Under the pieces are notes generated by a model. The model saw only the letters and a program-made list of their open reading frames with translations. It searched no databases and was not told where the DNA came from. 64,000 bases of DNA, taken from Maribacter sp. HTCC2170. GTDB lineage: Bacteria > Bacteroidota > Bacteroidia > Flavobacteriales > Flavobacteriaceae. Of the stretch, positions 1-64,000 are shown piece by piece. Within the stretch, counting starts at the first letter, position 1; each line of letters opens with the position of its first letter. The stretch spans positions 679,501 through 743,500 of the forward strand of contig NC_014472.1 in assembly GCF_000153165.2 (NCBI RefSeq). Reading direction: 5' to 3'. Position numbers and translations under genes: made by a program.

Positions 1-898
1 AAATAGATAAACTTGAGTCATTCTCTAAAATTCGGTAGACCCGATCCAATTCATTTTTGGCTTGTCCAAGTAAATCGTATTTGTCGAAATGAAATAAGAC
101 ATTTTCAAATAAGTGAGTTTCATTCAACACAATTAAGTTTCTATCATTATTCCTAATCGCCGTTGGGTTTTGAACAAAATCAGCAGGCTCAGCCGATTCC
201 AGAAGTACCATATCTATATAATAATAAGAACCTTGTTTTGCATTACGCTTTGTCTTAAATCTTCTCGTTCGCTTATTATTCTTGAAATTTCCCAGGGTAA
301 TATAGTTTTCGGTGCCCTTTGCATTAAATCGTTTTTCAAGCAGAACCCACTCTTTGGTATCCTCTAAGAAATTTGAAGAGCTAATTTCCAGAGTGTTGTA
401 TTCATTTTTTTTATCCCTGTACAAATGCATTTTCGAGAGTTCTTTTCTAATGGGAAAATGTAATTTGTTTTCGGAAAACAATACCCCAAATTCTTTTATG
501 GCAAAATCGGAACGCTCCGCAAGGCTTACATAAAAAGATATTTTATACTTTTTTCCTTTTTCCAAAGTTTGGGATAATTCCGCCTGCAGGTATTCACGAT
601 AATCATCAGGGGCATAAAGATAGAGTCCCGCATAACCGACACCAAAATCGGCAGGCTGAGAACCATTGAAATTTTTTGGGGTTCCCATAGCTATACTGCA
701 ACCGTTAAAGTAATCAGTTGATCCTATTGTTGGGGACGACCAATTTTGAACATCCGAATCAAAGTTGCCCAATTGATCAGGGCATTTATCGAATTTTTCA
801 AAACTTGGGTTTTTGATAAGGTTTTGTGCAAAAGTATTAGGTGCGCATATCATGCACAAAACCAAAACTATATGTCTTATATGATTAAGCAAAAGCAC
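1..898 (-). CDS. OmpA-family envelope protein, 3' part missing (runs off window)
   Basis: An uninterrupted minus-strand frame runs from about 898 to the window edge. The N-terminus is a hydrophobic signal (…HIVLVLCMICAPNTFAQN), followed by a roughly 220-residue beta-rich region (NLIKNPSFE, DVQNWSSPT, GYAGLYLYAP), as in lectin-like N-terminal domains of flavobacterial OmpA proteins. The last visible part, VLFHFDKYDLLGQAKNELDRV, resembles the start of an OmpA C-terminal peptidoglycan-binding domain. There is no ATG before the signal peptide; a GTG at 898 or TTG at 892 is the likely start, so the 5' end is approximate. Probable role: anchoring the outer membrane to peptidoglycan. The C-terminal half lies outside the window. 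Confidence 0.72.
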   Translation of the reverse strand, partial: MLLLNHIRHIVLVLCMICAPNTFAQNLIKNPSFEKFDKCPDQLGNFDSDVQNWSSPTIGSTDYFNGCSIAMGTPKNFNGSQPADFGVGYAGLYLYAPDDYREYLQAELSQTLEKGKKYKISFYVSLAERSDFAIKEFGVLFSENKLHFPIRKELSKMHLYRDKKNEYNTLEISSSNFLEDTKEWVLLEKRFNAKGTENYITLGNFKNNKRTRRFKTKRNAKQGSYYYIDMVLLESAEPADFVQNPTAIRNNDRNLIVLNETHLFENVLFHFDKYDLLGQAKNELDRVYRILENDSSLSI

Positions 899-1065
899 CT
901 TAATTTGATATATCACTTCTAAAGTAACAAATTCCAATTGAGCTATGGTATAATCATATTTGTATGTTAAATAGAATCCCAAATGATTGACCTTTCAAAC
1001 AATTCCAGCAGATTAACATGAACTATAGGTTTCGAATAAATTCAATCTTGATAGGCGGTAATCTT

Positions 1066-2817
1066 CTAAAAATCAAATTTATAAGTAGCACCACCTAGAA
1101 TTTGGAAGCCTTGAACAGGATAATTCGCCCATTTTTGATAATTGTTATTTGCAATATTAGCGGCCTTCACAAAAATTGATAGTTGGTCATTTACCCTATA
1201 ACCAACATGAGCATTGGCATCAAAATAACTATCCAGGATTATTCGTGTAGCATCTATACCGGTCGGGGGCGGATTTTGAACCACTATAGTAGAAAAATCC
1301 TCGCGTTCGCCAATATAAAATAGATTGACTCCCATGTACCATTGTTCATTTATTTGATAATCCATGAACAAGGAACCTTTTAAATTGGGCAAATTCCATG
1401 CTGGGTTATTGGTCTCAGTATCATACTCATAAACCTCGGCATTTATTCCTAAAGTAAAATTTCGATTTACATCAATATTTAGTTCACCAAACAGTCCCAA
1501 CGTTTTTATATCATCATAAAAAACCTCGAAAGAATTACCAAAATAATACCCTTTTTCATCATTCCTAAAACTGTTTTGAGGATTTAACTTGAACAACGGA
1601 CTACGATTCTCGGCCGTATACGAGCCTTTTATATTATAACTTAAATTGGGTAATAACTGGCCTTTTAAACCTATATAAGCATCGTATTGTGAATCTGTAG
1701 GCTGAATATCAAGTGTTGGGGAAATAAAAGGGTTATCCTCTACAAAACCATGATATGAATTTTGTTTCAATTCACCTTCAATACCTCCATAAGCGATAAC
1801 CGTATCATCCAATAATCGATACGAAGCCGTTACGGCCGGGTAGACATAAAAATTGCTTTCGCTGTTTTCCATATCGAGTCCGTAAACAATATTAACCCCA
1901 AGGTTTAGCGTAAGATCATCTCTTAACATACTCAAGGTTGGGTTAAGTCCTACTTGAAAGTTACTGTACTTAATTTCACCCGCATTTGATATACTATTTA
2001 CATTGGCATTTGCAAAACTACCCCCAACGTAATCCATATTAATATTTATCCCAAAAGATTCATCACCTACTGGAAACTCCAAGCCTGTGCCAAAAATTGC
2101 TCTATTCTCACCAGATTCAACAGCGTCCCAAAATCTTCTATACTTAATTTTGGCGTCTTTGAAATAAGCATCTTCAACATTAATATTCGCACCTAGTTCG
2201 CCCATAAAATAGTTTTGTCTTTCATCAATACCACCAATAGTGGTCAAATCAAATACACCAGCTGGGAGCCCATACCAATTATACAATTGATGTTGAAGGT
2301 CAACGTTTGCACCCCAACTCATGTCTCTATCTCTTTTCGAATAGGATGCATCGACTTCTGTATTTGAATACTTGCTTTCCAAATCCACACCATCAATTGT
2401 TGCCCTTGAAGAATTATGATTGAAACCCAAATCCAATCGTTCATCCCTATTTATTGCTCGGCTTGTATAAAATTTAGCCATGGCATTGCTTGGGTTTCCT
2501 GCACCTGCAGAAGCATACGAGTTGTATAATTCTGGTGGTGGCATTTTCTTTACAGCCGAGGCTTTACCTTTTGCTGGTGTAAAGGTCGACGCGACAGGTA
2601 CCGAGAAAATATTATACTCAATTTTCTTCTTTTGAAGAACGATTGAATCATTCAAATTGGGAATGGATTTAATCTTAAAAGCATCGGAAATTGTTGGAGT
2701 ATAGGCTTTGGTTACAGTCACCGTCTCGGTTCCGATATCGTCCTTTTCCTCATCCTGGGCTTGAACAAGCTGTGACAATCCCAGAATTGCTAAAAATATA
2801 TTTAAGTGCTTTGGCAT
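1066..2817 (-). CDS. Outer-membrane beta-barrel, TonB-dependent receptor-like
   Basis: 583 residues with an N-terminal signal (…ILGLSQLVQAQ) followed by ETVTVTK, which resembles a TonB box. The rest is a long series of alternating polar/hydrophobic beta-strands rich in Tyr, Asn and Gly (for example NYFMGELGANI, GYFGNSFEVFYDD) and it ends in Phe (YKFDF), as outer-membrane barrels do. It is shorter than a full SusC or siderophore receptor and no classical plug domain is obvious. It lies 21 bp downstream of the TPR gene on the same strand, so the two are probably co-transcribed. The substrate cannot be inferred. Certain: a secreted barrel. Less certain: true TonB dependence. Confidence 0.75.
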   Translation of the reverse strand: MPKHLNIFLAILGLSQLVQAQDEEKDDIGTETVTVTKAYTPTISDAFKIKSIPNLNDSIVLQKKKIEYNIFSVPVASTFTPAKGKASAVKKMPPPELYNSYASAGAGNPSNAMAKFYTSRAINRDERLDLGFNHNSSRATIDGVDLESKYSNTEVDASYSKRDRDMSWGANVDLQHQLYNWYGLPAGVFDLTTIGGIDERQNYFMGELGANINVEDAYFKDAKIKYRRFWDAVESGENRAIFGTGLEFPVGDESFGININMDYVGGSFANANVNSISNAGEIKYSNFQVGLNPTLSMLRDDLTLNLGVNIVYGLDMENSESNFYVYPAVTASYRLLDDTVIAYGGIEGELKQNSYHGFVEDNPFISPTLDIQPTDSQYDAYIGLKGQLLPNLSYNIKGSYTAENRSPLFKLNPQNSFRNDEKGYYFGNSFEVFYDDIKTLGLFGELNIDVNRNFTLGINAEVYEYDTETNNPAWNLPNLKGSLFMDYQINEQWYMGVNLFYIGEREDFSTIVVQNPPPTGIDATRIILDSYFDANAHVGYRVNDQLSIFVKAANIANNNYQKWANYPVQGFQILGGATYKFDF

Positions 2818-2838
2818 AACGTGTTCTTTAATGGAAAT

Positions 2839-5800
2839 TTAGTTTCCGTCTGGATTGATAGATGAATTACTTTGGGCTTCTTTTGATTTAATTATCGCCA
2901 ATTCACCTTGAGCTTCGGCAACTATCTCAGGATATTGACTAAAATTGGTAATGACACTTTCAAGGATATATGTAGCTTGATAGGCATCATCAAGTGCATA
3001 AAAATTCTTTGCCATAAGAACAAGGCCTTTACCTCCCCATTCTTTATAACTAGAGAAATCTTTAGCCAATTTTTGTACAGATACATTTGATGATTCATGT
3101 TGTCCCACTTTATTTTTAAAATAAGCGTCATAATAAAGTGCTTCGGCCGCAGTTTCACCAGTTGCTATTTTAAGTACCTCAGCGTATGCTGATTCAGCCC
3201 TGTTCTCATCATTGGTTTCAATGGCCGAACGAGCTATCATAATTTGGGCATCACTTTTAATCCGATTATCAATAGTCGGCGTGGCCAAAACCTTTTCGGC
3301 ATATGCAATGGTCTGACTATAATTTCGTTGTTCATAGAATCCTTTCATTAAATTGGATTGAGCAAAGGTCCTATTTTGTTGAATATCTGCCTGTTCTTCC
3401 AATCGTAGTAAATATGGAAGAGCCGTATCATAGTCTTTACCTCCAACATAAATCTCGCAAACCCTCGTTAATGCTTGTTCGGTATACTCACTTGCACCTA
3501 AATCTGCCACGTATTTATAATATGGCAATGCATTTTCCTTTTGATTTTTTCCAAAATACAATTGGGCCAAATTAAAATTGGCTTTTACGGCGTGTAATCC
3601 ATTAGGAAATTGTTTTATATAGCTTTCATAACCCTTAATCGCTGCATTTGTATTGCCTTCTAGATTTTGCTTGTCGGCTGATTCAAAACTTGCGTTATCC
3701 AGTTCAGTATCTGTTACTTCAACAAAATCAAGGTCCCGTACCCAAGCGGCATATTCATCAACTCTCCCCAAATCAACATACACCAATTTGGCGGTCGCAA
3801 CGGCCTGTATCGCTTCTTGTGTGTTTGGAAAATCCCTAACTACAGTTTTGAATTTGCCCAAAGCTTTTTCATTTCTATTGGAATTATAATGAACCAAACC
3901 TTGTCTCATTATAGCCTGTGGCACCAAAGAACTTCCTCTATACCCTTGAATAAGTCGATCGTAGGCAATTAATCCTTTATTTTCCTGTCCGGCAGAAATA
4001 TATGAGTTGCCCAGTTCAAAAAGGGCGTCATCTTTTAATGTGGACTTAGGGTAACGTGAAACAAATTTGTCGAGCTCCTCGATTTTTGATGCACTTTTTC
4101 CCACAAAGCCATAACTCAAGGCTTTTTGAAAAGCGGCATAATCTTTTTCTGGACCAGATAATGCCAATGCCTTATTATAGGTTTCCAAGGCTGGCCAATA
4201 TTTGCTGGTAACGAAATAACTATCTCCTAAACGCAAATAACTGTCGTTCAGTTTTGCTTGATCCGTTGTGCCAGATTTAGAAAAACTATTAAAATAGCCA
4301 ATTGCACTGCCATAATCCCTTAATTTGAAATGGGCATATGCCAAATTGTAATCAACGTCCTTATACTCCTCGGTGAGCCTAGCAGCGGAATTCTGTTTAA
4401 AATCGGAATAACTTGCCAAAGCCTCCTCAAAACGGTTCAACATATAAACAGCTTCGGCATTCCAATAATTGGCTCTCGCTTTGAAAAGGGCATCCTCGGC
4501 ACTACCCAAGGATTTGGCAAAACTTTCATTTGCCCCGGCATAGTCCCCATCTATAAAAAGTTCCACGCCTCTGTAAAAAGCAACTTTTTGATATGTTGTT
4601 TTGCTCGCATAGTTGCGGTTCTTTTCAAGTAACTCCATTGCACCTTCAAAGTTTTTCGAAGTGATATAGGAATCAACCAATAATTCCTGCATTTCCTGAG
4701 CATGGGTATCATTTGGATATTGCTGTAAATAACTCGAAATGACCTGTGGTACCGGCTCATAGGCATTACCTATTTCATAGCTCAATCGAGCATAATTTAA
4801 ATAAGCATCTTTCTGAATTTTATCCGAAAAATCCATTTGTGAAGCATTACGAAAAGCATTCAAAGCTTCCTGCTTTTTATCAAGTTTTAAATAACACTCC
4901 GCCAAATGGTAATATGCATTCTGTGAAACACTATTGGTGCCACCGATTATTTTGTTGAATTGTTGAATGGCGTTTACAAAATCACCCTGCTTATAAAAAC
5001 AATACCCTAATAAGTAATAATCTGTATTGCTCCACTTACCCCTTTTACCTTTATAAGCTTCTAAATAAGGGATTGCATTTGCGTATTGTTTAAGGTTGAA
5101 ATAACTCTCGCCAATAATCTTGTTAAGCTCGGAAACTTCCCTGCGGTCCGATTTTGGCAACTGTTTTTTGGCCAAAGCTATGGCCTCATCAAATTTACCA
5201 AGTTTAAAATTCATATCTGCCTGATAATATGAAAGCTTCTCGTCCAGTAACTCTGGATCAGTGATCTGATCAAACCGTTCATTGGCGCCTTCATAGTCAT
5301 CTTGTTGATAGGCGATATAACCTAAATAATATTTAGCCTGCGAACCATAAACAGCAGAATTGGTGACCTTACTTAAATAACGCTCAGCTTGTTTTGTCTT
5401 TTTCGAAGAAAATAAGGAATAGCCATAATTGAAATTAAACTTGTCCATTTCATTTCGGGACATTGCGCTTTGGTCAACTTTGTTGTACCACTTTAAAGCA
5501 TACGGGTATTTTCCCGTTTCAAAATAGTAGTCGGCTACATCTGAGTAGGCCGAGTTACGTTTTGTAGAGGTTGGATATCTCTCGACAAAATCCTCCATTA
5601 ATCTATCGGCTCCAAGTTGGTTTAAACGCACAGCTGCATTTGCCGCATAGTAAGCGCTGTTGGCCTCGGTCTCATAATCTTTGGTGGTCAACTTGACTTT
5701 TTCAAAAATAGTTTGGGCCGCTTGGTACTGCTCATTATTGTACAGTGCCAAAGCATCTTGATAATCTTTTTGTTCGTGTGTGTAGATTTTGGTTTCCTGG

Positions 5801-5862
5801 GCAGCCCCAATCCAAATAATCCCCATGAAAATGGGAATAAAAGCGGTGATTCTTCTTAGCAT
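2839..5862 (-). CDS. Large secreted tetratricopeptide-repeat protein
   Basis: 1007 residues starting with a signal peptide (…IPIFMGIIWIGAAQ). Nearly the whole mature protein is repeated TPR-like helical pairs, with recurring patterns such as YYLGYIAYQQDDYEGA, YYLLGYCFYKQGDFVNA and ALFELGNSYISAGQENKG. This makes a periplasmic or outer-membrane-associated protein-interaction scaffold likely. It is first in an apparent two-gene operon with the barrel protein downstream, suggesting they act together at the outer membrane. Long TPR proteins next to such barrels are common in flavobacteria, but no defined function follows from the sequence. The C-terminal tail (AQSNSSINPDGN) is polar and unstructured. 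Confidence 0.8.
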   Translation of the reverse strand: MLRRITAFIPIFMGIIWIGAAQETKIYTHEQKDYQDALALYNNEQYQAAQTIFEKVKLTTKDYETEANSAYYAANAAVRLNQLGADRLMEDFVERYPTSTKRNSAYSDVADYYFETGKYPYALKWYNKVDQSAMSRNEMDKFNFNYGYSLFSSKKTKQAERYLSKVTNSAVYGSQAKYYLGYIAYQQDDYEGANERFDQITDPELLDEKLSYYQADMNFKLGKFDEAIALAKKQLPKSDRREVSELNKIIGESYFNLKQYANAIPYLEAYKGKRGKWSNTDYYLLGYCFYKQGDFVNAIQQFNKIIGGTNSVSQNAYYHLAECYLKLDKKQEALNAFRNASQMDFSDKIQKDAYLNYARLSYEIGNAYEPVPQVISSYLQQYPNDTHAQEMQELLVDSYITSKNFEGAMELLEKNRNYASKTTYQKVAFYRGVELFIDGDYAGANESFAKSLGSAEDALFKARANYWNAEAVYMLNRFEEALASYSDFKQNSAARLTEEYKDVDYNLAYAHFKLRDYGSAIGYFNSFSKSGTTDQAKLNDSYLRLGDSYFVTSKYWPALETYNKALALSGPEKDYAAFQKALSYGFVGKSASKIEELDKFVSRYPKSTLKDDALFELGNSYISAGQENKGLIAYDRLIQGYRGSSLVPQAIMRQGLVHYNSNRNEKALGKFKTVVRDFPNTQEAIQAVATAKLVYVDLGRVDEYAAWVRDLDFVEVTDTELDNASFESADKQNLEGNTNAAIKGYESYIKQFPNGLHAVKANFNLAQLYFGKNQKENALPYYKYVADLGASEYTEQALTRVCEIYVGGKDYDTALPYLLRLEEQADIQQNRTFAQSNLMKGFYEQRNYSQTIAYAEKVLATPTIDNRIKSDAQIMIARSAIETNDENRAESAYAEVLKIATGETAAEALYYDAYFKNKVGQHESSNVSVQKLAKDFSSYKEWGGKGLVLMAKNFYALDDAYQATYILESVITNFSQYPEIVAEAQGELAIIKSKEAQSNSSINPDGN

Positions 5863-5920
5863 AGTGTTCTAACTATTTAAAAATTCCGTACAATAAAAAA
5901 TTCTTGAATTCTTTATTAAG

Positions 5921-5972
5921 ATTCCTGCCTTCGCGGGAATGTGCTTAAGTGTCCTTGAGTGTTACCTCAAGG
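5921..5972. repeat. Two short hairpin-forming inverted repeats
   Basis: Within the divergent 258-bp gap between the TPR gene and ftsE, 5921-5940 (ATTCCTGCCTTCGCGGGAAT) folds into a short GC-containing hairpin. CCTTGAG at 5953-5959 pairs perfectly with CTCAAGG at 5966-5972. The first looks like the small palindromic intergenic repeats found in many copies in flavobacterial genomes (REP-like). Because the flanking genes diverge, a terminator role is unlikely. Confidence 0.4.
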
Positions 5973-6120
5973 AAGACTCAGCAATTACAAAGAATAACGG
6001 CAAATATCGTACCTAAGTATATCCTTTGCTTAAATTGTAACTCTAACAAAGAAAAATATTTTACAAAGGCTGTCTTTGTAATCTGATAGAACTTATTACT
6101 TTTATATCAACAATAAGAAT

Positions 6121-6804
6121 ATGTCCGAATCCATTTTAGAATTAAAAGATGTGGGTGTTTTCCAAAAGGAAAGCATGGTATTGAATGAGGTTAGTTTGGA
6201 TATAAAGAAAGGGGAATTTGTTTATCTGATCGGGAAAACCGGTAGTGGCAAAAGTAGTTTTATGAAAACCCTTTATGGTGATCTACCTTTGAGGCAAGGA
6301 ACTGGAACAATTGTTGGTTTTGACCTGGAAAAACTAAAAGAAAAAGACATTCCTTTTTTAAGAAGAAAGTTAGGCATTGTTTTTCAAGACTTTAAGCTTC
6401 TTCCTGATAGAAACATAAACAACAATCTTCAATTTGTACTCAAAGCAACTGGATGGAAGGACCAGATTAAAATGAATAACCAGATTGCCGAGGTTCTGGA
6501 TAAAGTTGGTATGAAAACCAAGGGTTTTAAATTTCCCCATGAATTATCTGGAGGAGAACAACAGCGCATAGCAATAGCACGGGCGCTACTAAATGACCCT
6601 GAACTCATCTTGGCAGATGAGCCTACAGGGAATCTTGACCCCCAAACTAGTGTTGAAGTAATGAAAGTGCTTCAAGAAATAAATCAATCAGGAAGAACTA
6701 TACTCATGGCAACCCATGATTATGCACTTATCCTAAAATACCCTTCCAAAACACTCAAATGTGATGGTAGTAAGGTTTTTGAGGTAGTTCAGAAAGCAGT
6801 TTAG
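6121..6804 (+). CDS. ftsE: Cell-division ABC ATPase FtsE
   Basis: 227-residue ABC ATPase of the size usual for FtsE. Walker A is GKTGSGKSS (about residues 38-46), the signature is LSGGEQQR, Walker B is [12 protein letters not shown], and the switch His lies in MATHDYAL. FtsE pairs with the FtsX membrane protein to regulate septal peptidoglycan hydrolysis; ftsX is not adjacent here, which is common in Bacteroidota. The next gene, on the opposite strand, is a muramidase of cell-wall turnover. Other small ABC ATPases of the LolD/MacB type look similar, so the assignment rests on overall sequence pattern. Confidence 0.82.
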
Positions 6805-6823
6805 TACTAACTTTATAACCCAT

Positions 6824-8011
6824 TCAATATATTTTTATTTCTTCCAATTGAATTTGATGAGAATTAAAATTTTCAAAAGAATCCAATTCCTCAAAATCCC
6901 CATTGTTTTCAACCCAATGCCTTAATTTATCAGTCCCGTTTATAATATCAATTGGCATATGGGTATAATCATATTCATACGGAGGTTGTTTCCACTTAAA
7001 ATCTTCTCCCAAATAATGATACAATTCTCTCATAATTAACTGCCCACCTTTCCATGGTTTGAAATTAGCTTTATCCGTTATATGTATTTGTAGGCCTCCA
7101 CAGACAGCATTTGCCTGTTTTTGAAAAGTGGGCAAGAAAGTAATTGGCCTGAATGCCAAACCAGCTGGTTTTTCCTTTTTTAAGACATCCTTTAAATGAT
7201 TTTCATAAAATGAAAATGGTTCAATCTTTGGGTGGCCAACAATTTCCAAAGATTGTGTTGTTCCTCTGCCTTCGCTCAATTCCGTTCCTTCAAACAAAAC
7301 CATTCCAGGAAATGTATATGCACTTTCAGGTCTAGCCAAATTGGGAGAAGGCAACAACCAAGGCAATCCAGTATCTTCAAAAAACATACTTCGTTCCCAA
7401 TTCTCCATTCGAATAACGCGATAATTAGCAGTAGTTTTCGCCCAATACTTTTGATGCATCAGCCCCACCTCACCAATTGTCATACCATGCCGAACAGGGA
7501 TTGGGTGCAATCCAATGAAAGAAGCATAATCCACATCCAGCATATTTCCTTCAAAATCAATTCCATTCAAAGGATTTGGTCTATCCAGTACTATCACTTC
7601 AATTTCCTTGTCAGCACATTTATCCAATAGTAGCGTCAAAGTGTATATGTACGTGTACATACGGCACCCTACATCCTGCAAGTCGACAAACAAATGATCA
7701 ATCCGCTCTAGCATTTCGTCCGTAGGTATTCTTGTTTCTGAATAAAGTGAATACACGGGTATCTCAAAATATGGATGAACAAAATGATCGGTCTCAATCA
7801 TATTATCCTGGGCATCAGTCGAAAAACCATGTTGAGGTCCAAATAATTTTGTGAACCTAGAACCAAACATGTTCTTAAACTCTGTAGCAGCATGAGTATA
7901 ATTTGCATCAATTGAAGCATTATGACATAACAGCGCAATATTGCCTTTAAACTTTTGCTGCAAAGCCGAATCATTAACCAATACTTCCAAACCAGTTGCC
8001 ACCTTATTCAT
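6824..8011 (-). CDS. namZ: Exo-beta-N-acetylmuramidase NamZ-like protein (DUF1343, GH171)
   Basis: 395 residues with features of the DUF1343 family, renamed after NamZ, which removes terminal MurNAc from peptidoglycan fragments. Visible family segments are LFGPQHGFSTDAQDN near residue 57, DLQDVGCRMYTYIYTL, VLDRPNPLNG, RHGMTIGEVGLM and FEGTELSEGRGTT. The start at 8011 gives MNKVATGLEVL directly, with no signal peptide, suggesting cytoplasmic action or use of a later start. It converges with ftsE (19-bp gap). Likely role: cell-wall recycling or scavenging of external muropeptides. Confidence 0.85.
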   Translation of the reverse strand: MNKVATGLEVLVNDSALQQKFKGNIALLCHNASIDANYTHAATEFKNMFGSRFTKLFGPQHGFSTDAQDNMIETDHFVHPYFEIPVYSLYSETRIPTDEMLERIDHLFVDLQDVGCRMYTYIYTLTLLLDKCADKEIEVIVLDRPNPLNGIDFEGNMLDVDYASFIGLHPIPVRHGMTIGEVGLMHQKYWAKTTANYRVIRMENWERSMFFEDTGLPWLLPSPNLARPESAYTFPGMVLFEGTELSEGRGTTQSLEIVGHPKIEPFSFYENHLKDVLKKEKPAGLAFRPITFLPTFQKQANAVCGGLQIHITDKANFKPWKGGQLIMRELYHYLGEDFKWKQPPYEYDYTHMPIDIINGTDKLRHWVENNGDFEELDSFENFNSHQIQLEEIKIY

Positions 8012-8238
8012 TGTAAATGCTTTTTGCTAAATATTAAACACATAGTAATAACATGTTATTATACCTATATTCAAAAGTAAGGCTAAACCTTTTTATTCGC
8101 TACTACCATTTACAAATGGCGTTATTGGAATCCAACCGCAATGCTTCAAAGGTCAACCATACAAAATTCAAGTAAATTCTTACATTTTCTTTCCTTTCAA
8201 TTCAAACATTCTATAACTTTAAATAAACGTTTATAGTT

Positions 8239-9744
8239 ATGCCACAATTTGAATATGAGGGTTTTAAATATGCCAATTACCCTTTTGCACATTTATATAA
8301 AGATGACAATGGCCATAAAGGAGAAAAGAAAATACACCAAATAATTTTTGGTGACTGGGTCGGTGTCCTCAAACCAAAAAAGACTGATGGTGATTATGTT
8401 TTGGTAAGAGTTCGTGGTGAAAACGGATGGATGCACAAAGATGCCCTTCTAGATGAACGCGTTCTTGAAATTGTATTTATGGATGTAGGGCAAGGTGATG
8501 GAGCATTGATAGTGACTCCAGACGATGAACATATTATCGTTGACGCCGGTTTAGGTGATAACATGTGGCGTTTCTTAAAATGGCGATATAATGAATTCAA
8601 GACTGAATGGACTTTCAAATACGCAATAGCTAGTCACCCTGATCAAGATCATTATGGTGGTTATCATTATTTGGCGGGGGAACCCAATGTTTTTTTCGAA
8701 AACTATCTACATAATGGCCTTTTGGAATATCAAAAAGATGTGAAGTCCTCCTATTTTGGTGATTCGGTAATTACCGATCGTACGTATTACACTGAATTGT
8801 TCGATAGTAAGCAAAAAGTATTTGACTTTCTAATTCATGAACCCAATTGGAAACATCCCACAGGAAGAGAGCAATGGGATAAAAAGTACGCCAAACTCCT
8901 TAAACGCATGCTAGATAACAACAAAATAAAGGGAGAAATAAAGATGGTTACTGAAGGCGATAAATATCTGAAAGGTTTTGAACAGCACAAACCCCTGAAC
9001 ATTCAAATACTTGGACCCATTACAGAAGATATTGGTGGGCAAAAAGCACTAAGATCCTTAGGTAACAAGGGAAAGACCAAAAACGGACATTCGATAGTAT
9101 TTAAACTTAACTATAAGGACATAAATATATTTCTGGGTGGTGATTTAAATATCAAAGCAGAAGAGTTTCTTCTAAAAGAACATACTGGTGAAACTTTAGA
9201 GTTTAATTCTGCGATAGAAGAGAACGAATTTATTGAAAGTGCCCGTAATATTTTTGAAGCTGACGTCTCAAAAGCCTGTCATCATGGTAGTGCTGATTTC
9301 ACAAGCTTATTCTTAAAATGTCTAAATTCCATCGCAACGGTTATTTCCAGTGGCGACGAAGAACAACATTCCCACCCTAGGCCAGATACGTTAGGGGCAA
9401 TTGGCGTGAACGGTAGAGGTGACAGACCATTGATATTCAGCACTGAATTGGCCCGTTCACATAGAGAAGATGAAAAAAAGACCTTGGATGAAATCTCAGA
9501 GCTGGAAATAAAACTGGCGACCGCTACAACTAATGCCAAACGCCTGAAACTAATAGATCAGATACAGGAAAAAAATGACAAGCTTAAGGAGCGAAATGTA
9601 ACCGTATATGGTTCGATAAACCTAAGAACTGATGGCGAACGGTGCATCATCGCTCAAAAACTGGAAAAAGGCGGTGGCAGCAAAGTTTGGGATATTTACA
9701 AATTAGAAAAGAATAGCTTAGGCCGTTTTAAATATGTTCCTTAG
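8239..9744 (+). CDS. SH3-like plus metallo-beta-lactamase-fold hydrolase (ComEC-type MBL)
   Basis: 501 residues. Residues 1-75 look like a small SH3-type beta-barrel (VRVRGENGWMHKDALL). Then comes a metallo-beta-lactamase fold of the ComEC/Rec2 soluble-domain type: MDVGQGDGALI, the metal motif SHPDQDHYGGYH, FLGGDLN, and KACHHGSADF. Near residues 410-450 a charged helical segment suggests a coiled coil. There is no signal peptide and no ComEC channel domain, so it is probably a cytosolic nuclease or phosphodiesterase. It is followed after 5 bp by a small membrane protein, suggesting a two-gene unit. Upstream, TATAACTTTA (about 8212-8221) resembles a weak -7 element and TAAACGTTTA (8224-8233) is a perfect palindrome just before the ATG. 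Substrate unknown. Confidence 0.75.
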   Translation: MPQFEYEGFKYANYPFAHLYKDDNGHKGEKKIHQIIFGDWVGVLKPKKTDGDYVLVRVRGENGWMHKDALLDERVLEIVFMDVGQGDGALIVTPDDEHIIVDAGLGDNMWRFLKWRYNEFKTEWTFKYAIASHPDQDHYGGYHYLAGEPNVFFENYLHNGLLEYQKDVKSSYFGDSVITDRTYYTELFDSKQKVFDFLIHEPNWKHPTGREQWDKKYAKLLKRMLDNNKIKGEIKMVTEGDKYLKGFEQHKPLNIQILGPITEDIGGQKALRSLGNKGKTKNGHSIVFKLNYKDINIFLGGDLNIKAEEFLLKEHTGETLEFNSAIEENEFIESARNIFEADVSKACHHGSADFTSLFLKCLNSIATVISSGDEEQHSHPRPDTLGAIGVNGRGDRPLIFSTELARSHREDEKKTLDEISELEIKLATATTNAKRLKLIDQIQEKNDKLKERNVTVYGSINLRTDGERCIIAQKLEKGGGSKVWDIYKLEKNSLGRFKYVP

Positions 9745-9749
9745 ATGTT

Positions 9750-10172
9750 ATGATACACAAAAAACAAAAATCCCAATCCTCGAAAAAAGTAAATCCATTC
9801 ATTGGCCTTCTATTGTTCATCATCTCAATTTTCTTGGTGGTTTTCACTGGTCCGTTGGGTTTTATCTACGGAGTTTTTCATGCTCTTTTCACCAAAGGAT
9901 TCTCTGGAGTAGGAGAATTCTTTTTAAAACTTGCAATTTCCATTGATCAATTGGGCAATGTAGTAATGCAACACCTATTGAATCTTCTATGGGTGAAAAA
10001 GGGAGGGTATAGATTTGGTAATAGAGATGAAACCATATCAAGCGCACTTGGAAAGAATAAACAAGAAAATACCCTCACAGGTTTTGGTAAAGTCGTAGAT
10101 AGACTTCTTGATATAATTGACAATAACCATTCCTTGAATTCTATCGACTATCATGTAGAACCAAACGATTAA
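9750..10172 (+). CDS. Small membrane protein paired with MBL hydrolase
   Basis: 140 residues. The first 20 are basic and polar, then one or two hydrophobic segments follow (FIGLLLFIISIFLVVFTG, then GFIYGVFHALF). The remainder is amphipathic and soluble (VGEFFLKLAISIDQLGNVVMQHLL … DYHVEPND). I do not recognise a family. Because it begins 5 bp after the MBL gene, it may anchor or regulate that enzyme, or be the partner in a toxin/defence pair. That is inference from spacing alone. Confidence 0.6.
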   Translation: MIHKKQKSQSSKKVNPFIGLLLFIISIFLVVFTGPLGFIYGVFHALFTKGFSGVGEFFLKLAISIDQLGNVVMQHLLNLLWVKKGGYRFGNRDETISSALGKNKQENTLTGFGKVVDRLLDIIDNNHSLNSIDYHVEPND

Positions 10173-10245
10173 TTGTCAATTTTAAGAGCTCGAGCGTAAT
10201 TGCTAATTCTTTTTGTTATTTTGCGCTCAAATCTAAAAAACAACA

Positions 10246-10995
10246 ATGGTAGTTCTCGGTATTGATATAGGAGGTTCTGGAATGAAAGGAGCCTTGGTAA
10301 ATTCGTTAACAGGTGAAATGTTGACTGAAAGGCATAGGATTCCCACTCCACCAACAAGAAAGCCGAAAGAAATGGCCGAAGTTGTAAAACAATTGGTAGA
10401 GCACTTTAATCATAAAGGACCTGTGGGTGTTGGTTTTCCAACAGTAATCAAGCACGGAATTTGTAAATCTCCAGGAAATCTTCATAAAAAATGGCTGAAT
10501 GTAAATGTACACGAGTTATTTAGTGAAGTTACGGGCTTACCTGTTACTGTTATTAATGATGCCGATGCGGCTGGATATGCCACAATGAACTATGGCATAG
10601 GAAAAGGCAAAGAAGGTTTTGTGTTAATGATTACCATTGGTACAGGTTTAGGCAGTGGTGCATTTTTAGATGGAGAATTGATCCCGAATATGGAACTTGG
10701 TCAAATACCGTATAAAAAATATAAGAAAATTGAATTATGGGCAGCGGCTTCTGCTAAAGAACGTGAAGGACTATCTTATAAAGAATGGGGCAAACGATTC
10801 AACACATTTTTAAAGTTAGTCGACTTGATTATTTCACCAGATTTAATAATCTTGGGCGGTGGAACTTCTAAAAAATTCGATCAGTATAAAGAGTATATAA
10901 CTATTGACACCCCTGTAATTCCTGCAGAACTTCGTAATGAAGCCGGTATTATTGGAGCTGCCGCGGCGGCTTTGCATCAAGCACCAAAAGACTGA
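10246..10995 (+). CDS. ppgK: Polyphosphate glucokinase (ROK family)
   Basis: 249-residue ROK-type kinase with the phosphate loop GIDIGGSGMKGALV at the N-terminus, the sugar-site region VINDADAAGYA, the second phosphate motif TIGTGLGSGAFLDGELIPN, and ILGGGTSKKF near the C-terminus. The size and LGQIPYKKYKKIE resemble PPGK enzymes, which phosphorylate glucose with polyphosphate (often also ATP) to give glucose-6-phosphate in the cytoplasm. The start ATG follows an AT-rich leader with no strong Shine-Dalgarno, usual in this phylum. It converges with typA over a shared terminator. Confidence 0.85.
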   Translation: MVVLGIDIGGSGMKGALVNSLTGEMLTERHRIPTPPTRKPKEMAEVVKQLVEHFNHKGPVGVGFPTVIKHGICKSPGNLHKKWLNVNVHELFSEVTGLPVTVINDADAAGYATMNYGIGKGKEGFVLMITIGTGLGSGAFLDGELIPNMELGQIPYKKYKKIELWAAASAKEREGLSYKEWGKRFNTFLKLVDLIISPDLIILGGGTSKKFDQYKEYITIDTPVIPAELRNEAGIIGAAAAALHQAPKD

Positions 10996-11013
10996 TAAAA
11001 ACCATCTTAAATC

Positions 11014-11045
11014 AAAAAAGCCCAAACAATTGTTTGGGCTTTTTC
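11014..11045. terminator. Bidirectional terminator between ppgK and typA
   Basis: AAGCCCAAACAATTGTTTGGGCTT is a perfect stem with an A-run on its left and a T-run on its right, so it works as a rho-independent terminator in both directions for the two convergent genes. Confidence 0.9.
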
Positions 11046-11061
11046 ATTATTCTTGATTGCA

Positions 11062-12861
11062 CTAGGCAATTTTATTTCGCTTTCGATCAACTTCCGTTAA
11101 ATAAATTTTACGTAGTCGTAAAAATTTGGGCGTTACCTCCACATACTCATCCTTTTGAATATATTCCAGAGCTTCCTCCAAAGAGAATTTGATTGCCGGT
11201 ACAATTTTAGCCTTATCATCTGCTCCTGCCGAACGAACGTTGGATAATTTCTTAGTCTTCGTAATATTTATGGTCATGTCATCTCCACGAGAATTCTCTC
11301 CAATAACCTGACCTTCATAAATATCCTCGCCTGGATCAACAAAGAACTTGCCTCTATCCTGCAATTTATCAATAGAGTAAGGTATTGCTTTTCCTTTCTC
11401 CATAGAAACCAAAGAACCGTTTTGACGCTGTGGAATATTACCTTTCAAAGGTTGGTATTCAAAAAATCGGTGGGCCATAATAGCCTCGCCAGCAGTAGCT
11501 GTCAATAATTGATTTCGTAGGCCTATAATACCTCTTGACGGAATAATGAACTCGCAAAGCATACGATTCCCCTTAGCCTCCATACTGGTCATTTCACCTT
11601 TTCGGATTGACACCATCTCAACAGCTTTTCCAGAAACTTCTTCTGGTAAATCAATGGTCAAATGTTCTATAGGTTCGCATTTAACTCCATCGAACTCTCT
11701 AATGATAACTTGAGGTTGACCTATTTGTAGTTCATACCCTTCCCTTCTCATCGTCTCAATCAATACTGAAAGGTGTAATACTCCACGGCCAAAAACCATA
11801 AACTTATCTGCACTATCTGTTTCTTCAACACGTAATGCTAAGTTCTTTTCAAGTTCTTTTTCTAAACGTTCTTTAATATGCCTTGAAGTAACGAACTTAC
11901 CATCCTGTCCAAAAAATGGACTATCATTAATGGTAAACAACATGCTCATCGTAGGCTCATCAATAGCAATGGTCTTTAATCCTTCAGGGTTCTCCAAGTC
12001 GGCTATGGTGTCACCAATATCAAAACCTTCCAAACCTATAATCGCACAAATATCACCAGTAGCAACCTCTTTTACTTTAATTCTTCCAAGGCCTTCGAAC
12101 GTAAAAAGTTCTTTAATTTTTGATTTTACAATACTACCATCCCTTTTTACCAAAGAGACCTGTTGTCCTTCTTTTAAGCTACCACGTTGCAATCTTCCAA
12201 TAGCTATTCTTCCTGTAAAGGAAGAAAAATCCAAGGAAGTAATAAGCATTTGGGTATTACCTTCTTGAGCATGAAATGAGGGAACATGTTCAATTACCAT
12301 TTCCAACAATGGTTCAATGGAATCTGTTTCGTTCTGCCAATCCTCGCTCATCCAATTATGCTTGGCTGATCCATAAACGGTAGGAAAATCCAATTGCCAT
12401 TCCTCAGCACCCAATTCGAACATCAAATCAAATACTTTTTCATGAACTTCCTCAGGTGTGCAATTTTCTTTATCAACCTTGTTAATAACCACACATGGTT
12501 TCAATCCTAAATCAATTGCCTTTTGTAAAACGAACCTGGTTTGTGGCATTGGGCCTTCAAAAGCATCAACTAACAAAAGAACACCATCGGCCATATTTAA
12601 AACACGCTCAACTTCGCCACCAAAATCGGCGTGACCAGGAGTATCAATAATATTGATTTTAGTATCCTTATAGGTTACAGACACATTTTTAGAAACAATG
12701 GTAATTCCGCGTTCGCGTTCCAAATCATTGTTATCCAAAATTAATTCACCGGTCTTTTCATTCTCACGAAACAGTTCACAATGGTGCATGATCTTATCTA
12801 CCAATGTAGTCTTACCGTGGTCTACGTGTGCGATAATCGCGATATTCTTAGTTGTTGACAT
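11062..12861 (-). CDS. typA: Ribosome-associated translational GTPase TypA/BipA
   Basis: 599 residues, full length. G1 AHVDHGKTT lies at residues 11-19, followed by RGITI (G2), [12 protein letters not shown] (G3), NKVD (G4) and GSAKHN (G5). EF-G-like domains follow, with the BipA-typical C-terminal segment ([18 protein letters not shown]). BipA binds the 70S ribosome and helps 50S assembly at low temperature. It is monocistronic and ends at the shared terminator. Confidence 0.96.
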
Positions 12862-12999
12862 ATCTTTATTTTACTAGGCCTGCTATTTGCAGCGCGCAAA
12901 GATACTGCTATTTTTTGGAGTTAATAATAAAAGACCATTAATTCTTAATTAATTGATTTTGAGCATGTTCAACATAAACAATTTCGAATCAAAAACCGT

Positions 13000-13007
13000 T
13001 ATCTTTG
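13000..13007 (+). promoter_or_regulatory. Putative -7 promoter element for kdsA
   Basis: TATCTTTG matches the Bacteroidota -7 consensus TAnnTTTG and lies 19 bp upstream of the kdsA ATG. A clear -33 TTTG is not evident at the usual distance. Confidence 0.55.
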
Positions 13008-13026
13008 ACCAATCAATTTAACGTCT

Positions 13027-13848
13027 ATGAAACTGAGTTTAATACCACAAATAAAACATACAAATTCAAATAACTTCTTTCTTTTAGCAGGCCCTTGTGC
13101 AATCGAAGGGGAAGATATGGCCATGCGTATAGCTGAAAGAATCATTAGTATAACAGATAAGCTTGAGATCCCTTATGTTTTTAAAGGAAGTTTCAAAAAA
13201 GCGAACCGTAGTAGAGTTGATTCATTTACGGGAATTGGAGATGAAAAGGCTCTTAATATTTTAAAGAAGGTTTCTGAAGCCTTTAAGGTTCCAACTGTTA
13301 CCGATATCCATGAAGTTTCCGATGCCGAATTGGCAGCAGAATATGTAGATGTTCTTCAGATTCCTGCGTTTTTAGTCCGCCAGACTGATTTGGTTGTGGC
13401 TGCGGCAAAAACTGGCAAAGTAGTGAACCTTAAAAAAGGGCAGTTTATGAGTCCGGAAAGTATGCAACATGCAGTTCGTAAAGTTGAGGACTCTGCAAAC
13501 GAACAGGTAATGGTCACGGATCGTGGCACTATGTTCGGTTATCAAGATATGATAGTGGATTTTAGAGGAATCCCGACCATGAAAAAGTACGCACCCGTTG
13601 TTTTAGACGTAACCCATTCGTTACAGCAACCCAATCAAACTTCTGGGGTGACTGGTGGGCGGCCAGATATGATCGAGACCATTGCTAGAGCCGGAATAGC
13701 TACTGGAGCGGACGGGCTTTTCATTGAAACACATTTTGATCCTTCCAATGCCAAAAGTGATGGTGCCAATATGTTGCATTTAGACCATTTGGAAAAATTA
13801 TTGACTAACTTGGTAATGTTGCGAAAAACTGTAAACATGTTGAATTGA
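13027..13848 (+). CDS. kdsA: 3-deoxy-8-phosphooctulonate synthase
   Basis: 273 residues, the usual KdsA length. It has LLAGPCAIEGEDMA, the arm FKGSFKKANRSRVDSFTG, the PEP/A5P-site segment VNLKKGQFMSPESM, VTDRGTMFGYQDMIVDFRGIPTM and LDVTHSLQQPN. The enzyme condenses PEP with arabinose-5-phosphate to Kdo-8-phosphate for lipopolysaccharide. The next ORF starts at a TTG that overlaps the kdsA stop, so read-through into the sulfatase is possible. Confidence 0.95.
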   Translation: MKLSLIPQIKHTNSNNFFLLAGPCAIEGEDMAMRIAERIISITDKLEIPYVFKGSFKKANRSRVDSFTGIGDEKALNILKKVSEAFKVPTVTDIHEVSDAELAAEYVDVLQIPAFLVRQTDLVVAAAKTGKVVNLKKGQFMSPESMQHAVRKVEDSANEQVMVTDRGTMFGYQDMIVDFRGIPTMKKYAPVVLDVTHSLQQPNQTSGVTGGRPDMIETIARAGIATGADGLFIETHFDPSNAKSDGANMLHLDHLEKLLTNLVMLRKTVNMLN

Positions 13849-15242
13849 TTCTATTTCTCAATTATATATCAAATCTAATTGGAACTAAATCTTCTAAGCG
13901 AGGTGGTTCTTTAAGAATATACAGAAAAAATATATTAGTAATTTCCATACTACTAATTACAGTTTTCTTTGTTTCATCTTGTAAAGAAAAACCCAAAAAA
14001 CCCCAGCCCAAAAAACCCAACATTATCCTGGTTATGGCTGACGATCTTGGTTTTGAGGCTTTGGGAACCTACAAAGGTTCTAGTTATAAAACACCAAACC
14101 TGGACAAGCTTGCGATTGATGGTATGCGGTTCGACCATTGTTATTCCACTCCTCTTTGCACTCCGTCAAGGGTACAGATGATGACAGGTAAATATAATCA
14201 CCGAAATTATATAGGTTTTGGCCTGCTGGATCCAAATGAAAAAACCTTTGGGCATTATATGAAAGAAGCTGGGTATAAAACTTTTGTGGCTGGGAAATGG
14301 CAACTATTGGGTAATGCCCATCAACAAAAATTAGCAGGAAACAAAAAGGGAACAACTCCTGAAAAAGCTGGCTTTGATGACTTTTGTCTATGGCAGATAG
14401 ACCAAAGGGGATTTAGATACAAGAACCCTACTTTAAGTACCCCAGATGGAGTAATGAAGTATGAGAATGAATTTGGTCCTGATATTTTTGTAGATAAGAT
14501 GGAAACCTTCATGGATAAAAATAAGGACAATCCTTTCTTTATTTATTATCCCATGGTGCTCACCCACGACCCCTTTGTTCCAACACCCGATAACCAAATT
14601 TTCAAGTCCTTTGACCCAGCATCAAAAGTAAACGATACTATTTATTTTGGTGAAATGGTTAGTTACATGGACAAGCTTATTGGTAGAATAAGAAAGAAAG
14701 TTGAAAAATTGGGTATTCAAAACAACACTTTGATTCTATTTGTTGGGGACAACGGTACTGATCGAGATGTGACATCCATTAAGGATGGGAAATCAATTAT
14801 AGGAAATAAAGGATATACTACAGATGCAGGCACACATGTTCCATTGATAGCTTTTTGGGATGGAAAAATAAAAAAAGGAAGTATTAATGATAACCTTATT
14901 GATTTTACCGATTTTCTGCCAACTATTTTAGAGACAGCAACAGAAAGCAGATTGGATTCAACTGTAACTGATGGTCATAGTTTTTACCCGCAACTTACTG
15001 GAGATGATTCAAAACCAAGAGAATGGATTTTTTGTCATTACGAACCAAACTGGGGAAATTTCAAACCTCGACGCTATGTTCAAAACAAAAAATGGAAATT
15101 GTATGAGAATGGAGAATTCTATAATCTGGGAAATGACATGGAAGAACAAAATCCTATAGACCAAAACACGCAATCAGAAAAAGTAATGAAAATCCATTCG
15201 CAATTTCAAAAAGTGTTGGGGAAATACCCAATAATGAAATAG
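13845..15242 (+). CDS. Secreted lipoprotein sulfatase (S1 family)
   Basis: A formylglycine-dependent sulfatase. The signature C105-T-P-S-R with MMTG follows NIILVMADDLG, whose Asp residues bind calcium. A lipoprotein signal ends at FVSSC (Cys46). No ATG precedes the signal peptide. The only in-frame start upstream is TTG at 13845, overlapping the kdsA stop, so the 5' end is uncertain. Conversion of Cys to formylglycine needs an anaerobic-type or FGE maturase encoded elsewhere. It is the first of three sulfatases in this stretch and should act on sulfated algal glycans at the cell surface. The subfamily is not assignable by eye. Confidence 0.88.
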   Translation: MILFLNYISNLIGTKSSKRGGSLRIYRKNILVISILLITVFFVSSCKEKPKKPQPKKPNIILVMADDLGFEALGTYKGSSYKTPNLDKLAIDGMRFDHCYSTPLCTPSRVQMMTGKYNHRNYIGFGLLDPNEKTFGHYMKEAGYKTFVAGKWQLLGNAHQQKLAGNKKGTTPEKAGFDDFCLWQIDQRGFRYKNPTLSTPDGVMKYENEFGPDIFVDKMETFMDKNKDNPFFIYYPMVLTHDPFVPTPDNQIFKSFDPASKVNDTIYFGEMVSYMDKLIGRIRKKVEKLGIQNNTLILFVGDNGTDRDVTSIKDGKSIIGNKGYTTDAGTHVPLIAFWDGKIKKGSINDNLIDFTDFLPTILETATESRLDSTVTDGHSFYPQLTGDDSKPREWIFCHYEPNWGNFKPRRYVQNKKWKLYENGEFYNLGNDMEEQNPIDQNTQSEKVMKIHSQFQKVLGKYPIMK

Positions 15243-15294
15243 AGTTTTGACTATAAATCAATACATTTGGTATAGGTCAACCAAATTTCATTAA

Positions 15295-16902
15295 ATGAAA
15301 ATCAATATTCTAGGTTTAGCACTTATCAGCAGTCTTTTTATTACTTCATGCGGAAGTCATAAAAAAGAAAATCCAAAACCGAAAAAACCGAACATTGTTT
15401 TCATCATGTCCGATGATCATGCCTATCAGGCAATCAGTGCTTATAATGACGAACTGATTCAAACGCCGAATATTGATAGAATAGGTAATGAGGGTATGCT
15501 TTTCACAAATGCCAGTGTAACCAATTCTATTTGCGCACCTTCGAGAGCAGTAATTCTAACCGGCAAGCATTCTCATATAAACGGAAAGATTGATAACCTC
15601 TCCCCTTTTGACACTACCAATGTAACTTTTCCACAACTGCTTAAAAATGCAGGCTATCAAACGGCCATGTTCGGGAAACTACATTTTGGTAACAATCCTA
15701 AAGGTTTTGATGAATTCAAAATACTACCGGGACAGGGTGATTATTACAATCCAAAATTCAATACTTCCAAGGGGGATACCACCATTACAGGATATGTGAC
15801 CGACATTATAACTGACTTGACCATTGATTGGCTTGAGAAAAGAAGGGCGCCTGACAAACCTTTTTTATTAATGTACCTACACAAGGCACCACATAGAACT
15901 TGGATGCCCGCCGAACGTCATTACCCAACATTCACCAAAAACACTTATCCGTTACCGGAGTCTCTTTTTGATATACACAACACAAGAGAAACCACGGCAG
16001 GACCTGCCGAAATGGGAATATTGAGACATATGCAAGTCTCTTACGACCTAAAAGTACCCAATAAGGTTGCTGAAAATATTGACATTGAGAACTGGAATCA
16101 ATTAGGGAATCGAGTGAATAGACTCAATGATGAACAACGGGCCAAATGGGATGCCGTTTACAATCCTATTGCAGAAGAATTTGCAGCAGAATTCGGCACT
16201 ATGAACGACTCGACTCTTGCCGTATGGAAATACCAGCGTTATATGCAGGATTATTTAGGTACAATCGCAGGAGTAGATGAAAATGTGGGGCGCTTATTAG
16301 ATTATTTGGACGATAAAAAGCTTTCTGAGAATACCATAGTGGTCTATACCTCTGACCAAGGATTTTATTTGGGTGAACATGGTTGGTTCGACAAACGTTT
16401 TATGTATAATGAATCATTCAAAACACCATTATTGATAAAGTGGCCCAATAAGATTGCCCCAGGCACTACAGAAGACGAAATGGTACAGAACCTTGACTTT
16501 GCGCAGACTTTTTTAGAAGCGGCAGGGGTGACAGCTCCTCAAGATATGCAGGGAGAAAGTTTGGTCCCATTATTAAAAGGACAAAAAGAAAAATGGGATA
16601 GAGACGCTGTTTATTACCACTATTACGAATACCCAGCTGAGCACGCCGTAAAAAGGCACTATGGTATTGCTACGAAAGAATTTAAACTCATTCACTTTTA
16701 TTACGATGTTGATGTTTGGGAATTGTATGACTTGGAGAATGACCCTCAAGAAATGAACAATGTTTATGACAATCCTGAGTATGCTTCAACCGCAAAAGAA
16801 ATGAAGCTCAAGATGGATGAAGTTCGTAAAAAGTACAAAGACTCCGATGAGATAAGCAATGGTTATATTCAGTTATACAAGGATAAAGGTTGGATTGAAT
16901 AG
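15295..16902 (+). CDS. Secreted lipoprotein sulfatase (S1, N-acetylglucosamine-6-sulfatase-like)
   Basis: 535 residues. The lipobox is LFITSC (Cys19) and the active-site motif is C80-A-P-S-R followed by AVILTG. Calcium-binding residues lie in IVFIMSDDH and VYTSDQGFYLGEHG. LHKAPHRTWMPAERH and a C-terminal DUF4976-like part (WELYDLENDPQEMNN) resemble the heparan-6-sulfatase-like S1_11 group, but the algal context suggests a different sulfated sugar. It follows the first sulfatase by 52 bp on the same strand and may share its transcript. Confidence 0.9.
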   Translation: MKINILGLALISSLFITSCGSHKKENPKPKKPNIVFIMSDDHAYQAISAYNDELIQTPNIDRIGNEGMLFTNASVTNSICAPSRAVILTGKHSHINGKIDNLSPFDTTNVTFPQLLKNAGYQTAMFGKLHFGNNPKGFDEFKILPGQGDYYNPKFNTSKGDTTITGYVTDIITDLTIDWLEKRRAPDKPFLLMYLHKAPHRTWMPAERHYPTFTKNTYPLPESLFDIHNTRETTAGPAEMGILRHMQVSYDLKVPNKVAENIDIENWNQLGNRVNRLNDEQRAKWDAVYNPIAEEFAAEFGTMNDSTLAVWKYQRYMQDYLGTIAGVDENVGRLLDYLDDKKLSENTIVVYTSDQGFYLGEHGWFDKRFMYNESFKTPLLIKWPNKIAPGTTEDEMVQNLDFAQTFLEAAGVTAPQDMQGESLVPLLKGQKEKWDRDAVYYHYYEYPAEHAVKRHYGIATKEFKLIHFYYDVDVWELYDLENDPQEMNNVYDNPEYASTAKEMKLKMDEVRKKYKDSDEISNGYIQLYKDKGWIE

Positions 16903-17061
16903 TCATTAGCGAATAAGAAAAACATCTTAAAAGGCTCATCCAAATTAGCTATCTATCTTCGGCGGAATCAATTAAATTAAAGTGATGACTTCTTAGGTCT
17001 ATAGCGACATGTTTTACTAATTTAAGATGTCAAAGTAATGAACCTAAACAAACCTAACAAT

Positions 17062-18177
17062 ATGAAAAAAACAGCTTTAACCATTCTTCTATTATTTAGT
17101 TTTTCTCTCGTTTTTACCCAATCACACTCGCATCTAAGCAATAAGGCATTTACCTATCCAAATATTGAGGGCTATGTGACCTTAAAGGCGGATTTACATA
17201 TACATACTGTTTTTTCAGATGGAAATGTTTGGCCCACCATACGGGTACAGGAAGCATTACGGGAGAATCTAGATGCTATTTCACTTACCGAGCATATTGA
17301 GTACCAACCGCACAAAGATGATATTCCGCACCCTGATAGAAACAGAGCTTATCACTTGGCATTCGCAGAAGCGAAAGACCATGATTTATTAATTATTCCT
17401 GGTTCAGAAATAACCCGATCAGAGCCTGTTGGTCATAACAATGCCGTTTTTATAAATGATGCAAATAAGTTAATGGGCAGCAATCCTGAATCACCATTTA
17501 AAGAAGCAAAAAAACAAAATGCATTTGTTTTTTGGAACCACCCTGCATGGCATGCTCAAAGCCCGACTGGAAACCCAATTATGAGTGACTTCCAAAAAGA
17601 GCGCATCAAAAATGGTGAACTTCATGGTATTGAGGTTATCAATGCGATGGATTATGCAGAAGAATCATTGGCACTGGCATTGGAATATGATTTAACCATT
17701 ATGGGCACAAGTGATATTCATGGATTAATTGATTGGGATTATACTGAAAAGGGCAATCATCGACCTATAACATTGGTTTTCGCAAAAGAAAAAAGCTTGA
17801 AAAGTATGAAAGAAGCCCTGTTTGAAGGTAGAACCGTTGCGGTATACAATGACCTTTTAGTAGGGAAACCTGAATACTTGAATCCGCTTTTAAAGGAAAG
17901 CATTGTGATTGAAAGTGCAAAATACCTTTCTAAAACTAATGTACTCAAAGTGGAGTTAAAGAATATATCAAGCAGCGATTTACTTTTTGAAAACCAAATG
18001 GACTTCAATTTTTACGATAGTTCTCCTGTTTTTGAGGTTGAAGCAGGTAGAACGAAAACCGTCCATATCAAAACTATAGAAAAATTAACTTCTGTTCAAT
18101 TAAAGCTTAAAGCCCTAGGTGCTTTTACTGCTCCCAAACAGCAACCTGTTGTGGAATGGAAAATTGTTGTTGACTAA
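17062..18177 (+). CDS. Secreted PHP-domain phosphoesterase (Sb-PDE type)
   Basis: A PHP-fold metal-dependent phosphoesterase with the expected motifs in order: ADLHIHTVFSDG, LTEHIEY, GSEITR, FWNHPAWH and MGTSDIHGL. A start at the second Met (17062) gives a standard signal peptide (MKKTALTILLLFSFSLVFTQ); an upstream ATG at 17038 would only add a polar extension. A C-terminal beta-sandwich (about 110 residues) follows the PHP domain. The family includes a phosphodiesterase acting on organophosphate esters; the natural substrate is probably a phosphodiester released outside the cytoplasm. It lies between sulfatase genes on one strand. Confidence 0.8.
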   Translation: MKKTALTILLLFSFSLVFTQSHSHLSNKAFTYPNIEGYVTLKADLHIHTVFSDGNVWPTIRVQEALRENLDAISLTEHIEYQPHKDDIPHPDRNRAYHLAFAEAKDHDLLIIPGSEITRSEPVGHNNAVFINDANKLMGSNPESPFKEAKKQNAFVFWNHPAWHAQSPTGNPIMSDFQKERIKNGELHGIEVINAMDYAEESLALALEYDLTIMGTSDIHGLIDWDYTEKGNHRPITLVFAKEKSLKSMKEALFEGRTVAVYNDLLVGKPEYLNPLLKESIVIESAKYLSKTNVLKVELKNISSSDLLFENQMDFNFYDSSPVFEVEAGRTKTVHIKTIEKLTSVQLKLKALGAFTAPKQQPVVEWKIVVD

Positions 18178-18190
18178 CATTTTTTTCAAT

Positions 18191-19645
18191 ATGTTTATAA
18201 AAAGAGATTTTCCTTTCTTTCTTGTTTTGCTTTTTGCGCTATCATCGTGTTCTCAGGAAGCAAAAAAGCCGAATGTTCTATTCATCATTGCAGATGATCT
18301 AACAACAACTGCGGTTTCTTCTTATGGAAATTCAGAAGTCAATACACCTCATATCGACAAACTAGCTTCAGAAGGAGTACTATTTACAAGAACGTACAGT
18401 CAATATCCAGTTTGTGGTCCTTCAAGGGCTTCATTCATGTCTGGTTATTACCCAAGTGCCACTACAACCTATGGCTACGTAAGTGGGCGCAAAAATATTG
18501 GGAGTGAGAGAAAAACTTGGTCCCAGGTTTTTAAGGATAACGGATATTATACCGCACGTGTGAGCAAAATCTTCCACATGGGTGTGCCCATTGATATTGA
18601 AAAAGGGAGCAATGGGCAAGATGATGAGCAATCTTGGACTGAACGATTCAATAGCCAAGGTCCCGAATGGAAAGCGCCTGGAGCGGGGGAATTGGTTCAA
18701 GGAAATCCCGATGGTACATTGCCCATAAAAGGGGGAAACGTAATGACCATTGTTAAGGCAGATGGTGATGACCTAGTCCATTCAGATGGTAAGACAGCAG
18801 AAAAAGCCAGTGAATTAATCAGAAAACATAAAGACAAACCGTTCTTTTTGGCCATTGGTTTTGTTAGGCCGCACGTACCTTTTGTCGCACCTAAAAGCTA
18901 TTTTGAACCGTATCCACATAACCAAACGAAGCTCCCAAAAAAAGTTGAAAATGATTGGGACGATATTCCAAAACGCGGTATTAACTATGTGACCAGTGTT
19001 AATGGTAAAATGAATACTGAGCAGGAAAAAAAAGCCATTGCTGCTTATTATGCTTCAGTTTCTTATATGGATGCTCAAGTTGGAAAAGTATTAAAAACCT
19101 TGAAGGAAGAAGGCCTTGAAGACAATACGATTGTTGTCTTTACCTCTGATCATGGGTTTCATCTTGGAGAGCATGAATTTTGGATGAAAGTCAGCTTGCA
19201 TGAAGAATCGGTTAAAGTTCCTTTGATTATAAAGGTCCCCGGTAAAAAACCTGCGGTATGCCATTCGTTTACCGAGTTATTAGACCTATACCCTACTATC
19301 ACCGCATTGGCCGGGTTGAAGTATTCAGATCAGCTTCAAGGCGAATCTTTGGTGAATATATTAGATGAACCTACCTATGAAGTTAGGGATATGGCATTTT
19401 CTGTTTCCCAAGGAGGTAAATCATTTTTGTTACGAAATGAGGATTGGGCCTATATTCAATATGATGAAGACGCAGCTTCGGGGATTGAATTGTTCGATAT
19501 GAAAAAAGACCCAAAACAATTTACCAATCTGGCACAACTACCGGAATACGCATCTATTGTGGACTCATTCAAGGAAAAATTGAAAACAAAATTGAAAGCC
19601 GTTAGAAGCAATGACCTAAACATTGATTACAGCTTAAAAAAGTAA
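18191..19645 (+). CDS. Secreted lipoprotein sulfatase (S1, iduronate-2-sulfatase-like)
   Basis: With ATG at 18191 the protein is 484 residues and has a proper lipoprotein signal (FALSSC, Cys20); a longer frame beginning at 18119 overlaps the upstream gene and lacks a signal. The formylglycine motif is C75-G-P-S-R. VLFIIADDL and FTSDHGFHLGEHEFW supply metal ligands, and the latter is typical of iduronate-2-sulfatase-like (S1_7) enzymes, as are FLAIGFVRPHVPFVAP and the short C-terminal domain. Probable exo-acting 2-O-type sulfatase on algal glycans; specificity is inference. Confidence 0.88.
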   Translation: MFIKRDFPFFLVLLFALSSCSQEAKKPNVLFIIADDLTTTAVSSYGNSEVNTPHIDKLASEGVLFTRTYSQYPVCGPSRASFMSGYYPSATTTYGYVSGRKNIGSERKTWSQVFKDNGYYTARVSKIFHMGVPIDIEKGSNGQDDEQSWTERFNSQGPEWKAPGAGELVQGNPDGTLPIKGGNVMTIVKADGDDLVHSDGKTAEKASELIRKHKDKPFFLAIGFVRPHVPFVAPKSYFEPYPHNQTKLPKKVENDWDDIPKRGINYVTSVNGKMNTEQEKKAIAAYYASVSYMDAQVGKVLKTLKEEGLEDNTIVVFTSDHGFHLGEHEFWMKVSLHEESVKVPLIIKVPGKKPAVCHSFTELLDLYPTITALAGLKYSDQLQGESLVNILDEPTYEVRDMAFSVSQGGKSFLLRNEDWAYIQYDEDAASGIELFDMKKDPKQFTNLAQLPEYASIVDSFKEKLKTKLKAVRSNDLNIDYSLKK

Positions 19646-19660
19646 CCACTTATCTACATC

Positions 19661-19696
19661 AACCCAATTTCTTTTGGAAAAGTGGGTTTTTGTTTT
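19661..19696 (+). terminator. Probable terminator of the sulfatase cluster
   Basis: AACCCA at 19661 pairs with TGGGTT, with an inner TTTC/GAAA pairing, and is followed by a T-rich run. It lies directly against the promoter of the next gene. Confidence 0.5.
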
Positions 19697-19721
19697 AACT
19701 TTGCATTTCAAAGTACTTTTA
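19696..19721 (+). promoter_or_regulatory. Promoter and palindromic operator, copy 1
   Basis: TAACTTTG fits the TAnnTTTG -7 element and overlaps the inverted repeat ACTTTG-CATTT-CAAAGT (19698-19714), followed by ACTTTTAAT. A nearly identical block precedes creD. The arrangement suggests that the winged-helix protein encoded here binds both sites and blocks RNA polymerase. Confidence 0.65.
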
Positions 19722-19723
19722 AT

Positions 19724-20332
19724 ATGGAATCAAAAAACTATTTAAAAGACCTCAGTGAGATAAAAGATCTCATGAGCAAGTCATCTCGCTTTATATCATT
19801 AAGTGGCCTCTCTGGAGTATTGGCCGGTATTTACGCCTTAATTGGTGCTACCATAACGTATTGGTTGGTAACCACCTATAGCAACGGAACCTTACTTTTG
19901 GATGGATGGATTTTCAGAACCTCACTACTCATTTTATGCTGTGTAGCTGGGCTAAGTATACTAACGGGTATTTATTTAACCACTCGAAAAGCCAAGAAAA
20001 ATGGAGAAAAAATATGGGACGCCTCATCAAAAAGGTTAATTGTAAATTTCATGATTCCTATGATAACCGGTGGCTTATATATAATTATAATATTAAGTCA
20101 GCAAAAGTATGGCCAAGCTGGAGCGTTAATGCTTATATTTTACGGTCTCGCTTTAATTAATGCAGCTAAATACAGCATTGGCAACATTCGTTACTTAGGG
20201 TATATTGAGATTATACTGGGCCTTATATGCGCACTGGTTCCTGGGTACGGTTTTTGGTTATGGGTATTTGGCTTTGGCATTATGCACATCATATACGGAT
20301 CGGTAATGTATTTTAAGTACGAGAAAAAATAG
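19724..20332 (+). CDS. Multi-pass membrane protein of the creD cassette
   Basis: ATG at 19724 is preferred because it follows the promoter/operator; the longer frame from 19682 would start inside the terminator. The protein has a short polar N-terminus (ESKNYLKDLSEIKDLMSKSSRF) and about six hydrophobic segments, for example GLSGVLAGIYALIGATITYWL, FMIPMITGGLYIIIIL and LGLICALVPGYGFWLWVFG. No enzymatic motif is visible. Proteins of this type sit in front of the same regulator and creD in other Bacteroidota, so it probably belongs to an envelope-stress response. The stop is 2 bp before the regulator's GTG. Confidence 0.72.
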   Translation: MESKNYLKDLSEIKDLMSKSSRFISLSGLSGVLAGIYALIGATITYWLVTTYSNGTLLLDGWIFRTSLLILCCVAGLSILTGIYLTTRKAKKNGEKIWDASSKRLIVNFMIPMITGGLYIIIILSQQKYGQAGALMLIFYGLALINAAKYSIGNIRYLGYIEIILGLICALVPGYGFWLWVFGFGIMHIIYGSVMYFKYEKK

Positions 20333-20334
20333 TC

Positions 20335-20631
20335 GTGAGCATTATAACCAATATAAACAAAGTATTTGACCATCGCATAAGACTGGGCATTATGTCTATT
20401 CTTATGGTAAATGAATATGCGGAATTTACAACTTTGAAAGAGTTATTGGAAGTTACTGATGGTAATCTCGCAAGTCATATAAAGGCGCTGGAAAAAGGCA
20501 CCTATTTAGAGGTGAAAAAGCAATTTATTGGTAACAAGCCAAATACCAGATATACAATTACGCCGTTGGGAAGAAACGCTTTCCAAAAACATATTAGTGC
20601 CCTCGAAAATTTAATTAAGCAACAAGAATAA
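20335..20631 (+). CDS. Winged-helix transcriptional regulator (ArsR/MarR-like)
   Basis: 98 residues beginning with GTG. The sequence follows a winged-helix DNA-binding domain: KVFDHRIRLGIMSIL, a recognition helix in TDGNLASHIKALEKG, and a wing in KKQFIGNKPNTRYTITPLGR. It lies between the membrane protein and creD, both preceded by ACTTTGnnnnnCAAAGT palindromes, so I infer it is the local autoregulator. No ligand-binding cysteines are visible. Confidence 0.85.
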   Translation: MSIITNINKVFDHRIRLGIMSILMVNEYAEFTTLKELLEVTDGNLASHIKALEKGTYLEVKKQFIGNKPNTRYTITPLGRNAFQKHISALENLIKQQE

Positions 20632-20646
20632 TTTTTTTATCATTTT

Positions 20647-20671
20647 ACTTTGCAATTCAAAGTACTTTTAA
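20647..20671 (+). promoter_or_regulatory. Palindromic operator, copy 2, upstream of creD
   Basis: ACTTTGCAATTCAAAGT (20647-20663) followed by ACTTTTAAT repeats the block at 19698 nearly base for base, and lies 17 bp before the creD ATG. It gives creD its own promoter and operator inside the cassette. Confidence 0.65.
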
Positions 20672-20680
20672 TTTTTAAAC

Positions 20681-22027
20681 ATGGAAACAAAAAAGCAAAA
20701 AATCGGAAACTGGTTCAGAACATCCATCTCAGCCAAAATGTTTGTAGTAGGGTTTATTCTTCTAATTCTTTTGATACCCTTGAGTTATGTCAAAGATTTA
20801 ATCAGGGAGCGAGAAATACGGCAATCCGAAGTAATTCAGGAAATAAATGAGAAATGGGGTAATGAAGTAATTTTATATGGCCCTATACTTAGAATTCCTT
20901 ATAAAACTTATCGCGAAGAAAAAACATTTGATGACAAAACCAAAACCTTCATAAAAACATATGAAGAGATAATCAACCATGGGTACTTTTTACCAAATAA
21001 ACTGAACATAGATTCTGGTGTCAAAAGTAAACAACTGGAACGTGGAATTTATGAATCGGTTGTATATACGGCAGATGTTAAAATGCAAGGGAGTTTTTCG
21101 ATCTTTGATTTTTCCTCCAAAGACATTCCCCAAGAAGATATCCTTTGGGATAAAACAACTTTACTATTTAAAACCTCAAACTTAAAAGGAATTCGTAATG
21201 AGTTAAAGGTTCAATTGAATGATGCCGAATACACTTTGAAACCTAAATTCGATGAAGAATATATGAGTACTCTGGAATCGGGGTATATTCAAAAACTTAA
21301 GGATCAAAGTTCCGCTTCAACATTCGACCTGAATTTAAGAATCAATGGAAGCGAAGGACTACGATTTATTCCCATTGGAGCCGAAACCACTGTTCATATG
21401 GCTTCAGATTGGCATTCTCCAAGTTTCAATGGAAATTATCTGCCGAATGATGAAACCAAGAAAATAACAAACAACGGATTTAAAGCTGATTGGAAGGTCC
21501 TTGAAACAAACCGTCAATTTGGTCAACAGTTCTTCAACAATCTTCCCAATTTGAACAAATACTCTTTTGGCACCAATTTGATCATTCCCATAGATGACTA
21601 TCAAAAAACCGAACGTACAAGCAAGTACGGTCTTATGATCATTGGTCTTACCCTTTTGGTTTTCTTGTTGATTCAGATTATTAGCAAAATCCCCATACAC
21701 CCATTTCAATATTTTATGATAGGATTGGCTTTGGTCATGTTCTATACTCTGCTTATCTCTATTTCCGAACATCAAAACTTTTTAATCGCCTATTTAATCG
21801 CCGGAATTTCAGTAGTTGGTTTAATAACGACCTATTCGAAAACCATTTTAAAGAACAAGAAATTTCCACTTCTCATTTTTGGTTCTTTAACCGCGCTATA
21901 TGCCTTCATTTTTGTCATCATTCAATTAGAGAACTATGCATTATTAGTGGGCAGTATAGGACTGTTCATCATCCTTGCCATTATCATGTTCACCTCAAAG
22001 AAAATCGATTGGGCAAATAATAATTAA
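20681..22027 (+). CDS. creD: Inner-membrane protein CreD
   Basis: 448 residues. There is one N-terminal transmembrane helix (AKMFVVGFILLILLIPLSYV), then a periplasmic region with the CreD-type stretch GNEVILYGPILRIPYK. About six transmembrane helices follow in the C-terminal third (YGLMIIGLTLLVFLLIQII … LFIILAIIMF). CreD is linked to envelope integrity and beta-lactam response in proteobacteria, where CreBC controls it. Here control seems to come from the adjacent winged-helix regulator. Confidence 0.88.
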   Translation: METKKQKIGNWFRTSISAKMFVVGFILLILLIPLSYVKDLIREREIRQSEVIQEINEKWGNEVILYGPILRIPYKTYREEKTFDDKTKTFIKTYEEIINHGYFLPNKLNIDSGVKSKQLERGIYESVVYTADVKMQGSFSIFDFSSKDIPQEDILWDKTTLLFKTSNLKGIRNELKVQLNDAEYTLKPKFDEEYMSTLESGYIQKLKDQSSASTFDLNLRINGSEGLRFIPIGAETTVHMASDWHSPSFNGNYLPNDETKKITNNGFKADWKVLETNRQFGQQFFNNLPNLNKYSFGTNLIIPIDDYQKTERTSKYGLMIIGLTLLVFLLIQIISKIPIHPFQYFMIGLALVMFYTLLISISEHQNFLIAYLIAGISVVGLITTYSKTILKNKKFPLLIFGSLTALYAFIFVIIQLENYALLVGSIGLFIILAIIMFTSKKIDWANNN

Positions 22028-22042
22028 GAGTTATCAAATAAA

Positions 22043-22072
22043 AACCGCCAGAATGCAATATTCTGGCGGTTT
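22043..22072. terminator. Bidirectional terminator between creD and the dehydrogenase gene
   Basis: AACCGCCAGAAT and ATTCTGGCGGTT form a perfect 12-bp stem around a short loop, flanked by A- and T-rich sequence, between convergent genes. Confidence 0.85.
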
Positions 22073-22094
22073 AATACTTTTCTAAATTTATGGT

Positions 22095-23300
22095 TTACTC
22101 CTTTCCATCAACATAATCCTGGAGATAGGCATATCTTTTAGTAAGCTTCCCATTTTTGGTCATACGGGCTCTTTTGAGAATTCCGTGTGTATCCTTATCA
22201 AAAAAAGCGGGTATTACATATTTGACAAATGCTTCTCCAAAACCACCACTGGCGTCTCGAGGCAATTCTGCTGGAAGATTATCCACCGCCATTACAGCAA
22301 TGGCCCTTTTATTTTTGAAGTTGGTTTCTGTTTCTGATTGAGGATCATATCCATATATTGGGTCGGCAATAGTCGAAGCCCTCAAGGTACTTGCCACAGG
22401 CCCATCAATATCACAACTGATATCTGCCACCGTATTTATTCTAAACTCAGGTTGTTTTGCATCTTCCCTGGTGAAGAGAAAAGGTGCTCCATCGCCATGA
22501 AAGTGACCTGCGATATAGAAATCGGCCACTTTTGTAAAACGAAAGAAATTGGATCTATATTCTTCTGGATTAGCAAAGAAATCAGCTTTATTTCCCCGAA
22601 CTCCGTCTTTACGCTTATTATAATCTGAGGCATCTATTTGACAATAAACTGGTTCATTGAATTCCTCATCTAAAAATTCATGCACATTCACCTTTCTCAT
22701 GCCCATACCATCCAACATTTCACGAGCACCATTACCAACTCTACCCCTACCTGTCAATAGAATCTTGATATTCGATAACTTGATTCCCGAAAGTTCAGCT
22801 ATCAATGCCTGTTGGTCAGTCAATTTTTCTGCCTTTGGCATTTTATAAAGTCCGTTTTTTAATCCATAAGCACGAAAACCATTATAGGCCCCCACTACAC
22901 CGGCATACCTACCAAAGGCAACCAACCGAATACCTTTTTCATTGGTGATGACCTCATGGTCATACATTTCTATATTCTTATCTAGAATAGCCCTTAACAA
23001 CTTCCTATTATAGGGCTGTTTTTTAATGGTATGTGAAAAGAAAAAGTATTTTTTACTAGGAATCAAATTCTTAATTGGGACTTCCTTAACCCCCAATAGC
23101 ACATCACATTCTTTCATCTTTGAAGCAACTTCAATTTCGGCCTCTTTATATTCTTCATTGGTAAAAACCCGTATTGGTGAAGGTTCCACCGTTATTTGGG
23201 CTTTATCATATGTTGAAAGGACTTTTTGACAGGCCTCTGGTGATAGCACTACTCGCCTATCTGGTGGATTTTTACGTTCTCGTATGATTCCGAATCGCAT
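22095..23300 (-). CDS. NAD(P)-dependent alanine/saccharopine dehydrogenase-like protein
   Basis: With ATG at 23300 the protein is 401 residues and begins MRFGIIRERKNPPDRRV, the usual N-terminus of the alanine dehydrogenase / transhydrogenase / LYS1 family (substrate-binding Arg and Lys residues). The frame from 23357 runs into the ssrA promoter and is rejected. The Rossmann nucleotide motif is ILLTGRGRVGNGAREML. ADISCDIDGPVAST is typical of saccharopine-dehydrogenase-like members. It could reduce a 2-oxo acid with an amino group donor; the exact substrate cannot be read from the sequence. It is transcribed divergently from ssrA. Confidence 0.8.
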   Translation of the reverse strand: MRFGIIRERKNPPDRRVVLSPEACQKVLSTYDKAQITVEPSPIRVFTNEEYKEAEIEVASKMKECDVLLGVKEVPIKNLIPSKKYFFFSHTIKKQPYNRKLLRAILDKNIEMYDHEVITNEKGIRLVAFGRYAGVVGAYNGFRAYGLKNGLYKMPKAEKLTDQQALIAELSGIKLSNIKILLTGRGRVGNGAREMLDGMGMRKVNVHEFLDEEFNEPVYCQIDASDYNKRKDGVRGNKADFFANPEEYRSNFFRFTKVADFYIAGHFHGDGAPFLFTREDAKQPEFRINTVADISCDIDGPVASTLRASTIADPIYGYDPQSETETNFKNKRAIAVMAVDNLPAELPRDASGGFGEAFVKYVIPAFFDKDTHGILKRARMTKNGKLTKRYAYLQDYVDGKE

Positions 23301-23341
23301 AAGTGATGTTTGGTATAAATTTTGCCCTAAAATAGGTGGAA

Positions 23342-23374
23342 TTGCGAGGGTACGCAAACTTTTTGTTAGCTTTG
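23342..23374 (+). promoter_or_regulatory. Putative ssrA promoter
   Basis: TAGCTTTG (23367-23374) fits the TAnnTTTG -7 element, and a TTG at 23342-23344 sits 22 bp upstream as a -33-like element. The mature tmRNA starts about 30 bp downstream. Confidence 0.55.
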
Positions 23375-23406
23375 CAATCCTTTGATAGGATGTTCTTTGA
23401 AAATAT

Positions 23407-23801
23407 GGGGCCGACTGGTTTTGACAGCGAGACCAATGGCAATGTAAGCATGTCGAGCGCTGGTGAATAGCTCGCTAATCTCATTTTCCACACTTTTAAT
23501 TGGCGATAACAATTACGCTCTTGCCGCTTAATCTGAATTATAGTAAGATTAGCCTCGTCTCTACTAGGTAGAGAAGCGAGATGTTCCTGAATAGCCTCTG
23601 TCGACGGCGATTCAATTCGGAGCACCATAAATGTCGATATAAGGCTACTAGCGCTTCGATAGTAGCACCAAAATCTTAAGAAGATAAGTGTATGTTAGGC
23701 CGTTTCCGGTCAGGCATGCAACGAAAACCAATCGGAAACTAAACATGTAGAAGGCATTAACGTTGCTTGTTTGGACGAGGGTTCGACTCCCTCCGGCTCC
23801 A
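23407..23801 (+). ncRNA. ssrA: Transfer-messenger RNA (tmRNA)
   Basis: The 5' end GGGGCCGACTGGTTTTGACAGC and the 3' end GGTTCGACTCCCTCCGGCTCCA pair as a tRNA-like acceptor stem (GGGGCCG with CGGCTCC), with a T-arm GGGTTCGACTCCC-type sequence. The tag reading frame at 23502-23531 gives GDNNYALAA followed by a TAA, close to known Bacteroidota tags. The CCA end is not encoded (ACAA follows). tmRNA with SmpB rescues stalled ribosomes and marks the peptide for proteolysis. The final bases serve as attachment site for the island on its right; ssrA itself stays intact. Confidence 0.95.
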
Positions 23802-23802
23802 C
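23788..23802 (+). repeat. Left attachment site within ssrA 3' end
   Basis: 15-bp core TCCCTCCGGCTCCAC identical to the right copy. Integration recreates the complete tmRNA acceptor end. Confidence 0.88.
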
Positions 23803-24120
23803 AATACTATTAATTAAAAGATTGATTATTAGATATTTAAATGTATTTTTGATATATTTTAGTCAGCTAATAGTCAATTTTTTAATTTAAGGCTCTTCAA
23901 GTGTAGATTTACTCAGGCAAAATCCTAAAACTTTTTGAACATAATTTTAAATATTTTACCCCCACCCCTAAAATAGATTCGATTTTCTTTTTAACCATAT
24001 AGGCCAAAAGGTATATCAGTACCTTTTTTAGAAAATTGAAGACAGCGTAACAGGCTTAAATTTTGATGTAAAATCATGTAACTTTTTGCGATTTCTTATA
24101 TGACGGATTTTTTACCTGTT
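23803..24120. other. Non-coding left end of the island
   Basis: No convincing gene in about 318 bp. TTAGTCAGCT and ATAGTCA at 23859-23876 resemble a similar pair at the right end and may be recombinase or excisionase arm sites. CTAAAACTTTTTGA at 23925-23938 recurs beyond the helicase gene at 27448-27461. No strong hairpin terminator for ssrA is apparent here. Confidence 0.45.
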
Positions 24121-27100
24121 TTATTTTTTCTCTAAACATTTGTTCTTTAAATCTATACAATCAGAATCATCTTTATTTACTGCAAGGGATTTATCTAAGT
24201 AAGAGATTGCTACCCGATAATTTTTAAGATTATAATAAGATTTTGCCAGCCAATAGTTAACATTATTGTTAGCTGGCTTTAAGTTTTTAAATTTCACCCA
24301 ATCATTTATTGCATCGTTATAATTTCTTAAATCGAATAAAACACTACCACGCCAAAAATAAACATAAGCAAAATTATTGTCTAAATATATTGATGTATTA
24401 TAATGTTCAAGGGCATCTTCTAATTGTCCGTTTTGTTCATAAGACCTCCCTAATTCAAAATGAGTATTGCCATTGTCATTTCCAATTTCTAAAGATTTCA
24501 GATAATATTTAATAGCACTTTCAAAGTCCTTTTTTTCTGAAAATTCTAATGCAACATTTTTTAAATCTATTGCTTCAATTTTTCTGGTATAATTACAGTA
24601 ATGACTGTTATTACAAGCATAGAAATACCCAAAACGGCCATTTCGTTCAACTAATTTACCATTGTCGCACCATTCACATTTTAAAGAGGTAATTGGCGGG
24701 AAAGGTTCAATTTCTTCAATAAATTTTGAAGGATATTCATGACTTGATAAGATATGTACTTGTTTTTTTGCTCTTGTTAAAGCAACATAGAACGAACGCC
24801 TTTCCTCTCCATTAGGGAATTGGTCTGCTTTTGATAGTAAAAAGTTTAACAATGGGTCATCTGAAATTTCCGAAGGGAAACCGTATGTCCCTGAATTACC
24901 ATTTAGAATAACAACATAATCTGCTTCCAAACCTTTTGATGCATGAATTGTTAAAAAATTTATAGTATGATTTTGATTACCCTTAAATACATAATCATAT
25001 CTATTTAGTTGCTCATTATACTTCTTAGCTATGTTCTGAGAATCTTCGACTATTCTTCTTTCAAAATCATATCTACCTAATAACAATACCGAAATATTAT
25101 TGCTTTTTTCTTTTTCATTGATTATTTCTAAAGCATTATTTAAGGCTTGATATGCGGATTTACCATTTCGTTCTGCATCTCTATATTTATGAATAGTAAC
25201 AGGGCTATAATTTGATTTCTTATGACTTTTTAATGTCTTTTTTATTTGGTTAGGGTTTTTTAAAATAAAACTACTAGACAAGTCAATCAACTTATTCTCG
25301 AATCTGTAAGTATATTCTATATTAGACCTGCTTGTAGTTCTTTTAAACCCCTTAATAGAAGATGATTTAAAGTACTTTGAAAAACCTGTAAATACACCTA
25401 TATCACTTCCTGCAAAACGATATATTGATTGCCAATCATCACCTACACAAAATAATTTTGTATCAGGTTTTTGGTCTAATAATGATTTAATTAATTTATA
25501 TCTTGCTTGTGAAATATCCTGAAATTCATCTATGATAATATACTTGTATGGTGATGTAAATTGGTTATTTAGAATCGAATTAGTGGCTAAATTTATCATA
25601 TCACTAAAATCAATTTCATTAAGTTCTTTTAAATAGCTTTCATAACTTTTAAATATTGGCTCATATAATTCTAAAAACAATATTGCTCTTTCATTCCCCT
25701 CTTTATTTGCTCTATTTGATAAGTTATTTATTGTTTCATCGTTAGATTTAAACAATATTAAAAAAGTGTTTAATAATTGCGTAAATACATCAATATCTTC
25801 TGTGGTATACTGTTCAATATATTGCCATAATTCATCATCTGACATAGGGTTGAAAACTACTCCTTTGTCTTCAAGTTTAATTTTTAAATTAGAAAGTAAT
25901 ATCCCTTTTTTTTGTTCCCAAGAATAGGTTTCAATTAGTGTCGTACCGTTATCACGATGTTCATTTCTTTTCCACTCAATACCTTCCGTATATTTTTGTT
26001 GCGCTGATTTTTCAGTATCCCCTTTGAACCAAGAAGGGACTTTACCTTTTTCATCAATACCAAAATGTTCCAAATAAATTTTGCGTTCGGGTAAATAAAA
26101 GTCTGGTTTGTATTGGCCGAACTTCTTACTCGCTGTTTTATATTGATAGCTTTCTTCATATCTATATTCAATATTATTTCTGAAAAAGAAGTTGGCTATT
26201 AATACTTCTTCTTGGCTTTTAAATCTTTCCCTATATTTTATTTCAACACCATTTGAAGTTGTTTTATTTATTGTTTTATAGCCTTCGAGCTTTTGTTCTT
26301 TTAAGTAATTATTATGTTCAGCATCGGATTCAAAGTCGTGAATGTCTTTATAAGGTTTTAAGTGATATGCTAAAAAGTCAATTAGCTTATTTAAATATTG
26401 GCTATTAGCCTTTGCATTCGATATAAATGAAGTTATTAATTGCAGTATTTCTTTTTGAGATAAACCAAAGATTGATGGTTTTTGGTTTGATGATTCAGCA
26501 AGTATATCTAATCCTAATTTGTGAAATGTTTTTACGGGTAATGAAATATCCATTTTCTTTTGGATTCTTTCCGCCATTTCATCTGCTGATTTACGTGTAA
26601 ATGAAATTAGTAATATGCTTTCAGGTTTAACTTTTAATCTTTGAGTGAGATACTTTACTTTACCCGCAATAGTAGTTGTTTTACCAGAGCCAGCACCTGC
26701 AATAATTAAGTTGTTATCTTCATTTACTATAATTGCATTTCGCTGTTGTTTATCAAGAGAATGCCCTTCAACATCACTTAACAAATCATTGGCTTTCTCT
26801 AGTTCATTTTTAACAAATTTGTTGTTTCTTTCTTTAATTAATTCTTTAATCTTTGAATAATCAAGTAAAAAACTACTTATGAAATTTATTTCATTCTCAA
26901 AGTCTGGTAAATGTTTATACTCAACATTACTAACTTCATAAAATAAATCTTCATAATTTAATTTAAAATCAAATATATCATAGTTTGAAATGTACTTTAT
27001 TTCATTCCTAAATCTTTTAAAATCTTCATTGAAATACTCAATTTTTAAAAGAATTTTTTGAAGACTTTTTTTATAACTTTCGAGTATACGTAATCTTTGT

Positions 27101-27195
27101 TCCTCTTCAAACCTTTTTTTCTTTTTAACATTTAAATAAGCTGAAACAGAAATAGTAGTTAAAGCAATACCACCTAAAGCGACGTACACTAACAT
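24121..27195 (-). CDS. Membrane-anchored HelD/UvrD-type helicase with zinc ribbon and TPRs
   Basis: 1024 residues with several modules. Residues 2-22 form a transmembrane helix followed by KKKK. Residues 30-140 are helical. Walker A is AGAGSGKTT at 165-173. An insertion at about 345-385 (YKPDFYLPERKIYLEHFG) resembles the nuclease-like insert of DNA helicase IV (HelD). Later come DEFQD at 556-560, GDDWQSIYRFAG, TIHASKGLEADYVVI and RSFYVALTRAKK. Residues 840-868 hold a topoisomerase-type zinc ribbon (CEWC…CNNSHYC). Residues 880-1020 hold about four TPR units. It should move 3'-5' on ssDNA near the membrane. It is on the strand opposite the restriction operon. Membrane anchor and TPRs are unusual for HelD and suggest a defence role; this is inference. 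Confidence 0.85.
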   Translation of the reverse strand: MLVYVALGGIALTTISVSAYLNVKKKKRFEEEQRLRILESYKKSLQKILLKIEYFNEDFKRFRNEIKYISNYDIFDFKLNYEDLFYEVSNVEYKHLPDFENEINFISSFLLDYSKIKELIKERNNKFVKNELEKANDLLSDVEGHSLDKQQRNAIIVNEDNNLIIAGAGSGKTTTIAGKVKYLTQRLKVKPESILLISFTRKSADEMAERIQKKMDISLPVKTFHKLGLDILAESSNQKPSIFGLSQKEILQLITSFISNAKANSQYLNKLIDFLAYHLKPYKDIHDFESDAEHNNYLKEQKLEGYKTINKTTSNGVEIKYRERFKSQEEVLIANFFFRNNIEYRYEESYQYKTASKKFGQYKPDFYLPERKIYLEHFGIDEKGKVPSWFKGDTEKSAQQKYTEGIEWKRNEHRDNGTTLIETYSWEQKKGILLSNLKIKLEDKGVVFNPMSDDELWQYIEQYTTEDIDVFTQLLNTFLILFKSNDETINNLSNRANKEGNERAILFLELYEPIFKSYESYLKELNEIDFSDMINLATNSILNNQFTSPYKYIIIDEFQDISQARYKLIKSLLDQKPDTKLFCVGDDWQSIYRFAGSDIGVFTGFSKYFKSSSIKGFKRTTSRSNIEYTYRFENKLIDLSSSFILKNPNQIKKTLKSHKKSNYSPVTIHKYRDAERNGKSAYQALNNALEIINEKEKSNNISVLLLGRYDFERRIVEDSQNIAKKYNEQLNRYDYVFKGNQNHTINFLTIHASKGLEADYVVILNGNSGTYGFPSEISDDPLLNFLLSKADQFPNGEERRSFYVALTRAKKQVHILSSHEYPSKFIEEIEPFPPITSLKCEWCDNGKLVERNGRFGYFYACNNSHYCNYTRKIEAIDLKNVALEFSEKKDFESAIKYYLKSLEIGNDNGNTHFELGRSYEQNGQLEDALEHYNTSIYLDNNFAYVYFWRGSVLFDLRNYNDAINDWVKFKNLKPANNNVNYWLAKSYYNLKNYRVAISYLDKSLAVNKDDSDCIDLKNKCLEKK

Positions 27196-27892
27196 TCAGA
27201 TATAATTTAATGATTATTCAAACTTTAATTTTGGAAATGCTACAATAAATATAGAACTATGATAACATTTGGTCAACGATTTTAATTAATTTACTTAGGC
27301 ATACGTTACATAAATTCTATAACACAAACATAATTAAACTATTTCAGGTGCAAATGGAAAACAATATTACGCCGAAACAGAAATTAAGGATTCAATTTAT
27401 TTTGAAATAAGTGATAATCTTGGTGTAAATTTTAGGTTTTCTAAAAGCTAAAACTTTTTGAGGTTAATTATTTGTTTTCGAAACCCCCCGTCTTAAAATA
27501 AATCGTTTTCCTTTTGGCATATCACGGCCTACAACAATACATGTCCTTTACGGGTTTAAGAGAGAGGCTAAAAAATAACTAATTAGTTTTAATCATAACT
27601 TGTAACTTCCATAAAACCAGTTTATTAAAGTCTTCAAATCAATTTATAGTCTATACGGATAGTTATAGATTAATGAATAAAATTGCAATACGTTCTCTTT
27701 TTTAGCATGACAGGTTTCATACCTAATTTTATCCCTTACATCTTTAAATTTAGCTAAAATCTTGTAGGACTTTACTTCTTATAAATTGTATTTTTGTTAG
27801 GTGTCTCACCGAGCTATAATTATTTATTCCCACAATAGTTTCATTCTACAATTATAGCTGAGAAGATTAGTGCTGAACAAAATAAAGATTGA
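27196..27892. other. 697-bp intergenic region with decayed coding remnant and leader
   Basis: Separates the divergent helicase and restriction operons. A 38-codon open stretch at 27338-27451 (…GKQYYAETEIKDSIYFEISD…) has no start codon and looks like a gene fragment. CTAAAACTTTTTGA (27448) plus a C-run and TTAAAATAAATCG downstream echo 23925-24000 on the far side of the helicase gene. The right part contains the promoter and inverted repeat described separately. Confidence 0.45.
27789..27859 (+). promoter_or_regulatory. Promoter and inverted repeat in leader of the defence operon
   Basis: TATTTTTG at 27789-27796 fits the -7 consensus TAnnTTTG. Downstream, AGCTATAATT (27812-27821) and AATTATAGCT (27850-27859) are perfect 10-bp inverted arms separated by 28 bp, ending 33 bp before the first start codon. 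The arms could be an operator or an RNA hairpin that limits translation. Confidence 0.5.
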
Positions 27893-29473
27893 ATGAATAT
27901 GGAAAAAGACTATTTCCTTTTAAAGGATAAAATAAAGGAAATTGAATCAAAATTTTTTATCAATAACGGTTGGCTCAAAATTTATGAGAATGATTCAAAA
28001 GGCCTAGACGATTCGTCTGGAATATATTGTTGTTTGGTTTCTAATAATCAATTCGAGTTGTATAATAAAGATTATAAATGGCCACTTTCAATGGGAAGAG
28101 AAGGAAAACCATCCGTCTATGGGGATAATGCTTATAAAACATACGATGAAGAAGGTTTAGAACCCTTTCTTTTTTACAAGCAGTTTTCCCTTACTGAATC
28201 CTCTGTTAAGTACATAGATATTTCCGAGGAATTTATTCTTTATTTCAGGCTTTATGAAAAAGGTAGTGATAAACAAAACAGAACTTTTTTTTACGTCAAT
28301 GATTATGGAGAATTAGATGAAGTCATCACAATTGAACCACATTTAATTAAAATACAAATCAAATACTTAAAGGAATATATTACAATGAGGGATATGAACT
28401 TTGTTGTGTGTTATGATTTTATGAGACTTGTCTCAAATATACCATCAGAATGGAATATTAAATACGGGGAAAAATTGATAAATGACAATGAATTTATCTA
28501 TAGTCATCTTATTCGAAATGTATCTGATAAAATACAAAGTTGGATAATGGGTAAAGTTTTAATAAAACCAAACAAAGTAAAAAAAACCCATTTTGATTTA
28601 GGCGAATCAAAGAATGAAGAATTTATAATTGGCTATGATGATGAAGGAGAATTACTTTATGAAAATTGTGGAAAAACGGATGGAAATCATTTTAAAGCAA
28701 CCTACTTCAAAAAGGAAGTGCTAAACAAATACTATAACGAACCGTATAAATATGAAGTTGATGGATTTGGAGTGAGTTCTAAGTTCTTTTCATTAAAGAT
28801 TGATAACAATGTTGGTGATTATGTTCCTGTTTTTCTTACGAATTTAAGAACACTCCCTCATAAAGAACAGCTTCATTGGAAGCAATATAATATTCCACCA
28901 AAAGAGAACATGAATATTAGTCGTACTTATTATCGTACAATGATAGATGGACAATGGGCGGAGCAACCAGAAACTGCGGATTTATTCTTCAAATCAAAAT
29001 ATAAAGAGTTCAATAAAAAGTGGGAAAAGAAATTTGGATGGAATCTCTATAAACCATTATCTGAATTGGATAAATATTTATTTACCTCTTTACATAAAAT
29101 AACGTCTAATAATATTAAAGCCTTTTGTGAACAAACACTAACCATTGTCAAATTAACAATAGACAGGTTAAATGAAAAAGAATTAGCCAAGGGACTAAAT
29201 TTAGATTCGAATGTCAGGGGAATTTTAAAATTTGAGAAATTTTTAGAATCCAAAGAAATGAAAATTCCGGATATGTTTGAATTTTTAAGAAATTTACAAA
29301 ATTTAAGGTCTGGTTTGATTGCTCATAGCTTTAGTGAATCAAATTCGGATTGTAAAAAAGCGCTTAAATATTTTAAAATAGAAGATGACAATTACATGGA
29401 AGTATTAGAAGAAATATTCATAAAATCTGTTCATACCTTTAATACACTAGAAGAGTATTTCAAATTGAAATAA
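27893..29473 (+). CDS. Uncharacterised protein with C-terminal HEPN-like motif
   Basis: 526 residues, no signal peptide or membrane helix. I do not recognise the N-terminal 400 residues, which are mixed alpha/beta and rich in charged and aromatic residues. The last 120 are helical and contain NLRSGLIAHSF, where R472 and H478 match the R-x(4-6)-H pattern of HEPN RNases, preceded by a long helix (FCEQTLTIVKLTIDRLNEKE). It is first in a compact unit with AbiH (start 27 bp downstream), HsdMS and HsdR. An inducible RNA-cleaving effector is plausible but not shown. Confidence 0.6.
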   Translation: MNMEKDYFLLKDKIKEIESKFFINNGWLKIYENDSKGLDDSSGIYCCLVSNNQFELYNKDYKWPLSMGREGKPSVYGDNAYKTYDEEGLEPFLFYKQFSLTESSVKYIDISEEFILYFRLYEKGSDKQNRTFFYVNDYGELDEVITIEPHLIKIQIKYLKEYITMRDMNFVVCYDFMRLVSNIPSEWNIKYGEKLINDNEFIYSHLIRNVSDKIQSWIMGKVLIKPNKVKKTHFDLGESKNEEFIIGYDDEGELLYENCGKTDGNHFKATYFKKEVLNKYYNEPYKYEVDGFGVSSKFFSLKIDNNVGDYVPVFLTNLRTLPHKEQLHWKQYNIPPKENMNISRTYYRTMIDGQWAEQPETADLFFKSKYKEFNKKWEKKFGWNLYKPLSELDKYLFTSLHKITSNNIKAFCEQTLTIVKLTIDRLNEKELAKGLNLDSNVRGILKFEKFLESKEMKIPDMFEFLRNLQNLRSGLIAHSFSESNSDCKKALKYFKIEDDNYMEVLEEIFIKSVHTFNTLEEYFKLK

Positions 29474-29499
29474 CATAGCCCTATTGATGATAACCGGCA

Positions 29500-30561
29500 T
29501 TGATTAATGAAAAAGCCAAATTGACTACAAATCTAAAATCCAAAACGAAAAATAGTAAGACCCTTTACATTATTGGTAATGGATTTGACTTGCATCACGG
29601 ACTAAAAACCGGTTATAATGATTTTGGTGAATATCTTTTAGACAACGATAAAGAGTTATTTGAATTGTTGGAAAAGTATATTGCTTTCACCATTAAAGGT
29701 GATACTCCAACAGAGGATGATAATCTATGGGGTGATTTTGAAGAAAATTTGGCCCATTTGGATATAGACGGCATCATTGATGATAACAATGTATACCTAC
29801 CGGATTGGTCGAGTGACGATTTTCGAGCGGGAGATTTGCATGCTTTTCCTAATACCATGATGGAAATTTGTGGAAAACTGACTTCTGATTTAATTCAAAA
29901 TTTTGAAGATTTCATCCTTAGAACTGTTTATAAAGAATCTGTTTCAGAAAGATTGATAGAACTAAATAAAAATGCCAAATATTTAAGTTTCAATTACACC
30001 AATACCTTAGAAAGATTATACGATATACCAAAAGAAAAAATCTTATACATACATAATAGTGCTTTCCACGGCTCAGGTGATATTATACTAGGTCATGGAA
30101 TTAAACCAGAAAATTTTAGAAATGACCCAACTCCACCAGATGGTTTGACAGAGGAAGAGATGGATAGGTGGGTGGAAGAGCAGAATGATAACTATGATTA
30201 TTCTTTTGATGAAGGAATGGAACAGTTATACCGATATTTTACTGACACCTATAAACCTACTGATACTATAATAAAAGCCAATGAAGATTTTTTTAAGAAA
30301 CTAGCTGACATTGAACAGATTTATATTTTTGGGCTTTCATTTTCAAGCGTTGATTTGCCTTATTTAATAGAGATAGTAAAGAATCTTAGCGTTAAGGTAA
30401 AATGGACTGTTTCCTATCGGTCGGCAAATAAAGTGGCAGAAGTTAAAAAGACCTTGGAAGGAATAGGGATTAAGGATATTAATTTTATTAAGCTAGATGA
30501 GTTGTTAATAGATAATAAACAACTTAAATTAGACCTCTTTCCAAATGAAAAAACAGCATAA
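29500..30561 (+). CDS. abiH: Abortive-infection protein AbiH
   Basis: 353 residues. The family hallmark LYIIGNGFDLHHGL lies near residue 22, with the conserved LSFNYTNTLERLY, IHNSAFHGSGDIILGHG and a late IFGLSFSSVDLPYL (order and spacing as in the AbiH family). The first start codon is TTG at 29500; no in-frame ATG precedes the core, so the exact start is uncertain. AbiH was first found as a lactococcal phage-resistance gene, with an unknown mechanism. Only 3 bp separate its stop from hsdMS, which argues for co-expression with the restriction system. Confidence 0.86.
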   Translation: MINEKAKLTTNLKSKTKNSKTLYIIGNGFDLHHGLKTGYNDFGEYLLDNDKELFELLEKYIAFTIKGDTPTEDDNLWGDFEENLAHLDIDGIIDDNNVYLPDWSSDDFRAGDLHAFPNTMMEICGKLTSDLIQNFEDFILRTVYKESVSERLIELNKNAKYLSFNYTNTLERLYDIPKEKILYIHNSAFHGSGDIILGHGIKPENFRNDPTPPDGLTEEEMDRWVEEQNDNYDYSFDEGMEQLYRYFTDTYKPTDTIIKANEDFFKKLADIEQIYIFGLSFSSVDLPYLIEIVKNLSVKVKWTVSYRSANKVAEVKKTLEGIGIKDINFIKLDELLIDNKQLKLDLFPNEKTA

Positions 30562-30564
30562 AAT

Positions 30565-32688
30565 ATGAGTTTCGAACAAACTTTTAAAAATATAGATGAC
30601 CTGCTTTACAAAGATTCAGGAGCAGATAGCGAATTAGATTACATAGGACAAACCTCTTGGGTTATGTTCTTGCGTTATTTAGACGAACTGGAACAAGACA
30701 AAGCAGACGAAGCGGAATTAAAAGGCGAAGAATACAAATTCATTTTAGATGAAGAATACCGTTGGCCAATTTGGGCAATGCCAAAAGATGATGACGGAAA
30801 ATTAGACTACCACAAGGCTATGACAGGACCAGATTTGGTTCAGTTTGTAGACAGAAAGTTATTTCCTTACTTGGCAGAGTTCAAACAAAAAGCTGACAAC
30901 CCAAAAACTATTGAATACAAGATTGGCGAAATATTCTCTGAACTGAAAAACAAAATTAAAAGCGGTTATAACTTACGAGAGATTTTAGAATATGCAGACG
31001 AACTTCCTTTTCGAGCTTCTACTGATAAACATGAGTTAAGCCACTTGTACGAAAGTAAGATTAAAAACATGGGTAATGCAGGTCGTAATGGTGGACAATA
31101 CTACACACCAAGACCGCTTATTCGTGCCATGATTAATGTGATTGACCCACAAATTGGAGAAAAAATTTATGATGGTGCAGCAGGTTCTTGTGGTTTCTTA
31201 TGCGAAACATACGAATACATGTATGAGCGCATGGAAAAAACAACCGGCAATCTTAAAACTTTACAAGAGGAAACACTTTATGGAAAAGAGAAAAAGAACT
31301 TGGCGTATGTTATTGGGGTCATGAACATGATTCTTCACGGCATTGAAGCCCCAAACATCATTCATACCAATACGCTGGGCGAAAATGTTCGTGATATACA
31401 AGAGAAGAATCGTTACCATGTTATTCTAGCGAATCCGCCATTTGGTGGTAAAGAAAGAAAAGAAGTACAACAAAATTTTGACATAAAAACGGGAGAAACT
31501 GCATCTTTGTTTCTACAGCATTTTATTAAAAGTTTAAAAACAGGTGGACGAGCGGCAATAGTAATAAAAGATTCTTTTTTATCTAATAATACTGAAAAAG
31601 CATACTCAACACTTCGGAAAAATCTACTTGGAAGTTGCGAGTTAAATTGTATTCTCGATTTGCCAAGAGGTACATTTTATGGAGCAGGAGTCAAAACTGT
31701 GGTTTTATTTTTTACAAAAGGGGCTCCAACTAAGAAAATATGGTACTATAAACTTGACCCTAAAAGAACTTTAGGGAAAACAAAACCTCTTAATGATAAT
31801 GATTTTAAAGATTTTCTTGAAAAAATAAGGAATAAAGAAATTGGTAAAAACTCTTGGATAATAAAAGCCCATGAAATAGATGAGAACACATGCAATTTAA
31901 CTCCAATAAATCCAAATGAGGAAAAGTTAGATAAGATATTAAGCCCTAATACGATTATTTCTGCTGTAAGCAAGTACTCCATGGATTTTAATTCAGAACT
32001 TCAAAAAATTAAAACCAATATCGACAGTTATTTGTCAGAAGTTAATCTAATGCTAAAAAATGAGGGAGGAATATGGAAAGAGGAACGTTTCGGCGATGTT
32101 TGTGAATTTGTAAGGGGTCCTTTTGGCGGTAGTTTAAAAAAATCAATTTTTGTTGAAAAGGGAATTGCAGTTTATGAACAACAACATGCAATAAATAACC
32201 AATTTGAACATGTAAGATATTACATAAATCAAGATAAGTTCAATGAAATGAAAAGATTTGAACTTAAATCAGGTGACTTAATAATGAGTTGTTCGGGCAC
32301 AATGGGTAAGGTTGCTATTGTCCCTAAATCATTTGAAAAAGGAATAATAAATCAGGCTTTATTAAAACTATCACCTAATCCTTCAATTGATGTAAATTTT
32401 TTGAAGTATTGGATGGAAAGTAAAGTATTCAAACTAAAAATTGAAGAACTATCAATGGGTGCAGCAATTAAGAATGTAGCTTCTGTGAAAATTCTAAAAG
32501 AAATAATGGTACCTATTCCTCCAATTGAAATACAAAAGAGAATTATTCAAAGAATCGATTCTTTAGTTAATTCTTTTGAAGATGCAATACTCATAACGCG
32601 TAATCAGCTTAATCATTTGGAAGACCTCGGAGAGTCTCTACTACAGGAAACTTTTGAAGCAAGTATTGAGGAATTAGAATCTGCTTAA
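30565..32688 (+). CDS. hsdM: Type I modification methyltransferase fused to a half specificity subunit
   Basis: 707 residues. Residues 1-150 match the HsdM N-terminal helical domain. The adenine-methylase core has motif I (DGAAGSCGF, 203-211) and the catalytic NPPFG (290-294). From about residue 505 an HsdS-like part begins: one target-recognition domain (FGDVCEFVRGPFGGS … LKYWMESKVFKLKIEEL) and one long helical spacer (MVPIPPIEIQKRIIQRIDS). A normal HsdS has two such halves, so this fusion probably dimerises and recognises a symmetric bipartite site. It methylates adenine to protect host DNA. It lies 2 bp before hsdR. Confidence 0.9.
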   Translation: MSFEQTFKNIDDLLYKDSGADSELDYIGQTSWVMFLRYLDELEQDKADEAELKGEEYKFILDEEYRWPIWAMPKDDDGKLDYHKAMTGPDLVQFVDRKLFPYLAEFKQKADNPKTIEYKIGEIFSELKNKIKSGYNLREILEYADELPFRASTDKHELSHLYESKIKNMGNAGRNGGQYYTPRPLIRAMINVIDPQIGEKIYDGAAGSCGFLCETYEYMYERMEKTTGNLKTLQEETLYGKEKKNLAYVIGVMNMILHGIEAPNIIHTNTLGENVRDIQEKNRYHVILANPPFGGKERKEVQQNFDIKTGETASLFLQHFIKSLKTGGRAAIVIKDSFLSNNTEKAYSTLRKNLLGSCELNCILDLPRGTFYGAGVKTVVLFFTKGAPTKKIWYYKLDPKRTLGKTKPLNDNDFKDFLEKIRNKEIGKNSWIIKAHEIDENTCNLTPINPNEEKLDKILSPNTIISAVSKYSMDFNSELQKIKTNIDSYLSEVNLMLKNEGGIWKEERFGDVCEFVRGPFGGSLKKSIFVEKGIAVYEQQHAINNQFEHVRYYINQDKFNEMKRFELKSGDLIMSCSGTMGKVAIVPKSFEKGIINQALLKLSPNPSIDVNFLKYWMESKVFKLKIEELSMGAAIKNVASVKILKEIMVPIPPIEIQKRIIQRIDSLVNSFEDAILITRNQLNHLEDLGESLLQETFEASIEELESA

Positions 32689-32690
32689 TA

Positions 32691-35138
32691 ATGAATGAGG
32701 CTCAAACCAAACACGATTTAATAGAGCCCGCTTTGCGTGAAGCAGGTTGGGGCATTGTTAAAGGTAGTCGATTGCGTTTGGAGTTTCCTATTACCAAAGG
32801 TCGTTTAATTGGTCAAAACAGACGTTCTAAACCACTTTTTGCTGATTATGTTTTAGAATATAAAAACAGAAGAATAGGTATTGTAGAAGCTAAAAAAAGA
32901 GATTTATATTATACAGATGGTGTTGGTCAAGCCAAAGACTACGCAGAACGTCTAAATATTCGATTTACGTACGCCACCAACGGTTTACAAATCTATGGTA
33001 TAGATTTAGAAGAATGTACAGAAGGTGATGTATCTAAATACCCAACACCTGACGAGCTTTGGGAAATGACGTACCCAACGCCTAAAGAAGATTACAAAGT
33101 TGAGATTGCCAATTGGAAAGAACGCTTATTTGCAATTCCTTTCGAAGATAGAGGAGGCACTTGGCAACCAAGATATTATCAACAAAATGCAATCGCTAAA
33201 GTATTAGAAGCTATTTCAGAGAAGAAGGACAGAATCTTGCTGACTTTAGCAACAGGAACAGGAAAAACTGCAATTGCCTTTCAAATTGCTTGGAAATTAT
33301 TTCATGCCAAATGGAATTTAAGGCGAGATGCATCAAGAAGTCCAAGAATCTTATTCTTAGCAGACAGAAATATTTTAGCAGACCAAGCATTTAATTCATT
33401 CAATGCTTTTGATACCATTGATGAAAACATAAAGGTTCGAATCCGACCGTCGGAAATAAAAAAGAAAGGTACGGTACCTACAAATGGGAGTGTTTTCTTT
33501 ACCATTTTTCAAACTTTTATGACGGATGCACAAAAGAATGTTGACCTAGAAGAAGTTTCTGAGGATGTAATACCTGAAATAAAAAAACCAGAAGATTTTA
33601 ATTTCGGACAATACCCACCAGATTTTTTCGACTTGATAGTTATTGACGAGTGTCATCGTGGAGGTGGTAATGATGAAAGTTCTTGGAGAGCCATAATGGA
33701 TTATTTTTCGCCTGCTGTACAATTAGGTTTAACTGCAACGCCAAAACGAGATGTAAACGGAGATACCTACAATTACTTTGGTGACCCTGTCTATACTTAT
33801 AAGTTAAAAGATGGTATTAATGATGGTTTCTTAACCCCTTTTAAGGTAAAAGAAATTCAAACCAATTATGATGAATACACAGTAACAGAAGATGATACTA
33901 TAATTTTCGGTGAAGCAGAGGTAGGCGATACTTTTACCTATAGGGATTATGGTCGTAAAATTATAATTCAACAGGTTGAGGAATATAGAGTTAAAAAATT
34001 CTTGGAAATCATTAATCAAAACCAAAAGTCTTTGGTTTTCTGTGCAACTCAAAAGCACGCTGCATTAATAAGAGATTTAATAAATCAAAATACAGATAGT
34101 AAGAGTACAAATTATTGTCATCGTGTAACGGCAGATGATGGCAAAATGGGCGAACTGCACCTAAGAGATTTTCAAGACAATGAAAAAAGTATTCCTACTA
34201 TATTAACAACTTCACAAAAGTTGAGTACGGGTGTAGATGCACCAGAAATTAGAAACATTGTTTTACTTCGTCCTGTAGATTCCATGGTAGAGTTTAAGCA
34301 AATAGTTGGTCGTGGCACAAGGTTATTTGATAGTAAAGATTATTTCACCTTGTTCGATTTTGTGAATGCTCATAATCATTTTCAAGACCCAGAATGGGAC
34401 GGCGAACCTATACCGCCAGAACCATCAACGGGAGGCGGAACACCAAGAGTTTGTAATATTTGCGGAGAAACACCTTGTGTTTGCGAAAGACCGGAGCCTG
34501 AACCCTGTCCTGAATGTGATAATATTCCTTGTGTTTGCGAAACACCACCGAGAAGAATGATTAAAGTTAAACTCTCGGATAACAAAGTGAGAGAAATAGA
34601 TTCTATGGTCAAGACTTCATTTTGGAGTCCATCAGGAAAACCAATTTCCTCACAAGAATTTATTGAGCAATTGTTTGGGGATTTACCTTCATTCTTTGCA
34701 AGTGAAAATGAATTACGAAAAATTTGGAGTTTGCCAAGCACACGCAAAAAATTGCTAAACGAGCTAAGCGAAAAAGGATACACAAACTCGCAATTGGAAG
34801 ATTTGAGAAATTTAATTCACGGTGAAGAAAGTGACCTTTTTGATGTGTTAAGCTACGTAGCGTATCACAAAGACCTTGTTCCTCGATTAGAAAGAGCAGG
34901 TAAAGCTAAAATCCAGATGAATGACTACAATCCAAAGCAACAGGAGTTTTTGAACTTTGTATTAGAGCAATATGTCAAAGAAGGAGTTGATGAACTGGAT
35001 GACGCCAAACTTCCAAATTTATTAGAATTGAAGTATCAGGCTATCGCTGACGCCAAAAATGAACTAGGTGCAATTAAGTCAATAAGAGATACCTTTATTG
35101 GGTTTCAGGAGTTGTTGTATCGAGATAGGGCAATGTGA
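32691..35138 (+). CDS. hsdR: Type I restriction endonuclease subunit R (EcoEI-type) with Cys-rich insert
   Basis: 815 residues. The N-terminal nuclease has the PD-(D/E)xK-like residues D52, E66 and K68 (ADYVLEY … GIVEAKK). The motor has Walker A ATGTGKT (about 187-193), DECH in VIDECHRGG, TATP and a late VGRGTR motif. The C-terminal part matches the shorter EcoEI-type R subunits. Residues 586-622 hold two tandem CxxC…PCVCE units, likely a zinc-binding insert. It translocates DNA and cuts unmethylated sites with the HsdMS partner. Confidence 0.92.
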   Translation: MNEAQTKHDLIEPALREAGWGIVKGSRLRLEFPITKGRLIGQNRRSKPLFADYVLEYKNRRIGIVEAKKRDLYYTDGVGQAKDYAERLNIRFTYATNGLQIYGIDLEECTEGDVSKYPTPDELWEMTYPTPKEDYKVEIANWKERLFAIPFEDRGGTWQPRYYQQNAIAKVLEAISEKKDRILLTLATGTGKTAIAFQIAWKLFHAKWNLRRDASRSPRILFLADRNILADQAFNSFNAFDTIDENIKVRIRPSEIKKKGTVPTNGSVFFTIFQTFMTDAQKNVDLEEVSEDVIPEIKKPEDFNFGQYPPDFFDLIVIDECHRGGGNDESSWRAIMDYFSPAVQLGLTATPKRDVNGDTYNYFGDPVYTYKLKDGINDGFLTPFKVKEIQTNYDEYTVTEDDTIIFGEAEVGDTFTYRDYGRKIIIQQVEEYRVKKFLEIINQNQKSLVFCATQKHAALIRDLINQNTDSKSTNYCHRVTADDGKMGELHLRDFQDNEKSIPTILTTSQKLSTGVDAPEIRNIVLLRPVDSMVEFKQIVGRGTRLFDSKDYFTLFDFVNAHNHFQDPEWDGEPIPPEPSTGGGTPRVCNICGETPCVCERPEPEPCPECDNIPCVCETPPRRMIKVKLSDNKVREIDSMVKTSFWSPSGKPISSQEFIEQLFGDLPSFFASENELRKIWSLPSTRKKLLNELSEKGYTNSQLEDLRNLIHGEESDLFDVLSYVAYHKDLVPRLERAGKAKIQMNDYNPKQQEFLNFVLEQYVKEGVDELDDAKLPNLLELKYQAIADAKNELGAIKSIRDTFIGFQELLYRDRAM

Positions 35139-35210
35139 GAATGGAGGATGAATTAATCAACTAGTAATCAATTGCAATTTATTGAATATCAGGTTTTAGC
35201 AGAACATCTG

Positions 35211-36608
35211 TTACATTAGGGTAATTAGTAGTTTATTGTTTATTGTAATTCCCTTATCTTCTGTCCAGTTCTCCAATTCTATAGTTGGTTTTAATCTCGT
35301 AATATCGAATAAATATTTTTCCATTTTATTTTGTAATAGTGTTTTCATATCGTCTGTTGTAACTAATGAATCATGTATGCTCAACAATGGCATTTCAGGA
35401 TATTTGGCCGCAATTTTCTTCGCTACACAATCCAAAAGGCAGTATGCCTCAACATGACTTAATAATTGATAAAATTCTACATCTTCATCTTCTTTTATTC
35501 GTTGAATAATAGCATAAATAGAGGGGAAAGCAGCAGCAAAGGCCTTGGTCTCCGCCGAACTGTACCCTTTTTTACAGTTAAATACGGTCAGTACCACTTC
35601 TTTCATACAGTCTCTTTCAGACTCGTATAATTTCTTGGTTATAAACTCTTTCATGCCCTTGCCATTAATTACTATTCTAAAAGGTTTTCCTGTTTCTAAA
35701 TCATATTGAATTGGAATTATTTTAATAAGTACATTGTATAAATCCTCGTTGATTACATCACAAGCAAAGGCACGGGCTTCATCAATATCAACTAGAGCGC
35801 ACAACTCTTGAATCAAATTCATTCCTAGAATTTTGGTTGCACCTATTCTTTCCAAATAATCTATGTCCCGAAAACAAAGACCTTTTAAAATGGCGCATAA
35901 AAAATAAGGCTGAGATGTTTTTAAATCAAGGCCAACTAAACCTTTATCTTGATATCTTAAATGCTTTCTAAGGCTTCTGTTTGTCCTTGTGAGGGTTGTG
36001 TGAAGTCGGTTGTCCGTTTCAGGTTTTATACTGTAAGTCCATGATTTATCTTCCCATTCTGAAATAAGCTGCATGCTATGAATGTATTTCTGATGGTCAT
36101 CGTTATTCCGGTAGTAGCTTATCTCGTTGTGGGCATCCTCTCGATTGATACTTAGGTTTTCATCGAACCATCTAACCAAATGTGGGCGTTGCTCTCTGCA
36201 AAAATCCATTTGATGGGATTTAGAACTATCTCGTCCCTTTTGGTCGAATTTTTCTAAAACGGATTTATTCCATATTCTAAATGGCACAATTTCACCATGG
36301 AAGTATTGTTCAGGAATCCGATATGCAGCACATTTGCCATGAAAGGATGAATGGTTTCTAACTTTTTCAATGAACCTATTTTTAATAAGAAACCTCATGT
36401 AATCAGCAGCTTTCCAATCAACCCCTTTCAACTTTTGGGAATCTAAATTGACCCGCATAAAGTCAATTTCATTACCCCGATATGAGGTTGGCATGCTATT
36501 GATTAGGCTTACAAAATAAACAGCCTTGTCCAATTCCAATTTGTTCTGTAGTCCAATACTCTCTTTAAGGTCTTCAAGTAATGGCTTTTGAATTATCACT
36601 GATTTCAT
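35211..36608 (-). CDS. Protein with DNA polymerase I / T7 RNA polymerase superfamily motifs
   Basis: About 465 residues from ATG at 36608 (a GTG six bases upstream is possible). Motifs consistent with a single-subunit polymerase palm and fingers appear in the right order, numbered from that GTG: RLHTTLTR (R203), motif A LVGLDLKTSQPYFL (D230, S234), motif B ERDCMKEVVLTVFN (R334, K338), FAAAFPSIYAI, and motif C LLSIHDSLVTT (H414, D415). Motif B and C spacing recalls T7 RNA polymerase (RSVTK…, VHDSF). There is no exonuclease domain and it is shorter than known enzymes. Its start overlaps the excisionase-like gene upstream, so both form one operon. A role in element replication or priming is inference. 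Confidence 0.55.
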   Translation of the reverse strand: MKSVIIQKPLLEDLKESIGLQNKLELDKAVYFVSLINSMPTSYRGNEIDFMRVNLDSQKLKGVDWKAADYMRFLIKNRFIEKVRNHSSFHGKCAAYRIPEQYFHGEIVPFRIWNKSVLEKFDQKGRDSSKSHQMDFCREQRPHLVRWFDENLSINREDAHNEISYYRNNDDHQKYIHSMQLISEWEDKSWTYSIKPETDNRLHTTLTRTNRSLRKHLRYQDKGLVGLDLKTSQPYFLCAILKGLCFRDIDYLERIGATKILGMNLIQELCALVDIDEARAFACDVINEDLYNVLIKIIPIQYDLETGKPFRIVINGKGMKEFITKKLYESERDCMKEVVLTVFNCKKGYSSAETKAFAAAFPSIYAIIQRIKEDEDVEFYQLLSHVEAYCLLDCVAKKIAAKYPEMPLLSIHDSLVTTDDMKTLLQNKMEKYLFDITRLKPTIELENWTEDKGITINNKLLITLM

Positions 36609-36613
36609 AATCA

Positions 36614-36895
36614 CTACTGATTAAGCCTGATAATGGCAGCTTCAACTTCTTCTCTCTTATAATAGACCCTATTGCCAATACCATAAGACGTCAGTACTCC
36701 CTTTTTCGTCCAAATATAAAGTGTGCTAAGGTCGATTTGAAGCATTTTGGCTACATCTGCTCTACTTAAATAATCTATTGGGGCATTTGTTGAAAAGCCT
36801 TTTTTTAACTCCTCTAGCTGCTTGCTTAGCCCCTTTAAAATTTCATGTTTTAACTCCTCCGGAGTAACTTGTAAAAATTGAATTGTTTTGCTCAT
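36614..36895 (-). CDS. Excisionase-like helix-turn-helix DNA-binding protein
   Basis: 93 residues. The C-terminal half is an MerR/AlpA-type winged HTH (LSRADVAKMLQIDLSTLYIWTKKGVLTSYGIGNRVYYKREEVEAAI), the fold used by recombination directionality factors. The N-terminal 40 residues form a helix. It is followed by the polymerase-motif gene in overlap, and preceded by four iteron-like repeats in its promoter region. It may control both excision and that operon. Not specific enough to name. Confidence 0.8.
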   Translation of the reverse strand: MSKTIQFLQVTPEELKHEILKGLSKQLEELKKGFSTNAPIDYLSRADVAKMLQIDLSTLYIWTKKGVLTSYGIGNRVYYKREEVEAAIIRLNQ

Positions 36896-36955
36896 AATAT
36901 GTCTTTTTTATAATTATTAGAGCTAAACTATAGAATCAAAAAAAGGTGGTAATCC

Positions 36956-37052
36956 AAGGGGAATAACCTTGTTTTTAAGGTATTGCGATAGCTTGAATCA
37001 GTGATTTCAAAGGGGAATTAAAGGGGAATAAAATGAGTCTAAAGGGGAATTA
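36956..37052. repeat. Four iteron-like direct repeats AAGGGGAATWA
   Basis: AAGGGGAATW occurs at 36956, 37010, 37021 and 37042, all in the same orientation, three of them 11 and 21 bp apart (one and two helical turns). They sit upstream of the excisionase-like / polymerase-motif operon and reach into the stop codon of the neighbouring gene. This is typical of replication iterons or of an operator array for a DNA-binding protein. Confidence 0.6.
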
Positions 37053-37754
37053 GGTAAGGAGGTGATTAAATTTGTTCAAATCAAGAGACCTTTTATTAAA
37101 TTTACTCGGTTTGGATTGGTCACCTACGTTCAAATTATAGAAATCCTCGAAGAAGTGTATGTGATTAGTTAGCGATATGTTCTTATTCAAAATACTATTG
37201 CTATTCAATACTCTGCAAAAATCTACTAATTCATTTTTTTTGCCCATCCAAAAATAACCACTATTATCAAATCCAACTAATCCATATTCTACGGCTTTGG
37301 AATTAACTTCTTTGAATTTCATCAGTTTGTCTTGGAAGATATGTTTTTCTAATTTTTTATTCTTAATTGTTGTTAGAGCTTCAATCTCGGTTTGAGGAAA
37401 GTAATCTCCATAGTATTGAGCCATATATGTTAGTGTATCTCTATAGCTTTTAGAATATCTTTCAATAATGATTCTTTGTGCATCATTGCCCTTGAGAGAT
37501 TTTAGTGACTTAGCAGACCTATTTATATTGCTGACATAAGACTTAACCATTAGTTTGACTTTGAAATCAGTGGTTGACCTATGTGTCCTAATAGTTAAGT
37601 CCTTCAAAAAAAACTTCCTTTGATTTTCTATAACCTCATCTAAATGCGCAAGGTATTCTTCTCGATTTTGATAAAATTCATCAGTTAATTCATTGTCAAT
37701 TTCTATTAATGAATTTTTCATGTAGTGATATATCACAAGTCTTTTAATTTTCAT
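37050..37754 (-). CDS. Uncharacterised element protein, possibly RteC-like
   Basis: 234 residues, mostly helical and basic (YIRTHRSTTDFKVKL, NINRSAKSLKSLKG). The C-terminal region YFWMGKKNELVDFCRVLNSN … FEDFYNLN recalls the C-terminal domain of RteC-type proteins, which regulate excision of Bacteroides conjugative transposons. The match is weak and by eye only. It lies 24 bp downstream of the integrase on the same strand, so it is probably co-transcribed with it. Confidence 0.5.
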   Translation of the reverse strand: MKIKRLVIYHYMKNSLIEIDNELTDEFYQNREEYLAHLDEVIENQRKFFLKDLTIRTHRSTTDFKVKLMVKSYVSNINRSAKSLKSLKGNDAQRIIIERYSKSYRDTLTYMAQYYGDYFPQTEIEALTTIKNKKLEKHIFQDKLMKFKEVNSKAVEYGLVGFDNSGYFWMGKKNELVDFCRVLNSNSILNKNISLTNHIHFFEDFYNLNVGDQSKPSKFNKRSLDLNKFNHLLT

Positions 37755-37778
37755 ATGAGATTATTCCTTAATTCATCT

Positions 37779-39041
37779 TCAATTCTTAGTTTCAATTTTA
37801 GCCCAAATTCTAGCTAATTGCAAACTATAATCTATAGGCTTTTTACCAATATATTCTAAAAACTGTCTTTCAGTACTATGTGCTGTTATATTCATCAATA
37901 AAGGTGTTGGATATTCTGGGTCGCCATAAAAATTCGTTGCAAAAGACCTTCTACAAATATGAGAAGATACAAGTTTAAATTTTTCATAAAGTCCTTTCTT
38001 CGTTCGCTCAGTCTCTTTGTCATAAAGATTACCCTCAACCAATTCGTTTATCTGGGCAGATTCACACAATTTTTTTAAGTACCTATTAAAAAGGGTTTTA
38101 CTACTCTCCAAGTTATTAGTATGTAACGGAGGAAACTGGCTATTTCTTTTATCTAAGATTTTCCTTACTTCTGGATGAATAGGAATTTGAACAATCTTAC
38201 CTGTCTTTTTTTGATTTAAGACTATAAAGTTAAAACCTTGAATTTTCTGAAACATACTTGTTGATATTCTCAATAAATCAGATACTCTTTGACCGGTATA
38301 GCAACCAATAATAAGCCAATCTCTGGCTATCAAAAGTTTTTCTTCTTCCAATTTGGTTTGCTTAATTTTTTCTAGGTCATCAAACGAAAGTGTAACTGTT
38401 GGTGACTCTTCTGTAAACCCCATAAAAAATGGTAACTGCTTACTTACTGTAATACCATTTTTATCTGCATCAATACAAATAGTTTTTACAAATTTCAAAT
38501 AGCGGCCAATAGTATTCATAGAAAGTTTGTCCACATCTGATAGATAGTCAATAAATCTCTCACGAAAGGCTAAATCAATATCCTGAACTAAATACTTTTT
38601 TCCTGTATGTTTTTCATAATTAGATAACTTGTTAACTATCGTATGGTATTTTTTAACTGTTGAAAGAGACTTTTGACTGCTTCTTATTTTACTAAGAAAG
38701 AATGTACAATACTCGGCTAGAAATTCCTTAGAATCCTCTTTACTATGGCCGTGAAACTTATCAATAATAGTTTCTAACCAATCACCATTTATAGAGTGTG
38801 GGGGAACTTTGGTGTCGTTTAGACTTTCATAAACAAAGGCCTCTAATTCTTTTAACTTAACACTTAAATTCTTGTTCTTAGCTTCATTCTGCTTTGGATA
38901 GCCAGTAGCCAAGCTCCAACTATTTGGATTTATAAAAACTCCGGTCTTTCTTTTTATACTTTTGCTTTTCCCAAGAGAAAGTCTCATGTAGATTGGGACG
39001 TTATTCGCAGAGCTTTGTAATAAATATTTAATTGTAGCCAT
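37779..39041 (-). CDS. int: Tyrosine recombinase / integrase of the ssrA element
   Basis: 420 residues with the layout of Bacteroidota tyrosine recombinases: an N-terminal arm-binding region, a SAM-like core-binding domain (about 105-205), and a catalytic domain. Catalytic residues appear in order: R in YTGQRVSDLLRIS, K in NQKKTGKIV, H-x-x-R in SSHICRRSFAT, H in TAHSTERQFL and the Tyr in EYIGK. It sits 198 bp from the right attachment site and reads away from it. It should catalyse recombination between the ssrA 3' end and the element's own att site. Confidence 0.92.
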   Translation of the reverse strand: MATIKYLLQSSANNVPIYMRLSLGKSKSIKRKTGVFINPNSWSLATGYPKQNEAKNKNLSVKLKELEAFVYESLNDTKVPPHSINGDWLETIIDKFHGHSKEDSKEFLAEYCTFFLSKIRSSQKSLSTVKKYHTIVNKLSNYEKHTGKKYLVQDIDLAFRERFIDYLSDVDKLSMNTIGRYLKFVKTICIDADKNGITVSKQLPFFMGFTEESPTVTLSFDDLEKIKQTKLEEEKLLIARDWLIIGCYTGQRVSDLLRISTSMFQKIQGFNFIVLNQKKTGKIVQIPIHPEVRKILDKRNSQFPPLHTNNLESSKTLFNRYLKKLCESAQINELVEGNLYDKETERTKKGLYEKFKLVSSHICRRSFATNFYGDPEYPTPLLMNITAHSTERQFLEYIGKKPIDYSLQLARIWAKIETKN

Positions 39042-39238
39042 GATAATTAAATAACTACAAATGTATAATAATATTACATTTTAGTCATTTATTAGTCAGC
39101 TTATTTGCAACTAGATGCTACTTATATCAATCCAGTTCAATTACAAAAGAACCGAAATTCAATGGTTTTGATTGTATTTAAATAAATATATGTAGATTTC
39201 ATTAGAGTTATTTCGATAGACACATTGTACTAATGTAG
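39042..39238. other. Non-coding right end of the island with arm-type repeat candidates
   Basis: TTAGTCA at 39081 and TTAGTCAGC at 39092 (11 bp apart, same orientation) match the TTAGTCAGCT/ATAGTCA pair at the left end. They lie in the promoter region of the integrase gene and are good candidates for integrase or excisionase arm sites. Confidence 0.5.
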
Positions 39239-39253
39239 TCCCTCCGGCTCCAC
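39239..39253 (+). repeat. Right attachment site
   Basis: TCCCTCCGGCTCCAC, identical to the ssrA 3' end copy. The flank to its left (AATGTAG) no longer encodes a tRNA-like T-arm, so this is the displaced copy and ssrA is the intact one. Confidence 0.88.
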
Positions 39254-39332
39254 GACACTCAAAAATACCCAGCCGCTTAGAGCATTATAAAATGCCTAGC
39301 TTGCTAAAGCATTTTTGAATGATTAGTAAGAT

Positions 39333-39360
39333 GCCCATCGTGATAGCGATGGGTATTTTT
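39333..39360 (+). terminator. Terminator downstream of the island, probably the original ssrA terminator
   Basis: CCCATCG and CGATGGG (loop TGATAG) form a strong stem followed by TATTTTT. It has no gene directly upstream other than the island end. Before insertion it would have lain about 80 bp after ssrA, so I infer it served ssrA. TGGGTATTTTT (39350-39360) is also perfectly complementary to AAAAATACCCA at 39261-39271. Confidence 0.7.
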
Positions 39361-39423
39361 ATTTGCAACATTGCGAGATATTTGGGAGCAACGAAGCTAA
39401 CCACTGCGACTCCACAATAACAA

Positions 39424-39445
39424 ATCACTCTTTGCGGAGTGGTTT
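39424..39445. terminator. Weak hairpin near the 3' end of the DoxX gene
   Basis: CACTC and GAGTG with a 6-nt loop, followed on the plus strand by GTTTT. Its position 10-30 bp after the DoxX stop suggests a terminator, but on the DoxX strand the T-run is poor. Confidence 0.4.
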
Positions 39446-39455
39446 TATAACTTTT

Positions 39456-39827
39456 CTATTTATTAAGAAACTGCCTAACCTTAAATGCCCAGCCAATAAA
39501 TACAAACTGAATTGGCAAGCGAATTAATGCCGCTTTATGGCTACCTATTGCAGGTGTATCTGCAAACACATCCCAAATGTGTATTGGTAAAAAAACCAAC
39601 ATGAGTAATAGTATTCCAGTACTCGCCAATTTAGCATATCTGGGAATCAGCAACAGTAAACCAAAAACAACTTCAAATAAACCAGAGAGATAAATGAGGC
39701 TTATTTCAAAAGGCAAAAAACTAGGAACAAATGGTGTATAAAACTCGGGCTTCATAAAATGCTGAATTCCAGCATAAATCATAAACACAGCCAATAGAAT
39801 TTGTAATACCCTCCAAAATATCTTCAT
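39456..39827 (-). CDS. DoxX-family small membrane protein
   Basis: 123 residues from ATG at 39827 (GTG at 39833 is possible). Four hydrophobic helices are visible: VLQILLAVFMIYAGIQHF, ISLIYLSGLFEVVFGLLLL, ASTGILLLMLVFLPIHIW and IQFVFIGWAF. AGIQHFMKPEFY with a later GLFEVVFGL is the DoxX/SURF4-like pattern. Members have been linked to redox stress but most, including this one, lack a proven function. It is the first chromosomal gene to the right of the island. Confidence 0.8.
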   Translation of the reverse strand: MKIFWRVLQILLAVFMIYAGIQHFMKPEFYTPFVPSFLPFEISLIYLSGLFEVVFGLLLLIPRYAKLASTGILLLMLVFLPIHIWDVFADTPAIGSHKAALIRLPIQFVFIGWAFKVRQFLNK

Positions 39828-39848
39828 ATGCACCCTATTTTTATTGAT

Positions 39849-39985
39849 TTAGTTTACTAATAGCCATTCTTTTCCCGCAATATGAAACAGTTCCATTCTT
39901 GTTGAAGAGCGATTTTTAAATCCTTTCCAAGTTTTTCCATTGGAATTTTTAAGGAGGTCAAGGTATTTTGAAATAATAATTAAAT
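39849..39985 (-). pseudogene. 3' remnant of a secreted esterase gene (paralogue of 45544-46848)
   Basis: The minus strand reads about ISKYLDLLKNSNGKTWKGFKNRSS followed by RMELFH and a TAA at 39849-39851. This matches the C-terminus of the hydrolase at 45.5 kb (SKYLGLPKNSN…TWEGFKNRSSTGMELLH). Similarity stops abruptly near 39985, and no upstream coding sequence remains. It is the 3' end of a lost duplicate. Confidence 0.75.
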
Positions 39986-40023
39986 ACAGTTATAGTAAAT
40001 TCATTACGAAAATAAACATTTAA

Positions 40024-40245
40024 CAGGAAAAGCTTAATTTTAACTTGTTGCCAAAATTTAAAAGTGAAGTATTCGCTAAACCTAATATGGGTGATTTATT
40101 ATACTACAAGAACATTATGCTGACCCACCACGTTAATATTTTAAGTGCTATTGTTGACATGGGTGAAAAAAGGGCCAAAAAAGCAATGCGTGATCATTTA
40201 CTGGAAACCAGAAATAATTATTTATTATCAATTAAAAAACAATGA
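40024..40245 (+). pseudogene. 3' remnant of a GntR/FadR-family regulator
   Basis: A short open frame after TAA (40021-40023) has no ATG start and no DNA-binding domain. Its sequence HVNILSAIVDMGEKRAKKAMRDHL is the typical last helix of the FCD effector domain of GntR/FadR regulators. It overlaps the kinase gene by ATGA, so it was once the first gene of the galactonate operon. Loss of the N-terminal HTH would remove repression. Expression as a 66-residue peptide from TTG cannot be excluded. Confidence 0.7.
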
Positions 40246-41249
40246 GTTTTGTAGCCTTTGGAGAAATAATGTTACGTCTAAGTCCTGCCGACTTTTCTAA
40301 TAAAATAAGGACATCACAGGCATTTGATGTTGGATATGCAGGTTCTGAATCCAATGTAGCCAGTTCTTTAGGGAAATTGGGGAATCAAGTTTCATATATT
40401 ACAAAATTACCTGGTAATCAATTGGGAGATGCGGCCATTAGCTCGATTCGTGGATTTGGCATCGACACAAAGTATATAGTTAAAGGTGGGAATAGAATTG
40501 GCACTTATTTTGTTGAAATCGGTTCTTCGATAAGACCATCCAGTGTTATTTATGATAGAAAAGGCTCTGCCATAAGTGAATTAAGTTCCGAAGAATTTGA
40601 TTGGGAAGAAATTCTACTTAATAAAAAATGGTTATTCTTATCCGGAATAACTCCGGTTCTCTCTGAACAATGTGCCCTCGAAACAATTAAAGCTGCAGAG
40701 ATTGCAAAAAAAATGGGCGTAAAAGTCGCCTTCGATATGAATTATAGGAGGTCATTGTGGAATAATCCTGCAGATGCACGAAAGATATTCGATAAAATTT
40801 TGAAACACACAGATTTGTTGTTTGGCAATTTCGGTGTTCTTAAAGATGTTTATGAAATGCAAGCAAAAGGGAGCAATATAAGTGAGCAAACCCTGAAAGT
40901 TGCATTTGATGCATCTAAAAAGTTTAATGTCCCACACATTGCCTTTACTATTCGAAAACACATTTCAGCAAGTAATAACTTGGTTTCGGCCATTTACATT
41001 TCAGGTTCGAAACATTATATTTCAGATTCATATGACGTGGAAATCACAGATCGCTTTGGAACAGGAGATGCCTTTGCAGCGGCATGTCTTCATGCAATTA
41101 ATCATGACTGGAAAAATGATGACATTATCAATTTTGGGGCAGCTGCTTTTGCGCTAAAACACACAATAAAAGGAGATCAACATACGAGCGATGAAAAAGA
41201 AATCCTGTCCATTATGATAGGTAATGCAGGAGGATATGTCTTAAGATGA
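40242..41249 (+). CDS. kdgK: PfkB-family 2-keto-3-deoxy-sugar acid kinase
   Basis: 335 residues. N-terminal VAFGEIMLRLSP and VGYAGSESNVA, and the C-terminal anion-hole motif DRFGTGDAFAAACLHA with catalytic Asp, define the PfkB family. Context next to an aldolase and galactonate dehydratase makes the substrate 2-keto-3-deoxygalactonate (or gluconate) with ATP in the cytoplasm. This differs from the E. coli DgoK fold, so the symbol is by function. It is translationally coupled (ATGA) to the regulator remnant and to the next gene. Confidence 0.85.
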   Translation: MSFVAFGEIMLRLSPADFSNKIRTSQAFDVGYAGSESNVASSLGKLGNQVSYITKLPGNQLGDAAISSIRGFGIDTKYIVKGGNRIGTYFVEIGSSIRPSSVIYDRKGSAISELSSEEFDWEEILLNKKWLFLSGITPVLSEQCALETIKAAEIAKKMGVKVAFDMNYRRSLWNNPADARKIFDKILKHTDLLFGNFGVLKDVYEMQAKGSNISEQTLKVAFDASKKFNVPHIAFTIRKHISASNNLVSAIYISGSKHYISDSYDVEITDRFGTGDAFAAACLHAINHDWKNDDIINFGAAAFALKHTIKGDQHTSDEKEILSIMIGNAGGYVLR

Positions 41250-41878
41250 AAAGAAAAGAAGTTACAAACATCATTGAAAAAGAGAAAATAGTTGCAATCA
41301 TCCGATTGAAGAAACAATCGGAGGTTGATACTGTAATTAAGGGGTTGATTTTAGGCGGAATAAAAGTATTGGAAATAACTTCCAATACCCCTGGATTCAA
41401 CAAGGAAATAAAAAAAGCCCGAGATTCTTATCCGAATATCTTAATTGGGGCAGGAACAGTTGTAAATACGTCTATTGCTAAAATTGCCATAGAGGCAGGA
41501 GCTCAGTTCTTGGTTACGCCCAATACCAATATTGATGTACTAACGCTCGCACATGAAAATGATGTTCCGGTTTTAATGGGTGCTTTTACTCCCTCAGAAA
41601 TTTGTTTAGCAATTGAATATGGAGCAGATATAATTAAACTTTTTCCCGCTGGAAATTTGGGGATAGATTACTTTAAGGCAATACAGGGGCCTCTTAATGA
41701 TGCTAAATTCTTTATTGTAGGCGGAATTAATTTGGAAAACATTCAAGAATGGTTCAAGGCCGGAGTATCTGGCGTTGGTATTGGTAGCGTTTTAACCAAC
41801 TCACCAAACGAGGAAATATGTGAAGAAACCATCAAAAATAAGGCTCAAGAATTTATAAATCTGATCAAAAATTTCTAA
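41246..41878 (+). CDS. dgoA: 2-keto-3-deoxy-6-phospho-sugar acid aldolase (KDPG/KDPGal)
   Basis: 210 residues of the class I KDPG aldolase family: VAIIRLK near the start, GAGTVVNTSIAK, the Schiff-base Lys in ADIIKLFPAGNLG and a phosphate site VGGINLENI. It cleaves the phosphorylated intermediate to pyruvate and glyceraldehyde-3-phosphate. Start overlaps the kinase stop and its own stop overlaps the dehydratase start, so all three are made together. KDPG (Eda) and KDPGal (DgoA) specificities cannot be separated by sequence; the neighbour DgoD favours the latter. Confidence 0.88.
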   Translation: MKRKEVTNIIEKEKIVAIIRLKKQSEVDTVIKGLILGGIKVLEITSNTPGFNKEIKKARDSYPNILIGAGTVVNTSIAKIAIEAGAQFLVTPNTNIDVLTLAHENDVPVLMGAFTPSEICLAIEYGADIIKLFPAGNLGIDYFKAIQGPLNDAKFFIVGGINLENIQEWFKAGVSGVGIGSVLTNSPNEEICEETIKNKAQEFINLIKNF

Positions 41879-43035
41879 TGGATAAACTTACAATTGAAAA
41901 AATAGAATTATTTAAAGTCCCTCCGAGATGGCTTTTTATAAAAATAACTACCAAATCAGGAATTGTAGGATGGGGAGAACCTGTTGTAGAAGGAAAGGCT
42001 GATACAGTTGCAGCTTGTGTAAAAGAGCTTCAAAAGTTTATACTGGGGCAAAAAGCCAATAATATAGAAGATATATGGCAAATTCTTTATAGAGGAGGGT
42101 TCTATAGAGGAGGTCCCATTATTATGAGTGCAATAGCCGGCATAGATCAAGCACTTTGGGATATAAAAGGAAAATTTCTAAATGTCTCTGTACACGAACT
42201 GCTTGGAGGGGCTGTCCGTCAAAAGATGAAGATGTACTGCTGGATAGGAGGTGATAACCCAGATGTTGTGCTTGAACAAGCTCATGAAAAAGTCAAATCT
42301 GGCTACAAGGCTGTTAAAATGAATGCCACCGGTCCCATGGATTGGGTTTCATCACTAAAGGATATAAAAAAAATATCACAGAACATTAAACTGCTAAGAG
42401 AAGAATTTGGATATGATTTGGACGTTGGATTGGACTTTCATGGACGAGTACATAAGCCAATGGTAAAGAAATTAATTGATGAACTTTCCCCTTATGAGCC
42501 CATGTTTATCGAAGAACCTTTGCTTAGTGAGAATAATAATGCTTTAAAAGATATTTATCACTATTCCAACATTCCCATAGCGACTGGGGAGAGAATGTAC
42601 TCTAGATGGGATTTCAAGGAGATATTGCATCAAGGGGTGGTCGATATTATTCAACCGGATTTAAGTCATGCCGGTGGAATATCAGAAGTAAGAAGAATTG
42701 CCACAATGGCCGAGGCTTATGATATAGCACTGGCACCACACTGTCCTTTAGGTCCCATTTCTTTAGCATCGGCATTACAAATTGATTTTGTTTCGGCCAA
42801 TGCATTTATTCAGGAAAGTAGCTTGGGTATTCATTATAATCAAGGTTATGACTTATTGGATTATGTCTTGAATCCTGAAGATTTTTATCTCAATGATGGT
42901 TATATAAATGTTTTAACCAAACCAGGTTTAGGAGTGGAAATAAATGAAGATAAGTTAAAGAAAGCCTCAAAAATAGGTCATGATTGGACTAATCCTATTT
43001 GGCGTAATGAAGATTCTAGTTTTGCAGAATGGTAA
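41878..43035 (+). CDS. dgoD: D-galactonate dehydratase
   Basis: 385 residues of the enolase/mandelate racemase superfamily, with close similarity to E. coli DgoD throughout: VPPRWLFIKI, FYRGGPIIMSAIAGIDQALWDIKG, GLDFHGRVHKPM, FIEEPLL, ATGERMYSRWDF, QPDLSHAGGI, LAPHCPLGPI and GLGVEI at the C-terminus. The metal ligands (D, E, E) and catalytic His are present. It dehydrates D-galactonate to 2-keto-3-deoxygalactonate in the cytoplasm. It defines the operon as a De Ley-Doudoroff branch for oxidised galactose. Confidence 0.93.
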   Translation: MDKLTIEKIELFKVPPRWLFIKITTKSGIVGWGEPVVEGKADTVAACVKELQKFILGQKANNIEDIWQILYRGGFYRGGPIIMSAIAGIDQALWDIKGKFLNVSVHELLGGAVRQKMKMYCWIGGDNPDVVLEQAHEKVKSGYKAVKMNATGPMDWVSSLKDIKKISQNIKLLREEFGYDLDVGLDFHGRVHKPMVKKLIDELSPYEPMFIEEPLLSENNNALKDIYHYSNIPIATGERMYSRWDFKEILHQGVVDIIQPDLSHAGGISEVRRIATMAEAYDIALAPHCPLGPISLASALQIDFVSANAFIQESSLGIHYNQGYDLLDYVLNPEDFYLNDGYINVLTKPGLGVEINEDKLKKASKIGHDWTNPIWRNEDSSFAEW

Positions 43036-43080
43036 TATCCTAAATTGCACAAATGATTTTTAATCAGAATAATATTTGAA

Positions 43081-44403
43081 ATGATATATATAGTTGCATT
43101 AATAGTATCGTTGGTGTTTTTAGTTGTTGGCATTGTTAAATTTAAGATTCATCCTTTCTTTGTATTACTAATGGCTGCAATTATATATGGCTTTTTCACA
43201 GGAATGAGTATTGATATGATAGTTGCATCTATCAATAACGGTTTCGGAGATATTTTAGGTAAAATAGGATTAATAATTCTATTTGGCGTAACTATAGGGA
43301 CCATACTGGAAAAATCTGGGGGGGCATTGGTCATAGCGTCCAAAATTATTAATCTCATTGGTGAAAAAGCTATTCATTTAGCAATGCTTCTTACTGGATA
43401 CTTCTTATCTATACCAATTTTCGCTGATAGTGCACTTTTAATAATGAATCCTCTAAATAAGGTATTATCAAAAAAAGCCGCTGTTTCATATGCTGGAACC
43501 ACTGCTGCGTTGGCGATGGGACTTACCGCATCACATGTCATGGTACCGCCAACACCCGGTCCAATCGCCGCCGCAGGAATTCTTGGGGCCAATCTAGGAG
43601 ATGTAATATTATGGGGACTTTTAGTGAGTATTATCTCATTAGGACCTTGTTATTTTTATGCTAAACGAGTGGCCTCAAAAATCGAATTACCCATTAAAAT
43701 TAAACCTACTGCCAATCCAAAACGACAACCGGCTTTATGGAAATCTTTGCTGGCCATTGTAGTTCCTCTAGTGCTAATCTTAGCCAAATCAGTGTTAGAC
43801 TATCCCGAATTAAAAATTGAACCGTCGATTTTTACGCAATGTCTTTCATTCTTGGGTACTCCAGTAATTGCACTTCTAATTGGAGTATTATTGACCCTTG
43901 TATTACCTGAAAAATTGGATGAAAAAGTTTTTTCAAGTTCTGGCTGGATTGGGGAATCTTTGAAAGTTGCAGCACCTATCATACTCATAACAGGTGCAGG
44001 CGGAATTTTTGGTAAGATGCTCCAGAATTCAGGAATCGCCGACATAATTACAACAGGATTCTCTGGAATGGAAATAGGGCTTTTTTTTCCTTTTCTTTTA
44101 GCTGCTTGCCTTAAAACTACTCAAGGATCATCAACTGTGGCACTAGTTACTACAGCTTCGATTGTAGCCCCACTAATGCCTGTTTTAGGTTTAGATGAAC
44201 CGTCGTTTCAGACCATGACAGTCTTAGCGATTGGAGCTGGTTCCTCAGTTGTCACCCACGTTAATGATAGTTTTTTCTGGGTACTTACCCAACTTACTGG
44301 TATGAATGTGAAACAAGGTTATCAGGTACTTACGGCAGGAACTCTAATTTTTGGAGTTACTGCAATGGCGGTAATATATTTCATAACCAAACTCATTTTA
44401 TAG
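43081..44403 (+). CDS. GntP-family sugar acid:H+ symporter
   Basis: 440 residues, 12-13 hydrophobic segments, with GntP-family stretches near the middle (SHVMVPPTPGPIAAAGILGANLGD) and toward the end (VTHVNDSFFWVLTQ). The family imports gluconate and related aldonates. Beside dgoD the likely cargo is D-galactonate. It starts 45 bp after dgoD and its stop is 2 bp before the lactonase gene. Confidence 0.88.
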   Translation: MIYIVALIVSLVFLVVGIVKFKIHPFFVLLMAAIIYGFFTGMSIDMIVASINNGFGDILGKIGLIILFGVTIGTILEKSGGALVIASKIINLIGEKAIHLAMLLTGYFLSIPIFADSALLIMNPLNKVLSKKAAVSYAGTTAALAMGLTASHVMVPPTPGPIAAAGILGANLGDVILWGLLVSIISLGPCYFYAKRVASKIELPIKIKPTANPKRQPALWKSLLAIVVPLVLILAKSVLDYPELKIEPSIFTQCLSFLGTPVIALLIGVLLTLVLPEKLDEKVFSSSGWIGESLKVAAPIILITGAGGIFGKMLQNSGIADIITTGFSGMEIGLFFPFLLAACLKTTQGSSTVALVTTASIVAPLMPVLGLDEPSFQTMTVLAIGAGSSVVTHVNDSFFWVLTQLTGMNVKQGYQVLTAGTLIFGVTAMAVIYFITKLIL

Positions 44404-44405
44404 TC

Positions 44406-45437
44406 ATGAAATATTTCGTAGTAATAGGTCTATCCATTTTGATAGTAACAGTTTCTTGCAAAAAAATCCGAAAAGAAGACTCTGTAGAACCAAAGACTGA
44501 GAAAGCAGCTAGCTTTTCAATAGAAATATTGGATAATGAAGCGTTGGGCGTTATAGCGCCCAATGCAACCATAAATGTTTTGGCTAGTGGTTTTATTTGG
44601 ACAGAAGGTCCCTTGTGGATTGATGATGGGAAGTATTTATTATTCTCTGACATTCCCAACAATAAGGTTTATAAACTTGACTCCAAGAATGATACCATTA
44701 CATATTTACAACCTTCAGGCTTCACTGCAAAAGGTTTTTCAGGAGATGAACCAGGTTCAAATGGATTATTACTGAACCCAGAAGGAAAACTAGTGCTTAT
44801 GCAACATGGAGATAGGCAAATTGGATTAATGGATGCACCATTATCAGCACCAAGTGAAAAGTACATTTCACTGGCAAGCTCCTTTAAAGGAAAGAAATTC
44901 AACAGTCCAAACGACGGTTCTTTTGACAAAGAAGGAAACCTATACTTCACAGACCCCCCATATGGGCTTCCAAAAAAAATGAACGACCCAAATAAGCAGC
45001 TTGAATTTCAAGGTGTATACTGTCTTTTGAAAAATGGCGAGATAATGCTGTTGGATAAACTGTCAAGACCAAATGGGATAGCTCTTTCTTTGAACCAAAA
45101 AACCCTCTATGTAGCCGTTTCAGATAAAAAACATGCAGTCTGGTACCAATATGATATCCTTGAACCAGGCAAAGTTGTCAATAAAAGAATATTCCATGAT
45201 GTTACCTATTTAGTTGGCCAAAAAGGTCAACAAGGACTCCCGGACGGAATGAAAGTGAACAATAAAGGATATCTTTTTGCAACAGGTCCTGGTGGAATAT
45301 GGATTTTCAATAAATCTGCAAAGCCAATAGGCAGGATTTATACAGGTCAACTTACATCTAACTGTGCTTTATCAAAAGACCAAAAAACACTTTTCATTAC
45401 AGCGGATGATTACATTATGTCAGTAAACCTGAAATAA
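44406..45437 (+). CDS. Secreted SMP-30/gluconolactonase-family lactonase (lipoprotein)
   Basis: 343 residues. The lipobox is LIVTVSC (Cys18), so it is exported. A six-bladed propeller follows, with SMP-30 motifs FIWTEGPLW (metal Glu), SNGLLLNPEGKLVLMQHGDR, FNSPNDGSFDKEGNLYFTDPPYGL and LPDGMKV. It should open an aldonolactone in the periplasm, giving galactonate for the GntP permease. A matching galactose dehydrogenase is not in the window. Confidence 0.88.
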   Translation: MKYFVVIGLSILIVTVSCKKIRKEDSVEPKTEKAASFSIEILDNEALGVIAPNATINVLASGFIWTEGPLWIDDGKYLLFSDIPNNKVYKLDSKNDTITYLQPSGFTAKGFSGDEPGSNGLLLNPEGKLVLMQHGDRQIGLMDAPLSAPSEKYISLASSFKGKKFNSPNDGSFDKEGNLYFTDPPYGLPKKMNDPNKQLEFQGVYCLLKNGEIMLLDKLSRPNGIALSLNQKTLYVAVSDKKHAVWYQYDILEPGKVVNKRIFHDVTYLVGQKGQQGLPDGMKVNNKGYLFATGPGGIWIFNKSAKPIGRIYTGQLTSNCALSKDQKTLFITADDYIMSVNLK

Positions 45438-45543
45438 CCTTTCAAAAACAGTTCTAATTTACAGTGTGATGAACGAAAACAAACCCAATAAGCAAACAAC
45501 TTAGCTTATCATAATTTTTGTTTTTTTTTCGAACTACGAATAT

Positions 45544-46848
45544 CTACTCAAGAGCCTTGCTATGAAGCAACTCCATCCCTGTTGAAGAACGATTTTTAAA
45601 CCCTTCCCAAGTTTTTATATTGGAATTTTTAGGGAGGCCAAGGTATTTTGAAAAATCACCTCCTTTTAAATGGGTGCCTAAAAACGCTGTAACAAAATGC
45701 TGATTGATATTGTTGATTTTACGTTGATCCCAAGTGGGCTCTGCATAACGATAATACTCATCAATATGTAATCCAAGCCTTAAGGACTCCGCTGGGGGAG
45801 GGTTAGGCGCTACGTTATGTCTTGCATTCATATATGTGAGTAAATAGCGATCAGCATTAACAGCCCCTTCATAGATGGCCTTGATACCTTTTTCATAGCC
45901 CGAAATATCATCTTCACTGCCTGCAACAAATAATGTTGGGGTTTTTAAGCCTTTTAAGCCTTCTGCATCCCAAACGCCACGTTCCATGCCCCAAGGAGCA
46001 AAGGCCACAACTGCTTTGATGCGAGAGTCTTTTCCGCCCATAAAGTTGGGATTACTGGCCAAAAGCTCTGAAATGGCCGAACTACCGCCGGTCATGCCTG
46101 TAAAAAACTTGCCCATACCATCAGAATAACCAGCACCCGCTACATTAAGGACACCATAACCTCCCATGGAATATCCAACAATGCCAGTTTTATTGGCATC
46201 AATGATTCCTGCCAATGTATCACTACTATCGCTTTTACCTAAGCGTTCCATTTCACTGATAACGAACTGTATATCCTTCGCACGATTCAGCAATGTACTT
46301 GGAAAAGGGGCAGCATCCTTAAAAGTAGAATCGGTATGATCAATGGCAACGACCACATACCCCTTGGAGGCCAAATTTTCGGTCAAATATGTCATTAGGT
46401 ATCGTGAACCAACATAACCATGGGACACAATAACTAGTGGATACTTTTCAGTAGCAGCTTTGGGTTCTGCATCACGCAAAGCCCTTCCCTTAAAGGTAAA
46501 AGGCACCAAAGGACGTAACGAATCACCACGAGTGCCCATTACTTCTTCATAAATTACAATGGCTTCTACATCTGTTTCTACTTGTGCGGGGTACCATATT
46601 TCTACTTTCAAGTTACGATTATACAACGGATCGTTTCCCTCCTTGGAATTCAAAATATCTACTTGACCTGTGTTTACCAAATCAATTGTACGCACTCCTA
46701 CGGAAAGCTCACCACGCTTCGATAGCTCGGGCGCATCAGGTAAAGGATCACCATACAAAAAAGTGTCCTGAGCATTTAGGGAAACATTTAAAAAAAGAAT
46801 AATAAGGGTAAAGCAGAAAGATGATTTTAGAACAAAACTGAACTTCAT
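45544..46848 (-). CDS. Secreted alpha/beta hydrolase (dienelactone hydrolase / PAF-acetylhydrolase-like)
   Basis: 434 residues with a signal peptide (…LIILFLNVSLNAQ). The nucleophile elbow is GYSMGG, with an Asp in VAGSEDD and a His in NARHNVAP. VSHGYVGSRYLMTYL supplies the oxyanion region. Such secreted esterases often remove acyl groups from polysaccharides, but the substrate is unknown. The final 40 codons are duplicated, in decayed form, at 39.85-39.99 kb. It is convergent with the lactonase gene. Confidence 0.85.
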   Translation of the reverse strand: MKFSFVLKSSFCFTLIILFLNVSLNAQDTFLYGDPLPDAPELSKRGELSVGVRTIDLVNTGQVDILNSKEGNDPLYNRNLKVEIWYPAQVETDVEAIVIYEEVMGTRGDSLRPLVPFTFKGRALRDAEPKAATEKYPLVIVSHGYVGSRYLMTYLTENLASKGYVVVAIDHTDSTFKDAAPFPSTLLNRAKDIQFVISEMERLGKSDSSDTLAGIIDANKTGIVGYSMGGYGVLNVAGAGYSDGMGKFFTGMTGGSSAISELLASNPNFMGGKDSRIKAVVAFAPWGMERGVWDAEGLKGLKTPTLFVAGSEDDISGYEKGIKAIYEGAVNADRYLLTYMNARHNVAPNPPPAESLRLGLHIDEYYRYAEPTWDQRKINNINQHFVTAFLGTHLKGGDFSKYLGLPKNSNIKTWEGFKNRSSTGMELLHSKALE

Positions 46849-47179
46849 ATTAGGGAATATTGGTTTTGTTTAAATGTACGGAATTTATCAGGGAGTAATA
46901 ATCTTAATCAGAAGTCACATAAACCAATCCTTAATAAAACTAATCCAGGTATTCACCGACGAGTTACGATAAAAAAGGTTTCATCACTAAAATTGATCTT
47001 TACAGCCAATTTAATTCCTTATTTAAACCTATTTTGGGTTCTTTGCTCCGGATATGTAAATTTGATTTAGATTTTAAGTATCTCTTTTTTTTAATGAGTC
47101 CTCCTTGAGGTATGCCTAGTGCAGTAATTAGAAAAAAACCTTTATTTTTACATGCCCCATTGAACTTAAACCAAATAAC
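46849..47179. other. Divergent intergenic region, no gene seen
   Basis: 331 bp between the esterase and a small membrane protein. It is AT-rich and both promoters should lie here. TATTTTTA at about 47151 resembles a -7 element for the rightward gene. No hairpin or RNA gene stands out. Confidence 0.4.
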
Positions 47180-47473
47180 ATGGTTAAAAGAAGTACACTT
47201 TTTATTGTTGAAATAATTATCCTTGCCGGATTTGGTATTGGAATATACCTACAAGACTTAAAACACAAGGAAAGTACAAGTGCATATTGGAAGGCCAATA
47301 GACATAATATGGGTAGACTCCAGAATATTCAAAAATTTACTTCCCAAATAAATTCAAGGAATTGGAAGGCAATGCGAGATAGTATTCATCACCAAATGGA
47401 TACTTTGGTGATTCTAAGGTTTAGAAAAGAAGTTGACAGCCTGAATAATACCCGGAAAACGCCACAGCAATAA
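47180..47473 (+). CDS. Small single-pass membrane protein, unknown function
   Basis: 97 residues. One N-terminal transmembrane helix (LFIVEIIILAGFGIGIYL) is followed by a charged helical domain (KESTSAYWKANRHNMGRLQNIQ … ILRFRKEVDSLN), probably periplasmic. No family is recognised. It stands alone on the plus strand and has an ordinary start and stop. Confidence 0.5.
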   Translation: MVKRSTLFIVEIIILAGFGIGIYLQDLKHKESTSAYWKANRHNMGRLQNIQKFTSQINSRNWKAMRDSIHHQMDTLVILRFRKEVDSLNNTRKTPQQ

Positions 47474-47764
47474 ATTACTGACGTATCTATTTACAAATCA
47501 GATAAGTAATTCTTGACACCTGATAGTGACCGATTTCCTTTTTCGAAATTGATTGTAACATCTATACCACGCGAAGGATTTTTTTTGATTGAAAAAAATC
47601 AACGAAAAACACCTTAAAATCACACCCACAAAGCTTTAACAAAATTTTAAGTGTGCATTTCATCGAAAAAATAATGCATTTCATCCGCGCCTTGATTCTT
47701 TTGGATATTTTCGTGTGCGAATTAATAAACCTGAAGCTAAACCTCTACCATCTCGCAGATTTAT

Positions 47765-47974
47765 ATGAAAACCTTTTTTCGCGCCACACTTTACTTTTGT
47801 TCATTTTCCCTTTTCGTCCTTTGTTTTACTTCCTGTGATAAAAATTCTGATTTAGTTGAAGAATATGTTCTTTCAGAGAACTTACAAGAACAGAAACTTG
47901 ATGATCCTTCTGTACAAAACACAGCTCAAAGAGCAGTTCTCGATACAAAGGAAAATGACTTATTTACCGACTAG
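47765..47974 (+). CDS. Short lipoprotein, possibly a truncated N-terminus of a surface protein
   Basis: 69 residues: signal (…YFCSFSLFVLCFTSC, Cys24) and a polar tail ending in RAVLDTKENDLFTD. This resembles the start of long flavobacterial Ig-like or cadherin-like proteins, in which a sequence like VLDVLANDTF follows. Here a TAG ends the frame. No continuation is visible in other frames, so it is either a remnant or a genuine mini-lipoprotein. Confidence 0.45.
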   Translation: MKTFFRATLYFCSFSLFVLCFTSCDKNSDLVEEYVLSENLQEQKLDDPSVQNTAQRAVLDTKENDLFTD

Positions 47975-48036
47975 GGCAGCCCAATAACCATCTTTTATAC
48001 CCAAAATTTTATTGAAATCTATTCAATGCATCCCTT

Positions 48037-49245
48037 TTAAAAGCTATCTAATCGAACATTAGCAGTTTTAACCGTTGTTATATCGCCCGTTGCATCAGTC
48101 CAGGCAAAATATATTTTGTCTTGAACCAGTTCCATTTGAGGGAAGCCTGATTTTCTAGAGGCGGCCATCGTATCAATAACTATAGACCTTCCCATTTGCC
48201 CATTTTTATTTACTTTAACTGCCTTGAAGAGCGCTTTTTGGTTGATTGTTTCCATCCAACTTACTATGGCCCTTTCAGCATCAATAAGTGCAATATCCAC
48301 TCTTCCCATAGCCTTGGTATCTCCTATACGAATAGGTTTGTCAAAATTAACCCCACCATCTGAGGAGAAGGTGACTTTTACTTTGGCTTCACCATTCGCC
48401 TCCGTAAACCAAGCTACAACCAAATCATTGTCAATAGCATCAGCCTTGGGGCCATTTACAGGACATCCTTTTATCTGCCAATTATCATTGTTGATGGTCT
48501 TTGGAGCTGTCCAATTTCCATTGACCAACCTTACGATAGACATATCTCTTACCTCATCATCCGATCTATCCCGATAAACAACTACTGGCCCATTTGCCGT
48601 TATAGCAGCAGTAGTCTGGCAACAATCGCAGGTTCTTTCATCCAATACATGTTCATTACTTATTAAGCCTTTTGAAGATACTTCAGCGGCTCTAATGGTC
48701 ATTGCTCCACCATGGTGGTCATGACCAGAACCTGAGGTGTTACGACCATCTAACCAAGTAATAAAAAACGCCTCATCATATGGTAATGTTGTTACAAAAC
48801 CATGTTCAGTTTTGGTAGAATCTGAGTGTAATTGAAGATCTGCCGCCCATTGAGAGTTCTCTTTCCCCATTACATTTAATCGGACATCATACGAAAAAGT
48901 CTTTTTTGATGACTTTTTTAAAACATGTGAAACAAGATTACCGTTGTTCTCAGCTATGGTAGGAAAATCAGCCCAATTCACAAACCAATCCTCACCTTGC
49001 GTTATTAATTTCGGATCTTTCCATTGTCCACCTATCAACCTCGCATACTTCAGTTTCGTCAATGAATCATTAACTTTTTCAACCCAAGAAATAAGTGTAA
49101 TATCCTTATTAGAAGACAAACTTGGCAGTGAACTCATGGGTCCCGTCGGCGAAGAAACAAACTTTACCAATTGTACCTCTCTCTTTTGTTCTTCTTTACA
49201 TGATAAAAACAAAATAAAAGCAAGCGCGAATAAACAAAACCTCAT
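48037..49245 (-). CDS. Lipoprotein with sialidase-like beta-propeller (BNR type)
   Basis: 402 residues. The lipobox is FILFLSC (Cys16). The rest is beta-propeller-like with repeated NGxW / SSDGG patterns (VTFSSDGGVNFDKP, LVNGNWTAPK), as in exo-sialidase-like folds. A Cys-Cys pair (DERTCDCCQT) may bind a metal or copper. Its start overlaps the stop of the TlpA gene upstream (TAATG), so both act together, perhaps in metal-cofactor maturation. Sialidase activity is not claimed. Confidence 0.75.
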   Translation of the reverse strand: MRFCLFALAFILFLSCKEEQKREVQLVKFVSSPTGPMSSLPSLSSNKDITLISWVEKVNDSLTKLKYARLIGGQWKDPKLITQGEDWFVNWADFPTIAENNGNLVSHVLKKSSKKTFSYDVRLNVMGKENSQWAADLQLHSDSTKTEHGFVTTLPYDEAFFITWLDGRNTSGSGHDHHGGAMTIRAAEVSSKGLISNEHVLDERTCDCCQTTAAITANGPVVVYRDRSDDEVRDMSIVRLVNGNWTAPKTINNDNWQIKGCPVNGPKADAIDNDLVVAWFTEANGEAKVKVTFSSDGGVNFDKPIRIGDTKAMGRVDIALIDAERAIVSWMETINQKALFKAVKVNKNGQMGRSIVIDTMAASRKSGFPQMELVQDKIYFAWTDATGDITTVKTANVRLDSF

Positions 49246-49757
49246 TAATCTAAACTTTTAAGTCTTTCAATAGTTTCTGGGGAATCCCATTCCAGAGCTC
49301 CAGAAATTTCATCAACTTTTTTCCCCTCTTCATTATATACAAAAGTTTTTGGCAATGCTTTAATACCAAGATCGGCAAAGGCTCCAGTATATCTAATATA
49401 CGTGAATTCAAAACCTTTCCGTTCTTTAAAGGAGTTAATGATTTTAACCGATTGGTCAGTGGCCAACAAAACGACATAGTTCTCCTTTTCTAGAATCTCT
49501 TCTGCTTTTAATAGTGAGGGCATTTCTTCAACACAAGGTCTACACCAAGTTGCCCAAAAATTAAGAAGAATTCTTTTTCCTTTATAATCACTAAGGTCTA
49601 CAGGGTTTCCTTCTAAATCTTCATAACCGTTACTTGAAACAACCGCCTCTTCAATCGATTTATCCATTCTGACGACGGTCGTACTTTTTTTATCCGCATC
49701 CTTACAAGAATTCAACATCCCCATTATCAGGACCAATAAAAAAACTGGAGTTCTCAT
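49245..49757 (-). CDS. TlpA-type thiol:disulfide reductase, lipoprotein
   Basis: ATG at 49757 gives 170 residues with a lipobox (GMLNSC); the upstream Met adds a polar extension. The thioredoxin fold has the active site FWATWCRPCVEEMP and the cis-Pro in GIKALPKTFVYN. It reduces disulfides or delivers electrons to periplasmic proteins. Its stop overlaps the start of the BNR-like lipoprotein, whose DCC cysteines could be its client. Confidence 0.88.
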   Translation of the reverse strand: MRTPVFLLVLIMGMLNSCKDADKKSTTVVRMDKSIEEAVVSSNGYEDLEGNPVDLSDYKGKRILLNFWATWCRPCVEEMPSLLKAEEILEKENYVVLLATDQSVKIINSFKERKGFEFTYIRYTGAFADLGIKALPKTFVYNEEGKKVDEISGALEWDSPETIERLKSLD

Positions 49758-49868
49758 AAATATTTTTTGAAGTTCAATGCACAAAATTAACTCATTTTAG
49801 TTGTTTGAAAGGCACAAAAAAAACTAAATAATCCACAAAAACACACCACTATACCTCTACTTAAATTT

Positions 49869-50870
49869 TCAAAAATCCAACTTATAATCCGATATTTCCG
49901 CTGATAATTGAGAGCCTAGAATACCTTTTGGCTTCCCAATATCAAAAGGTGATGGCGGCATCCATTCACTTTTCACTCCTTCAATGATTAAACTTCCTTT
50001 AGGGTTTAATGTGGCAAACGCATATAATGGATCTTTGTATGGTGCCAAATTTGCCAACCATTTGTACTCCTCATATAACTCTTTGGAATAGCGTTCCGTA
50101 CTTCGATATTTATCGCTCATCCACTGGTATGACGCGCTATTTATTTCGATATAATCAATTCCGTTTTGATAATGATGAAAATCAATGTGGTTATGCCCGT
50201 TCATACAACATATCACTTTTTCTTTTTGGGCTTCCATTATTCTTTGAAGTGCAAGTCTATTCTTCACACCCCATTCATAGTGCCAAAGACTTTGATGTGA
50301 AAAAACAACAGTTGGTAGTTTTGTAGCTTCTAAATCAGCTTTGAACCATTCAATCTGGGCATCATCAATAAATGTTCGCAGACTACTATCTACATAAAAA
50401 TTAGCTTTTTCATAATCAATGAACTTACCATCTTGGAACAAAAAATTAGCATCCAATACCACAAAATGAAATCCCTGAAAATCATAGGAATAATAGGTTT
50501 TTGGCATTCCCCAATAATCGAGCATCTCTTTCTTTGAATGCCTGTCCATATCATGATTGCCCAAAACATGATATTTCGGCCCTTTATACGTTTCCCATAT
50601 ATTCATAAATGCGGTGTTTTCTTCTTCCGCCATGCAGAAATCACCCATTTGAATTATGAAATCAACTTCTCTTTGATTTGCCTCGGAAATGAATTCTTCC
50701 AAACGTCTGTTGGCATCGGGCATTAAATCTTTATGAACATCGGCAATGATTCCAAAATTCAATTCGTTTTTTTCAGTATTGATAGATGGAGCAAAAGAAA
50801 GCATGGTGGTAGGAACAACGGTTGCAGCAGTCCCAAGACCTATTTTATTTATAAAATATCGTCGATCCAT
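49869..50870 (-). CDS. Exported calcineurin-like metallophosphoesterase
   Basis: 333 residues. The N-terminus (MDRRYFINKIGLGTAATVV) is a twin-arginine-like signal. Metal ligands are GIIADVH, MGDF, LGNHD, FSHQSLWH and NGHNHID, as expected of the family. It sits at the end of the minus-strand degradation cluster, 14 bp after the fucosidase gene, so it is probably co-expressed. Substrate unknown; it may release phosphate from glycans or other esters. Confidence 0.85.
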   Translation of the reverse strand: MDRRYFINKIGLGTAATVVPTTMLSFAPSINTEKNELNFGIIADVHKDLMPDANRRLEEFISEANQREVDFIIQMGDFCMAEEENTAFMNIWETYKGPKYHVLGNHDMDRHSKKEMLDYWGMPKTYYSYDFQGFHFVVLDANFLFQDGKFIDYEKANFYVDSSLRTFIDDAQIEWFKADLEATKLPTVVFSHQSLWHYEWGVKNRLALQRIMEAQKEKVICCMNGHNHIDFHHYQNGIDYIEINSASYQWMSDKYRSTERYSKELYEEYKWLANLAPYKDPLYAFATLNPKGSLIIEGVKSEWMPPSPFDIGKPKGILGSQLSAEISDYKLDF

Positions 50871-50884
50871 AACGTTATACTCGC

Positions 50885-52984
50885 TTATAATTTCTCTGTT
50901 ATCACCCCAATTTCCCCAAAGGAAGTAGTATAATCTTCACCTGCCACTTTTATTCCCCTCAACCTAATATATCTCCCTTTGGTTGATTTGAAATTCACTT
51001 TCTGCTGAATCCGATTGTTTACAATATTTGCAAATTCTCCCCGTACAACACGGTTCCAGCTTTTACCATCTGTACTAACATAGAATTCATAGTTTGTTAT
51101 AATACCAAACGGATATCTCTCTTGAATGGGCCAATAGGTGAACCCTTTTAAGTTATGAACCTCACCCATATCAATAATTACTTCTTGAATTGTGGAAACA
51201 CCTTTGTCAGTTGACCAGAAAGTATTTGGGTCATCATCCATAAGTCTAATTCCATCGTTCATATTACCAGTTGTTGTATGTATTACTTCCCAATTTTTCT
51301 TAGAGACATCAAAATAGGTTTCTGTAATTTCACTTTGTTCATTGGTGTCGGGGTCATATGAAATACCTTTTACCATGGTTGGTGAGTTAACCTCAAAAGA
51401 TTTGTCATATTTCATTGATTTATCGGTAGGTTCAGAACCATCAAGCGTATAAAATATTTGAACACTTTCATCTGGAACAACCATACTTACCATACCTTCT
51501 CTTGTCCTTTTAATAGTTGGTTCAATCAAGAGATTGGGAGCCCTAAACAGCTCTATGTTCGATATCGCCAACGGCCCTTTAGCTTCTAAAAAATGTACTT
51601 TTATTTTCTTGGTCTTAACGGTCTCAAATCTTAATATTCGCTTAAACCCAATTGTTGTCTGCCCATCTAACTCTCGCCATTCCCCATGCAGTTCCGCCGA
51701 AACAATAAAATTTTTAACCCTTTGTCCCAGTGGTATATATTCCTGCAATAAGACTCGGTTTACTTCCGTTGGCTCATCAAATTCAAAAAACAATGAAGCA
51801 TTTGTTACTGTGTCATTGGTTGCCCAATACGTTTCTGGTTTTCCATCGTTTACATTGACCGCTTTATAGGATGTATTCTTACCTCTTTCGTCAGTAGCCG
51901 AGACTTTAGCATTTTTGGCCAATTCTGTCTTAAAGTCCGCATCCAATTGTTTACGTAATGTTTTAAGTTGTTCCACATCCGTTTCATGTACCAACCCGCG
52001 ATTATCTACAGGTAAATTCAATAAGAAAGATGCATTTCTTCCAACGGAGTGATAATAAATATCCAAAAGTTTAGGCAAGGTTTTAACTTGATGGTCCTCA
52101 GCTGCATGGTAATACCAACCTGGTCTAATTGACACATCAACTTCAGCAGGTAACCAATGTGTGCCATCTTCATGCCCAGAACGTAACTCAACATATCTTG
52201 GCCATCCTGGATGAATCTCGTTTCGTCGCATGATGCTCCAATTGGTTTCATTAGCCCAACCCTCTTCATTACCAACCCAACGTATATCAGGCCCTCCATC
52301 ACTAAAAACAACAGCATTGGGTTGAAGTTCTCGGACAATGGCCACTGCCTCTCCCCACTCATAATATGTCTTATTATCAATTTTTCTGGTTTCATTAGCT
52401 CCCCCATAATATCCGGAACCCCCATTGGCACCGTCGAACCAAACCTCAAAGACTTCACCATAATTGGTCAATAGTTCTCGTAATTGCTCGTGAAAGTCTT
52501 TCACATATTCTGGTTTTCCATAATCCTCATGATTCCGGTCCCATGGGGATAGATAAACCCCAAACTTAAGACCAAATTCTTTACAAGCCTCTGAGAGGTC
52601 TTTCAGTAAATCACCATTACCATTTTTCCAAGGAGAATTCTTTACTGAGTGCTCTGTGGTCTTAGTAGGCCAAAGACAGAAACCATCGTGGTGTTTTGCC
52701 GTAATTATTATTCCCTTCATTCCAGCTTCTTTGGCCACTTTTGCCCATTGTCTTGTATCCAATTCCGAAGGATTGAACTGAGCTGGTTTTTCACCTCCAG
52801 TACCCCATTCCATATTGGTAAAGGTGTTCATATTAAAATGCACAAATGCATAATATTCTAGCTCATGCCATGCCAATTGCCGCTCAGATGGCAAAGGACC
52901 AATAGGTTCGGGTGGATTTACTTTATCACAGGATTGGAATAGGAGTAAAATAGCAACAATAAATATCTTTTCTTTGCTCATCAT
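50885..52984 (-). CDS. GH29 alpha-L-fucosidase lipoprotein with accessory domains
   Basis: From ATG at 52984 there are 699 residues with a lipobox (LLLFQSC). The GH29 catalytic barrel contains ERQLAWHELEYYAFVHF, HHDGFCLWPT, and the nucleophile Asp in EVWFDGANG. After the barrel come beta-sandwich parts, including a CHB_HEX-type segment (IFYTLDGSEPTDKS) and a C-terminal F5/8 (CBM32-like) domain (WSTDKGVSTIQEVIIDMGE … YIRLRGIKV). It hydrolyses terminal alpha-L-fucose (or galactose in some subtypes) outside the cell. The longer frame to 53092 overlaps GH16 and lacks a signal. Confidence 0.9.
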   Translation of the reverse strand: MMSKEKIFIVAILLLFQSCDKVNPPEPIGPLPSERQLAWHELEYYAFVHFNMNTFTNMEWGTGGEKPAQFNPSELDTRQWAKVAKEAGMKGIIITAKHHDGFCLWPTKTTEHSVKNSPWKNGNGDLLKDLSEACKEFGLKFGVYLSPWDRNHEDYGKPEYVKDFHEQLRELLTNYGEVFEVWFDGANGGSGYYGGANETRKIDNKTYYEWGEAVAIVRELQPNAVVFSDGGPDIRWVGNEEGWANETNWSIMRRNEIHPGWPRYVELRSGHEDGTHWLPAEVDVSIRPGWYYHAAEDHQVKTLPKLLDIYYHSVGRNASFLLNLPVDNRGLVHETDVEQLKTLRKQLDADFKTELAKNAKVSATDERGKNTSYKAVNVNDGKPETYWATNDTVTNASLFFEFDEPTEVNRVLLQEYIPLGQRVKNFIVSAELHGEWRELDGQTTIGFKRILRFETVKTKKIKVHFLEAKGPLAISNIELFRAPNLLIEPTIKRTREGMVSMVVPDESVQIFYTLDGSEPTDKSMKYDKSFEVNSPTMVKGISYDPDTNEQSEITETYFDVSKKNWEVIHTTTGNMNDGIRLMDDDPNTFWSTDKGVSTIQEVIIDMGEVHNLKGFTYWPIQERYPFGIITNYEFYVSTDGKSWNRVVRGEFANIVNNRIQQKVNFKSTKGRYIRLRGIKVAGEDYTTSFGEIGVITEKL

Positions 52985-53019
52985 AAAATCATTTAAAAGA
53001 TAACTTTCTTTAAAGTTAA

Positions 53020-53841
53020 TCATTGATACACTTTGACCCAATCTATTATCATTTGTACTGGTAAATCCTTTGGGTTTACATCGCCTACCCAAGAACCCCC
53101 GAGTTGTTGGTCTATCAATAAATAAAATGGTTGATCAAATGGCCATTGAGATGGATCAATCCCTTCAATTTTTGGATATGTATAAGATTCTTTTCCATTT
53201 AGGGTGTACACCAGTTTATCTGGATACCACTCTAAACCATATGTATTAAACTTTTCAGTATCACATTTGACCGTGGTATAATAGGGCGGGTTCTTTTTTT
53301 GTTTCAATTCCAGGGTATAATATGAATGTGTGGTTTGATATACTTTATCCTCATAATTTAAATGTTCCATGATATCAATTTCTCCATTTCGAGGGTATGC
53401 ACCATACTTGCTTTGCTCTGACAACATCCAAATTGCTGGCCATGCTCCCTTTGCACTTTCAAATTTGGCCCTGATTTCAATTTTTCCGTACTGAAAGGCA
53501 AATTTCCCTTTGGTATAAATACCACCGGTCAAAAAAGGACGTGGATCACTAATAGTATCAGGATTATTAATACCAATTAAGGACAATTTACCATCGGTTA
53601 GAGAATAGCATCGTGGGTCGCTGGTCATATAATTTCCCCAATCCGCATTATTGGGGGGTATGCGTGTCCATTTTGTAGTATCTATTTTTGCTTTGTCAAA
53701 ATCATCCTGCCAAACTACTTTCCAATCTTTATGTATTCTATTTTCCTTTTGAACATAAATAGTAGTACTCGCTTTTTTAGTTGAAACAGATTTGCACCCA
53801 ACAACCAAAATCAACACTACGAGCCATAATACATTTTTCAT
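53020..53841 (-). CDS. GH16 endo-glycanase lipoprotein
   Basis: 273 residues. The lipobox is LVVGC (Cys16). The GH16 catalytic motif NGEIDIME has E154 (nucleophile), D156 and E159 (acid). Other landmarks are WQDDFDKAKIDTTKW, KIEIRAKFESAKGAWPAIWML and LIDQQLGGSW. The ExDxxE form (with Met) is found in laminarinases and in agarase/porphyranase/carrageenase relatives, so the linkage cut is open. It is the only endo-acting enzyme in the visible cluster, with short intergenic gaps on both sides. Confidence 0.9.
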   Translation of the reverse strand: MKNVLWLVVLILVVGCKSVSTKKASTTIYVQKENRIHKDWKVVWQDDFDKAKIDTTKWTRIPPNNADWGNYMTSDPRCYSLTDGKLSLIGINNPDTISDPRPFLTGGIYTKGKFAFQYGKIEIRAKFESAKGAWPAIWMLSEQSKYGAYPRNGEIDIMEHLNYEDKVYQTTHSYYTLELKQKKNPPYYTTVKCDTEKFNTYGLEWYPDKLVYTLNGKESYTYPKIEGIDPSQWPFDQPFYLLIDQQLGGSWVGDVNPKDLPVQMIIDWVKVYQ

Positions 53842-53862
53842 ACTTTTCTTTAACCCTTTAGA

Positions 53863-56031
53863 TTATTGAACTACCAGCCAGGTATATCCGTTTGGTGGAA
53901 TTGTCACTTTGATTTCCGATTCGTAATTCCGGTTCAATTTTGAAGTTAGAGAATTCTCTCCTTTCTCCACTATGCGTGCTTCTTCATCCAATCCTGTAAA
54001 ATACAGGGGTAAACTAATTTCTTCTTCAATCGTTTTTGATGTAGGATTAAAAAGCATAACCAAAGCTTTTTCTTCCAGGCTCGGATTCACATGCATAAAT
54101 CCATCCCAAGTCCTACCATCTGGTCTTCTCAAGTGAATAATATCTGAATTCAATATATTTCGATACTTCTTGTAATGGTCGATCTGATCTATGACCAATT
54201 CTTTTGTGGCCTGAGAGTCGAACAGTCTAGGGCCCCTGTAGCAAGCTTGCACCCCTGAACCATAATTTTGCACCATATGCGCTTCATAAGAATCTAAATG
54301 ATCATTCAAAGGTTCTAAAGTAGCTTCGGCACCTCCTCCATGATATTCGGTCAAAGGAACGAATGTCCAGGCCATCGAAGGTGTTTTCTCCCAAGTACCA
54401 TCATAAATATTCTGCCTCCCCAACATAATCTGTTGCGCTCTAGGCAAGGACCAATTTACCTCTCGATAACCTATCCCACATTTGTTTGAGCCTTGCAAAT
54501 AATAAAAATCAGGGGCATTTAAATAAATATCTTTCTCTTTTAGCCAATGGTAAAAGTCTTTGGTCATATTCCATTGCACCCATTGAGAATCTTCATATCC
54601 TTTGTGGTGTTTATGAGTGGTAGATGCACAATAATCTCCTGGATAAGGCCCATCATGCTCTAGGAGGTCAAACCCTGTTTTATCAAGGAAGTATTTAATT
54701 CTTTTTAGATAGGTGTGCCCCCATTCCGAAGCCAAGCAAGGGGCATTCCCGAATTTGGCACCACCCGGTTTTCCTGTATCCTTGTCGATTACATCAACAG
54801 AATCACTGATTTTTCGACTCGAGAACAATGAATATCCACCCAATTCAATGCCTTTGTTATGTGCATAATCGGCCAGTTCTTTGAACTTTTTAATATTACC
54901 CTCTGAATTATCCTCCATATTGAGCCCGCTTCCAAAGCTCAATATCACCATTTCGTAACCTGTAGCTTCACACTGGTCTATGGCCGTTTTAACCTTTTCA
55001 GGGTTGGTGGTTGTCAAATGCATAAAAATGGGATTCTCTGTAGACCAAGGAGCCAATAATCTATACATTTTACGAACAGCCAAAGATGTTCTTTCTCGAT
55101 CCGTATTATCTTGTAGCAATTCATAGGTATGAAAACTCTCAAAAGAATCTTTTGGCTTAACAACTTCATTCGGCCCAACCAATAATTTACTTTCCAATAA
55201 ACATTCAGTCTTCATCAACCAATTGACCTGTGAAGTATATTCTGGGTCAAATTCCCAAAAGATGGATGTTTCTGACTCGCCGGATGTAAACCCTCCAAAA
55301 GAATAATCACTTTCTACGTGCATATTGGGTCGTCGCCATCTTTTTGAAGGTTCAACAAAGTTTTCAGCTTCAGGAAATGCCAAAATTTCATTTTTAAACC
55401 CGGTGATTCCTATGCTTTTATTTGACTTATTTTCTACGGAAATCCATTTGGCAATCAATGGAATGCCATCGTAAATCTCATAATGTACATTGACCAAAAC
55501 TCCATCTAACTCCTTTAATGAATGATTAAATTGAATGATTAACTCTTTACCTTTTGGAGTGGCGTTTTCAGTAGTATGAAAACGTTTTTTATCATTCCAT
55601 TTTATTTTGGATTGAATTTGTTTCACTTCATGTTTTACATATTGAAAGGCATCGGCATCTGCTGTTAAATCATCTAACCATTCTTCCAAAAGATAGCCAT
55701 GTTCTTTCAATCCCACTAAGCCACCGACCGCATAAGTTTCCCCATTGATTGAAACTTCGGCCTCAGGTTTTATACTTCGAAGCATGGATTCACCCGTGGT
55801 TAGATTCCTGTATTCGACGGTTGCTGCATTTGGTGCTATTCTAATCGTTCGGTTTACAAGCCCATTATCCAAGCTAATATCATTTCCTTTTTGAATCACC
55901 AAGGATGTAAATCCCGAATTATCTATCAGCCAGTCTTTTGTGTCTTCAGATTTTTGAGCCATGCACAATGTACTACTAATGCCAACCACCATTAAAGAAA
56001 CAAACTTCCCTATTCTACTCTTTAAAATCAT
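53863..56031 (-). CDS. Secreted alpha-galactosidase-like glycoside hydrolase (clan GH-D-like)
   Basis: 722 residues with a signal peptide (…VVGISSTLCMAQ). An N-terminal beta-sandwich (about 30-310) precedes a TIM-barrel-like part. FDLLEHDGPYPGDYC has a candidate nucleophile Asp, and the region EMVILSFGSGLNMED resembles the second strand of GH36/GH27-type barrels. A C-terminal beta-domain ends in PPNGYTWLVVQ. The match to any one GH family is distant. Context suggests removal of alpha-linked galactose (or another sugar) from sulfated glycan. Confidence 0.62.
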   Translation of the reverse strand: MILKSRIGKFVSLMVVGISSTLCMAQKSEDTKDWLIDNSGFTSLVIQKGNDISLDNGLVNRTIRIAPNAATVEYRNLTTGESMLRSIKPEAEVSINGETYAVGGLVGLKEHGYLLEEWLDDLTADADAFQYVKHEVKQIQSKIKWNDKKRFHTTENATPKGKELIIQFNHSLKELDGVLVNVHYEIYDGIPLIAKWISVENKSNKSIGITGFKNEILAFPEAENFVEPSKRWRRPNMHVESDYSFGGFTSGESETSIFWEFDPEYTSQVNWLMKTECLLESKLLVGPNEVVKPKDSFESFHTYELLQDNTDRERTSLAVRKMYRLLAPWSTENPIFMHLTTTNPEKVKTAIDQCEATGYEMVILSFGSGLNMEDNSEGNIKKFKELADYAHNKGIELGGYSLFSSRKISDSVDVIDKDTGKPGGAKFGNAPCLASEWGHTYLKRIKYFLDKTGFDLLEHDGPYPGDYCASTTHKHHKGYEDSQWVQWNMTKDFYHWLKEKDIYLNAPDFYYLQGSNKCGIGYREVNWSLPRAQQIMLGRQNIYDGTWEKTPSMAWTFVPLTEYHGGGAEATLEPLNDHLDSYEAHMVQNYGSGVQACYRGPRLFDSQATKELVIDQIDHYKKYRNILNSDIIHLRRPDGRTWDGFMHVNPSLEEKALVMLFNPTSKTIEEEISLPLYFTGLDEEARIVEKGENSLTSKLNRNYESEIKVTIPPNGYTWLVVQ

Positions 56032-56113
56032 CTATTCAGGTTTTATTCAAATTAAAATATCATCATTTGTTTGTCTTAAGTATTTTTGGACCGTCTAAAA
56101 CAAAAAAACTGTT

Positions 56114-58513
56114 TTACTTATTTACGAAAAACACACTAAAATTCTTAACCTTAGGAGTTTTAGTGTGTTTTGTAACCACCAATCGAATTCGTTTTACTTT
56201 AACAGCATCAAATTGTTCTATCCTTTTATTTCCAACGCTTTGTCCTTGCGCCAATAATTGCCATTTCCCATTTACCAAGCCTTCAATTTTGTATTCTCGA
56301 ATTCGTTCCCCAAATTTAATATCCTCTTGTATTATGACGTGGTCAATTATTCTTGACTCTTCCAATTTCATTACCAATTTGGCACCTTCTCCCTTCGCAG
56401 ATTTAATCGGCGTGGAGAACCTTCTTCTTATTTCATCTCCCCATTCCTTTAATCTTTGAACATCTGGTTCAGGCAATAAACCATCAGGATTTGGTGTTAG
56501 GCCCATAATCAAAGTAGAATTACGCCCTACAGATTTGTAATACATCTCCATAAGGTTATTCAATGGAAAAATATGGGCTTCATCCCCCGGTTCCCAAAAC
56601 CATTCATGACGCCCGTTATATCCACGTAATGGAGCATCTGACATGGCTGGCATCCAATACCCTCCATTTGGATCACCAGTTTTCAATAGCTGAAATCCGT
56701 TTTTTGCAATATTCTCCTTAGCACTCTCGCCAGCTCCTGTAGCCCTATAGGGAAATGTAGCCCATGACGGATAAGACACAGTCCCGGATTCTGAACCGCC
56801 CCAACGCGCCTCTGCAAGTTGACCGTTGTGATAAAAGAGACAATTAGGTTGATATTGCTGAACAATTGGCAACACATCTGGCGCTCCGTTATCTGGATGA
56901 TCAGCTCCTCCATCAAACCAAATTTCAAACAATTCGCCATAGCTGGTACAGATTTCTTTGACCATTTTTTCGACCATATTGTTGTACCATTTCTGGCGGT
57001 TAACCTTAAAATCACCTTCGCCGTTCACTTTAAAATCATGCACTCCCATGAATGAATTCCATCGAATTCCTAAATAAATACCAGGTTTTATGCCATATTT
57101 ACGGCACGAGTTTACAAAATCACGTACCACATCTCCTTTACCGTCCTGAAATTTTAAGGCCTTCATGCCATAAGGATTTACGTTCGATTGGAACAGCGCG
57201 AAACCGGTTTCATGGGTTGCTGTTAATATGGCAAAAGTAAAACCAGCATCTTTTGCAGCCTTTACCCATTGATCTGTATCCAATTTTTCTGGATTAAAAA
57301 CCTGATAGTCTTTTACAGGGTCAATACGGTTGTTTCCCTGCCCATATTTCAAACCATCAAAAACATGGAGGTCATAGTGAAATACCGCACCCATTTCGGC
57401 TTGCTGCCAGGCCAATTGTCTTTTATTGGGTACTGGAAGCTCTTCTTTTTCTTTGATAGGCACAAATACCGTATAGGACTCATCACCCTTCTTTACGGCC
57501 ATGCTCAATACCTGAGGTTGGTTGTCCTCTACATAAATAAAAGGCCGTTCCATTCGGTCTGGGATAATTTCTGAATCTCCAAGCCATAACGATTTTTTTG
57601 GCATAAGTGCATACTCGGTGGCTTTTTTCCAATTTATACCATCCGGCGAGCTGATCATTCCAATCATTGTATGTGCATGAAAAGTACCATAGAAATAATC
57701 GCGTTTAGCGTCATACCACATGGACATATCCTCAGTATCGAGATAATCAATCACTGGGCTTGGTTGCATTTCAAAAGGCCCAAGAGGAGATTTGGAAATA
57801 GCAATAGCCTGGTTTCTAACAAATCGTTTTTCATTGGGTTTATCTCCTTTTACGATCAAATAATACCTGCCATCTTTTCCTTTGTCTATGGCCGGATTCA
57901 CTGTCAATGTCGTAATTGGGCCAGACGGTTCAATTAATGGTTTTCCCATTCGTGTCCATGGCCCATTTATAGAATTCGAAACTGCTACACCAGTACGCTG
58001 ATTTGGTCTTAAAATCTTCCAATTGGCATGGTTATAACCAGTGTGAGCTGTCTCAATAAGTTCTTTTTCAGTAAAATCCTTCTCTCCTAAGTTGGTGGAT
58101 ATATAGTATAAGTAGTATTTGCCGTCAAAATATTTGATTTTGGGATTATGGGCTGTAATAGCATCCCACTTACCCTTTCCCCTACCGGTAATTACGGTGT
58201 TTTTAAATTTCCAAGGCCCTTGCGGGCTCCTAGATGTTGCATGGGCAATTTCTGAATGAGTTAACCAACCAGTGAACTTGTAGTCTTTTTTCCAACGTGA
58301 GTAAAAAAGATGGTAGGTGCCTTTCTTGTCCTTAATAATGGAGGCTCCCCAGTTATAATAACCCTCTGTCTTAAAAATATTATCTGATGAAAGTAGTTGT
58401 ATCCTATCTTTAAAAAATAAGGTGTCTGGTGGGGATTGGGCAATGGAGTTGATAAAAAAGAAAAATAACAGTGGAGCAACTAAGCTTTTAAGAAATCTAA
58501 AATCAAAACTCAT
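56114..58513 (-). CDS. Fusion of GH43/GH117-like beta-propeller and GH29 fucosidase
   Basis: From ATG at 58513, 799 residues with a signal (…APLLFFFFINSIAQ). Residues about 30-360 are a five-bladed-propeller sequence of the GH43/GH117 type (NWGASIIKDKKGTYHLFYSRW, HNPKIKYFDGKYYLYYIS, TVNPAIDKGKDGRYYLI). Residues 365-710 are a GH29-like barrel (KRQLAWQQAEMGAVFHYD, ATHETGFALF, nucleophile EIWFDGGAD). A short beta-sandwich ends the protein. An ATG at 58558 overlapping the upstream stop is possible but would disturb the signal. Two catalytic or one catalytic plus one binding domain are linked. Confidence 0.82.
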   Translation of the reverse strand: MSFDFRFLKSLVAPLLFFFFINSIAQSPPDTLFFKDRIQLLSSDNIFKTEGYYNWGASIIKDKKGTYHLFYSRWKKDYKFTGWLTHSEIAHATSRSPQGPWKFKNTVITGRGKGKWDAITAHNPKIKYFDGKYYLYYISTNLGEKDFTEKELIETAHTGYNHANWKILRPNQRTGVAVSNSINGPWTRMGKPLIEPSGPITTLTVNPAIDKGKDGRYYLIVKGDKPNEKRFVRNQAIAISKSPLGPFEMQPSPVIDYLDTEDMSMWYDAKRDYFYGTFHAHTMIGMISSPDGINWKKATEYALMPKKSLWLGDSEIIPDRMERPFIYVEDNQPQVLSMAVKKGDESYTVFVPIKEKEELPVPNKRQLAWQQAEMGAVFHYDLHVFDGLKYGQGNNRIDPVKDYQVFNPEKLDTDQWVKAAKDAGFTFAILTATHETGFALFQSNVNPYGMKALKFQDGKGDVVRDFVNSCRKYGIKPGIYLGIRWNSFMGVHDFKVNGEGDFKVNRQKWYNNMVEKMVKEICTSYGELFEIWFDGGADHPDNGAPDVLPIVQQYQPNCLFYHNGQLAEARWGGSESGTVSYPSWATFPYRATGAGESAKENIAKNGFQLLKTGDPNGGYWMPAMSDAPLRGYNGRHEWFWEPGDEAHIFPLNNLMEMYYKSVGRNSTLIMGLTPNPDGLLPEPDVQRLKEWGDEIRRRFSTPIKSAKGEGAKLVMKLEESRIIDHVIIQEDIKFGERIREYKIEGLVNGKWQLLAQGQSVGNKRIEQFDAVKVKRIRLVVTKHTKTPKVKNFSVFFVNK

Positions 58514-58557
58514 CTTGTAATTAGGTATTTCTGAAGCTACATTAACGCTAATGACCA

Positions 58558-61095
58558 TTATAGGTTGATTTTAAAGACATATGCCACAGTTCTATCACCT
58601 CCATAAATATTCCATCCTCCTGGCCCATACAAATAGGCCGGCTTCCCTTCTGACATTAAAATTTTAGGGCGTTCCAATTTGGGGTCCGGTCCATAAATCT
58701 TAGTACTTATTTTTTCATCATATTCAAGATAATATGATGGAAGTCGACCATAACCAATAGTTGCATCTTCTAATTTAAAATAAATACCATCCTTGGATTT
58801 CCATAAGGTTCCTCCACCAACAACACCAGTGTTTTCACCATGATTATCAGTGGTAAGAAGATAAATATGATCTTCATACTTAAAAACTGTACCATCTTCC
58901 AAAGTTCCTTTGTTTGAAGTTACAGGAGAATCGGTTATAGTATAGGGACCTTCTAAATTATCAGCAACGGCCAAACCGTATTGTAAATTACCATTTATAT
59001 GTCTCGTTTTAAAATAGAGATAAAACTTACCATTATGAGTTAAGAAAGTCGGATTGGCCACCCCATTTTTGGACTGATAGTTCCATTTTTCAGGATTGTT
59101 CGAGTCTAATATTTTACCATCTACGCCTACTTTCTCCCAAGGTCCGTAAGGGCTATCGGACATTGCCATTCCTATACTTTGATTAGATGGGTGAGGAGGT
59201 TGCTGGTGGTCGGTATTTGCTATGTATACCAATACGTATTTATCATCAACTTTTGTTATTTCTGGATTGTGAGGGGCATATTTATCCCAAGTATTCTCAT
59301 TGGTTCCAGTAATTGCAACATCCGAAAAAGTAAATGGCCCTTCTGGGCTATTGGAAACATAATGTGCTATTTCTGATGATTTTCTCCATGCTGGGTCCAC
59401 ATTCTTCTCCGGCCAACGAGCTGCAAATAAATGTGTTTTACCATCTTTACTTTGAATTGGGGCACATCCCCAAATCGTGTAATCTTTATCCTCAAGAGCT
59501 ACACCTTTAAACTCCAGGTTTTTAGCAATAAATGATAATTCTGGTCCGGTTTCTTCTATAATTAATTCTGAAGGATATGGAACTCGTTCTCCCGTACTCT
59601 TTTCGATAGGCATTTGTGCCTTAACATCTTTTAAATGATTTGTAAGGACACTTGCCAATTCTTTCACTTTATCACTTTCTTCAGCTACCAAGTTTTTGGT
59701 TTCACCTATATCCCGTTTTAAATTGTACAATTCCATTCGCCTATCTTCATGAAAATAGATAAATTTCCAATCTCCTTTGCGCACGGCACTGGACGCCCCT
59801 ATTCCCGGACCATCAGGGCCCCATTCATTTGGATAATGCCAAAACAATGCACGCGGCTCTCCAGGTTCTTTCATCTCCTCTTCAAAGGTTGCCACAAAAC
59901 TTTTTCCGTCTACAGCCTGCACAGTTTCATATCCTTCAATCCCTGCCATTTCAAGTATGGATGGATAGAAGTCTTCGATAATCACCTGTTCATTTGATTC
60001 CGTATTTGGAGCTGCGGTTCCAGGCCATTTAACCAACATAGGTTCTCGAATTCCGCCTTCGTATACTGAACCTTTACCACTCGATAGTGGTAAATTATGT
60101 TTATGTCTTTCACCTCCCCGGGCTACGGAACTCAATCCTCCATTATCAGACATGAATAGAATAATGGTATTCTCTGCAATTTCCTTCTCCTCTAAATAAT
60201 CCATGATATCCCCAAGACTCTTGTCCATTCCTTCGACCATAGATGCATATTTGGCCTCAGTGGAATCCATTCCTTTTTCAAAATACTTTTGAACAAAGCG
60301 GTCATCTGGCATTATCGGGGTATGAACCGCGTAATGGGCCATGTATAAGAAAAAGGGCTGTTGTGTTGCTACAACAGAGTCAAGAGACATCAACGCCTCT
60401 TGGGTTATAGCCTCTGATAAATGTACGTTCTTCCCATGATATTTTTCCAATCCCGGTACCGCCCATATTTCTTTGCCTTCTTTTCCGTTTCCGAAATTAT
60501 CGGTACCATGATAACTCTCTGGGGCTCCGGCCGCATGCCCTCCAATATTCACATCAAAACCTAAATTCAAGGGATCCTCACCTGGCGTACCAATAGCTCC
60601 TAAATGTGCTTTACCAGAATGGACAGTAAAATAACCCGCATCATTCAATAATTGAGGTAGTGGAGTTGCATGAACTGCTTTGGGGTCACCTGCTACCGGA
60701 CTCATTCCGTTTACATTCCATAATGGAAATTCCAGTATTGGGTGGTTTTTTTCCATAGGCTGAATACTATCCTTTCTCAATGTCCAGTTCGTCACACGAT
60801 GTCTTGCGGCATTCATCCCGGTCATTAAGCTTACTCGAGTTGGTGAACAGACTGCCGTCGAATATGCTTGGGTGAATTTAACTCCGTCCGCAGCCAAACG
60901 TTCCATGTTAGGAGTTTTATAAACCTCATTGAACGGCGTTTTTTTATACCAAAAAGGTACAGATGTATCTTGCCACCCCATGTCATCCACAAAAAACAAA
61001 ACAATATTTGGTTTGGGCTCAGGTATTTGCTCTGGCTCACATGAGGTTATACCAAAAAACAAAACCAATAACAATAATAATCTAGTTTTTATCAT
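58558..61095 (-). CDS. Fusion of S1 sulfatase and GH43/GH117-like beta-propeller, lipoprotein
   Basis: 845 residues from ATG at 61095. The lipobox is FFGITSC (Cys19). The sulfatase domain (20-510) has the formylglycine motif C83-S-P-T-R, PNIVLFFVDDMGW and LFMSDNGGLSSV. From about 530 a propeller domain follows (WGCAPIQSKDGKTHLFAARW, HNPEITKVDDKYVLVYIANT, NPTFLTHNGKFYLYFKTRH), clearly related to the one in the neighbouring GH29 fusion. It should desulfate the glycan and bind or cleave it in one polypeptide. Its start overlaps the gene upstream by 14 bp. Confidence 0.88.
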   Translation of the reverse strand: MIKTRLLLLLVLFFGITSCEPEQIPEPKPNIVLFFVDDMGWQDTSVPFWYKKTPFNEVYKTPNMERLAADGVKFTQAYSTAVCSPTRVSLMTGMNAARHRVTNWTLRKDSIQPMEKNHPILEFPLWNVNGMSPVAGDPKAVHATPLPQLLNDAGYFTVHSGKAHLGAIGTPGEDPLNLGFDVNIGGHAAGAPESYHGTDNFGNGKEGKEIWAVPGLEKYHGKNVHLSEAITQEALMSLDSVVATQQPFFLYMAHYAVHTPIMPDDRFVQKYFEKGMDSTEAKYASMVEGMDKSLGDIMDYLEEKEIAENTIILFMSDNGGLSSVARGGERHKHNLPLSSGKGSVYEGGIREPMLVKWPGTAAPNTESNEQVIIEDFYPSILEMAGIEGYETVQAVDGKSFVATFEEEMKEPGEPRALFWHYPNEWGPDGPGIGASSAVRKGDWKFIYFHEDRRMELYNLKRDIGETKNLVAEESDKVKELASVLTNHLKDVKAQMPIEKSTGERVPYPSELIIEETGPELSFIAKNLEFKGVALEDKDYTIWGCAPIQSKDGKTHLFAARWPEKNVDPAWRKSSEIAHYVSNSPEGPFTFSDVAITGTNENTWDKYAPHNPEITKVDDKYVLVYIANTDHQQPPHPSNQSIGMAMSDSPYGPWEKVGVDGKILDSNNPEKWNYQSKNGVANPTFLTHNGKFYLYFKTRHINGNLQYGLAVADNLEGPYTITDSPVTSNKGTLEDGTVFKYEDHIYLLTTDNHGENTGVVGGGTLWKSKDGIYFKLEDATIGYGRLPSYYLEYDEKISTKIYGPDPKLERPKILMSEGKPAYLYGPGGWNIYGGDRTVAYVFKINL

Positions 61096-61996
61096 TCTCA
61101 AATGCCTTTATTACCGGTTTTCCTCTCCAAAAATCTGGTGATTCAAGGGCAAGGATATGCGCAATAGTCGATGCAGTATCGTAAGTAACTATACTTGTTT
61201 CCAATTTACCCTTAGCTGGAACATTCTTACCATAAATTATCCAAGGAATCTCCATTTCCAACAAAGTCTTTCCTCCGTGACCTTTATCAATTCCTCCGTG
61301 ATCAGAACTAAAGATAATTATACTTTCTTCAATCATTCCAGCTTCTTCAAGTGATTTCAAAATCTTACCAACCAATCCATCAATCATTTCCACTGCCTCA
61401 TAATACTCGGGGGTGTCATGACCTAAATTATGACCTGCACCATCAGGTTCATCAAAATGAATGAATGTCAAGGCGGGCTTTTCTTTGATAATGAATTCTA
61501 AGGCCTTATCGGCAGTTTCTTCATCTGATTTCCCATTAAAATCAAGATCCACCATATTCTTTTCAAACAAATAGCCAATACCTCCCCATTTATAGGAAAC
61601 CCCTTTCTTCGCATCTGGCATTTGTTCATCTATTACTCCAAATATTGTGGGATATATACTGTCCTTTCCGATTATTCGGGAAGGTACTTCAGGGGTTTTA
61701 CTTCCCCATTCGGTATACCCATGAAGTTCTGGTCCCGAGCCCATAATCATTGATGCCCAATTTACAGCACTGGAAGAAGGTAAAACTGCCCTTGCTTCCA
61801 AGGAATACGACCCCTCCTCCATCATTTTCCTAAGGTTAGGCACTTTTGCTTTCTTAATAGCATAAGCACCAAAACCATCTGAACCGATAAGGATTACATG
61901 TTTCGCCAGAGGTTTTTGCGCTTCAATTTTTACTTCAGTCTTACATGAAAATAAAATCAATGTGCATGATATGCATATAGTCCAAACTCTCTTCAT
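61082..61996 (-). CDS. Alkaline-phosphatase-superfamily phosphodiesterase-like lipoprotein
   Basis: 304 residues. The lipobox is LILFSC (Cys18). Metal-binding features of the nucleotide pyrophosphatase/ectophosphodiesterase group are present: LIGSDGFGAYA, a probable Ser nucleophile in LPSSSAVNWASM, HFDEPDGAGH and FSSDHGGIDKGHGG. It lacks the CxPxR sulfatase motif, so it is not a formylglycine sulfatase. It overlaps the sulfatase fusion gene and is 4 bp after GH95, so it belongs to the same operon. Confidence 0.8.
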   Translation of the reverse strand: MKRVWTICISCTLILFSCKTEVKIEAQKPLAKHVILIGSDGFGAYAIKKAKVPNLRKMMEEGSYSLEARAVLPSSSAVNWASMIMGSGPELHGYTEWGSKTPEVPSRIIGKDSIYPTIFGVIDEQMPDAKKGVSYKWGGIGYLFEKNMVDLDFNGKSDEETADKALEFIIKEKPALTFIHFDEPDGAGHNLGHDTPEYYEAVEMIDGLVGKILKSLEEAGMIEESIIIFSSDHGGIDKGHGGKTLLEMEIPWIIYGKNVPAKGKLETSIVTYDTASTIAHILALESPDFWRGKPVIKAFENDKN

Positions 61997-62000
61997 TTTC

Positions 62001-64000
62001 TTATTTTTCTAATATTGAATTCAACTCTATTTTTTCGTTCTTTGGAAGTTCAATTTCAACTTCTTTAGTACCATATTTTATTTTTATGCTTTTTGTTTTC
62101 TTCGCTGTCAATCCTAGTTTCACAAGCTCGCCATCCTTCCATTCAATATCAACCTCAATATCACCTCTGGCTTTTATACCATTTATTTTACCGTTTTTCC
62201 AATTAGCCGGGAGAGCCGGTAAAATTCTTAAAAAACCTTCATGGGATTGGAACAACAATTCTGGTACAGCGGCGGTGAATCCAAAATTCCCGTCAATTTG
62301 AAAAGGTGGGTGCTCATCGAACATATTATCCGCAATTGATATCTCCAGAAACTTCCTTATATTTTCCTCCGCCGCATTACCATCCAAAAGGCGCGCATTG
62401 AGATTTATCATCCAGGCCCTACTCCATCCAGTACCAGCACCACCATGTTCCAACCTATAATCAATGGTCTTCTTTGCAGCGGCAAAAGCTTCTGAATTGT
62501 CAGCAGTTATTTCATCGCCAGGGTGCAAGGCATATAAATGAGACATATGTCGATGCCCTTTTTCTGGTTCATCATAGGGTTCGTTCCATTCCAATAATCT
62601 ACCATCATCACCAACAACAATTCCAGGGAATAACTTCTCTCTTTTTGCTTTTACCTCTTTGGTAAATTCATCTTGAATTCCCAAAACCTTTGCCGCCTCT
62701 AACACATTATCAAATACCTCAGCAATTATTTGGTGGCCCATGGCACTACCGAATGAAACTGCAGCAGAATTGCCATCTGCATTAAAATAAGAATTTTCGG
62801 GGGAGGTTTCTGGTGATGAAACCCAAGCTTTACTGGTTTCATCCCAAACCAACCAATCCAAATAAAACTCTGATATCCCTTTTAAAACAGGGTATGCTCT
62901 ATTCTTTAAAAATTCCTTATCTTCTGTATATCTGTAATGCTCCCAATAATGTTGGGCACACCATCCACCACCATGTACCCATGAACCCCAATAGGCCCGT
63001 TCAGCACGCATAAATGGTGTTGCCCATAAATCGGATGCATGATGGGCCATTGTACCTCTATTAATGCCGTATTGTTTTTTTGCAGTATTTTTTCCGCGCT
63101 CCAAAACCCTATCCAAGTATTCGAAAAAAGGTTGGTGAAGCTCGCTTAAATTGGCCACTTCCGCCGGCCAGTAATTCATTTGTAAATTAATGTTCAAGTG
63201 ATAATCCGCATTCCAAGGGGCAGTAATGTGCTCATTCCAAATACCTTGAAGATTTGCAGGGTTTGTTCCTTGACGAGAAGATGCGATTAGAAGATAACGA
63301 CCATATTTAAATAATTTTGCAGCCAAATCTGGATCATCATTCCCTTCCTTTATTCGCTGTAACCGGGCATCAATTGGAAGACTATCCAATTCCCTACCAC
63401 CCAAATCCAAACCTACTCGATTGTACAGTTCTTCATAGTCCTTTGTGTGATTTTTCAAAAGTGTCTTGAACGAAGAGTTATTGACTTTTTCCAAAGTCTC
63501 AAGGTTCTTCTTAGTGTAATTTTCTCCATGATAAAAAGAGGTGTTACCTACTAAATGAATCAGCACCGTTTTCACCCCCTTCAAAGTTAATTGCCCTTTA
63601 TCGGCAGTAACTGTTCCTCCTTCATTATGCACACGTAATCTAGTTTCAAACTTAACCCCATAATCCAATGGGAAAGACTTGGAATCTCTTTTACCACTGT
63701 ATTGAGTCACTACCCCTTTCATACTTATTTCAGATTCTGATGGATTTCTCGTAGTTACAGTTGCATTTCCATCATCAGTGGGCCTGTTCATTCGAAGTGT
63801 AAAATCCATGCCATCTGTAGCATCAGTGGATAGTTCAATGACCATAACATCATCAGGTTTTGAACTAAAAACCTTTTGAGAATAAGAATTTCCTCCTGAT
63901 TGGTACGCTGCGGTAATCAAAGCATCATTCAAATTTAAAGACCTCGTATAATTTTCGACCGACCTTTCATTTTCAAAATCTATATAGAGGTCTCCCATGG
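62001..64000 (-). CDS. GH95 alpha-fucosidase/galactosidase, N-terminus outside window
   Basis: More than 665 residues, continuing beyond the right edge. The GH95 (alpha/alpha)6-barrel shows NPANLQGIWNEHITAPWNADYHLNINLQMNYWP-type core segments in order, then ASDLWATPFMRA, EWNEPYDEPEKGHRHMSHLYALHPG, GGAGTGWSRAW and FQIDGNFGFTAAVPELL. This family hydrolyses alpha-1,2-fucose or alpha-L-galactose linkages by inversion. It is the most upstream visible gene of the minus-strand cluster. Confidence 0.9.
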   Translation of the reverse strand, partial: MGDLYIDFENERSVENYTRSLNLNDALITAAYQSGGNSYSQKVFSSKPDDVMVIELSTDATDGMDFTLRMNRPTDDGNATVTTRNPSESEISMKGVVTQYSGKRDSKSFPLDYGVKFETRLRVHNEGGTVTADKGQLTLKGVKTVLIHLVGNTSFYHGENYTKKNLETLEKVNNSSFKTLLKNHTKDYEELYNRVGLDLGGRELDSLPIDARLQRIKEGNDDPDLAAKLFKYGRYLLIASSRQGTNPANLQGIWNEHITAPWNADYHLNINLQMNYWPAEVANLSELHQPFFEYLDRVLERGKNTAKKQYGINRGTMAHHASDLWATPFMRAERAYWGSWVHGGGWCAQHYWEHYRYTEDKEFLKNRAYPVLKGISEFYLDWLVWDETSKAWVSSPETSPENSYFNADGNSAAVSFGSAMGHQIIAEVFDNVLEAAKVLGIQDEFTKEVKAKREKLFPGIVVGDDGRLLEWNEPYDEPEKGHRHMSHLYALHPGDEITADNSEAFAAAKKTIDYRLEHGGAGTGWSRAWMINLNARLLDGNAAEENIRKFLEISIADNMFDEHPPFQIDGNFGFTAAVPELLFQSHEGFLRILPALPANWKNGKINGIKARGDIEVDIEWKDGELVKLGLTAKKTKSIKIKYGTKEVEIELPKNEKIELNSILEK

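Follow-up and report, generated by a model that had tools for sequence, protein, structure and literature searches.

What does a small polymerase do in an island of defence genes? The window analysed here (64,000 nucleotides of Maribacter sp. HTCC2170, contig NC_014472.1, positions 679,501 to 743,500) encodes a protein that a preliminary description, made from the letters alone, had proposed to be a compact enzyme, akin to PolA and T7 RNA polymerase, that belongs to a mobile element. That proposal is supported by the predicted fold, by an in-register profile alignment, and by a bounded island with integrase and HTH genes. The span originally given for the gene, 35211-36608, has to be amended: no strand was stated, the plus-strand translation is full of stops, and the ORF lies on the minus strand (Table 1). 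The end coordinate is explained by an in-frame ATG two codons after the GTG start, at 36606-36608; the residue numbering agrees with the GTG, not with the ATG. The claimed order of motifs is borne out on the minus-strand translation: RLHTTLTR, motif A, motif B, FP, motif C. The genome carries a single copy of the gene, intact.

Table 1. The integrated element, its genes and the parts of the polymerase, in window coordinates
Feature	Position	Strand	Basis or remark
TV-Pol-like A-family polymerase gene	35211..36614	minus	ORF, GTG start, 467 aa; alternative ATG at 36608
N-terminal domain, codons 1-118	36261..36614	minus	separate AF2 model, pLDDT 85.7
RLHTTLTR, residues 203-210	35985..36008	minus	invariant R203 at beta-hairpin ahead of palm; T209
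Motif A LDLKTSQPYFL, residues 229-239	35898..35930	minus	D230, S234, Q235
Motif B RDCMKEVVLTVFN, residues 334-346	35577..35615	minus	R334, K338
FP between motifs B and C	residues 363-364	minus	translation
Motif C LLSIHDSLVTT, residues 410-420	35355..35387	minus	H414, D415
Whole integrated element, 15,451 bp	23803..39253		15-bp direct repeats at ends; flanks contiguous in G777
tmRNA gene (ssrA), integration target	23407..23802	plus	ARAGORN
Left att repeat TCCCTCCGGCTCCAC, tmRNA 3' end	23788..23802	plus	direct repeat
Right att repeat TCCCTCCGGCTCCAC	39239..39253	plus	direct repeat
Tyrosine integrase	37779..39041	minus	Pfam Phage_int_SAM_5 7.3e-11, Phage_integrase 1.6e-7
234-aa protein, variable slot between integrase and HTH gene	37050..37754	minus	no Pfam family over cut-off, no PADLOC match
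93-aa HTH_17 protein, excisionase/MerR-like	36614..36895	minus	Pfam HTH_17 1.5e-10, PHROG excisionase 8.8e-7
Four exact AAGGGGAATWA copies, upstream of HTH-polymerase pair	36956..37052		starts 54, 11, 21 bp apart
Cargo: UvrD-like helicase, zinc ribbon and TPRs	24121..27195	minus	Pfam, PADLOC
Cargo: 526-aa protein beside AbiH	27893..29473	plus	no Pfam or PADLOC match
Cargo: AbiH	29500..30561	plus	Pfam 1.6e-71, PADLOC 8e-28
Cargo: HsdM fused to one HsdS-type specificity domain	30565..32688	plus	Pfam, PADLOC
Cargo: type I restriction HsdR	32691..35138	plus	Pfam, PADLOC

The limits of the element come from a genome of the same genus (G777), in which the two island flanks map to neighbouring bases of contig C120, 2005 and 2004; because the flanks adjoin there, the element is taken to be what separates them here. 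The integrase, 234-aa, HTH_17 and polymerase genes all run in one direction, and the stop of the HTH gene overlaps the polymerase start (TAGTG). No homologue of the 234-aa protein was found among the relatives' loci. The AAGGGGAATWA repeats, of which no exact copy occurs elsewhere in the window, are possible iterons or an operator; the spacings of their starts approximate whole helical turns. Iterons are not general in the relatives: at least three clustered exact 9-mers were seen in 1 of 56 loci, versus 4 of 1120 shuffles, and just two loci other than the window's own, L104 and L116, contain more than one AAGGGGAAT.

As to the cargo, the HsdM-S fusion followed by HsdR makes up a two-gene type I restriction system. 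The UvrD-like protein has a split helicase domain, a topoisomerase-type zinc ribbon and C-terminal TPRs; its best PADLOC matches are GajB and a DRT-associated helicase. The 526-aa protein is possibly a new defence gene. Pfam recognised no D5-type helicase in the element, and no SSB gene was recognised beside the polymerase, whose neighbour is the HTH_17 gene.

Within the family Flavobacteriaceae the protein was found in 31 of 397 genomes searched and, by profile search, in 15 of 395 genomes of the phylum; the own genome is counted in both sets, which partly overlap. Direct scans of genome contigs and viral contigs with the single protein were unproductive. Two alignments were made. The first (A1) comprises the window protein and 23 relatives, 18-43% identical to it, drawn from 23 of 30 loci (omitted: L001, the own copy; L003, L009, L014, L022 and L027, split or interrupted by stops; L017, because L016 is its twin) and picked by whole-protein similarity, not by motif. 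The second (A3) draws on 59 of 69 loci and, with the window protein, gives a 60-member family; L118, L097, L116, L107, L114, L105, L119, L127 and L129 were left out as broken, partial or twins, and L126 failed the E 1e-40 cut. The A3 loci were retrieved via RLH and SQP patterns, so the conservation of those stretches is partly selected there; A1 is free of such selection. Set A5 holds 44 of the 60 listed rows.

Nine of the 467 columns are invariant across the 24 rows of A1: R203, T209, D230, S234, Y293, K338, E389, H414 and D415. Six of the seven residues named beforehand are among them, and R334, the remaining one, is found in 22 of the 24 rows; the hypergeometric chance of at least six of seven falling in invariant columns is 4e-11, with columns treated as independent. 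T209, Y293 and E389 come in addition to those seven. The A-family signature (D230, K338, H414 and D415, with R334 nearly so) and the hairpin Arg ahead of motif A thus run through the whole alignment, the pattern expected if the active site is of the PolA/T7 kind. A chance match to the motifs was considered and rejected, given the nine invariant columns and a confident fold. Between residues 240 and 333, where the alignment is gappy, no acidic column of the fingers is kept in at least 18 of 24 rows.

The family escapes the usual models. None from Pfam, NCBIfam or PADLOC matches more than one of the 60 members, and none from PADLOC matches any. The window protein itself has one chance-like sub-threshold match each in Pfam (0.025) and PHROG (0.011), and sequence searches of PDB chains gave nothing, even by profile at E up to 10. 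Assignment to a known family was therefore rejected, as searches of Pfam, PHROG, NCBIfam, PADLOC and PDB sequences offered none; so was a plain Pol I reading, for want of a Pfam match and because the motif A gate is different.

An AlphaFold2 model built from the 60 sequences has pLDDT 91.5 and pTM 0.89. In a Foldseek search of the PDB (best 50 of 744 matches up to E 10), every one of the 24 chains with an E-value of 1e-3 or below is an A-family DNA polymerase: the apicoplast polymerase scores best (1e-4), and Klenow, Bst, Taq, M. smegmatis and T7 gene 5 enzymes are also found; TM-scores to the top chains are low, 0.2-0.4. T7 RNA polymerase (1h38) comes just behind, at E 1.4e-3. Among viral models the best match is an unnamed 409-aa protein (2.5e-17, TM 0.68), followed by a 403-aa marine-phage 'putative DNA polymerase I' (5.4e-16, TM 0.62); further matches are a polymerase from a Barba phage (1e-6) and, at 5.2e-4, the replication protein of the Zamilon virophage. 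In the model R203 lies in a hairpin (strands 194-196 and 204-206) preceding the strand that bears D230; R334 and K338 stand at the start of helix 333-346; and H414/D415 occupy the turn joining strands 411-413 and 416-420. A fold comparison had been suggested at the outset as one check on the polymerase assignment, and what it predicts is an A-family palm and fingers.

The protein had also been said to lack a promoter-recognition domain, and that part of the description is judged unsafe. Modelled separately, residues 1-118 form an N-terminal strand and helix, then helix, strand, helix, helix, strand, strand and a last strand, a winged-helix order. Foldseek found no PDB match for this domain up to E 0.001, the best being a Fur protein at 0.081; many of the best 50 matches (Fur, CodY, MarR types, RepE54, TubR) are winged-helix proteins. 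On the model, residues 1-118 look like a separate, winged-helix-like domain.

How closely the family is related to other polymerases was assessed by profile-profile alignment (hhalign, each pair in two directions). Against divPolA2 the E-values are 3.2e-11 and 2.8e-12, over a core of 170-178 columns; against an LMM01-type TV-Pol set (six rows, four of them about 90% identical), 4e-4 and 5.6e-5; against PolA, 0.0054 and 0.026; and against T7-type RNA polymerases, 0.028 and 0.025. When the family was the query, decoys made by reversal scored 0.26-0.82; in other pairings they went down to 0.048, so that the PolA and RNA polymerase scores by themselves barely exceed chance. PolA and the T7-type RNA polymerases are known kin, and the two score just 0.081 and 0.18 against each other. 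Motifs B and C align in register with PolA. By these alignments kinship with divPolA2 appears firm and kinship with TV-Pols is suggestive, while that with PolA and the RNA polymerases is read from the predicted fold and motif register.

A more direct link to divPolA2 runs through PHROG 4756. Ten of the 60 members match it with E-values no higher than 0.01 (best 5.1e-11); the window protein is not one of them. The divPolA2 representative AUR84708 belongs to this PHROG (1.8e-91), as does a protein of a Barba phage (3e-64). Evidence to the contrary comes from a plain profile search with A3, in which AUR84708 was absent from the hits up to E 10 and gene 30 of Microcystis phage LMM01 scored 0.049, no better than an unrelated ORF (0.05). 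Gene 30 adjoins two transposase genes; because it does so in a phage named by Iyer et al., we infer that it is the published TV-Pol. Some isolates of Vibrio phage ICP1 (L172; H77-H79, H90-H92) have a divPolA2-type gene of full length, whose product shares 41.7% identity with AUR84708; other ICP1 isolates have only a weaker, half-length match (26%).

The family is not confined to islands. One relative is on a Hymenobacter plasmid with its own Rep and ParA genes, and others are on 10 viral contigs. Searched against 50,697 phage records, the copy on LR756502 (642 kb) matches six, its own included, all metagenomic and 595-735 kb long; LR756501 and LR756503 are identical in length and match position. 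Rows from these very large phages align with the 60-row family at 2e-46 and 3.5e-53, and in a 65-sequence tree the four copies fetched form one clade with IMG/VR contig L128 (support 1.0). Ten proteins neighbour the very-large-phage copies; four have PHROG matches, phosphatase- and peptidase-like ones included, and none is a replication gene.

In the islands themselves the surroundings of the gene have a recurrent and a changing part. There are 59 loci from genome contigs, 50 of them with at least 3.5 kb of upstream sequence. In 31 of these 50 an integrase is encoded on the same strand no more than 6 kb upstream, and in 35 an HTH gene no more than 2.5 kb upstream. Such an integrase is missing in 19; in addition to the 31, eight loci have one elsewhere nearby. 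The slot between integrase and HTH gene is filled by varied proteins, in clusters of at most three (sizes run from about 220 to 380 aa, and those at L062:8800-9618, L065:8882-9634 and L109:8021-8950 have an NPYPRIF-like motif in common). The downstream genes vary and include restriction enzymes and UvrD-type helicases matching GajB models. Of 155 listed downstream ORFs, 71 (set A4) were scanned for cargo: the commonest Pfam family covers 7 of the 71, no replicative (D5-type) helicase is among the 25 listed of 92 Pfam families, and PADLOC yields a list of families rather than a clean count. Recurrence with the integrase and HTH genes amid changing cargo argues that the polymerase serves the life cycle of the element itself, within a core that would also comprise the integrase and the excisionase-like HTH protein. 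Two loci are unusual: Rufibacter latericius (L116) has several polymerase copies or fragments in 12 kb (1081-2160, 4925-6595, 11019-12034), as if islands stood in tandem, and a 4.9-kb contig labelled Methanosarcinaceae (L089), with integrase, HTH and polymerase genes, is probably a misbinned Bacteroidota contig.

The reading we favour is that the protein is a minimal A-family primase-polymerase of TV-Pol type, which replicates the excised element; we give this a probability of about 0.6. The layout would be an N-terminal DNA-binding-like domain, thumb, palm and fingers, with the exonuclease absent. That is, after excision the enzyme would bind element DNA, perhaps near the operon leader; it would begin strands de novo on a single-stranded template, as a primase; the D230/D415 two-metal site would extend them; and host helicase and Pol III would complete replication, a share assigned to the host because no linked replicative helicase was found. 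By replicating itself the element would reach a higher copy number for transfer, which may take place in phage particles. The reading draws on the TV-Pol prediction and on the precedent of CcPol-MP, an island A-family enzyme that primes. Several findings weigh against it. No D5-type helicase or SSB gene was recognised beside this polymerase, and it is on such partners that the case for TV-Pol and CcPol as primases is built. The TV-Pol link is weak, the fingers keep no acidic column, 19 of the 50 loci are without the upstream integrase, PDB chains are not matched by sequence, and the TM-scores are low.

A bolder form would unite initiator, primase and polymerase in one protein: the winged-helix domain would find an origin (AAGGGGAATWA), synthesis would start with ribonucleotides, the dNTP gate being gone, and no SSB or helicase of the element would be needed; the scheme would be common to Bacteroidota islands and very large phages, the latter as possible carriers. 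We regard this as improbable.

The active site bears on what is polymerized. Four residues after the motif A Asp, the family has Ser in 24 of 24 A1 rows, and at D+5 it has Gln in 20, His in 2, Val in 1 and Ile in 1. The LMM01-type set has Cys or Ser and then His or Gln; PolA has Ile or Leu and then Glu (14/14); the RNA polymerases have Ser or Asn and then Gly (6/6); and divPolA2 has Glu at D+5 in three of five rows. The residue after the HD of motif C is Ser in 18 of 24 family rows (else Cys or Ala), Glu in 14 of 14 PolA sequences, and Ser in 3 of 6 RNA polymerases. The dNTP-gate Glu is thus missing from every A1 row. According to Bebel et al., this Glu is one of two residues that E. coli Pol I uses against ribonucleotides, and it is retained in CcPol (PMC7581432). 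Its absence predicts a relaxed choice of sugar: going by sequence, the enzyme should accept ribonucleotides better than PolA or CcPol does.

The same residues weigh on two further readings. One holds that the protein is a DNA polymerase purely for primer extension, in repair or in second-strand fill-in after transfer. Palm and fingers do resemble those of A-family DNA polymerases, CcPol without MP merely extends primers (PMC10061031), and no SSB-like partner was recognised here; the missing D+5 Glu, invariant in PolA, speaks against it, and the host has its own PolA, to which a second gap filler would add little. This seems unlikely. The other makes the protein a single-subunit RNA polymerase that transcribes element genes from dedicated promoters, as T7 RNA polymerase does for its phage. 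The HDS of motif C and the Ser at D+4 are T7-like, where PolA has HDE and I/L; the N-terminal domain may, on its model, read DNA; the 1h38 match points the same way, as does a weak match of 1 of 60 members to PHROG 2051, 'RNA polymerase' (0.0023). Yutin et al. raised the same option for divPolA2 (PMC11348598). Yet D+5 is mostly Gln rather than the Gly of all six RNA polymerases, no Pfam match to the T7-type polymerase (PF00940) or its N-terminal domain was obtained, and the profile score to RNA polymerases is no better than that to PolA; we think this reading quite unlikely. Very unlikely is a defence effector that synthesizes nucleic acid on infection, like the DRT reverse transcriptases: the gene does sit among defence genes, and Rice 2023 raised the option for PolA-SSB primases (PMC10061031), but it recurs with integrase and HTH genes without any fixed cargo system, PADLOC models leave all 60 members unmatched, and relatives are also known from phages of very large size and from a plasmid.

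A polymerase family missed by Pfam, NCBIfam and PADLOC can now be named, tied by profile to divPolA2 and weakly to TV-Pol. The family spans Bacteroidota islands and phages of 595-735 kb. And a small, intact, well-bounded island makes the old prediction of TV-Pol primase-polymerases testable with one protein.

The claim that few such proteins are described does not stand: TV-Pols (PMC2579912), the CcPol-MP primase (PMC7581432) and PolA-SSB pairs (PMC10061031) were already known. The literature searched, with subscription papers mostly outside it, gave no account of this polymerase family in Flavobacteriia islands or very large phages. With Pol I (PF00476) and T7-type RNA polymerase (PF00940) the window protein has in common the predicted fold and the order of motifs; it differs in having no Pfam match and weak profile scores (0.005-0.03), and it is too short for an exonuclease or for the T7 N-terminal part.

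As an island, the nearest counterparts are the tmRNA islands of Pseudomonas carried by a jumbo phage: these too show tmRNA insertion, direct repeats, a tyrosine integrase, alpA in the core, phage-defence cargo and no recognised transfer genes (PMC12595487). They belong to another phylum, and the words polymerase and primase are absent from the main text of that paper. A tie between the window's polymerase family and carriage by jumbo phage, which has been shown for a Pseudomonas tmRNA island, is no more than suggestive (PMC12595487).

As an enzyme, the protein can be set beside CcPol-MP of SCCmec and the PolA-SSB pairs. These are likewise A-family polymerases on chromosomal islands with a site-specific recombinase and often restriction genes; some lie in ssrA, and element replication has been proposed for them (PMC7581432, PMC10061031). 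CcPol-MP has been shown biochemically to prime de novo using the polymerase site (PMC7581432). The differences are that no SSB-like partner or helicase operon was recognised here, that CcPol retains dNTP-gating E174 and F225 (PMC7581432), and that the recombinase is a tyrosine enzyme here and mostly a large serine recombinase there. The divPolA2 proteins (PHROG 4756) share a homologous core, a length of about 430 aa, the lack of an exonuclease and an N-terminal domain of their own (PMC11348598). They occur, however, in Vibrio, Rheinheimera, Aeromonas and a few other phages; in barbaviruses they sit alongside a regular PolB (PMC11348598); Glu is at D+5 in the majority of rows; and the alignment with the window family spans the core only.

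TV-Pols were predicted by Iyer, Abhiman and Aravind in 2008 to be primase-polymerases of mobile elements (PMC2579912). The shared features are many: an exonuclease-free A-family polymerase of 400-600 residues on mobile elements; a hairpin with an invariant Arg, two palm Asp and RxxxK in the fingers; integrase and restriction-modification neighbours (PMC2579912); and, in the LMM01-type set, S/C then Q/H in motif A. The window protein differs in that no D5-type helicase, part of one TV-Pol architecture, is fused to it or recognised nearby; the conserved fingers Asp of TV-Pols is not kept; and its N-terminal domain is predicted to be mixed alpha/beta, theirs all-helical (PMC2579912). The published list includes bacteroidetes: Polaribacter dokdonensis, Psychroflexus torquis, a Flavobacteriales bacterium and Cytophaga hutchinsonii (PMC2579912). 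Because these TV-Pols were listed with integrase and restriction neighbours, the window polymerase is placed with this known kind, and its own group may already have been seen by Iyer et al.; that it works like a TV-Pol is surer than that it is one.
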